A DNA stretch of 38,651 bases from a virus: the IMG/VR virus record IMGVR_UViG_3300025133_000290, positions 1 through 38,651 of that record. One strand, given 5' to 3'. This document shows, piece by piece, positions 1 to 38,651 of the stretch (the stretch's first letter is position 1; every line of letters begins with the position of its first letter). The notes beneath the pieces are model-generated. The model made no database searches. It was not told the DNA's origin and saw only the letters and a program-made list of their open reading frames with translations. The position numbers and the translations under genes are program-made.

Positions 1-75
1 CTAACAAACGAGTTTATAGAAAATTCGAAAGAAGATTTGCTTAAACAAAAAGAGGAGTTAGATAAAGACAGATGA
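1..75 (+). CDS. 3' end of an unidentified upstream gene (partial)
   Basis: The first reading frame is open from base 1 and stops at TGA (73-75), giving 24 residues that begin LTNEFIENSKEDLL and end in DKDR. The fragment is highly charged and probably helical, which is too little to identify the protein. Its stop overlaps the start of the next gene in an ATGA arrangement, typical of translational coupling in phage operons. In T4 the recombination genes 46 and 47 lie not far upstream of gene 55, but nothing in this fragment lets me claim it is one of them. Confidence 0.6.
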   Translation, partial: LTNEFIENSKEDLLKQKEELDKDR

Positions 76-380
76 TAGAGCTTATATTAGCATTGTCCGT
101 TATTGTAAATACATTTTTAGTTTGGTATATTGTACAACTTTTGCGTCGTTTTCTTGTCTTTCAAGAAGACTTGGACGAGTTTGCGATAAAGCTGGAAGAG
201 TACGAGGGACACGTAGAAGTAGTCAATAATCTAGAAAGATTCTATGGAGATGCAACACTTGGTGCTCTCCTTAGACACTCTAAAGAGATGGCAGAGGAAT
301 GCAAGCAATTCCAGTCTATTTTAGAAAACGAAGAGAATGAGGAAGAAGAGGAAGAATATGCCACGCAAGAAGAGTACTAA
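72..380 (+). CDS. small membrane-anchored protein with a Glu-rich tail, upstream of gp55
   Basis: This encodes 102 residues. The first ~20 (IELILALSVIVNTFLVWYIV) form one hydrophobic segment followed by LLRR, consistent with an N-terminal membrane anchor and a cytoplasmic body. The body is predicted helical and acidic, with the segment ERFYGDATLGALLRHSKEM. The C-terminus is a run of Glu. From memory, small proteins of this shape (hydrophobic N-terminus, then FYGD.TL..LL.H) recur in marine T4-like phages with no known function; I could not check this. It starts in an ATGA overlap with the preceding stop. Its last codons overlap the next gene, and its Glu codons form a purine-rich stretch that probably serves as the ribosome binding site of the sigma gene. 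Confidence 0.75.
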   Translation: MIELILALSVIVNTFLVWYIVQLLRRFLVFQEDLDEFAIKLEEYEGHVEVVNNLERFYGDATLGALLRHSKEMAEECKQFQSILENEENEEEEEEYATQEEY

Positions 381-1074
381 AAATCATTATTTCACAAAGG
401 TTCACGAACAAGCAATCATAGATTATTGCAGTAGTGAGTGTCAAAAAGAGCGAAATGAGCTATATAAGGTGTTTATAGGACCAGTTTTCGATGAAATGGT
501 CGATAAAATAGTGTATACTTACAAGTTTACAACGCTTCCTAACATTGATACTCTTCGCGAAGATTGCAAAAATTGGCTTATAACGGTGTTAAACAAATTT
601 GATGCATCTAAAGGCTCTAAAGCGTTTACCTATTTTAGCGTTGTTTCCAAAAACTGGTTTATCGCGGAGGTCAAAAAGACATCCAAGAGAGCCAAGCGTG
701 AAATGCATATAGAAGATTATTATTTTTCCGCAGAATCTGCTACCAAAGGCTCGCAAGTTAGTAATGGTATGCAACAACAACTAATTGTGCATAACACTTA
801 CTTAAGCGAGCGTAATAAATTCGAGTTTTTCCAGCATCTAAAGGAAGAAGTAGATGGCTGGAAGCAATTGCCCCTCCGCGCCAATGAAAAGAAAACAGTA
901 TTGGCGATAGAAATACTTTTCAAAGAATCCGAAAACATAGAGATTTTTAATAAAAAAGCTATTTACTTATACATCAGAGAGATCACCGGCTTGAATACCA
1001 AACAAGTTGTAAGTTCTCTCAATAAGATAAGAAAGAGATACGCGGAGTTCAAAAAAGAATGGGACGATCAATAA
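358..1074 (+). CDS. gp55: RNA polymerase sigma factor for late transcription (T4 gp55-like)
   Basis: This 238-residue protein would replace the host sigma factor on RNA polymerase and recognise the T4-type late promoter (TATAAATA), working with the sliding clamp and co-activator gp33. The family signature is residues ~68-116: DCKNWLITVLNKFDASKGSK, then FTYFSVVSKNWFI and a basic KKTSKRAKRE. This corresponds to the sigma region 2-like core of gp55. It is longer than T4 gp55 (185 aa) because of an extra segment between the core and the C-terminal helix. The C-terminus (FKKEWDDQ) is where clamp binding lies in T4, but the motif is not obvious here. I chose ATG 358 over the in-frame ATG 337 because a GA-rich Shine-Dalgarno-like stretch sits just upstream of 358, and 337 would only add seven Lys/Arg-rich residues. 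Confidence 0.88.
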   Translation: MPRKKSTKNHYFTKVHEQAIIDYCSSECQKERNELYKVFIGPVFDEMVDKIVYTYKFTTLPNIDTLREDCKNWLITVLNKFDASKGSKAFTYFSVVSKNWFIAEVKKTSKRAKREMHIEDYYFSAESATKGSQVSNGMQQQLIVHNTYLSERNKFEFFQHLKEEVDGWKQLPLRANEKKTVLAIEILFKESENIEIFNKKAIYLYIREITGLNTKQVVSSLNKIRKRYAEFKKEWDDQ

Positions 1075-1364
1075 AAGATTTAGATAGCTTCATAGAAGAA
1101 TCAATTAAAAACATCCGAGACGATAGAGACATCACCTCTACCCTCCTAACCAAACTGTTTACGGAAATCAACAAAGCAAACGATGCAGATTCGCATAAGG
1201 ATCTTGGTCTTATTGCTGCCAAGTATGTTGAAACCCTTCAACGATCAAACGAACAGCTAGTCAAACTAACAGCTATTCTAGCGAAGAAAACAGACCCTTC
1301 CGTTAGCTTATCTGAAAATGACAAGAAAGAACTCTTTGATGTAATACAAGGAGACAAACAATAA
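1059..1364 (+). CDS. small helical protein overlapping gp55, function unknown
   Basis: This encodes 101 residues, almost entirely predicted helix, with the central segment GLIAAKYVETLQRSNEQLVK and a C-terminus KKELFDVIQGDKQ. It overlaps the end of gp55 by 16 bases in another frame and ends in TAA directly followed by the ATG of the next gene, so all three genes should be co-translated. Two roles are conceivable and neither is proven. It could be a gp33-type late co-activator, suggested by its size and gp55 neighbour, or a small-terminase-like protein, suggested by its short helical architecture. No helix-turn-helix, cysteine cluster or nucleotide-binding motif is visible. Confidence 0.7.
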   Translation: MGRSIKDLDSFIEESIKNIRDDRDITSTLLTKLFTEINKANDADSHKDLGLIAAKYVETLQRSNEQLVKLTAILAKKTDPSVSLSENDKKELFDVIQGDKQ

Positions 1365-3068
1365 ATGGCTGATCCTCCCGCAACCCCACCGGCTGCATCC
1401 GACGGCTCCACACCGGCTGCTACGCCAGCCGGTGCCACCACTCCCGGCGAATTCGTGCTGAAAAATATGGTTGACATGTCAGACGATACTGAACTATATG
1501 ATGCAGTATCTGGCAATCCAATGTCTTTTATCGCAAATATGACGCAAAAAGCAGCGGTACCAAATATTCTAAGGAATAGAAAAAGATTTTACGGACGCTT
1601 TATATGTCGCCTGTGGGATCCCGCAGAAGGCGGCGGCGGAGCGCCTGAAGGAGATTCTTTATGGGATCCAACTATCGCCGCGCTTAAGCGAGCAGGCGGC
1701 GAATCTACAGCAGAGATGCAATTATTTGTATGCGTGGTCCATGTAGAAGAACTCCAGTCATTGCCATACCCAAAACAAGATGATTGGGAAGCAATATTCA
1801 AGATTGCGAATAACGGTGGAATATTCAAATCATATGTTTATGGCGGCGAGGATCCTAAGTATGGAGATAATGTAATGGTTGCATACGCAGATCCAAGCAC
1901 AAGAACAGAGGGGATCTTTGTAAATCCGCTTGTAGGTGGCGTAATTACAGGCGGTGGAGGACCAAATGGAGGCAGACGTGGCGCCGCACACCTTTATGGA
2001 AACTGTCAAGGCGCACAACACAATGTCCACAGGCGTCCACGCAAGAGCGAAGGAGCCACGAATTCATCTGAGCCACAGACTAGCTCAGCCGAACCAGCTG
2101 CAGCTACTTCTTCAACGCCACCCGCAGCCACTTCTTCAGAACCGGCGCCAACTTCAACACCAGCGCAACCAACATCTTCAGAAGCCGATGGAGAGACCCC
2201 TACCACTAGTGACGGACGAAAGCCTTTACCCCCATGTGATAGCTACGGCAAGCCTATCTTCTGGAAAAGAACAGGAAAAGCTGAAGACATGCGGCAAATT
2301 GGTCCAGAAAGAATGTTTGGTACGGACTGGTCTAAGTGGAATGCAATGCGCTATTTAAAATTCAATAAGCTTAAAAACGACGAAGGTATTGAGTTTGTTA
2401 TAATCAAATGTACACAGGGCGCCGGAAGCGGCTTACAAGGCACAGCAAAAGAACAATTTGCTGGCGCTAAAAATGTAGGCATGAAAGTCGGACCTTACCA
2501 TTTCTGTGCTTCAGAAAAGGCTGGAGACCCAAAAGTTAACGCCAAAAAAGAATTTGACAATTTCAAAGCTAAATGGAAGAGTGTAGGATCTTGGGATATC
2601 ACTCCCTCATTAGACTTTGAAAGTGGACGGTCTAAATCAGGAAAGCACTCGCCGTTTGCGATGCCTGCAGGAGCCATACATAATATGACCTTTTATTTGG
2701 AATTTTTACGCTTAATAAAAGCAGAAACTGGAAATTGGCCAATAATTTATACTGCTGCATGGGCACGAGGCAATTATATGGATGGCGCCAGAAGTAATCC
2801 TATGTATAAGGAAATCGGCAAAAAAAGCTGGCTATGGTGGGCAGAATACGTCAGACGCAAAGACCCCACAAAATCTGAACCACTTGGCGGCAGAAGAGCA
2901 CAAACCTGGAACCCCTGGAGTGGTTATGATATTTGGCAATTTTCAGGTTGGGGTAGATTTGAGTCACTCGATGGTCAAGGAAAATTTGACTTTAATTCAA
3001 TGAAAAAGTCCTCGATACCTAAACTTAAATGGGGCGCCAATATGACACCCGCTGGTTTCAGCGGCTAG
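1365..3068 (+). CDS. gp5-like baseplate hub protein with GH25 muramidase domain
   Basis: This 567-residue protein has a modular layout. Residues 1-30 are Ala/Pro/Thr-rich. Residues ~65-192 are strand-rich (FYGRFICRLW, FVCVVHVEELQSLPYP, GDNVMVAYAD, GIFVNPLVGG) and could be the OB-fold of a hub protein. Residues ~225-285 form a Ser/Thr/Pro/Ala linker. Residues ~315-545 are a glycosyl hydrolase family 25 muramidase. GH25 marks are GTDWSKWN (D321), EFVIIKCTQG, GPYHF, LDFES (D417 and E419, the likely catalytic pair), WPIIYT, LWWAEY, DIWQFSG and a terminal DFN. The enzyme would cut peptidoglycan during tail penetration. T4 gp5 (575 aa) has OB-fold, GH24 lysozyme and a C-terminal beta-helix; here the lysozyme family differs and no beta-helix follows in the same chain. 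A free endolysin is less likely given the N-terminal domain and baseplate neighbours. Confidence 0.85.
   Translation: MADPPATPPAASDGSTPAATPAGATTPGEFVLKNMVDMSDDTELYDAVSGNPMSFIANMTQKAAVPNILRNRKRFYGRFICRLWDPAEGGGGAPEGDSLWDPTIAALKRAGGESTAEMQLFVCVVHVEELQSLPYPKQDDWEAIFKIANNGGIFKSYVYGGEDPKYGDNVMVAYADPSTRTEGIFVNPLVGGVITGGGGPNGGRRGAAHLYGNCQGAQHNVHRRPRKSEGATNSSEPQTSSAEPAAATSSTPPAATSSEPAPTSTPAQPTSSEADGETPTTSDGRKPLPPCDSYGKPIFWKRTGKAEDMRQIGPERMFGTDWSKWNAMRYLKFNKLKNDEGIEFVIIKCTQGAGSGLQGTAKEQFAGAKNVGMKVGPYHFCASEKAGDPKVNAKKEFDNFKAKWKSVGSWDITPSLDFESGRSKSGKHSPFAMPAGAIHNMTFYLEFLRLIKAETGNWPIIYTAAWARGNYMDGARSNPMYKEIGKKSWLWWAEYVRRKDPTKSEPLGGRRAQTWNPWSGYDIWQFSGWGRFESLDGQGKFDFNSMKKSSIPKLKWGANMTPAGFSG
3049..3064 (+). 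terminator. perfect 6-bp hairpin at the 3' end of the hub gene
   Basis: CCGCTG (3049-3054), a GTTT loop and CAGCGG (3059-3064) form an uninterrupted stem immediately before the TAG stop. No T-run follows, so it is not a classical intrinsic terminator. It could act in mRNA processing or translational pausing, or be chance within codons for PAGFSG. Confidence 0.25.
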
Positions 3069-3096
3069 CGACGACGTAGTAACTTAGGAAAAATAT

Positions 3097-4050
3097 ATGT
3101 TAACAAGAGCATTTGAAGCAACAGGATTATCGAATAAGGCGGCACGCAACCTAGAAATAGCCCCTGTCAGTGTGTCGATTGAAGCTAAAGGTGTACAAGG
3201 TGATGGTCTTGTAGAACCAGTGCCTAATTTTATACAAAGAAGAAGTGACAATACCATTAAAGGCGCCAACAACACATGGATTGTTCTTGGTCGCGACAGA
3301 CCGGGTGAACTAGGAAGTGGCTATGGAGCAGAAACCGGCGCCGGAACAATAGATCTCGTTGTCGGTCGAATGTCTAGCAATATTCAAACTCTTATTCCTA
3401 ACGATGCTACATTCAAAAGCGAAACTGTAAGTATCGATAATAGTTTAGCTTATGATGCATCGAGGATATACATTAGTCAAAAAACAGACGTCGACAAAAA
3501 CTTTAATTTAGCTGATGGTATGATTGGTACCTCTGAAGCCAGAGCGGCTATAGCTATAAAATCTGATGCTATTCGTCTTATTGCTCGCGAAGGTATAAAA
3601 ATTATAACAAAAGCAGATCGCACGAATTCTCAAGGAGGGGATCTCATATCCATCCCCGGTATTGATCTTATTGCTGGCAATGGCTCCGGTGAAGAACAAC
3701 AACCGGTTGTCAAAGGTGATAATTTAAACAAATTTCTCTCTGATATTGTTGATAGAATAGATGAGCTAAATTCTATTGTTGATACAGTTATAACAACACA
3801 AGCAGAGTTTAATGCGACACTAGGAAGCCATGAACATCCGGATTTTTTCGCTATAGCCTTTGGTATCAATAAAGGAATGGCTCCTTTTAGCGCTGATGCT
3901 CTGGTAGGGAGTACAAAAGCGGGAGTCAATCTTATGCTAGCAAAGAAAGATGGAATTATGAACAAACTCAAAATCAAGGTCAATTCTGATGCAGGTAACA
4001 CTTCTTTCGGGACTGAAACTTATACTAGTAAGAATGTCACTGTTAGCTAA
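3097..4050 (+). CDS. putative tail spike / hub accessory protein
   Basis: This encodes 317 residues. After a Gly/Asp-rich N-terminal half (to ~150), residues ~151-195 (AIAIKSDAIRLIAREGIKII and following) form regularly spaced short strands, like the repeats of gp5 C-terminal or VgrG-type spike regions. Residues ~209-242 form an amphipathic helix (LNKFLSDIVDRIDELNSIVD), followed by SHEHPD (244-249), a His-rich turn also seen, from memory, in phage baseplate spike proteins. It lies 28 bases after the gp5-like gene, which lacks its own beta-helix, so this protein may supply the spike as a separate chain. That assignment is inference; 'virion structural protein' is the safe call. AGGA about 10 bases upstream of ATG 3097 supports the start. 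Confidence 0.55.
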   Translation: MLTRAFEATGLSNKAARNLEIAPVSVSIEAKGVQGDGLVEPVPNFIQRRSDNTIKGANNTWIVLGRDRPGELGSGYGAETGAGTIDLVVGRMSSNIQTLIPNDATFKSETVSIDNSLAYDASRIYISQKTDVDKNFNLADGMIGTSEARAAIAIKSDAIRLIAREGIKIITKADRTNSQGGDLISIPGIDLIAGNGSGEEQQPVVKGDNLNKFLSDIVDRIDELNSIVDTVITTQAEFNATLGSHEHPDFFAIAFGINKGMAPFSADALVGSTKAGVNLMLAKKDGIMNKLKIKVNSDAGNTSFGTETYTSKNVTVS

Positions 4051-4066
4051 ATAATTAGGAAATATT

Positions 4067-7000
4067 ATGTCTATACCCACAAACAGATGGTACATAAAAG
4101 ATAAAGTCACTATAGCTGATCGCACTTCAACTTTTAAAACGTTGGAACTGGCGGATAATAATTTTGCATCGATGGTGGTGAAAGCCGATGCTGAAGAAAG
4201 CTCAGTATATCAAATCATTCTTAAAGATTCTTTAGCTGGGGTTGCTGAAAGCGATCTTTATGATCCTTCTCGCTTTGATGATGATGATTTTGTTAGTGAT
4301 TTAAGATCACGAGCCGCCCTCGCCTATCTGAGCAATAAAGGTATTGACAAATCTGATCTAATGTTTGGCACAACCGCCGCTCATGAAAATTTATTGAAAT
4401 TAGCTTATGACGCAACTCTTATAACAAAACGATTTTATATTGACACTGGCGCAGCATCTGCAGGCGCGTTGATTAGTTTTCAAGTTTATTTGATATCATC
4501 AATTGTCTTAGCTAATGCCATAACTGATATAGCATTTAGAGAAGCACGGCAAAAGGAAACCACACCAACGCCACCAATAGCTAGCAATATGGCGGCAATT
4601 GCCACACCTGCGCGCCCACCAACGATGTTATCGCTACCAACGGAAGAATCATGGGTCGCCATGCCTTCGACTAAACGTTTCCCTGTTCATGAACACTTGC
4701 CAAATGTATCTGAAATATTACAATCGAGCGGAGGGAGTCACTTATCTAATTTAGCTTTGGTACTAAAACAAGCTAAAACAAAAAATGACCAATTGGAAGA
4801 AAAATATGAAATTGATTTTGATTCTCTAGCAGTAGATATAAAAGAATTTCAAAATATTGTTGAAGCAGCTTACAATGATCAGCCTCGTCAAGCATTATGG
4901 ACAAAGTGGGCGCAAGTCATGCAAGTTGCGCCAAACGAACTTACTGCTGCAGAACAACAAAAATGGCTTTTACCAGTTAGAGAAGGCATAGAATATCAAT
5001 TTAATATTTTTACTACACCAGAAACCGGAGATATAATTGAGTTTGATTGCATATGCGCTTATTTGCCACCTCAAGACGAAATGATCGAAGCAGAAGAAAA
5101 AGCCCTTGGCTATAATTATTCAGAACAGGGCGTTATTATCATGGGCAAAGAAATGCTCAATGAAACTTACAACACTACAGTCATCTTTTTGATATACCAA
5201 TCTCAAAATATATGGCAGTTTCTAGAAACAAAAGGGCATGATTGGGACATCGATGAATTTGTTGAAAATTTTATACGACCTATAGCAAAGAAAAGACCAA
5301 AGCCTTTAGAATCAGTGGTTGTAAGCAATACCACAACAGAGGCTCCAGATTACAAAAGTAGTGCAGATCTAAGAGAAGAAATACTAACTACAGATCAAAA
5401 AGTCACAGTGCATAAAGAAGTATTGGAAAAATATAATCAAGTCGGAGATCCAAACTTTATAAACATACTACGAAATGATAAGAATATAAAAAATATGAGT
5501 GATATATATAAATATATCGTCAACGTTGTCCCTTTGGATTCTCTTTTAAAATATGCTGCTGACTGCCTGCAAAAACACGTACCAGAACTAGATTTAAGAA
5601 CAAAAGTGTGTGACACAATTATGAGAAACTTAAGTTTAGATCAATTAGACAAAGCGCTTGAATATATGGATTCCAATCCAAACGAAGCTTTAACCGCCAT
5701 GCATGATGAAATTTTGTTAGCAGCGGAAACATCTATAAAATCGTATGATCAGCATGCCAAACTTATAAAAATAGATGGCACTCCAACAGCGCTTTACAAA
5801 AAACATATACGAATGGTATTGCGTGGTTTTTGGAGAGATGCCGTTAAATACAAAGATATGATTAGTTTGGTTATTTTTAATGCACTGGATGAAGCGCTTA
5901 GCTTATTATCTAGTTTAGATTCTAGTTCTGCTTTAGAAGCCCTTATCAAAGATCAATTTGCAAAACAAAAAAAAGCAGCAATGAAAAAACTACTCGACGA
6001 ATATCAGAATCAAAAACAAGAACTATTGGGAAAATATGCTGGGTATGTTGATGAAGAGCAGATTCTGAAAACGCTTAGTGAGTGGTCTTTTGCCATCGGC
6101 GCCAAAGGTGGCTATAAGAAATTTGATTTATCCAGATTATCAAAAATGAATATGCCAAAACTTATTGGCGGCGCAAAGTCTCTAAATGGCGTTGGACGGG
6201 ACTGGGGCTGGGAGCAAGGCGCCGTCGTCACCGCAACCGCAGCTGCTTATACTCAAGCCGAAGCCGAAGCAGCCGAAGCAGCCACAGCGGTCGCTGATGC
6301 AACAGCTGCACTTGCTTCCGCTGCGGGCGATGCATTAGCCACCGCAGCTGCACAAGCCGCCCTCGACGCTGCCAATGCATTAGCTGCTCTTGCACAAGCC
6401 GCCCTCGACGCCGCCTTGGCAGCAGCCCAAGCCGCTATAGCTGAAGCTCAAGCTACCGCTGAAGCAACAATTGCCAAAGCCGAAGCTCAAGCAGAAGCCG
6501 CACTCGCCACCGCAGACAATGCCGTCGCGCAAGCTCAAGCTGCCGCAGAAGAAGCCATGGCTTTTGCCAATTCGGGCGCCCTCAAAGAACAATTGGATGA
6601 GATGCTCGAAAAACAACTTGCAAAAATAGAAAAAGACATAGAAGGTAAGCTCAAGAAGCGCTTAAAGTCTGAAAAGGAAAAAGCGCTAGCTAAATTAGAG
6701 GAGCTTACCAATCCTGCTAGTATGTTATTTGATGCCTTAAACAACTCTTTAATGGGGTTCAATGTAACATCGATAACAGGAGACATGGTTAACAAACTGG
6801 GAGAAGTTATTGTCAATTTTGTCGATCAGGTTGTAACACAAATGATTATGCAGATAGTGGAAGAAATCGCATTTATGTGCGAAGCTTCTAGCAAAGCGGA
6901 TTTTGCTAACATGAACGTACCAGATGAAAATACAAAATTTCCAGCAGATGTAGAGCCTGTCTATCCTCTAGAACCCACAATTGTCAACCAACTGATCACT

Positions 7001-10000
7001 GATCCTTCGGTATATGATGATATAAACGATTTTTTGCGACCACCAGGAAGGGAGACTAAAACCACTAGCAAAATTCCCAAATTATCGCAAGAATTTTTAG
7101 ATGATTTAGGAAAGCTTTTGACTTTATCTGAAATATGTGCTTTGATGAATACAAGCTCTGGCGGAAGTGCCACAGCAAAAAAAGTAATTTATAACAAGGT
7201 ATGGTTTGGTATACTAAGCTTGGAACATTATGCGCCTTTGAAAAAGTCAATAAGAAACATTGGAAATCTAAAAAAGTTTTTCTTTATATTGAGCGCTAAA
7301 GTTAGCAAAAGACGATGTGTCGAAAAACTAAATAAATTAGAGAATACAAAAAAGCTTTTATCTAATCTTTGTGGTCCTATGGCAAACAAAGCTTTGGTCA
7401 ACGATCTTAAAGGTAAAGCTACCGACGCTGCTATAGCTCAATTATTAAAACAGGAAGACGAGATAGTAGATAATCTTCTTGATGCAATGCATAAAGTAAA
7501 GAATTCTGAGCCTCCTCCGTTATTCTGCGGTCCCTGGTCTGATAACAAAGATAAGAAACCTGTATTCAAATCACAGCAGCATGCTAGCGAGAAATTTATT
7601 AATGACAAATTTTTGAATAGTATTTTAGGAGGTATTACGACTTCTTTTGAAAAAGATGTAGGCTTCTATAAATCAATATTGACAACCGCTGGGGGCAAAA
7701 CTTATCAAGACGCCGCCAAGAATATAACTAGTGCATTGGCGGGCACTTATGAACTAAAAAATATGAAAACCGGAGCGCCAATAGCCCAGCTAAATGCAGC
7801 TGCATCAGCCGGAAAAATTGTAGCTCCAAAAGTTCATGCCACTTTGGCTAGTGGCGAATTTAGTGTAGATTCCTTCGGCAATCCGCTAGAAACCAGCAAC
7901 TATGTGAGGATTATAGCGCCTACGGGCAATGGTTTGATTGATGATAAAATCGATCTAACATTAAATTTCCAAAACACAGAAGTAGGAGGTGTTCCTCCCA
8001 AAACTTCCAGATTAGAATTTGGCTCCTCCGGACAATTAGCAAAAATAGACAACACTCTCCATACTATAGCCGAAGATACAATTGGTCCGGACGAAATGTT
8101 CAATCAGATCGTAGCTACTTTTGACGATCAGAATGATTATGATGTCTCTGTCAAGGATCTTGTAACTTTTGGCGTTGATTTCTATGCAATATTACTTAAA
8201 CAAATAATAATAGAACATGCTGAATATGTGTCGACTCAAGGTTTGTTTCAAAAAAACGTTTTTGATAAATTAGCTTTAACTAGAAAAAATGTTTGTGACC
8301 CTTCTTTGCTGGGTTATAAAAAGCTTTTGAAGCAAATACCGGCGAATGCAGCTGCAATGGAATGTAAAGTAGATATAAAAAGTTCGCCAACTGCGTTTGA
8401 AATAGCTCAAATCAACGGATTTGTTGAATTATCAATTAAAGTTGTTGTTATACAAGAATTTCTAAAAAGCCTGATGATATTTTCAGCATTTGGTATTGAA
8501 GCTTTGCTACCAGAAGCCGCCAAAGAAGACTCTTTCTATTATAAATATTTAGATAATCAAATCTTCAAAGCGCTTAGATCTTCTACGAAAACATATTTAC
8601 AAAAGTTTTCTAGAATTGTCTATGCAGTAAACTATAATAAAAAAATAGAAGAAGTCACAGCAGAAGAGACTGCAAAAGAGATAATTGGACGACATATTAT
8701 CGAAATACAAGCTAAAATAGCCGATAAGCTCGCAGAATTACCAGATAATACTGATTATAATAAAAATATAGGTGGCACTGACGACACAGCTAAAGGTGTT
8801 TTAGAAGAAGAATTCCTCCAAAACTTAGCTTACACGAATAGCCGTCAGATAATGAGAAACCTTGTGCCAACTAAAGTTTTTAGACCCCCTGAAATTTTAG
8901 AAGTCGACTTCCCTGAAAAGCTACTTATAATTCCAGATGAATATTATTCTAGCAATGAAAGACTCAAAAATGGTGGCTTTTTTATCGAAGAGGGTATAGA
9001 AGTAATACCCAAATGGAAAGGTGATACAGGGGTATTTGTAAAAGCAAATTATAATGGACTAGCTAATGGCTCGTCCCCAATAGCAGCTGCTGATCCCAAC
9101 GATCCCTCCGTCGCATTACCAACACATACTTTAGATGATATAATCACTACAAGTCCAATTGGTAAATATTTGTTTCTTACAGATTCCAATGACAATCCGG
9201 CTTATAAACTAAAATACGAAGATCTCACTGAGGAACAAATAATCGATTATTCTACTACAATTGGCAAGTTACCAAAAAGTAATATTGGTAAATACACTTT
9301 TGCTTTTTGGGATAAAGATACCATTTTAGCGCAATACAACATGAAGATAACCGCCAACGCATGGCAATATAACTTGGGGACGGCAATGACGACAATAGGT
9401 AACAGGCTTTATAAAAAATTCAGATCTTACAAAAGCTTAAATATATTGATTCCTGTCGCTCCTGGCAGTGTTATGGAAGAGAAATATAACACCTTGAAAC
9501 AATCCACAGGCTTTCAGGGGGGTGGGTTTACCGGCGCGAGCCATATGGCTAAGGAATTTTATGATGCTGTACTAAACAAAAAGTACTTTGTAAAAGAAGG
9601 AATATCTGAAGGTGGAAAATTATATTTCAAATTACCGATACTAACTCAATATGGGAAAGACAACACTTCAACAGGTGATCAATCTAATATGTCAATGGAT
9701 GAATTATTCAATGCATTCCAAGAAGAATTGAATGCTCCAATGTTTCCATCAGATCCTAATAGTATAACCATAGGAGAACATTTGCAAGCAGTTTACGTAA
9801 AAGAAACGATAGCGAAAAAAACGCTAGAAACTAAGCTTGATGAGCTAGACAAACAAATAAAAATTTCCATGGTACATAAGAAGGACGCAACCATAGGCAC
9901 AGCCCTTCCCGGTGAAAATAACGATGAAACATACAATAAGACACCAAATCTACTAAAAGATAAAAGGGGAATATGGGGTATCATTAATTCACGACCAACT

Positions 10001-11518
10001 CAAACGCAAGAAAAGTGGCAACAACAACCACAAGGCATATATCCAAAAAACCATAGCTCCATCCTACCTCAAGCCGTAGTACGGCAATTTATCAATACCA
10101 ATACTGGTGAAAGATATTTTGATGCTAACCATTATACTGCAAGATTTTATGTCGATGCGTGGACTGAATTTACTGGACACACCGGATATCAAAATAACAC
10201 AGAATCTTGGGTAGGAAACACGATTTGGAAGAAGTCTGATTATACACTACCCAACGATCCCGATAAAGTACTTGGTACTACTTCTGAATATCGCATTTCG
10301 AAAAATACAAACATGGCGCTACCAACCGGGTATATACCGGGCGTTTCCACCACAGAAACAGGCGCTCCACAGGCTGATCCATGGCAATGGTGGCTAACAA
10401 ATTCAAACACAGGTGGCGCCAATCCGAATGAGAAGCTGCATAACTATTGGAATGGCAAGTTTTGGATAGGGATATCTCCTGCCATTTTTGCTACAAAATT
10501 ACAAGAGATCTGGGGGATAATGGATGAAATTGCCAAGAAAGACGAAGATGGTTGGTGGGATGTAACCACACAGCTGACAGAAGCTTATAAAAAACATGAG
10601 TTGCTAAAAGAACTACTTGATATGAAAGTTGAAGCAGTGCTGTCTCCTGATATGTATGGCGATGTTTATAAGCCAGAATGGAAGACAAAATCAGATTTTT
10701 TCATGTTTGTAGATGCTGACTCTCCTAGTGCCCTCGGTGGTTGGAATGCATATGCTGGCACTCAAGCTTGGAAAAGCACAGACGTTCATGGAGTACAATG
10801 GTTCAAGAGGACTGCTATCCAAAAGTTAGTAGATCAATATAGTAAAGAAGTATACGGAACTAATGAAAATGGAGAACCAACCTACAATGTCTATGGCTTA
10901 GCTTTCCATGACTGGACTTATCAACAAAAAATGAAGAGTCTGGAAGTTTTGATTAATCAAGCGCTTTTTGACGTATTGATCCCAACGTTGGCTGACGATC
11001 AACGATTCAAAGACTTTACCCAATCGATTCAATATAAAAGTTTGCTTTCCTTTTTATCAATTTTAGTAGCAGAAACAATAGAAGGCAACTATGGACAATT
11101 GAAAACCATGTTTAAAGGCACTCTCAATGCCGTTGAAACAGCTTTAAATACACTTGCTACAACAGCAAATAGATCAAAAGATCCAGAATTCTATCAAAAA
11201 ATTGGACAGGCACCCGGTGAAGACCAGCCAGCACCTGATTTTGATCTTGATTTCAACTGGATGCCAATAATATGGAAGGCGTTTTATACAACTATGGCAG
11301 ACATGACAGACCCGACTTGGACAACGCCATGGTTCTGGCCAGGACCGATGACACCAGTTGGAGTAATAGCTAAAATATTAGATGGTGCTCAAGACCAAGA
11401 TAAGCCGAATTCAATGGCGCCAGCAGAACTAAAGAATCCAATGGAGTTTGGCGATGACGACAGCACTGCTGGCACAAAAACAGATAGTGAAGAATGTGAG
11501 GACGAAGAAGCAGGCTAA
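4067..11518 (+). CDS. giant virion protein (2483 aa) with Ala-rich helical segment; hub or tape-measure candidate
   Basis: This protein lies between the putative hub/spike genes and gp25, so it is probably part of the tail or baseplate. The N-terminal ~700 residues mix helical and acidic segments, with one strongly hydrophobic stretch at ~138-160 (SFQVYLISSIVLANAI). Residues ~715-831 are an Ala/Glu/Gln-rich probable helix or coiled coil, continuing as a Lys/Glu helix to ~883. The remainder is mixed alpha/beta, becomes Trp-rich near the end (WTTPWFWPGP) and finishes with an acidic tail (EECEDEEAG). No peptidase, lysozyme or lectin signature was found. Tape measure is possible from the long helical segment, but much of the protein looks globular and no tail-assembly chaperone pair precedes it. 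AGGAAAT precedes ATG 4067. Confidence 0.6.
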   Translation: MSIPTNRWYIKDKVTIADRTSTFKTLELADNNFASMVVKADAEESSVYQIILKDSLAGVAESDLYDPSRFDDDDFVSDLRSRAALAYLSNKGIDKSDLMFGTTAAHENLLKLAYDATLITKRFYIDTGAASAGALISFQVYLISSIVLANAITDIAFREARQKETTPTPPIASNMAAIATPARPPTMLSLPTEESWVAMPSTKRFPVHEHLPNVSEILQSSGGSHLSNLALVLKQAKTKNDQLEEKYEIDFDSLAVDIKEFQNIVEAAYNDQPRQALWTKWAQVMQVAPNELTAAEQQKWLLPVREGIEYQFNIFTTPETGDIIEFDCICAYLPPQDEMIEAEEKALGYNYSEQGVIIMGKEMLNETYNTTVIFLIYQSQNIWQFLETKGHDWDIDEFVENFIRPIAKKRPKPLESVVVSNTTTEAPDYKSSADLREEILTTDQKVTVHKEVLEKYNQVGDPNFINILRNDKNIKNMSDIYKYIVNVVPLDSLLKYAADCLQKHVPELDLRTKVCDTIMRNLSLDQLDKALEYMDSNPNEALTAMHDEILLAAETSIKSYDQHAKLIKIDGTPTALYKKHIRMVLRGFWRDAVKYKDMISLVIFNALDEALSLLSSLDSSSALEALIKDQFAKQKKAAMKKLLDEYQNQKQELLGKYAGYVDEEQILKTLSEWSFAIGAKGGYKKFDLSRLSKMNMPKLIGGAKSLNGVGRDWGWEQGAVVTATAAAYTQAEAEAAEAATAVADATAALASAAGDALATAAAQAALDAANALAALAQAALDAALAAAQAAIAEAQATAEATIAKAEAQAEAALATADNAVAQAQAAAEEAMAFANSGALKEQLDEMLEKQLAKIEKDIEGKLKKRLKSEKEKALAKLEELTNPASMLFDALNNSLMGFNVTSITGDMVNKLGEVIVNFVDQVVTQMIMQIVEEIAFMCEASSKADFANMNVPDENTKFPADVEPVYPLEPTIVNQLITDPSVYDDINDFLRPPGRETKTTSKIPKLSQEFLDDLGKLLTLSEICALMNTSSGGSATAKKVIYNKVWFGILSLEHYAPLKKSIRNIGNLKKFFFILSAKVSKRRCVEKLNKLENTKKLLSNLCGPMANKALVNDLKGKATDAAIAQLLKQEDEIVDNLLDAMHKVKNSEPPPLFCGPWSDNKDKKPVFKSQQHASEKFINDKFLNSILGGITTSFEKDVGFYKSILTTAGGKTYQDAAKNITSALAGTYELKNMKTGAPIAQLNAAASAGKIVAPKVHATLASGEFSVDSFGNPLETSNYVRIIAPTGNGLIDDKIDLTLNFQNTEVGGVPPKTSRLEFGSSGQLAKIDNTLHTIAEDTIGPDEMFNQIVATFDDQNDYDVSVKDLVTFGVDFYAILLKQIIIEHAEYVSTQGLFQKNVFDKLALTRKNVCDPSLLGYKKLLKQIPANAAAMECKVDIKSSPTAFEIAQINGFVELSIKVVVIQEFLKSLMIFSAFGIEALLPEAAKEDSFYYKYLDNQIFKALRSSTKTYLQKFSRIVYAVNYNKKIEEVTAEETAKEIIGRHIIEIQAKIADKLAELPDNTDYNKNIGGTDDTAKGVLEEEFLQNLAYTNSRQIMRNLVPTKVFRPPEILEVDFPEKLLIIPDEYYSSNERLKNGGFFIEEGIEVIPKWKGDTGVFVKANYNGLANGSSPIAAADPNDPSVALPTHTLDDIITTSPIGKYLFLTDSNDNPAYKLKYEDLTEEQIIDYSTTIGKLPKSNIGKYTFAFWDKDTILAQYNMKITANAWQYNLGTAMTTIGNRLYKKFRSYKSLNILIPVAPGSVMEEKYNTLKQSTGFQGGGFTGASHMAKEFYDAVLNKKYFVKEGISEGGKLYFKLPILTQYGKDNTSTGDQSNMSMDELFNAFQEELNAPMFPSDPNSITIGEHLQAVYVKETIAKKTLETKLDELDKQIKISMVHKKDATIGTALPGENNDETYNKTPNLLKDKRGIWGIINSRPTQTQEKWQQQPQGIYPKNHSSILPQAVVRQFINTNTGERYFDANHYTARFYVDAWTEFTGHTGYQNNTESWVGNTIWKKSDYTLPNDPDKVLGTTSEYRISKNTNMALPTGYIPGVSTTETGAPQADPWQWWLTNSNTGGANPNEKLHNYWNGKFWIGISPAIFATKLQEIWGIMDEIAKKDEDGWWDVTTQLTEAYKKHELLKELLDMKVEAVLSPDMYGDVYKPEWKTKSDFFMFVDADSPSALGGWNAYAGTQAWKSTDVHGVQWFKRTAIQKLVDQYSKEVYGTNENGEPTYNVYGLAFHDWTYQQKMKSLEVLINQALFDVLIPTLADDQRFKDFTQSIQYKSLLSFLSILVAETIEGNYGQLKTMFKGTLNAVETALNTLATTANRSKDPEFYQKIGQAPGEDQPAPDFDLDFNWMPIIWKAFYTTMADMTDPTWTTPWFWPGPMTPVGVIAKILDGAQDQDKPNSMAPAELKNPMEFGDDDSTAGTKTDSEECEDEEAG
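6349..6411 (+). repeat. short direct repeat inside the Ala-rich segment
   Basis: A 21-base unit starting at 6349 recurs at 6391, 42 bases (14 codons) apart; its core is GCACAAGCCGCCCTCGACGC. It encodes AQAALDA twice. The 6210-6560 stretch is visibly richer in G+C than its surroundings because of Ala codons (GCC, GCA, GCT). This suggests the helix grew by in-frame duplication of short units. Confidence 0.6.
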
Positions 11519-11530
11519 TTTTAATATAAA

Positions 11531-11549
11531 ACTATTTATAACAAAGGAG
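11531..11549 (+). promoter_or_regulatory. intergenic leader with ACTATTTATA motif and strong RBS before gp25
   Basis: ACTATTTATA (11531-11540) is followed by AAAGGAG (11543-11549), seven bases before the gp25 ATG. The same pair occurs before the gene at 33056. The Shine-Dalgarno match is one of the best in the window. Read on the opposite strand, TATTTATA is TATAAATA, the T4 late promoter core, so direction is unresolved. On the + strand TATAAAAC lies just upstream as a weaker late-promoter-like element. Confidence 0.4.
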
Positions 11550-11556
11550 TTACACA

Positions 11557-11958
11557 ATGCCCACAGGTTTTGACGCTAGCTTGCCACTACAAAGTGATGA
11601 CACCGCTGGTTTTTATACTTTAAGCCAGACTATAAGAGAGAACACACATCAAAAAATTAAAATGTTGTTGATGACCGCTCCCGGCGAAAGGATGATGATA
11701 CCCAAATATGGAGTTGGTTTGCGTAGATTCTTGTTTGAAGAACCAGCTGGCGTCGAAATCGCAGTTATAAATAGAATAAGAGAGCAAATGGGAATATTCA
11801 TGAAGAATGTAAAAATAGTTAGTTTGGAAGTCAAGAGCAACCCCAATGCACCTGCTCGTGTAGGACAAAAACAAACATTGTCTCTCACAATGACTTATTT
11901 GATCAAAGGAGTCAATTTGATCGATTCAATACAGTTGGTAGAAACACAGCTATCATAA
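11557..11958 (+). CDS. gp25: baseplate wedge subunit gp25 (GPW/gp25 family)
   Basis: This 133-residue protein is nearly the same length as T4 gp25 (132). Family marks are the N-terminal helix IRENTHQKIKMLLMTAPGER, then MMIPKYGVGLRRFLFEEP, which matches the conserved GER-x-PxxGxGL pattern, followed by a helix (INRIREQMGIFM) and paired strands. In contractile tails gp25 sits at the inner wedge ring contacting gp6 and the first sheath ring. The old 'lysozyme' label for this family is not supported by catalytic residues here. A strong AAAGGAG lies seven bases before ATG 11557. gp6 follows immediately, as expected for the wedge module. Confidence 0.93.
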   Translation: MPTGFDASLPLQSDDTAGFYTLSQTIRENTHQKIKMLLMTAPGERMMIPKYGVGLRRFLFEEPAGVEIAVINRIREQMGIFMKNVKIVSLEVKSNPNAPARVGQKQTLSLTMTYLIKGVNLIDSIQLVETQLS

Positions 11959-11970
11959 GGTAAAAAAAGA

Positions 11971-13761
11971 ATGTCAATAAAAAAGCCAGCAATAAATTAT
12001 ACTAGCAAAGAATTTGTTACTATTAAAAATGATTTAGTCAATTATGCTAAGCGATATTATCCAGGTAAGTTCAGGGACTTTACTGCCAACTCTTTTGGCT
12101 CTTTGATGTTGGACACTACTGCTTATGTTGGCGATGTGCTTTCTTTTTACTTAGACTATCAGGTCAATGAATCCTTTTTATCAACAGCAATTGAATATGA
12201 TAATGTAGTAAAAGTAGCTAGACAGCTAGGCTATAGAGCAAATCTATCTCCTTCTTCATACGGAATATTAACGTGTTTTGTACTAATACCCTCATCAAAT
12301 GGTACTCCAAACTTTGCATATGCTCCTGTGGTAAAAAGAGGAAGCAAATTCAGGACCAGTGCGGGCAAACAGTTTACACTTTTAGAAGATATTAACTTTA
12401 AAGATACAGACAATGTTGAAGTTGTTGTGGGCAATGTTTCAGCCACGGGCGTACCTTTAACTTATGCAATCCGTGCTAAAGGTCAAGCAGTTTCTGGTGA
12501 AATAGCTGTTAGCAAGATCAGTATTGGGGATTACTCTAGGTTTCGTACTGTCACCATTCCTGGCAATAATATAACTGAAATTATTGGTGTTACTGATTCC
12601 GAAGGGAATAAATATTATGAAGTTGATTTTTTAACCCAAAATACAGTACACATACCCATTATCAATCGCGGTGACAATAGCGACACTGTGGTTAATATCC
12701 TTAAACCAATCTCCATCCCACGACGATTTACTGTTTTAAGTGATAGAGATAGAGTAAAATTACAATTTGGTTTCGGTACAAACGAGGACGCGGAGCAAAC
12801 ACTCAATCCAAACAATGTTTTAGTAAAAGAGCATGGTAAAAATTACGTCACAGATACTTCATTTGATCCCTCTACATTGCTCAAAACAGACAAATTAGGC
12901 GTCGTGCCAAGCAATACCGTGTTGACTATTGTTTATAGAATAAACTCAACTGATAGTACAAACACAGGTACAAATACAATTATAGTACCGTCTGACATAA
13001 TTTTTGATTTTGCTAGCCAAGCTACTTTAAACGCCAGTTCCGTGGAAAGCGTTCGAAGAAGTTTAGAAGTGACTAATGAACATCCATTTGTTGGTTCTAG
13101 TCCTCTCCCATCAGCAGAAGAGATTAAACAACGTGCATATGGAGTTTATTCAATGCAAAATCGAATGGTAACAAAAGATGACTTCATAGCAGCTGTTTAT
13201 AATATGCCAGCTAAATACGGATCGATTAAAAAGGTCAACGTTGTTCAAGATGCAAACAGCTTCAATCAAAGAAATATCAATTTATATGTAATATCTAATG
13301 ATAATTTAGGTAGGCTCGTCAAGGCAAATATGATAATAAAAAGTAATTTAAAAACTTTTTTATCAAAATCTAAAATGATAAATGATACCATAGACATATT
13401 GGATGCTAAAATAATCAATTTGCAAATCAAGTTCAAGATCGTTTCTTTCCCAAATGTCAATAAGTATAGTGTTTTGGAAGCCGCAAAACGAGAACTCACT
13501 CTATACTACAGCAATAGAAATGATTTTGAGATTGGTGAACCATTCAGTATAACAGACATTTTTGCTGTGTTAAAACATACCGCAGGGGTATTGGATGTTG
13601 TTGAAGTTGATGTCAACGAAAGCTCTGGTGGTGATTATGCTACTACTAATTTCAATGCTGATTCAAATAAAACTTCCGATGCAAGGAAAATCATTTGTCC
13701 CCCAGACTCTATTTTCGAAATAAAATTCTATAATTCTGATATCGTAGGAGCCGTCGTATAA
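11971..13761 (+). CDS. gp6: baseplate wedge subunit gp6 (baseplate J-like)
   Basis: This 596-residue protein is somewhat shorter than T4 gp6 (660). The N-terminal signature SIKKPAINYTSKEF, FRDFTANSFGSLMLDTTAYV and VGDVLSFYLDYQVNESFL, with VVKVARQLGYR, is typical of gp6/J-type wedge proteins of T4-like phages. The C-terminal third has the J-like pattern VTKDDFIAAVYNMPAKYGSI and the strand/helix repeat around residues 430-560. gp6 forms the wedge ring that ties the baseplate together and changes conformation with the sheath. It starts 12 bases after gp25 (AAGG upstream), and its stop overlaps the next ATG (TAATG at 13758-13763), pointing to coupled translation. Confidence 0.92.
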   Translation: MSIKKPAINYTSKEFVTIKNDLVNYAKRYYPGKFRDFTANSFGSLMLDTTAYVGDVLSFYLDYQVNESFLSTAIEYDNVVKVARQLGYRANLSPSSYGILTCFVLIPSSNGTPNFAYAPVVKRGSKFRTSAGKQFTLLEDINFKDTDNVEVVVGNVSATGVPLTYAIRAKGQAVSGEIAVSKISIGDYSRFRTVTIPGNNITEIIGVTDSEGNKYYEVDFLTQNTVHIPIINRGDNSDTVVNILKPISIPRRFTVLSDRDRVKLQFGFGTNEDAEQTLNPNNVLVKEHGKNYVTDTSFDPSTLLKTDKLGVVPSNTVLTIVYRINSTDSTNTGTNTIIVPSDIIFDFASQATLNASSVESVRRSLEVTNEHPFVGSSPLPSAEEIKQRAYGVYSMQNRMVTKDDFIAAVYNMPAKYGSIKKVNVVQDANSFNQRNINLYVISNDNLGRLVKANMIIKSNLKTFLSKSKMINDTIDILDAKIINLQIKFKIVSFPNVNKYSVLEAAKRELTLYYSNRNDFEIGEPFSITDIFAVLKHTAGVLDVVEVDVNESSGGDYATTNFNADSNKTSDARKIICPPDSIFEIKFYNSDIVGAVV

Positions 13762-15251
13762 TGAGCATTAAAAGATATTACGCCACGCAAGATAACACGA
13801 TTACAAATGCTTATAAATCTAATCTAGCAACACGCGGTGTCAGTGGCAACATGGGACAATCTGATATTTTAGAAGTGTTTAGCGTATATGCTCAAGCAAG
13901 TTCCTCCACCGGCTTATCCTCAGAACTTGCTAGAATACTCCTTCAATATGACACTAGTGCTATTTCTACAGATAGAACAAACAGTATCATTCCAGCATCC
14001 GGTAGTGTAAACTTTTTTTTAAAACTTTATGATGCAGAGCATACACAAACAACTCCAAAAAATTATAAACTTGTAGTTAGTGCCATTTCACAATCTTGGG
14101 AAGAAGGTCTTGGGCTTGATATGGAGAACTATACCGATCTTGATGCATCAAACTGGCTAACTGCTAGTGGAGTGACAAAGTGGGTTGATGATAACGGTAA
14201 CGTACAAACCGGCGGCAGCTATAAGACCGGATCCGATGCGAAACCAACAGAATATTTGTTTACTCAAGATTTTGATAGTGGCTTCGAAAACTTAGAAATT
14301 GATGTTAGCCATCTTGTTGAAGATTGGGTGGCTGGAACTGTAAACAATTATGGTTTTGGTGTTCGATTAACTAGTAGTCTAGAATCCACAACAGATTCTT
14401 ATTATACTAAAATGTTTTTTGCGAGAGGCTCACAATTCTTTTTCAAGAGACCCGTGCTTGAAGCACGATGGGACAACAGCAAAAAAGACAATAGAGGCAA
14501 TTTTTCTCTAAGCTCTTCCTTGGTACCAGCATCTGATAATTTAATGAAGCTCTATCTTTACAATACAGTTCGAGGCAACCTAACAAACATCCCCGCAGTT
14601 GGTACTGATAAATTGCGTGTTAGTATTTATAGTGGAAGTCAAGCCGGTGCCCCAGCGGGTAGCAAATTATTTTCACCAATCGGTGGAGGAGTAGTTGCGA
14701 CTGGAGATACAAATATCACTGCATCTTGGGTAGAAACTGGCATATATTCAGCATCTTTTGCTTACGTATCTTCCAGCATTACAAAGATATTTGATGTTTG
14801 GCATAGCGGTTCTGTTGAATATCACACTGGCTCGTCGATATCAGTGAAAACATATAATAGTTTAAGTTATAATTTGGATCAAAGATATGTTTCTAAGTTG
14901 ACTAATTTGCGAGATATATATTCTTCTAACGAGACAGCCCGGTTTAGATTATATGTTAGGCAAAAAGATTGGTCCCCAACTATTTATACAGTATCATCAA
15001 CAAACATAGAAACATCAATAGTTGAGGATGTTTATTATAAAATAGTTAGATCGTCAGACAACCTAGCAGTAGTACCTTTTGGTACGGGTTCTTTAAATCA
15101 TACTAGGTTGTCTTATGATGCAAGCGGAAGCTATTTTGACTTGAAGATGAACATATTTGATACAGACACTGCATATGCGCTGAGCTTCGCATATGTAATA
15201 AACGGTAGTTATGTTGAACAGCCAGAAACGTTTAGATTTAGAGTAGAATAA
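13761..15251 (+). CDS. DNRLRE-like virion structural protein
   Basis: This encodes 496 residues. The N-terminal ~230 are a strand-rich domain of the DNRLRE type: an opening RYYATQDNTITNAY, then ARILLQYDTSAIS, VNFFLKLYDAEH, LVVSAISQSWEEGLGLDMEN and a closing EIDVSHLVEDWVAG. This beta-sandwich domain occurs in extracellular and virion proteins. Residues ~250-496 are further beta-structure rich in Ser, Thr and Tyr. Its position between gp6 and the giant LamG protein makes it a wedge or outer baseplate component; in T4 gene 7 directly follows gene 6. The ATG overlaps the gp6 stop, and the next gene begins 3 bases after this stop, so the three should be made together. Exact role is unknown. Confidence 0.65.
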   Translation: MSIKRYYATQDNTITNAYKSNLATRGVSGNMGQSDILEVFSVYAQASSSTGLSSELARILLQYDTSAISTDRTNSIIPASGSVNFFLKLYDAEHTQTTPKNYKLVVSAISQSWEEGLGLDMENYTDLDASNWLTASGVTKWVDDNGNVQTGGSYKTGSDAKPTEYLFTQDFDSGFENLEIDVSHLVEDWVAGTVNNYGFGVRLTSSLESTTDSYYTKMFFARGSQFFFKRPVLEARWDNSKKDNRGNFSLSSSLVPASDNLMKLYLYNTVRGNLTNIPAVGTDKLRVSIYSGSQAGAPAGSKLFSPIGGGVVATGDTNITASWVETGIYSASFAYVSSSITKIFDVWHSGSVEYHTGSSISVKTYNSLSYNLDQRYVSKLTNLRDIYSSNETARFRLYVRQKDWSPTIYTVSSTNIETSIVEDVYYKIVRSSDNLAVVPFGTGSLNHTRLSYDASGSYFDLKMNIFDTDTAYALSFAYVINGSYVEQPETFRFRVE

Positions 15252-15254
15252 CAT

Positions 15255-18200
15255 ATGTCTTTAAAAGATTTATTCAAAGAAAAAAATTATCAATATCTTG
15301 CCCCATCGTCGCAAAATGATTTGACTGGCAATGTTGAATCTACAGGATATATTGAATTTTATCTTAAGAATAAAAACCGGTTCAAACCTTTAGTCGACTA
15401 TTCTAATCCTGCTAACTTCGCAAGATTTGGCTCAGCAGAAAAATATTATTATGATGGCGTTAAAAACATCACTCAAACTTATCCTTATGATGGCTCAAAA
15501 AAAGAAAAAATCCTTTGGGAAATCTCATCATCTCAGCTAGATCTTTACATATTTGAAAATGGATATCCACGAACCACTGGATATGCTACTTTTACTACAT
15601 CTAGTCTTACTGCAACTGACACTTCTGAAGAGTACGGTGCAGCAGGCACAGCTTCATACGAATATATTTATGTAAATGGTGGTCCACACGAGGGCACCGG
15701 CAAAGCAGTATACTTAGATCCTGATACTGGTGAAGCTAAATATCGCAAAAATGCAAATATTTGGGATACTTCCGAAAGCAGAGAATGCAATCTTAAGATT
15801 GGAGGCACATCTGGGAATACAGTAGAATTTTGGCTAAAAAAAGCTGATTTTGACCCAACTGCCACCGAAAAAGAAGTAATTTTTGATACCCACACGGTTT
15901 CTTCTGTGTCTTCCAGCGCTGCATATGGTCGCTTACGAATAGAAATGTCTGGCCATGGGGTCGGCACAAACACTTTATCTCCATTTTATGTTACTTTTAT
16001 GTCAGGTACTGATGGAATTTACAATCAAAATATCGGTTCTTCTATTACTACTGCGTCAATTGCAGATGATAGTTGGCATCATTATGCTTTCAGACTCAAA
16101 AATACCGGTAGTAATGTCGTAACTGATTTATTTATCGATGGAATACACAACCACCGCGTTACAGCTGGCACAGCTATCAATTATGTTAGCGGCACAATTG
16201 TTGGCACAATAGGTGCTTTGGTCACATCACCTTCTGGTTCTCATTCGGGCGCCCCACGAGCAGCAAAAGGGTGGGGTAAACTGTCAGGTTCTATCGACGA
16301 GTTTAGATATTGGAAGAGATGGAGACGATCTGATCAAATTCAACTACGATGGTTTGATCAAGTCGGCGGCGGCACCAACACAGATGATGCAAATACCGGC
16401 TTAGGCGTATACTTTAAGTTTAATGAAGGTGTTACTACAACAGGGTCAATTGACCAAACCGTATTAGATTATTCTGGCAGAGTAAGCAATGGTAGCTGGA
16501 CGGGCTGGAATGCTTTATATTCGCGAAATACTGGTTCTGCGATAGATGATTCTAATATGACAACGTATACCACCACTGAGTTTAAAGATCCGATTCTTTA
16601 TTCTACACATCCTGATGTGTCCGACTTCTTGACATCACAAAGGAATAAAGGAAAGGAATACGATCATGCTAATCAATCTAATTTACTTTATAGCCTTCCG
16701 TCATGGATTTTAGAAGACCATGATGCCAGTCGTCCAGAAAATGAAGGGATAATTGAAAACTCTCTTTGGAACCTAACGCAAATAATGTGCAGTCATTTTG
16801 ATGATCTTGCCACACACATCAATACTGTACCCAAATTAACACAATTGGATTACTTAAACGATTCTCAAAAACCTATTCCATTCATGGACAGAATCTTAGA
16901 ATCTAAAAACTTCATCACTCCGGAGATATTTTCTGCCCTCGACGCTCTAGAAGCGTTTGAAGATAGAACTCTAAATAAATCATATACTGAAAGTATACAT
17001 GATATTAAAAACATCATCTTACAAAACATTCACAACAATCTAGATTACATTTATAAAACCAAGGGTACTGAAAAATCGTTTAGGAACCTAGTACGCTGTT
17101 TTGGAGTTGATGACGATATATATCGATTTAATTTATACGGAAACAATTCTGAGTTTATCTTCAGAGATAACTATAGAACAGTTTCAGAGCGTTACAAATT
17201 GATCAACTTCAATTATAAACAAAACTATAGTGCGACTATATACCAGTATTCTAGCAGTTTGAATGCTAATTCTACCACGTTTATCTCAGCTAGTAAAAAT
17301 TACGATAGTTTGACGTCGCCCGAATCTAATTTACCTTTTTCTGTAGAAGCAAGCGTTATTTTTCCACATAGAGCGCTTGAATATGCTGATACAAGACAAA
17401 TGTCATATGGCTCTGACGATCTTATTAACAATTATCCTCTTGTGCTTACTGCCAGTTTGTTTGGTACACACACTGCCATTGATACTATTCCGAAAATAAC
17501 TCAGTGGAATAGTAATGATTATGCAAACTTTGTTGTAAAAGCGGTCAAACCGGAGACATATAGTGACAAAGCTTATTTTGTTCTAACTGGAACAGACGGA
17601 GGGTTTATTCCCGAACTCTCTTCTTCTGAGTTTTCTGAAGTTTATTCTAATAAAAATTGGAACTTTATGGTTTCGCTATACCCTGAAAAATACCTCAACG
17701 CAGGTATAGTTGCGGGTACGTCAGGCTCTGCGCATGGTGATTATATAGTAGAGTTTGCTGGCGTACAAAGTATCGTTAATACTGTTATTAGCGAGTTTAG
17801 TGTTACCGGTTCCATGACTGCCGAACAAGCAACTAAGTTTTTGGCATCTCCGAAGCGAGTTTTTGCTGGTTCACATCGAACGAACTTTACCGGAACTCTA
17901 ATAACTCCAACAGATATCAAAATGAGCAACTTACGAGTCTGGCAAAACAAATTAGATATTACAGATTTAAGAAAACATGCTTCTGACCCAGATAGCTATG
18001 GAATCAGAAATCCCGCACAGAACGCTTATTTGCTCAATTCGTCGATCAACACTACATATGTGCCAAATAAAGAAACTTTACTTTTGCATTGGAACTATGA
18101 TAATGTCACCGGCTCAGACGCTAGCGGCGAATTTATTGTAGAAGACCTTACATCAGGTTCAGCAACTCAAATAAACAGATATGGCTGGCTTTCTGAACTC

Positions 18201-21200
18201 AACAAACAACAATATCTCGGCAAAGGGTATGATTTTACAACATCAAGCGCAAAGATATGCTTGATTGACGAATTTGTCACAGCTAAGCCACAACTTCCCG
18301 AAGTTTTAGGAAGTGATGATATGATCACTGTAATGGAAAACGACGATATTTATTATACTAGAGACAGTCGTCCAACCTTCTTCGATTTATATGCGGAAAA
18401 AAGCCCGTATCAAAACATATCTGATGGCATGATGAAGTTTATGTCGACAGTCGTTGAATTCAACAACATTATAGGACATCCAGTCCACAGATATCGTCAT
18501 GAATATAAGCCGATGAATATTTTACGTGAACTATTTTTCCAGAGAATAGAAGATGCTCCTGATGTTGACAAATATATTGAGTATTTCAAGTGGTTTGACA
18601 TTGCAGTCACAGCTATGATACAAAAAATAGCACCAATGTCTTCTGGTTTAGACGAAAGACCCTTAAGAACTGTAATCGAATCACATATCTTAGAGAGAAA
18701 CAAGTATCAAAGTAAATTTCCATCATATGAGTTCAAACAAAGCGATCCTCAAGCTAGCATGCTTGGTGTCGCAGGCATGCTTTACGACTGGAAGCATGGT
18801 CATGCTCCCATAAGCGAAGAAGAAAACGAAAATTGTTTTTGGTGGAAAGATAGAGCTTTACGCGATAATCCCACTATAAGCTCAGACGATGCCGATGTTG
18901 ATTCTAATCGTAATACAATATTAGAAATAATTAACAATCAAAACAATGCTGCAGCGCCAAATCTAAGTGGTTCATCAGGTGCTTATGAAGGTTCGACATA
19001 CGCAATAAGAAAGTTTGCAAGACCTTATAAACTAAACGTCGATGCACAAAAACAAATACACGGCGGCACAAACTTCAATAGAAATAGAAAAATAGATTAT
19101 TGGCAAAGTGAGAATCGCACCGATCTGCAGATCAATCCATATGCCTCTGTGGCACCAAGTGATTACGTTGCAACTTCATCTTGTGATGATGCTTTGGCGC
19201 CAAATCAAAAAGAATCTAGGTTTTTCTCTTTTCTGAAAGATGGTATCAATAGTAATATAACATCTCCTTTCAATCTTGTAAGCGCTTCCACAAACTCGTC
19301 AGCAGGTGTTTATGGAGCTACAAACCAATTTGAAATTGTAAATCTTCATTATGATACATATGGATATGCAGCCGAAACTCCAATGCAAAGTCCCTTTACT
19401 GACGCTCAAGTTGGAGGTCACCAACGAAGACATGTTCCTTTTAGTACAGGCAGCGATTCTTGCGTAACCAGACCAGAATTATTTAGAATACATACGATTG
19501 ACGGTTTAGATTATTTATGGGTGTTTAGTTCTGATCAAGCTCCAGGGGGTGGACTTGGTACCAATATGCCAAGAGCAGAATATTATCGCGATGGAATAGC
19601 AAAACGACCCGTTAACATTGCCAATATCAACTATAACACCGGCTCTAGGATGCTAGGCAACTATTCCAAAGGCTATGAAATCGTCATGACCAATGGCAGA
19701 TCGGTCAATAATAGATTTCTTGCCGAATCCACCGGACAAATACTCACAGCCAGTGCAGACAACTACTATGTTTCAGGTGCTGTCGACTTCGCTCTTCCAA
19801 GAAGAGACCTAACAGGCAGCAACAAATACATTATTGCCAACCGCTTTAGCGCTCCTGGCGACCCTGCAACAATGGCTGAAGGCATGCTGGATGTTGAAGC
19901 TGGAGAATACAGCGTTTACAATGCATTGCCATGGCGCAATCTAAGCGTAAGACAACCGCTCAACGAATTACAAGCAGACCATTGCAAGCAATTTGGATAT
20001 TTTAGTGATGCATTTGATTCAGCAAGTTATGTATTAGCAGGAGAAACTTATCCTGGCACAAGCGGCTCCGTAAGTGCAGCAAATTATGATGGTTCTGCTT
20101 CTTTCCACAAAGTCAATAGAAACGGAAGGTTACAACCTTATCTTTCAGAGAATAGTTTAGATACGTATACAAACACTAAAGTACTTTATTTTGACGGACA
20201 AGATTCCTACATGATTATTGGTACCGCAGCCGTCTGGGATGCAATTATAGGAAATGATTTGACTGGAGAAACAGATCAAACATATACTCTTTCTGCTTGG
20301 GTGAATGCAGATGATCTTGATCCCACTTTTGGCGGTGGTCTGCCGCGAATTTTTGATTTTGGAGAAAGCGATATTACCTTTTACGCGAACGCCAGCGGAA
20401 AATTATATTTTACTAATAGATTTGAAACTAGTGAAGGTAAATGGCATACAACAGATGACGCAATTAGTATAAATCAATGGTACCATGTAGCTGTAACTTA
20501 TGATGCATCCAACGCCGATAACATTCCAAAAATATATGTTGATGGCTACGAGGTTGACATAACTGAAGAAACTACCCCGCAAGGAGCAAATTACGGAATC
20601 GTTACTGATCCCTGCGCGATAGGGACAAACCTGGACGGCGGTTCTGCCGATAATAACTGGGAAGGTTATATAGATGAACCTAGCATATGGGATGCAGTTT
20701 TAACACCTTCCCAAATAGAGGAAATATATCTTGGATCTGCAAATTATGTTTATCGAAGTGGACCGGGCAGGTTGAACAAACATTCAGCAGCAGGCGAAGA
20801 AGGTAGCTTAATTTCTTGGTGGAGAGTGGATAATTGGCCGGGGGGGACGGTTGCGCTAGAGGACGACTATGGCTCCAATGATGCTACGCTACGTAACTAT
20901 GCAATGGTGGTTGATAACGATGGATCCGATGTTTCAATACTTCAGCCAGTTATAACTTACGCAGAACAAACTAACAAAAAAAATGACAACTGGTTTGTCC
21001 AACATCAAATCCCACAAACTGACCTTCAGTATGCTTGGATTACAGCAAGCATTGTAAGCGATTATAATGGAGCAGCCAAATATGGCTACGAAAAACCAGA
21101 CTTCAGCAATGCTAGCTTGGCTTCTACTGATTTGACGTTTTGCAGTGCTAGTGATTTTGTTGTGTATAACAAGACCAGTGACAGTCGCACACGCTGGGGC

Positions 21201-24200
21201 AAAGACAAGGACGCATTTGCCGCAGGAGAACAAGAAGTTGCACCAGTAGATTTTGTAGGTCTTAATACTGCCATATATGATCCAATTACAGCTTCAAGCA
21301 ATACTCTAGGGTATGATAATTCCACTACCACAGTTTCATCTTATGTCAATAAGACCGATGGGACTGGCTTGAATGGGTTTGTAGTGCTCTATCCAGTTGG
21401 CACAGGCGAACAATCTACACTTAATGGTATCCTTCTTAATCGCCAAGGTCCATATGGCGCCGCCAATTGGAAACTCTATAGAAAAGAAGCTCATCCCATA
21501 GTAAGAGCACACAGAGAAGAAAACAGAATAAGTTATTTAGATATAAAGATTGGAACCGCCACAGTAGAAGCGCTCTCAGATACCGAAACAGTTATACACA
21601 AAACAAACGATACTATTGTTTTAACTTCTTCTATAGAACCAATGATTACAAGCAAATACAAACCTTTGGTACACAAACTAGCTGTTAAGCTGTCTCCGGA
21701 GAAGCCGTTATCATATAAAGCTACAACTATAGAGCATACGTATATGAATAATATTAATTATTTTACTGATCACTCTGTAGATGGCTTCAGCTTGGATAAC
21801 AAAATATTAGACCCCAGCATAAATGTGCATCATGAAGAGCAAACCCTAGATGCTATAAATTATTATCTATATACTGAAGACTTTGCCGAAGCTCCCCAAT
21901 ATAACCCTATTGCAAAGCTAATCTCATATTCAGTTAGCGAAACAGTATTCCCCAAAGAACAATATACTTATCTTTCTAAGATCAGAGGCAGAGAAAACTT
22001 TGTATGCCCCTTTTGGAGAGAGACTCACGCGGAAAGATTAGAAACCGGTGCAGAAAATAGCATGGGATATACGATCCCGGTACAAAGCATGTGGGCGTTA
22101 GACGGCAGATCTAATATAGCCACAGCCCTCCCAGCAACTGGTGGCTACGATGGCGCTGGAGAATTATTGTCTAATGCTGGAATATATCGCGATGAATCTG
22201 ATGACATAACAAGAATCGGTCCTCTTTATGCATTACCCGTTAGCACTTCATTTGGCGTGTATAATGATGTATTTTGGAGCGCTGGAGTACAAAGTGGTCT
22301 AGACCCATTTGCTTCTTCTTATGCTGCATATGCTCTAGAAATGCAAAAACTAGGAAAAGATTTTGGTATTATTCCGGAGTTCAGAATATCAGAATATGTT
22401 GAAGACTACATCAAGACTAACTTTAATATTAATACTAAAAATCCAAGTCAAGCTGGTAATTCAAACAAACCTTTCTTATCTTTGACTGGCAGTTCTTTAG
22501 ACAATACAGATCCTGCATTCTATAGAACATACAGTAATAGCGATTTCCTAAAATATTTTGCAGTCAGAAATATGGAAAACGATATCAACGCAGGCGACGG
22601 CACGGTAATATCAGGTGTAACTCTTAAGTGTAAAGCTATGATGAAATTCTTGCCATATGACGGATTTTATCCAGCGCAGCGTACTTTACAATTGGCTGAG
22701 ATGTTCAACGCTTCTTATTTAGGTTCGCAAGGCGAACTCGCCGCCACCATAGAAGAAAAAAGAGCGGGTCTAACACCTTTTTTCGCTCCCGGCATTATGT
22801 ATAATTCGATCAAAGCGGGACTGGCTGTAGACTTTCCAATGCCTGCAAATAGTCTTTATCTTACAAGTTCCGGCTTCGGTAGCTCTGAAGGTCCACCGGT
22901 TTACCTCGACACCCAAATATGGAAACGAATTCCGTTTGAAGCTATACTCGACCCGATGTCAATGCGCAGTGATACCTCGTGGTATGATTTATTCAATCAG
23001 CGCCCAACAGTGGGCAAAGGCGGCGGCGGCACACATGCTGGCGGGGATACGAACCAATATGGTAGTTTTAATTCTTTCACCGGTGAAGAATATGATTTAC
23101 AAGCAACATACGATCACAATCCTCTTTCATACGTCTTAGCTTCACATAATTTCTTTGCTGAGACTATCAATTTCTTTTTACCTCAAGGAAGAATGACAAG
23201 TTTAGTTTCTTTGCCTGCTAGCCACCCATCGTTCGCCAACCCAACCACCAATATTGTCAGAGCCAGATCCGCTGGCGCCTTCGCGGGTCCAACTAGTTAT
23301 GAAATGTATATTAGAATCTGCAACGATAAGTTCCCGGCAACGGGCAAGGATGCCTCATATACTAATTATTCTGATAGAACCTCGTTTGGAGTCCCAATCG
23401 GCGCATCAGCCGGTCTTGACTATGGCGGGTTCGTACCTTCTTGGAAAGACTGCATGAACGGTGGACCCGTTCATGGCAGTGCTGCTATTGACGGGGAAAC
23501 GACCGATGAGCAACTAGTTGCTGGTTATTTAAAATTGATCTGGACACCAGAAAATCCAGAACTACCTGATGATTACACTTTCGATACTATTACTAAGCAG
23601 CTATCAGCTAGCTTCTTTGGACCGTCTACTGGCGACGTCGCCTGTCAAAAATATGCAATGCACTTTACTGCCTCTTTCAATATTACACCAGGAAAGATTT
23701 TATCAACTGACTTTGATGCAGTTACTAAAGAGCCTATAACAGTGAGCACACAAGGATCTGATGAATTAAAAGTTCTAATAATAGAACCAAAGTGGGAAAC
23801 GCCAATGCTTAATTTTATCAATGCAAACAGTCGCCATTCTGCTGGCACTGGTGATACTGGTCGAATCGGTCTGTGGCATCAAACCGGCAGTATCGATGAC
23901 AATAACGGCATATTCATAACGGTCCAAGACACTGCAAATGTTAACAACACTACCTGTGGCTCACTAGCTGATTTATTAGGATTTGACAAAACTGTTGGCA
24001 AAGGCACTAACACTCGTTTAGGAAACATAGCAGAGACAAAAGAAATCAGCGAAGCAGTTGTTGCTATTCCCTATAAACGAAAGGATGCACAGGGAGTTCC
24101 ATCATCCGGTAAAGTACCCTTTCCAATATCTAGAAAAGTTATACAGCAAGCTGAACAAATTCTAAAAGGCGCAAGACAATCAGATAATCCACTACCAGAT

Positions 24201-24890
24201 AATAGTATTGTACAAATGGTAAAGAAGATGAAAAAATATGTCATCCCTCCTCATCTAGACTTTGTAACTTATGGACAAAATACAGGCGGCGAAGAGTTGA
24301 CAGACGGTCCCTTTGCTATGTATATCTTTGAGTTCAAACACAAGCTTACACAACAAGATTTAGCCAATATTTGGCAAAATTTACCCCCTGCTTCTATGGG
24401 CGCTGCCCCTTATTATCACGAGAGCGATGAAGTCACCATTTCTCATGAGGTCTTCAATTCATCAAAACTAAATATTCTTAATGGCGCTCTCTCTTTTTCA
24501 GAAAAAAACCTTTTTGATGCAAATAGAATCGACCGCTCACGTGAAATAGCAGAAGACATTCATTGGATGGTTTTTAAGGTAAAGAAAAGAGCAGCAACTA
24601 ATTATTATGATAAAACAACTGATCTTAATGACGGCGGCGAATATAAGAAAGTGTTCGTGAATGAAGCGACTGACCGCCCTAACATGACTTATAACTGGCC
24701 ATATGACTACTTTAGCATGGTTGAATTGGTAAAATTGGACGCAGAAATAGTTATGCAACCTAATGATGGCAGCGCAGTATCAACACCGCAGCTAACACTT
24801 ACTAATATCTTCGCTGGCGAAACGGAGACAACAGACGAGCCGCCATTAGAGGACGCCGAAACCGCACTTAATCCGGATATTATTTACTAA
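15255..24890 (+). CDS. giant baseplate/fibre protein (3211 aa) with LamG-like domains and a gpI/gp7-like segment
   Basis: This is the largest gene in the window. The first LamG/concanavalin-like domain spans ~185-360 (TVEFWLKKADF, WHHYAFRL, LFIDGIHNH, GSIDEFRYWKR). A helical segment at ~470-640 (LLYSLPSWILED, LTQIMCSHFDDL, IHDIKNIILQNIHNNLDYIY, KTKGTEKSFRNLVRCFGVD) resembles the core of P2 gpI-type baseplate proteins. A second, weaker sandwich lies at ~690-915 (WNFMVSLYPEKY, MSNLRVWQNKLD). The clearest LamG is at ~1640-1830 (YTLSAWVNADDL, WYHVAVTYD, KIYVDGYE, GYIDEPSIWD). The remaining ~1400 residues are mostly beta and unassigned. By position it replaces T4 gp7 (1032 aa) and may combine wedge and host-surface glycan-binding functions. 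It could instead be an adhesin-like side fibre. Confidence 0.72.
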   Translation: MSLKDLFKEKNYQYLAPSSQNDLTGNVESTGYIEFYLKNKNRFKPLVDYSNPANFARFGSAEKYYYDGVKNITQTYPYDGSKKEKILWEISSSQLDLYIFENGYPRTTGYATFTTSSLTATDTSEEYGAAGTASYEYIYVNGGPHEGTGKAVYLDPDTGEAKYRKNANIWDTSESRECNLKIGGTSGNTVEFWLKKADFDPTATEKEVIFDTHTVSSVSSSAAYGRLRIEMSGHGVGTNTLSPFYVTFMSGTDGIYNQNIGSSITTASIADDSWHHYAFRLKNTGSNVVTDLFIDGIHNHRVTAGTAINYVSGTIVGTIGALVTSPSGSHSGAPRAAKGWGKLSGSIDEFRYWKRWRRSDQIQLRWFDQVGGGTNTDDANTGLGVYFKFNEGVTTTGSIDQTVLDYSGRVSNGSWTGWNALYSRNTGSAIDDSNMTTYTTTEFKDPILYSTHPDVSDFLTSQRNKGKEYDHANQSNLLYSLPSWILEDHDASRPENEGIIENSLWNLTQIMCSHFDDLATHINTVPKLTQLDYLNDSQKPIPFMDRILESKNFITPEIFSALDALEAFEDRTLNKSYTESIHDIKNIILQNIHNNLDYIYKTKGTEKSFRNLVRCFGVDDDIYRFNLYGNNSEFIFRDNYRTVSERYKLINFNYKQNYSATIYQYSSSLNANSTTFISASKNYDSLTSPESNLPFSVEASVIFPHRALEYADTRQMSYGSDDLINNYPLVLTASLFGTHTAIDTIPKITQWNSNDYANFVVKAVKPETYSDKAYFVLTGTDGGFIPELSSSEFSEVYSNKNWNFMVSLYPEKYLNAGIVAGTSGSAHGDYIVEFAGVQSIVNTVISEFSVTGSMTAEQATKFLASPKRVFAGSHRTNFTGTLITPTDIKMSNLRVWQNKLDITDLRKHASDPDSYGIRNPAQNAYLLNSSINTTYVPNKETLLLHWNYDNVTGSDASGEFIVEDLTSGSATQINRYGWLSELNKQQYLGKGYDFTTSSAKICLIDEFVTAKPQLPEVLGSDDMITVMENDDIYYTRDSRPTFFDLYAEKSPYQNISDGMMKFMSTVVEFNNIIGHPVHRYRHEYKPMNILRELFFQRIEDAPDVDKYIEYFKWFDIAVTAMIQKIAPMSSGLDERPLRTVIESHILERNKYQSKFPSYEFKQSDPQASMLGVAGMLYDWKHGHAPISEEENENCFWWKDRALRDNPTISSDDADVDSNRNTILEIINNQNNAAAPNLSGSSGAYEGSTYAIRKFARPYKLNVDAQKQIHGGTNFNRNRKIDYWQSENRTDLQINPYASVAPSDYVATSSCDDALAPNQKESRFFSFLKDGINSNITSPFNLVSASTNSSAGVYGATNQFEIVNLHYDTYGYAAETPMQSPFTDAQVGGHQRRHVPFSTGSDSCVTRPELFRIHTIDGLDYLWVFSSDQAPGGGLGTNMPRAEYYRDGIAKRPVNIANINYNTGSRMLGNYSKGYEIVMTNGRSVNNRFLAESTGQILTASADNYYVSGAVDFALPRRDLTGSNKYIIANRFSAPGDPATMAEGMLDVEAGEYSVYNALPWRNLSVRQPLNELQADHCKQFGYFSDAFDSASYVLAGETYPGTSGSVSAANYDGSASFHKVNRNGRLQPYLSENSLDTYTNTKVLYFDGQDSYMIIGTAAVWDAIIGNDLTGETDQTYTLSAWVNADDLDPTFGGGLPRIFDFGESDITFYANASGKLYFTNRFETSEGKWHTTDDAISINQWYHVAVTYDASNADNIPKIYVDGYEVDITEETTPQGANYGIVTDPCAIGTNLDGGSADNNWEGYIDEPSIWDAVLTPSQIEEIYLGSANYVYRSGPGRLNKHSAAGEEGSLISWWRVDNWPGGTVALEDDYGSNDATLRNYAMVVDNDGSDVSILQPVITYAEQTNKKNDNWFVQHQIPQTDLQYAWITASIVSDYNGAAKYGYEKPDFSNASLASTDLTFCSASDFVVYNKTSDSRTRWGKDKDAFAAGEQEVAPVDFVGLNTAIYDPITASSNTLGYDNSTTTVSSYVNKTDGTGLNGFVVLYPVGTGEQSTLNGILLNRQGPYGAANWKLYRKEAHPIVRAHREENRISYLDIKIGTATVEALSDTETVIHKTNDTIVLTSSIEPMITSKYKPLVHKLAVKLSPEKPLSYKATTIEHTYMNNINYFTDHSVDGFSLDNKILDPSINVHHEEQTLDAINYYLYTEDFAEAPQYNPIAKLISYSVSETVFPKEQYTYLSKIRGRENFVCPFWRETHAERLETGAENSMGYTIPVQSMWALDGRSNIATALPATGGYDGAGELLSNAGIYRDESDDITRIGPLYALPVSTSFGVYNDVFWSAGVQSGLDPFASSYAAYALEMQKLGKDFGIIPEFRISEYVEDYIKTNFNINTKNPSQAGNSNKPFLSLTGSSLDNTDPAFYRTYSNSDFLKYFAVRNMENDINAGDGTVISGVTLKCKAMMKFLPYDGFYPAQRTLQLAEMFNASYLGSQGELAATIEEKRAGLTPFFAPGIMYNSIKAGLAVDFPMPANSLYLTSSGFGSSEGPPVYLDTQIWKRIPFEAILDPMSMRSDTSWYDLFNQRPTVGKGGGGTHAGGDTNQYGSFNSFTGEEYDLQATYDHNPLSYVLASHNFFAETINFFLPQGRMTSLVSLPASHPSFANPTTNIVRARSAGAFAGPTSYEMYIRICNDKFPATGKDASYTNYSDRTSFGVPIGASAGLDYGGFVPSWKDCMNGGPVHGSAAIDGETTDEQLVAGYLKLIWTPENPELPDDYTFDTITKQLSASFFGPSTGDVACQKYAMHFTASFNITPGKILSTDFDAVTKEPITVSTQGSDELKVLIIEPKWETPMLNFINANSRHSAGTGDTGRIGLWHQTGSIDDNNGIFITVQDTANVNNTTCGSLADLLGFDKTVGKGTNTRLGNIAETKEISEAVVAIPYKRKDAQGVPSSGKVPFPISRKVIQQAEQILKGARQSDNPLPDNSIVQMVKKMKKYVIPPHLDFVTYGQNTGGEELTDGPFAMYIFEFKHKLTQQDLANIWQNLPPASMGAAPYYHESDEVTISHEVFNSSKLNILNGALSFSEKNLFDANRIDRSREIAEDIHWMVFKVKKRAATNYYDKTTDLNDGGEYKKVFVNEATDRPNMTYNWPYDYFSMVELVKLDAEIVMQPNDGSAVSTPQLTLTNIFAGETETTDEPPLEDAETALNPDIIY

Positions 24891-25921
24891 TGAGTTATTT
24901 AGACCCAAAAGAAAGAGTTATTGATTTAGAATTGACGTCTTATGGTAGACATCTTCTGGCAATTGGTAAACTAAAACCAACATATTATGCTTTTTTTGAT
25001 GATGATGTCATCTACGATGGCGGCTACGCTTCGGTTAACGAAGGACAAGACAACATAGAACCAAGAATTCAAGAAAACACACCAAGAATGGCAGCACAAG
25101 GAATCTTTTCTTCAAGAGAAACTGCCGTTTTTGAGGCTACTCCCAACGTTATTAATGATTTGATTATCGGTCAAGATATAGAAAATCGAAAAGAGAAAAA
25201 CAAACAGATATTGCTAACGAAAACCAGAATTCAGGAAGGTCCAGAGCAAAACGAAATATTACAATTGCCTTTAGGAAAGTCTAATCCTGTTTTTGACAAT
25301 GCTCCTTCATGGAATGCAAGATTTCTCAAGGCGCCCTTATCGTCCTCAGTCAATTATTTGGAAGTCAGCGGTACTAGAGGCACATATTATAGAGATATAC
25401 CACAGCTAAATGCTAATATTCAATATTATATTGAGAAAAGTGGAGACGGATGGGTCACGTCCGTAGCGCCCGAAGATGGAGAAAACGTATCAGATATTAT
25501 TAAAGAAGAAACTATTCTTTTAGATGATGGCGGCATGATAGAGTTTAAACGCGACGTATTAATAATAAGGCTGGAAGAAAGCAATGTGTTTTTCCAAAAA
25601 GACAATTTTGAAGTGGAATTTTTTGAAGTGGAGACTGTTGATGGTGTAGATTTTTTGAACCCTCTAAAATTTTATGCCAATACAAATCAATTTATGAGAG
25701 ACACGCCAGAGAACTCCTGTCATGAAAATGATACCGTTCAAAAATACTTTGATGTTTTTACTGATGCTGAAATACCGCCTGAAGAAATATGCCCTCTAAT
25801 CAAAGAAGATTCTACTAAACAATTTTATCATTCAAAGCTGTTTGACTGCGAAGACATAATTCCAGATAGAGAACCGGAAGATATTTATGATGATAGAGAA
25901 AGTCTAAAGGATATTTGCTAA
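24890..25921 (+). CDS. virion structural protein with MSYLD N-terminal motif
   Basis: This encodes 343 residues. It opens with MSYLDPKERVIDLELTSYGR followed by HLLAIGKLKPTYYAFFDDD. A similar opening occurs in the protein at 33056-34042. A strand-rich middle is followed by a C-terminal region rich in Asp and Glu (SLKDIC end). From memory, proteins with this opening recur as structural proteins of marine T4-like phages, without known function. Both gene boundaries are TAATG overlaps (24888-24892 and 25919-25923), so it is locked between the giant LamG protein and the 1070-aa protein. I infer a wedge-associated or fibre-connector role from context only. Confidence 0.6.
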   Translation: MSYLDPKERVIDLELTSYGRHLLAIGKLKPTYYAFFDDDVIYDGGYASVNEGQDNIEPRIQENTPRMAAQGIFSSRETAVFEATPNVINDLIIGQDIENRKEKNKQILLTKTRIQEGPEQNEILQLPLGKSNPVFDNAPSWNARFLKAPLSSSVNYLEVSGTRGTYYRDIPQLNANIQYYIEKSGDGWVTSVAPEDGENVSDIIKEETILLDDGGMIEFKRDVLIIRLEESNVFFQKDNFEVEFFEVETVDGVDFLNPLKFYANTNQFMRDTPENSCHENDTVQKYFDVFTDAEIPPEEICPLIKEDSTKQFYHSKLFDCEDIIPDREPEDIYDDRESLKDIC

Positions 25922-28900
25922 TGATATCAGTTCAAAGCCTGTCAGATAATTTTTTACCAAATGTATATATAAAAAGCTTGACGCTGGATAGCACCTATTC
26001 GGGTGAAATAACTAATACTAAGACTGATGGCTATTCTGATCCCAACGACACTACCTACAAAACATTAGGGGTTGGAGATCAAGCTGTGTCTAAGCTTGTG
26101 ATATCAATGAAATTTGCCAAAAGCAAAAGTGTCCAGTCCAGCATGATGCATTTATTAGGCGACGAGTTATCAGAATATATTAAGATTTTTGTGCATCAGA
26201 TAACAGATCAAGCATTGTATGAAAATATATTATATAATGGCGTCGGAAAATGGGATAGCGACAACCTCGCTGGAATCCTCAATACTGAGTATCCCATTGA
26301 CTCGAAAGAGCTATCCTTTAAATCCATGACAACCAACATTGGTTCAACTGAGCGTGTCGATGGTAATAAAATAAACATGCCGACACAAACATTGGATGAT
26401 GGTACGATGCTTTATGAATCGCTTTTAGAAACTAGCTTTAGTTTTGATAACGATACCTCTTTTTTAGCTTATATAATTATACCTGCAATCATTCATCCAG
26501 ATCTAACCAAAAGTTCCGGTGCAAATAATATCCCAACTGGAAAAGTCTCCGCAGATATAATTTTATTGAATAAATCATTTCAGAACGAAGGCTTGGTGTT
26601 CACTATAGCCACGCCCCCCGCAGGTTCTAACAAAACCGAGTTAGCAAAGTTTGGAAAGCCTGGAGAAATTTGGGCTGGCAGCGTACATCGACACCCCATT
26701 AATGGCAATTTTATGGCTGGTCCTGCACACGGAGCAATACCACATCCAGCATTGGATTATCAAATTATACCAGTTACTAAATACGTCGACAATCGTGTTA
26801 GAGAAAAGATAGAAAGAAAAATACTAAATGTTACAAAGTCATTTGAACAGGTGAATTCGCTACTGACACGCTATAAAGGTAGTACAAAAAATTTGCTAGA
26901 CTATGAAAATTATAAAAAAACCACTTTTATAAGCGATATATATCTTTCGCAGGATAGAGGTTTGAACATCAACGGTATGGTTTCAATAGATAAGCTAAAT
27001 TTGATTAAGAAAAAATGTGCTTTTCCTTTCATATTTGATAATATTGTGAGCCTTCCTTCGTGGAGAGCAGTACTCTCTAAAGCTGTGCAGCTGAACATAA
27101 AATTTTATGAAAATGACAAGTTAGTTAATAATGCTACGCGCCCTCGCGGAAGCTTTACATCTAGTCCTGTGAGCGTACACTCTGGTGGCGCATGGAATGC
27201 TCTTGGAGTTGAACATTTTGTTTTTCAACGGAAAAATGAAAGTCTCGCAACTTACAAATACAGAGTTGAAGTAGAGTATAAAGATCCAACGATTGATTAT
27301 ATAAAACAGTTTGTAAACATGATACCTCCCGCACAAGAAAGCGTGGATACACTAATAAAAAGAATACAAATAAGAAAAACAAGCGCTCATGGCGACATAA
27401 ACGAAGCCGGATATAATCACATAACTCAAAGAATAAATCCAGAGCTAATAAAGAAAATAAAGAATCCCCCAGCAGGCACACGACCTCTTGTTTCCGGAGA
27501 TGGTATATTAGTAGGTATTGCAGCGTTATTTTTCCAACCCCAGTCTAACATCGAACTCTTCTTCAATGCAGAAGATTTGGGAAATTTGAGATCATATATT
27601 ACTAGTTTGGTACAATTGGATACTGCCACAATTGACTCCTTGTTGATTCTAGCTAGCTTTTTGCAAAATCTAAGAACGCAATTTGAAAATATTTTAGCTA
27701 GCTCTAGCTCTAATTCATCTAAAGATGACAACCCCGGTCAATATGGAAATCTTATAAGAGCAGGAAACGTCAATTCCTCAACAACCGATAGAACCATCAA
27801 AGCTTCTTCTCGTAATATTGATATTACAATTGTCGACCGAGGTTATGATTTTATTGGCACTATGTCACCTAACGTGAATGGTCTTGGCATCACAAGATTG
27901 TCACACACAAGATACAGAACAACATGCAGAAACTTACTTAAACAGTTATTACGAACTGGAACAGTCAATGAAGCATTAGCTTCAAATATATATCCCAAAG
28001 GCATGCCTCCTAAAGTAGTGAACGCCAGCGCGTTTACTTATTTGACGATACCACCTTCTGACGAGACCATTAGGCAATCCGTATTGTTGCCTAAAAATGT
28101 TGTTGGCAATGAGAAAAAGGTTAGCGATATATTTTATGCTATTTTGAAATATAATTATTTGTTGACTAATGGCAACTCTTCGTACCGTGAGAATGGCGTT
28201 CTTGGCACACGTGGCGCTGCCCTCAAGCACTCTAGAAAAGATTTAGATACTATAATGAAACAAAAGTTTGCAACATATTTACCAAACATGCTTCCTTCTG
28301 CAATGACAGAAGAATCGCCACTCATTACAGCCCTCTATTCAGAAATTGATCCGAATCCCCCACCCCCAAGCCCACCTTCAGCTGCGGAACAGATCGACGT
28401 AGAAGAAGTTGCGCAAATACAACAGCACAAAAATTTCTTTCTAAACAGTTTGTTGGGCAGATTATTGATCTCACGAAATTATTCTTTAGTTCCTGAGATG
28501 ACTAAGGATAATTTTTTACCATATTCGATACCTAATTCTTCTGCACCAACAACGTCTGCTGAATTGTATGAGATTGGTCTATCGGCTTTAGCTAAAGCAG
28601 GACATGTTGATCCAGGCAGCAATGCATTTAGACTTCCCCTTTCTGTATTGGCGCTTTCCGTCAACACTACCACCAGCGTCTTCGGCGGTAATTCGCCCGA
28701 CACGCCTCTACAAAACGATAATTTCTCTAAAGTGTCTTTAACAGGAGAAAAAGAACAATATATTGAAAAAAACATTATAAATCCGGAAAAACTGTGGTAT
28801 TATTGGTTTATACACCAGAACATAGTAAAAGTAGAATATCTCGATGGCTATGAAGAAACCAAAGAAACAGTTTTTTTGAAAGACTTGGAACAACCTGGAT

Positions 28901-29133
28901 ATGCCTCCGCTCTGCGGGCGAGTAGCAAAGAAATTATAAGAAGAAATATCAAAAAACCAAGATGGAAAATGATGAATAAAGCGATACTAGACTCAATGGA
29001 CAATGATAACGCTCAACAATTATTTTGTAGAGTGACTCGCTATGATTATTCTTATTATATCGATGAAAGCCTTGTCAAAGCCTTAGATTTGCCATTGATT
29101 GACCAATATTTTATTATTGAGAAAGGAAACTAA
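25921..29133 (+). CDS. large virion structural protein (1070 aa), function unknown
   Basis: I chose ATG 25921, overlapping the preceding TAA, over TTG 25915, because the ATG gives the TAATG coupling seen elsewhere in this operon. The protein begins MISVQSLSDNFLPNVYIKSL. The first ~350 residues look beta-rich and contain an unusual His/Pro cluster, GSVHRHPINGNFMAGPAHGA then IPHPALDY (residues ~256-285). The middle includes helical segments and the C-terminal third is mixed. No enzyme signature is visible. The clustered His residues could bind a metal or structure a turn; that is speculation. Its place in a continuous run of coupled late genes makes a virion role very likely. Confidence 0.6.
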   Translation: MISVQSLSDNFLPNVYIKSLTLDSTYSGEITNTKTDGYSDPNDTTYKTLGVGDQAVSKLVISMKFAKSKSVQSSMMHLLGDELSEYIKIFVHQITDQALYENILYNGVGKWDSDNLAGILNTEYPIDSKELSFKSMTTNIGSTERVDGNKINMPTQTLDDGTMLYESLLETSFSFDNDTSFLAYIIIPAIIHPDLTKSSGANNIPTGKVSADIILLNKSFQNEGLVFTIATPPAGSNKTELAKFGKPGEIWAGSVHRHPINGNFMAGPAHGAIPHPALDYQIIPVTKYVDNRVREKIERKILNVTKSFEQVNSLLTRYKGSTKNLLDYENYKKTTFISDIYLSQDRGLNINGMVSIDKLNLIKKKCAFPFIFDNIVSLPSWRAVLSKAVQLNIKFYENDKLVNNATRPRGSFTSSPVSVHSGGAWNALGVEHFVFQRKNESLATYKYRVEVEYKDPTIDYIKQFVNMIPPAQESVDTLIKRIQIRKTSAHGDINEAGYNHITQRINPELIKKIKNPPAGTRPLVSGDGILVGIAALFFQPQSNIELFFNAEDLGNLRSYITSLVQLDTATIDSLLILASFLQNLRTQFENILASSSSNSSKDDNPGQYGNLIRAGNVNSSTTDRTIKASSRNIDITIVDRGYDFIGTMSPNVNGLGITRLSHTRYRTTCRNLLKQLLRTGTVNEALASNIYPKGMPPKVVNASAFTYLTIPPSDETIRQSVLLPKNVVGNEKKVSDIFYAILKYNYLLTNGNSSYRENGVLGTRGAALKHSRKDLDTIMKQKFATYLPNMLPSAMTEESPLITALYSEIDPNPPPPSPPSAAEQIDVEEVAQIQQHKNFFLNSLLGRLLISRNYSLVPEMTKDNFLPYSIPNSSAPTTSAELYEIGLSALAKAGHVDPGSNAFRLPLSVLALSVNTTTSVFGGNSPDTPLQNDNFSKVSLTGEKEQYIEKNIINPEKLWYYWFIHQNIVKVEYLDGYEETKETVFLKDLEQPGYASALRASSKEIIRRNIKKPRWKMMNKAILDSMDNDNAQQLFCRVTRYDYSYYIDESLVKALDLPLIDQYFIIEKGN

Positions 29134-29137
29134 AAGT

Positions 29138-29257
29138 ATGAAAGCATCAGAAGATTTTGTTACAACAAAATATAATATTTTTTTATTAGAGTTGAAGCAG
29201 AAGAAACAGCAGACACAGCAGGCGGGCGCGACAGCAGCGTTGGGAACGAAATATTAG
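29138..29257 (+). CDS. 39-aa small ORF between two structural genes
   Basis: ATG 29138 has a good ribosome binding site (AAAGGA about ten bases upstream), and the frame runs to TAG 29255-29257, one base before the next gene's ATG. The product starts MKASEDFVTTKYNIFLLELK, continues with a Gln/Lys-rich stretch and ends ALGTKY. The following 1254-aa gene has no Shine-Dalgarno of its own, so this reading frame may exist to bring ribosomes to that start. It fills the longest gap between annotated genes (about 125 bases). Whether the peptide is functional cannot be judged from sequence. Confidence 0.45.
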   Translation: MKASEDFVTTKYNIFLLELKQKKQQTQQAGATAALGTKY

Positions 29258-29258
29258 C

Positions 29259-32200
29259 ATGCCTGATAATTACCAAAATTATATTTATCTTTTCAACAAT
29301 GAAGAGATGCTTAAGCAAGAGGGAACTCTTGCACAAAACTGGACCACCAAACCACTAATCGATTGGTCACTCGGTACTGCGAAGGATAATGAATATTTTG
29401 TTGTTTCTAAAAATCAGGCTGTTGAAGCTGGGCAGTTGACATATGATGCAGCTTATAAGACTGCTCCTACAACAGAGATAGCATTAGAAGATTTTCCAAC
29501 AGCAAACACAGCACTTCCTCCTTTGCTCCCGTCAACGCCGGTTCAAGGTGTCGCAGTAAATGCACCCGGCGACATTATAGAAAATACGGTCGCGACTATT
29601 ATCGATGATCCAGGTCATAATATTTTTGATACTCATGTATTTAAAATAAATCTCCCCACTAATGAGATCCGCATGCCAACAAAGGAATATAAATTTGGGA
29701 AAACTGTGCCGTCGCCTAATAATTACCCTTCTCCGAATTATTCAGATTGGTATTCATTTGGATTTCCATATCTCAAACAACAGAAGAAATGGCTAGTATT
29801 TCGAAATTATCCCAAGGTTAGTAGCATGGGGGTATCTGATCATCAGAAGGCTCAAATTGGCGAGGATAATGATAAGCGCGCGCTTATACCGAACAAAAAG
29901 AACGCCCAGTTTTTGTTCCATCAAGATACTATTCGAAGAGTCTTTAATTGGAAATACTTTCAAGGCACTCCCTCTGAGTTTGCAAAAAAAGTGGATGATG
30001 TTTTTTATGATTTTTATCTCAGCACTTCTCAACCGTTACCAGGAACAGATGGATATTTTGTTTCTAATTCAATATATGATATCAATACAAAGATAGGAAC
30101 TCCATACGACTTTCAAACCCTCCTGTTAGAAGGCATAAATGATAGCGCGAATGGTGTAGATTCTAAACAACCCAGCTATGACAAATTATATAATTATTAT
30201 GATGGTCAGTATGAACCTATTGTGATCAGCGCCATCGAAAACGGCATAATGGATGAAAAGGGCTTGCCAAGTATCTATGATTTTCTTTATTTAGATCAAC
30301 AGCCGGGACTAGCACCGTATGTAAAAATCCCAGACATGTCTCTAGAAGAAACCAATCTTGCCAGTATTAATCAGTGGCTAGATAATTTTGCAAAACAATG
30401 TAGTCGTTACATGCAAACTGATAAATATCCAAAATACAGTTTAGTCGAAGTTGCAACCAAAATTGACAAGGAAACAACCTTAGACGGCGATACTTTTGAC
30501 AAATATTTTATTGTACCATCCGAAGTACAGTCAGATCCGAGAAATTCTTTAAAATATCAACCTACCCTCAAAAAAGTTGGGTTATTGGCTGTTCCATATA
30601 TTGCCACCGTTCAGCCTGATTACTTATATGAGATAAAAGACAGCGCAATTCCAACTTGGCTAAGTGAACTAAAAACAGGAATTTACTTTTCAGAAAAGCA
30701 ATTGGATACCTTTACTGAAGCTTTGGACAAAGACACTGTATTCCCTCATGCATTGAAAGTAAACATTCCAATTGAGACTGTTGGACCCATAGCTAAATTA
30801 TTAAGCCAATATAATTTATTAGACAGTTTGAACACCTATGCAGCTTCAACTATTATTCCTAATGAAAATAATATAAGCACATACCAAAGATTTGCGGGTT
30901 GTGTTATCAACGGACTCGACGGCTCCAACTTCAACAATCTAAAAGATTTAAAGCTTCCAAGTTTCAAAATTCATTTCAATAAAGACAATCATTATACTCT
31001 CGAAAACGTAATCAGTGATGGAACACAGCTTAGTACAAGATTCAATACGTTGGTGCCGTTCGGACCAAATGATGTTGATGAGCCATTGGCTGACAGAGCA
31101 ATATTTTATTCGTGGATAAGCGAACAACTTAATATTTTATTAGAACAGACATTTAAAGACGAAACGGATTATAAACTTCCTCAACCGCCTAAGACGTTTT
31201 TCAAAATAATACCACTGCCGCAAAATGATCCGGATTCTAGTGAAAGCGAACACTCCGTATTGCCTTATCCTGCCATCGTCCAAATGTGGACATGGTGTGA
31301 TTCTGGACCCACTAAAACGGCAACACAGCCTGGATGTTTTCGTGGTTTCCGTTCCCCAGCTTCTGCAAATAATACGACCAATTTTGGAGTACGACATGTC
31401 AGATATACAAGCGCTGAACACCTTGAATGGAAAAAAGAAATAAAGAGAAACTTAGCAGACGCAAATACCAACGTAACCAGTAGCCCTTTCCTAGAAATTA
31501 TTAACAAGTTGAATAAATTTGGAGCAGAACCTAGTGATATATATGATTTGTCCGATGCAGATAAAACACCATTTTCCATCTTTTCTGAAAAAACAGGAAT
31601 AAGTGATTTGTATATTGATAGTCTTACTGCTGGCATTGCTCCGGAAGTTTTGGTATATGGCGTAAACAAGAACGTTACTAGCAACGATTCAATCCAAATG
31701 TTATTAGAGAAGCTTAAAACCATATCTCTTAAAAAGAAATTATCTAGATTGTTTGTTGATGGGAAGCTTATGCGAACTCCAAACGATATTCATAGTGGGA
31801 AATTAGCGCATCAAGAAACTTTGATGTATGAAATTGCAAAATATAGTATATCTGACGATAACACAGAAAAATATATACAAAGTATTTTCTTGCCGATAAC
31901 TGAAAAATCTCAACTTTCTTATTATGACACTCAAGTATTACCCTTCAAAAACTATTTTTATAAAATATTTGCACATAAAGCAATTGTGGGCACAAAGTAT
32001 AAGGCAGTCCCATACAACCATGCAACCAACAATACAGCTGATATACCATCACTCTGTTATAACGTTAAGCCATTCTTACCACCGCCAGACTATAACAACA
32101 ACAATCCCAAAGCTAGCGATACTCCTAAAACCAACTACGCTGAGTTTTTTGTAGGAATCAATTATGAAATTGAGCCATATGTTGAGGTAGTTAGAGTGCC

Positions 32201-33023
32201 ATATTATAATGTCAGCGCTGTCAATTTAGCTGTTGATAAAATAAATTACTCTAGAATTGAGGACTATCCACCATTGGCTCCTCAAATCAATATTGTACCG
32301 TTTAAGGGAGTTAACAATAAAATACTGATTATGTTGAATAATTCAATTGGACAAATCGAGCAGTATCCTAAAGTTCTCTTTGAATACGAAAAGAAATCAG
32401 TTTCTGATTTAGCATTGGCACAGGACCGCATACCTGGAGATAAACTAATTTATAAATCTGATGATGCTCAAGGCACTTTTTCATGTTTTAGAGTTGACAA
32501 CTTATTCGATTCATATGAAAAACTTCCGAAAGATACATCGATAAAACTTAGAGAATTAGAATCAAATTCAATTGAAAAGAATGATTCTTATATAGATTTT
32601 ATAACGCCGAATCAAACTTATTATTATGTTTTTAGATTTACAGACATTCATAATAAAATATCCAATCCAACAAACATATATAAAGTGAGAATGGAACAGC
32701 CGATACTTGGTTCTTCATATCTAACAGTCGAAGTGGTAGATATAAGGGACGTACAAAAAAAGAACCATGATTTAAAATTTCGAACTGTTAAGAATATGCA
32801 AAAGTACTTATATGTACAACCTAGCTTTGACCAAAGCGTTGTCACAGCTGAGCCTGATATTGAAAAAAAGTTTTTCAAAGACACCACTGTCTCATTAGGC
32901 GACCCAGAGTGTGGTTCGGTTTTTGGTAAAAAATTCAAAATAAGAATTAGCTCAAAGCAAACTGGAAAGAAAATAGATATTAATTTGACAGTCAAAGACC
33001 CTGAAATCATTATAAATGAATAA
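29259..33023 (+). CDS. large virion structural protein (1254 aa), function unknown
   Basis: It begins MPDNYQNYIYLFNNEEMLKQ. The body is Tyr/Pro/Asn-rich with mixed structure and no recognised enzyme motif. Near residues ~1010-1165 there is a strand pattern ending NDSYIDFITPNQTYYYVFRF then TDIHNKISNPTNIYKVRM, which resembles the last strands of a fibronectin type III or similar Ig-like fold. Such domains are common on exposed phage proteins. A Lys-rich beta-tail follows. ATG 29259 is the only plausible start because in-frame stops lie close upstream; its ribosome binding site is poor, suggesting coupling to the 39-aa frame before it. By context it belongs to the outer baseplate or fibre set. 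Confidence 0.6.
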   Translation: MPDNYQNYIYLFNNEEMLKQEGTLAQNWTTKPLIDWSLGTAKDNEYFVVSKNQAVEAGQLTYDAAYKTAPTTEIALEDFPTANTALPPLLPSTPVQGVAVNAPGDIIENTVATIIDDPGHNIFDTHVFKINLPTNEIRMPTKEYKFGKTVPSPNNYPSPNYSDWYSFGFPYLKQQKKWLVFRNYPKVSSMGVSDHQKAQIGEDNDKRALIPNKKNAQFLFHQDTIRRVFNWKYFQGTPSEFAKKVDDVFYDFYLSTSQPLPGTDGYFVSNSIYDINTKIGTPYDFQTLLLEGINDSANGVDSKQPSYDKLYNYYDGQYEPIVISAIENGIMDEKGLPSIYDFLYLDQQPGLAPYVKIPDMSLEETNLASINQWLDNFAKQCSRYMQTDKYPKYSLVEVATKIDKETTLDGDTFDKYFIVPSEVQSDPRNSLKYQPTLKKVGLLAVPYIATVQPDYLYEIKDSAIPTWLSELKTGIYFSEKQLDTFTEALDKDTVFPHALKVNIPIETVGPIAKLLSQYNLLDSLNTYAASTIIPNENNISTYQRFAGCVINGLDGSNFNNLKDLKLPSFKIHFNKDNHYTLENVISDGTQLSTRFNTLVPFGPNDVDEPLADRAIFYSWISEQLNILLEQTFKDETDYKLPQPPKTFFKIIPLPQNDPDSSESEHSVLPYPAIVQMWTWCDSGPTKTATQPGCFRGFRSPASANNTTNFGVRHVRYTSAEHLEWKKEIKRNLADANTNVTSSPFLEIINKLNKFGAEPSDIYDLSDADKTPFSIFSEKTGISDLYIDSLTAGIAPEVLVYGVNKNVTSNDSIQMLLEKLKTISLKKKLSRLFVDGKLMRTPNDIHSGKLAHQETLMYEIAKYSISDDNTEKYIQSIFLPITEKSQLSYYDTQVLPFKNYFYKIFAHKAIVGTKYKAVPYNHATNNTADIPSLCYNVKPFLPPPDYNNNNPKASDTPKTNYAEFFVGINYEIEPYVEVVRVPYYNVSAVNLAVDKINYSRIEDYPPLAPQINIVPFKGVNNKILIMLNNSIGQIEQYPKVLFEYEKKSVSDLALAQDRIPGDKLIYKSDDAQGTFSCFRVDNLFDSYEKLPKDTSIKLRELESNSIEKNDSYIDFITPNQTYYYVFRFTDIHNKISNPTNIYKVRMEQPILGSSYLTVEVVDIRDVQKKNHDLKFRTVKNMQKYLYVQPSFDQSVVTAEPDIEKKFFKDTTVSLGDPECGSVFGKKFKIRISSKQTGKKIDINLTVKDPEIIINE

Positions 33024-33026
33024 ATA
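33019..33026 (+). promoter_or_regulatory. late-promoter-like element AATAAATA
   Basis: AATAAATA matches the relaxed T4-type late element NATAAATA recognised by gp55. It spans the stop of the 1254-aa gene and lies 30 bases before ATG 33056, a normal late-leader distance. AT-rich DNA gives such matches by chance, so support is modest. Confidence 0.35.
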
Positions 33027-33027
33027 T

Positions 33028-33047
33028 ACTATTTATATACAAAGGAG
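33028..33047 (+). promoter_or_regulatory. second copy of the ACTATTTATA leader plus strong RBS
   Basis: ACTATTTATA (33028-33037) and AAAGGAG (33041-33047) repeat the leader found before gp25, with the ATG nine bases downstream. Finding the same pair in the two longest gene-to-gene spacers apart from the one holding the 39-aa ORF suggests a shared late-expression signal. Confidence 0.4.
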
Positions 33048-33055
33048 AATAACGG

Positions 33056-34042
33056 ATGGCTTTTTTAGATAACTCTGGTGACATTATTTTAGATGCCGTA
33101 TTGACAGATACGGGAAGAATGCGCTTAGCGCGAGGTGATGGTTCTTTCAAAATCGCCAAATATGCGTTAGGTGACGATGAGATCGATTATGAATCTTACA
33201 ATGCAGGACACCTTAGCGGCTCAGCATATTACGATTTAGAGATCCTACAAACTCCCATCTTCGAAGCATTTACGAACAACACAGCCACCATGAAAACAAA
33301 ACTGGTAAGCTTATCAAATAATAATCTTCTTTATTTGCCGATAATGAAAATAAATGACAGGTCCGTTCTCTCCAGTCCCGGCGCCGCCGCCGGTTTTATG
33401 GCTTCCGGCTCTCATGTTTGTTTTGTCAACGAGACAACAGGAAAATGGCTGTATGGTGACGAAATTGACGGCGCTACCACGACCGGGACATGGAATATTG
33501 ATGCAAATGCCGAAGGTTACATAGACGGATCCGCTATGACAGACATCGGTAATCGAATTAGAGTCGACCAAGGTTTGGACACTAGTGAGGTTTCACCCTC
33601 TTTAGTGCTAGATCCAGAATTAAAAGAAACCCAATATATTGTAGAGATTGATTCACGCTTTGCTAAGATATATGATAAGCTAGGAAGTGCTAACGTGTCA
33701 GCGAATCCATCTTTTATTGATGATGATTCGATTGCAACATATTATTTCACACAAGGACAAGGCGGTTTTGTTGGCGAGTCTGAACGAGGTCCAAAAACTG
33801 ACAATCCCGCGAATAATCCAGGGAAGGAAACCATCTTAGGTCCACGTGGAACTCGTCTGACTTTTGGTCTTTTAGCTTCTACTGATTTGGTGTCAAGCAA
33901 TTACTTGTTTACCACTCTCGGCACAACACTAGTGCGTGAGGACGTGACATGGTATTTTATTGATTCAACAATCAGAGTTACCGGAGTAACAACTGGATAT
34001 AGATTAGATATCCCAATAAGATTTCTAAAGGTTAATAAATAA
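33056..34042 (+). CDS. virion structural protein with MAFLD N-terminal motif
   Basis: This encodes 328 residues, opening MAFLDNSGDIILDAVLTDTG then RMRLARGDGSFKIAKYALGD. The opening resembles the 343-aa protein at 24890 (MxxLD, a short D-x-xLT segment, G-R-x-xLA-x-G, then an aromatic/DD run). The rest is beta-rich with Gly/Ser loops, and the C-terminus (RVTGVTTGYRLDIPIRFLKV) looks like a terminal beta-sandwich strand pair. From memory, this N-terminal type recurs in marine T4-like phage structural proteins of unknown role. It has a strong Shine-Dalgarno (AAAGGAG) and heads a run of three genes with short spacers, so it may be abundant in the virion. Confidence 0.62.
   Translation: MAFLDNSGDIILDAVLTDTGRMRLARGDGSFKIAKYALGDDEIDYESYNAGHLSGSAYYDLEILQTPIFEAFTNNTATMKTKLVSLSNNNLLYLPIMKINDRSVLSSPGAAAGFMASGSHVCFVNETTGKWLYGDEIDGATTTGTWNIDANAEGYIDGSAMTDIGNRIRVDQGLDTSEVSPSLVLDPELKETQYIVEIDSRFAKIYDKLGSANVSANPSFIDDDSIATYYFTQGQGGFVGESERGPKTDNPANNPGKETILGPRGTRLTFGLLASTDLVSSNYLFTTLGTTLVREDVTWYFIDSTIRVTGVTTGYRLDIPIRFLKVNK
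34034..34041 (+). promoter_or_regulatory. late-promoter-like element AATAAATA
   Basis: A second AATAAATA overlaps the stop of the 328-aa gene and lies 25 bases before ATG 34066. Position and sequence fit a relaxed T4-type late promoter, but the local AT bias makes chance occurrence plausible. Confidence 0.3.
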
Positions 34043-34065
34043 ACGTAAAGAATAAGGAATAACAA

Positions 34066-35118
34066 ATGGCTAACACATTCAAAACATTTTTAAATAGCGA
34101 TATCGCTACCACAAGGACGTTGCTTCATGAAGCAATTCCGATAACAGGAACAATTGTATCTGGTACATATACTAGCGATGCAAATATCAAAACTTTTTCT
34201 CATGGAATGTTTGAAGCGGTTTACGATTATCCTTATCTAAGTTCTTCAGCAAACCACATTTTTGATGTCACTGCTGGTTATTCTGCTAAAAGTTCCTTGT
34301 CTGATTCAGCCAACACACAAAATTCAAAAAAGATTAACATTTATAACCAACACGCGCAGGTGTTATATGGTTATGATTCTACTGGGTCTATTCAACAATT
34401 TGATACTGACGGTAATATCAACGCTGGCGGCACCAAGATGAAAGAATGTTTCTTTGTCAATTTCTCTCGCTTATTGACAAAAGATGAGGTCAAAAAAGGA
34501 TCTTTTAGGTTTGATTTATGTACATCGGGCAGTGATTATCAGGATGCAGATGCCAGAAGCGGCATAAAAACTTTTGGTGATTATGGCGCCAATAACGAAT
34601 ACAAAGTTAACTCACCAGCCGGTGAATATGCTCTTCTATATACTGCGTCGGCTGATCCACAAGGTGAAGTTATGGGTCATATTTATTATCAAGCCGGTAT
34701 TGCCGTGATCACTGCTTCATTCTTCAGCGGCTCCTTTGGAGATCCGGATTCGGATGATACTGGAGGCTTGAATACAGTAGAAAATCGTCTCACAGGCTCC
34801 ACTATTACTGAATTAGCCAACGGCTTTAGATATTGTATCGATAACATTGAGTTCAACAATACGACAGAACTAAACTCAACAATCTACTTCTGTCGCGCTA
34901 ACACACAAGACTATAACTATAGTTCTAATCCTACGTACCTCTCAGCTAGTAAGATTAGAGTCAAGAACGATAATCCAAAGGCAGAGCCTGTTTCATATAT
35001 AACCACAGTAGGTCTTTATTCTGCTGATAATGAGTTATTGGCTGTAGCAAAGCTTTCTGAGCCTTTGAAGAAGTCTCCCTCAAATGAATTAACCTTGAGG
35101 GTTAGATTAGATTATTAA
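34066..35118 (+). CDS. virion structural protein with VGLY...LLAVAKL C-terminal motif (copy 1)
   Basis: This encodes 350 residues. It is beta-rich and Ser/Thr/Asn-rich, without a signal peptide or membrane segment. The last ~35 residues contain VGLYSADNELLAVAKLSEP followed by LKK and the terminal strand LTLRVRLDY. The next protein ends with the same arrangement. In the middle, FFVNFSRLLTKDEVKKGSFR and an EYALLYTASA segment are notable. The shared C-terminal block suggests a common docking or trimerisation element on two related fibre, collar or decoration proteins; that is inference. The start has AAGGA about 12 bases upstream, and the next gene begins 3 bases after this stop. Confidence 0.62.
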   Translation: MANTFKTFLNSDIATTRTLLHEAIPITGTIVSGTYTSDANIKTFSHGMFEAVYDYPYLSSSANHIFDVTAGYSAKSSLSDSANTQNSKKINIYNQHAQVLYGYDSTGSIQQFDTDGNINAGGTKMKECFFVNFSRLLTKDEVKKGSFRFDLCTSGSDYQDADARSGIKTFGDYGANNEYKVNSPAGEYALLYTASADPQGEVMGHIYYQAGIAVITASFFSGSFGDPDSDDTGGLNTVENRLTGSTITELANGFRYCIDNIEFNNTTELNSTIYFCRANTQDYNYSSNPTYLSASKIRVKNDNPKAEPVSYITTVGLYSADNELLAVAKLSEPLKKSPSNELTLRVRLDY

Positions 35119-35121
35119 AAA

Positions 35122-36321
35122 ATGCCTTTTTATAAGTTCGGTCAAAAAGATATTCTGCGTAACAGGATAAAAGCTTATCCGGACAACTCTTTCTTTATCC
35201 ACGCTGGCAATATATATTATAACAACGTTGGTAATATTACGGGTTCGTTTACTGATAACGCAGGCAATATCCCCACAGGTCATATTAGTCTTTATGAGAT
35301 GAACGTTGATAGGGATTTTTCCGAGCATACTTGGGATCCAGATACCAATGTTGGCGTCAAAGCAAGAATATTTCCATTTATTACAAAAGGTTCTTCTTTG
35401 AACTCTTTTGGAACAACTTCTACAACCGCCTTCAATCAGTTTCAATATGGAGACGTTATCACCGGCAGTTATCCTCTTTCTTCTTCGATTATAAGATCAG
35501 CTTCGATAGAGAACGACACAAGAAAAGAAATAAACGCTCTCAAAAACACTCTAAACTTTTATACACCGGTAAGCCCTAGATACGCATATTCTTCTTCTTA
35601 TGGAAATAAAAGCACACAAGCTTGTAATCTTATCAGTGTTCCAAGCATCTTTTATGGTTCTTCAATAAAAACAAACTCAGTCAAGTTGAATTTTTATATT
35701 TCCGGAACCTTAGTAGCTACATGCGAAGACATTCGCAGAAACGGGGAACTAATTCAAACTAGCGGCTCAGCATATGCTCAAGCAAATGGTTCTGGTTCTG
35801 TTGCTGGCGTGGTATTATATAAAGAAGGTTTTGTTCTTCTTACCGGTAGCTGGGGACTGACAGAAAAAACGTTTCAATTTGGTGATCCAACACCGACAGA
35901 AGGTACTTGGCTTGATTTTGCAATTGGAGCAAATGATGGCAAATCCCCTATAACAACATCAGCCAGCTTCTCCATGGATTTTGCAGGTACTAATTATATC
36001 GAAACTATAACTATGCTGGCTGATGCGCCGCTTGGAGAATTGAATTATTCTCCTAATCCAACTTTTGTGAAATACTCAGCAACCCCTCAAACCGCATCTA
36101 CCGGTCCAGACGGTTATTTTGGGAACAACAACAGACCATTGAAAAATACAAATAGCTCTTCTTATTACGATTATAATGAAGCGTTTAAAAGACAAATATT
36201 TATAAGTAAAATAGGTATATACGATGAAAATAAAAATCTTATCGCCGTAGCCAATCTTGCAAAACCAGTAAAGAAGCCAGATGATAGAGATTTTACTTTC
36301 AAACTCAAACTAGACATCTAA
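35122..36321 (+). CDS. virion structural protein with IGIY...LIAVANL C-terminal motif (copy 2)
   Basis: This encodes 399 residues. It is beta-rich and Ser/Thr/Tyr-rich. The C-terminal block IGIYDENKNLIAVANLAKP, then VKK and terminal FTFKLKLDI, parallels the preceding protein (VGLY...LLAVAKL...LRVRLDY). Upstream of it both proteins also share an N-Y-S-x-N-P-T segment (NYSSNPTYL versus NYSPNPTFV), so the similarity extends at least ~80 residues from the end. The N-terminal halves are much less alike, though both carry a KEGFVLLTGSW / QAGIAVITASF type strand. The start lies three bases after the previous stop with only a weak ribosome binding site, suggesting coupled translation. The exact virion location is unknown. 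It is the last structural gene before the DNA-metabolism cluster. Confidence 0.62.
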   Translation: MPFYKFGQKDILRNRIKAYPDNSFFIHAGNIYYNNVGNITGSFTDNAGNIPTGHISLYEMNVDRDFSEHTWDPDTNVGVKARIFPFITKGSSLNSFGTTSTTAFNQFQYGDVITGSYPLSSSIIRSASIENDTRKEINALKNTLNFYTPVSPRYAYSSSYGNKSTQACNLISVPSIFYGSSIKTNSVKLNFYISGTLVATCEDIRRNGELIQTSGSAYAQANGSGSVAGVVLYKEGFVLLTGSWGLTEKTFQFGDPTPTEGTWLDFAIGANDGKSPITTSASFSMDFAGTNYIETITMLADAPLGELNYSPNPTFVKYSATPQTASTGPDGYFGNNNRPLKNTNSSSYYDYNEAFKRQIFISKIGIYDENKNLIAVANLAKPVKKPDDRDFTFKLKLDI

Positions 36322-36339
36322 AAACAAAGGAAAATCAAA

Positions 36340-36852
36340 ATGATATTAGGATTAGACGTAAGCACCAGTATAACTGGGTTCTGCGTACTTGACAGTAATT
36401 TCGAAATTATACGCAGCGGAGCTTGGGATATGAGAAATAAAAATAAGTTTACCTGTCAGTTTCGGAAAGCAGAATATATTAAAGACGCTCTTTGCGACAT
36501 AAGAGTACAATATCCGATAGAAAAGGTGTTCATCGAGAAACCCTTCACCTTCTTCGGTTCAGGCGGTTCTACAGCAAAAACTATGGCAACGTTGCAACGT
36601 TTTAATGGCATTCTGTCGTGGATATGCTTCGATACATTCGGAAAACCACCAGAATACTTTACAGCCCAACAAGCAAGAAAGATGAATGATATTAAAATCC
36701 CTCGTGGCTCCAACACAAAAAAGCTAGTTTTAGAATGGGTGCTTGACAAATATCCAGAATTAAATATAGAATATACTCATAAAGGTAATCCAAAACCAAA
36801 GTATTTTGATATTGCCGATGCCATTGTTATTGCCAACGCAGGAATGAAATGA
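36340..36852 (+). CDS. RuvC-like Holliday junction resolvase
   Basis: This 170-residue protein is close to the length of bacterial RuvC (173). It has the RNase H-fold resolvase layout: MILGLDVSTSITGF (first acid D6), VFIEKPF (E66) and a C-terminal YFDIADAIVIA with D157 and D160, giving the four-acid metal site. It would cut branched DNA during recombination-dependent replication and before packaging. In T4 that job is done by endonuclease VII (gp49), so this would be a non-orthologous replacement, as often seen in environmental phages. AAAGGA lies upstream of ATG 36340, and the stop overlaps the next gene's start (ATGA). Confidence 0.85.
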   Translation: MILGLDVSTSITGFCVLDSNFEIIRSGAWDMRNKNKFTCQFRKAEYIKDALCDIRVQYPIEKVFIEKPFTFFGSGGSTAKTMATLQRFNGILSWICFDTFGKPPEYFTAQQARKMNDIKIPRGSNTKKLVLEWVLDKYPELNIEYTHKGNPKPKYFDIADAIVIANAGMK

Positions 36853-37310
36853 ACTGGATTACTGGATCAGAGACAGAAATTACCTTTTACGAAATCATCC
36901 AGAAGATTAAATCACACAATCAAAACAACGGACAAGTATTCGTTGGTACCGATTCCCTCATAAAATCCGGACGTTGCACCTTCACCACAAGTATTGTGTT
37001 GTTAGGAGCAGACGGACAAAAAGGAGGGCTTTACTTTTATAAAAAAGAAAAATATAATGAACCTACAAGATTTTATACTAGGATATTGAGAGAAGTAGAA
37101 AAATCAATCAATATCGCTATGAGTATAACTGAAGTATGCCCAAACGCAAATTTGGAAATCCATATGGATGTTTCGCCAGAAGACAAAAGCGAAAAGACAT
37201 CCAGAATGGCAAAGATGCTAATGGGCTATGCCACTGGGTCAGGCTTCAAATGCAAAACAAAACCAGAAGCATTTGCGGCGACATCAGTAGCAGACAAACA
37301 TACTAAATGA
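36849..37310 (+). CDS. RNase H-fold protein, YkuK/DUF458-like putative nuclease
   Basis: This encodes 153 residues. Features are VFVGTDSLI (D35 in an RNase H first-strand setting), YFYKKEKYNEPTRFYTRILR with E82 following, the strand LEIHMDVSP (D107) and a C-terminal GFKCKTKPEAFAATSVADKH with D149. These acids fit an RNase H-like two-metal site, and the SVADKHT ending is characteristic of the DUF458/YkuK family, whose biochemical role is not settled. It overlaps both neighbours by ATGA, lying between the RuvC-like resolvase and primase, so a role in processing replication or recombination intermediates is likely. RNA primer removal is one specific possibility, which I infer from the primase next door. 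Confidence 0.75.
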   Translation: MNWITGSETEITFYEIIQKIKSHNQNNGQVFVGTDSLIKSGRCTFTTSIVLLGADGQKGGLYFYKKEKYNEPTRFYTRILREVEKSINIAMSITEVCPNANLEIHMDVSPEDKSEKTSRMAKMLMGYATGSGFKCKTKPEAFAATSVADKHTK

Positions 37311-38227
37311 TCAAAAAAGAAAATATATTACAAGACGTCCTCGGAAACTCATACAAAACAAGAGATGAGCTTCTGTTCCATTGTCCTTTCTGTAAGCATC
37401 ACAAGAGAAAGCTCTCTGTCAATCTAGACAAATCAGTTTTCAAATGTTGGGTTTGCGATACAAAAGGTGGCATCTCCTATCTTGTTCGTCGCTTCGGCAC
37501 CATCAACAATCGTCACGATTGGGAACTTTTAAACCAAGAAATAGATATGTCTTCCGTAGAAACAATGTTTGCGGAGAACAACGATGAAGTAAAAGAAGTT
37601 GTAGATCTCCCAAAACAATATCTTTGTCTAGCGAGAAGAGATCTACCACATTCAGCAAAAGAAGCATTATCATATCTAATGAGCCGTGGTATTCCAAAGT
37701 CAGACATGCTCTATTATAAGATGGGCTATTGTGATACAGGCAAATATAGAAAGAGAATTATAATTCCTTCCTTCGATGAAAACGGAGATTGCAATTACTT
37801 CTCAGCAAGAACATATGGAACCGACTGGCTGAAATATAAGAACCCTCCCTCGACTAAAAATATCATTTTTAATGATCTTTTGGTAGATTGGGACAGCCCC
37901 ATAACCCTAGTCGAAGGCGCATTTGACGCAATAAAAATAAAAAATTCTATCCCAATATTGGGTTCTACGCTCAATGAAAACACTAAACTTTTCAAGAAGA
38001 TAGCAATCAAGCAGCCGAAAGTATATCTTGGGTTGGATAAAGATGCATTAACAAAGTCTTTACAAATGATTTTTTCTATGTTAGAGTATGGCATAGATGT
38101 TTATTTTTTGGATACCACAAAAATAGACGATATTGGCTCGATAACGAAATTTGAAGCTGAAAAGCTAAAAGAAAATTCTCAGCCAATGAACACAGAAAAT
38201 ATTTTTAATATTTATTGGAGTAATTAA
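37307..38227 (+). CDS. gp61: DNA primase, DnaG/T4 gp61 type
   Basis: This 306-residue protein is slightly shorter than T4 gp61 (342). An N-terminal zinc-binding domain holds C26, C29, C47 and C50 (HCPFCKHH and FKCWVCDTKGG), with H31 or H32 as possible extra ligands. A TOPRIM catalytic core follows: LVEGAFDAIKI (E203, D207) and YLGLDKDA (D244, D246), preceded by the RNA-polymerase-like segment RIIIPSFDENGDCNYFSART. It would make the RNA primers for lagging-strand synthesis at the phage fork, normally with a gp41-type helicase, which is not in this window. The start overlaps the upstream gene (ATGA) and the stop overlaps gp47 (TAATG). Confidence 0.92.
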   Translation: MIKKENILQDVLGNSYKTRDELLFHCPFCKHHKRKLSVNLDKSVFKCWVCDTKGGISYLVRRFGTINNRHDWELLNQEIDMSSVETMFAENNDEVKEVVDLPKQYLCLARRDLPHSAKEALSYLMSRGIPKSDMLYYKMGYCDTGKYRKRIIIPSFDENGDCNYFSARTYGTDWLKYKNPPSTKNIIFNDLLVDWDSPITLVEGAFDAIKIKNSIPILGSTLNENTKLFKKIAIKQPKVYLGLDKDALTKSLQMIFSMLEYGIDVYFLDTTKIDDIGSITKFEAEKLKENSQPMNTENIFNIYWSN

Positions 38228-38651
38228 TGACTAGGTTCGCTCACATTAGTGATACACATATACGCAACTTGCGATATCATAAGGAATACCGCGCAGTATT
38301 CGCCGCTCTTTTTGAGCGTCTAAAAGAAGAAAATGTGGATTACATTATTCATTGCGGAGACATAGCACACTCCAAGACACAGATCTCTCCAGAGTTCGTA
38401 AAATTGTGTTCTGAGTTTTTAATTGGGCTTTCGGACGTTGCTCCTACCTATATAATATTAGGGAACCATGATGGTAATCTGAAGAATAGTAGTCGTGAAG
38501 ATGCGATCTCACCCATTGTCGACGCACTAAACTTGCCAAATTTGTTCCTACTAAAGCATGCAGGAGAAACGCAGATTGATCAAGAATTTACTCTTAATGT
38601 ACTTAGTGTCTTTGATCGTAGCAACTGGTGTAGTCCTACTGATCCCAATCG
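38227..38651 (+). CDS. gp47: recombination endonuclease subunit gp47 (SbcD/Mre11-like), 5' part
   Basis: The window holds the first 141 codons; the gene runs off the right edge (T4 gp47 is 339 aa). Metallophosphoesterase motifs are clear: FAHISDTHI (D9, H11), IIHCGDIAHSK (D45) and ILGNHD (N80, H81, D82). These are the Mre11/SbcD nuclease metal ligands. The protein would pair with the ATPase gp46 (Rad50-like) to resect double-strand ends for recombination-dependent replication; gp46 would be expected downstream but is outside the window. ATG 38227 overlaps the primase stop by one base. Confidence 0.92.
   Translation, partial: MTRFAHISDTHIRNLRYHKEYRAVFAALFERLKEENVDYIIHCGDIAHSKTQISPEFVKLCSEFLIGLSDVAPTYIILGNHDGNLKNSSREDAISPIVDALNLPNLFLLKHAGETQIDQEFTLNVLSVFDRSNWCSPTDPN

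Follow-up and report, generated by a model that had tools for sequence, protein, structure and literature searches.

What does a protein of 3211 residues, rich in LamG domains, do in a phage genome at the place where phage T4 encodes the baseplate wedge protein gp7? The question is raised by an IMG/VR record of 38,651 bases (the full record, classed as linear and probably a fragment; hereafter the window), in which a stop-free ORF at 15255..24890 on the + strand encodes the protein (P0001); the neighbouring baseplate genes discussed below lie on the same strand. The initial annotation had described this ORF as a LamG-rich protein in the place of T4 gp7. The ORF is intact, its reading frame is kept across hundreds of relatives, and a second IMG/VR contig (L004) carries a copy with 99.8% identity over residues 1-1893, so the ORF is neither a chance frame nor an assembly artefact. 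The best explanation, to which we give a probability of about 0.68, is an enlarged baseplate wedge protein of the gp7/gpI/TssG type. The protein belongs to a real, large and conserved family, most likely of inflated gp7-type wedge proteins in which two lectin folds are constitutive, a further lectin cassette is optional and the C-terminal partner can be separated.

The position of the gene is the first piece of evidence. Upstream lie genes for a gp25-like wedge subunit (11557..11958; phrog_261 E 5e-8, phrog_43 E 9e-7) and a gp6-like wedge subunit (11971..13761; phrog_219 E 1e-19), the family profile of the latter finding T4 gp6 with E 3e-5, which places the giant gene in a T4-type baseplate wedge operon with the order gp25 - gp6 - p496 - giant - p343. 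The giant gene is the second gene after gp6, in its neighbourhood though not strictly adjacent, as the conserved gene p496 (13761..15251) intervenes. Its start lies 3 bases past the p496 stop codon; at the other end, its stop and the start of the conserved downstream gene p343 (24890..25921) overlap in a TAATG junction. Among the loci that have both halves of the giant protein in one ORF, p496 is found immediately before it in 108 of 109, and in 98 of 109 the first recognised gene after it is of the p343 type.

Some other products near these genes can be described as well. Just upstream of the gp25-like gene, a protein of 2483 aa (4067-11518) contains a long alanine-rich stretch that is probably a coiled-coil; a PHROGs search with it gave no match. 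The same protein is present in L004, and in the relatives L007 and L009 its place is taken by frames truncated at the locus boundary, with about 2,100 codons present. A protein at 1365-3068 has a C-terminal GH25 lysozyme domain (E 1e-19) and possibly takes the role of T4 gp5. T4 gp10 was considered as the identity of p1254 and rejected, as the match obtained with one sequence (E 0.0045) was lost with a 40-sequence profile.

Relatives of the giant protein are numerous. Protein-guided scans of IMG/VR found the N-terminal half on at least 548 contigs and the C-terminal half on at least 473, and region HMMs placed both halves in one complete ORF at 102 of 171 loci, some of which share a contig (2793-5558 aa, median 3122). 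The largest proteins, L007:10001-26674 (5558 aa), L009:10001-25723 (5241 aa) and L006:5231-20188 (4986 aa), have 2100-2700 residues inserted between the regions M and C1; against Pfam, the insert of L007 had no match and that of L006 one marginal match to Phage_attach. A T4-type gp23 is encoded by all six long relatives (183-193 kb), and in each of them the helical segment H1 described below occurs exactly once. The gp23 of the relative L009 is nearest to those of Microcystis phage Mel-JY01, a huge phage, Flavobacterium phage immuto and Rhodothermus phage RM378, a placement with the Far-T4 members of the T4 superfamily (PMC4360716, PMC7198788). This placement was made on the L009 genome and not on the window fragment; the gp6 of the window is nearest to those of Mel-JY01 and immuto. 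The phages with the giant gene are marine phages, of the Far-T4 type by these marker proteins.

In named phages the homologue is shorter. Immuto (QQO92079.1, 1265 aa), Mel-JY01 (WWT39511.1, 1336 aa) and the huge phage LR756508.1 (1400 aa) have a homologous core of the helical segments H1 and H2 in the slot after gp6, but the C half was not detected in them. The core profile did not match Rhodothermus phage RM378 or the huge phage LR756511. Three marine virus proteins in BFVD/UniProt (A0A516LBS1, A0A1B1IWQ4 and A0A0F7L9Z0) belong to the same family, sharing 35-64% identity across roughly the full modelled 1200 aa, and are uncharacterised and unnamed in those tables, with no annotated function. 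The family is large, widespread and uncharacterised; a literature search found no publication naming it, and it is unnamed in the libraries searched.

The N-terminal part was modelled with AlphaFold2 (residues 1-1200, 67 sequences, mean pLDDT 79.9, pTM 0.66), using an alignment rebuilt without the named-phage sequences L001-L003. The model has, in this order, N-terminal helices, a LamG1 sandwich, H1 (450-614), a beta region (640-1012) and H2 (1053-1125). The initial annotation had read a LamG domain at about 185-360, a weaker one at about 690-915 and a helical core from the translation alone, and had named AlphaFold modelling as a check; the predicted sandwiches stand at both LamG positions and the helical core is formed by H1 and H2. 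The N-terminal helices (residues 19-105, 15309..15569) are conserved, with 46% mean pairwise identity in 67 relatives. LamG1 (residues 185-363, 15807..16343, with a conserved C-flank to residue 440) has 96% occupancy and matches Pfam Laminin_G_3 (PF13385) with E 2.5e-5, which is just below the gathering score in the window copy and above it in the relatives L010, L038 and L019. In Foldseek the N-terminal model found neurexin, pentraxin and laminin LG domains with E about 1e-6, and tandem-LG structures aligned over 735-820 columns, as is expected if both N-terminal sandwiches are LamG-like. In L019:4118-13825 and L023, two to three LamG1-type matches precede H1, whose start is shifted from residue 450 to about 680; LamG1 itself can thus occur in several copies.

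H1 (residues 450-622, 16602..17120) is followed by the beta domain B2, or LamG2 (residues 640-1012, 17172..18290), and by H2 (residues 1045-1155, 18387..18719). The weak middle LamG of the initial annotation holds better as a structure than as a sequence. A second sandwich is predicted at about 640-950, and the hhalign comparison with LamG1 gives P 0.006 (best of 30 shuffles 0.017), but Pfam has no match to this region in the window and only one (E 0.048) among 40 relatives. A LamG-like nature of LamG2 is thus supported by the predicted structure and more weakly by sequence. In immuto the alignment has a gap in place of the beta domain between H1 and H2 while the helical core is retained, suggesting that H1 and H2 are the core and that LamG2 is either an insertion relative to it or was lost in immuto. 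Neither the N and C profiles nor those of H1 and LamG2 gave a credible match in sequence searches of the PDB.

To see whether this core is related to gp7, a profile of 56 H1 members was run against three others, those of T4 gp7, of P2 gpI and of the N-terminal region of cyanophage Syn1_094. It is known that gp6 and gp7 correspond to gpJ and gpI and to TssF and TssG, and that the gp7-type protein forms a 2:1 heterotrimer with the gp6 counterpart (PMC6300606). Within the H1 region (about 445-655), a K-x-K-G-T signature stands in register in all four families: DYIYKTKGTEKSFRNLVRCFG in the window (residues 597-617, 17043..17105), YDFYSTKGIEASYKFLFKVL in T4, TSFYRAKGTDRSIKFIFNTL in the cyanophage giant (188-210 of Syn1_094) and YFIHCHKGTIGAIRRVVEPLG in P2. 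Profile-profile comparison of H1 gave P 1.1e-4 with the cyanophage giant, 1.3e-3 with P2 gpI and 8.9e-3 with T4 gp7, the cyanophage giant and T4 gp7 gave P 3.8e-4 with each other, and in each of five comparisons none of 40 column-shuffled controls equalled the real value. The alignments span 20-43 columns, with HHalign probabilities of 4.5-56%, and the motif was not recovered when T4 gp7 and P2 gpI were compared directly. An unbiased scan of these 56 sequences against Pfam gave Tail_P2_I (the P2 gpI family) as the entry with the most matching members (5, best E 0.021). Proteins of the gp7 type fold as a helical bundle with a trifurcation domain. The N-terminal model has helices, but T4 gp7 is missing from the 50 PDB hits listed for it, where LamG matches dominate, and H2 had no similarity to gp7, gpI or the cyanophage protein. 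The similarity of H1 to gp7 and gpI is therefore weak but consistent over four families. It supports homology with gp7 without proving it, and we hold the giant protein to be probably, not demonstrably, a gp7/gpI-type wedge protein, as the shared stretch is short and the comparison of folds is indecisive. The claim that it stands in the place of T4 gp7 is thus supported by the slot two genes after gp6 and by the signature, and becomes one of a probable identity of type.

The known systems differ from the giant in several respects. T4 gp7 (NP_049765.1, 1032 aa), whose segment FYSTKGIEASYKFLFKVL at 732-751 aligns with H1, also follows gp6 in the wedge operon, but directly and without p496; it has a third of the length, in agreement with the early estimate that the giant is about three times as long, and its similarity is below usual detection. 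T4 gp7 is not known to contain a LamG domain. P2 gpI, the gp7 counterpart of simple contractile tails, follows gpJ, the gp6 counterpart, and has the KGT signature in register, but is 176 aa long and lacks the beta domains and the C half. The cyanophage proteins of T4-like GC 826 (Syn1_094, 3274 aa; S-PM2 YP_195115.1, 3048 aa, annotated as a virion structural protein) are likewise giants and are encoded directly after gp6 and shortly before gp8. They differ in having the signature near the N terminus, and as they gave no significant match to the remaining family profiles, the rest of the cyanophage giant is unrelated as far as tested.

With its size, its several LamG domains and its weak similarity to gp7, the protein could instead be a peripheral host-recognition or fibre-like protein beside the baseplate, and not a gp7 homologue, gp7 having been replaced by something else. 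Such a replacement has been proposed for VrlC in cyano- and pelagimyophages, related marine phages from which gp7 is reported to be missing (PMC7029224). VrlC itself (GC 828) was tried as the family of the giant and rejected, since Syn1_097 gave a best E of 0.48 against the family profiles, and the same result speaks against this reading. The strict place of the gene behind gp6 and p496, the signature shared with gp7 and gpI beyond shuffled controls, and the helical core retained in the phage that lacks LamG2 also argue against it, and we consider a peripheral protein of this kind quite unlikely.

The third LamG lies in the middle region of the giant protein and behaves differently from the other two. 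Following the conserved middle region M (residues 1200-1623, 18852..20123; alignments A1 and A8), the LamG3 cassette (residues 1624-1908, 20124..20978) matches Laminin_G_3 at 1673-1821 with E 4e-24 in the whole protein and 5e-21 as a segment alone, so the LamG first placed at about 1640-1830 is confirmed; its profile aligns with that of LamG1 with P 7e-7. In the window 289 residues lie between 1623 and 1912. Of 53 relatives compared at this site, 47 have just a linker of 13-36 aa, and the remaining six, one of them the window, have 179-300 aa; a Laminin_G_3 match anywhere in the middle region was found in 11 of the 53. LamG3 is thus an optional cassette at one site, and alone among the three LamGs behaves like a swappable module.

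LamG1 and LamG2 are constitutive. They are present in 95-96% of relatives, and their mean pairwise identities (42% and 37%) are not far below that of H1 (48%; H2 has 54%). From these alignments, their conservation does not look like that of fast-evolving host-range modules, and being conserved almost like the helical core they may be structural. It is possible, if on balance improbable, that all LamGs of the wedge protein are structural, making wedge-wedge contacts or holding peripheral baseplate proteins, with host binding left to other genes. Besides the conservation of LamG1 and LamG2, this would agree with the LamG-bearing ORFs found elsewhere in some of the genomes: three of the six long relatives (G002, G004 and G006) have further LamG matches in ORFs of 266-1398 aa. 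On the other hand, LamG3 comes and goes at one site as a specificity module would and a structural joint would not, and LamG/pentraxin folds are common among phage proteins annotated as lectin-like. The ORFs in these three genomes also leave the proposal that the baseplate replaces separate fibres unsupported. As for the glycan-binding array claimed initially, the exchangeable LamG3 fits it, but the near-universal and almost core-like LamG1 and LamG2 also fit a structural role. The giant protein may still bind host glycans, and the idea of a baseplate that reads glycans is made plausible by a report on Pseudomonas phage K8, where mutation of a putative baseplate wedge protein confers binding of oligosaccharides and a wider host range (PMC9887876).

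The C half (residues ~1995-3211, 21237..24887) was modelled as a mixed alpha/beta fold (residues 2030-3211, pLDDT 70.9, pTM 0.80), and its structure search matched no solved structure (best E 0.23). The early description of about 1400 unassigned beta-rich residues holds in that the C part resembles nothing solved, its modelled fold being mixed alpha/beta. The chain is single in the window, as claimed, but this is not obligatory: of 72 representatives 58 are fused and 14 are split, and in most of the split members the N part measures about 1700-2500 aa and the C part about 950-1960 aa. The boundary between them corresponds to window residue ~1995, and blastp to the separate C-half protein L010b aligns from its residue 7. 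The state changes 8 times on the tree, at least 3 of the changes being forced by well-supported branches, and one clade contains seven split members. GGAG-type ribosome-binding sites often precede the downstream start codons, indicating that the split C-half ORFs are real genes. In L073:3833-14771 the protein is divided over three ORFs: one of 414 aa has the N terminus with LamG1, one of 1672 aa spans H1 to M, and one of 1519 aa is the C half.

The giant could accordingly be read as a chance fusion of two functionally separate proteins, with a wedge protein at the N terminus joined to an unrelated structural protein that has a task of its own, for example in the outer baseplate or as a fibre anchor. 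The split forms on several branches with their ribosome-binding sites, and immuto, which has the N part only (1265 aa), suit such an origin. The majority of representatives are nevertheless fused, and the halves remain neighbours in the genome even if split, which suggests physical association. We regard a chance fusion as doubtful, and it is largely compatible with the enlarged wedge protein that we prefer.

If the protein is a wedge protein of the gp7 type, H1 and H2 would pack with two copies of gp6 in each of six wedges, as in T4. LamG1, before H1, and LamG2, between H1 and H2, would then lie on the outer face of the wedge, where they would probably be fixed domains that make interactions or face carbohydrates, and LamG3, as the exchangeable cassette of the middle region, would be the likeliest element for binding a receptor or glycan. 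The C half would be another structural protein, joined covalently in the window and encoded by a gene of its own in many relatives. We infer this assembly, as well as the copy number and the binding. A more far-reaching version, which we think rather unlikely, is a gp7 with two constitutive lectin domains and an exchangeable third, through which the baseplate of a major uncultivated group of marine T4-type phages would directly read glycans on the host surface; by analogy with T4, a baseplate with about six copies would then expose at least 12 LamG domains.

It has been reported that gp7 is undetectable in phage P1 and in cyano- and pelagimyophages (PMC9024508, PMC7029224). A signature common to P2 gpI, T4 gp7, the cyanophage giant and the Far-T4 family suggests that gp7 was inflated rather than lost, and it offers a way of looking for gp7 where it has gone undetected. 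The giant family is abundant in IMG/VR. Its split and fused forms, and the site with and without LamG3, allow the part that binds the host to be told experimentally from the part that builds the wedge.

The window has further genes downstream of the giant gene. The products of 24890-25921 and 33056-34042 start with similar motifs (LDPKERVIDLELTSYGRHLLAIG and LDNSGDIILDAVLTDTGRMRLARG), and the family of the latter is common to immuto, Mel-JY01 and LR756508 over the first ~100 residues. Two neighbouring proteins of 350 and 399 aa (34066-36321), for which a PHROGs search gave no match, have similar C-terminal motifs (VGLYSADNELLAVAKLSEPLKK and IGIYDENKNLIAVANLAKPVKK). Directly 3' of the structural genes, at 36340-38227, lie a RuvC-like resolvase gene (phrog_159) and a DNA-primase-like gene (phrog_47).
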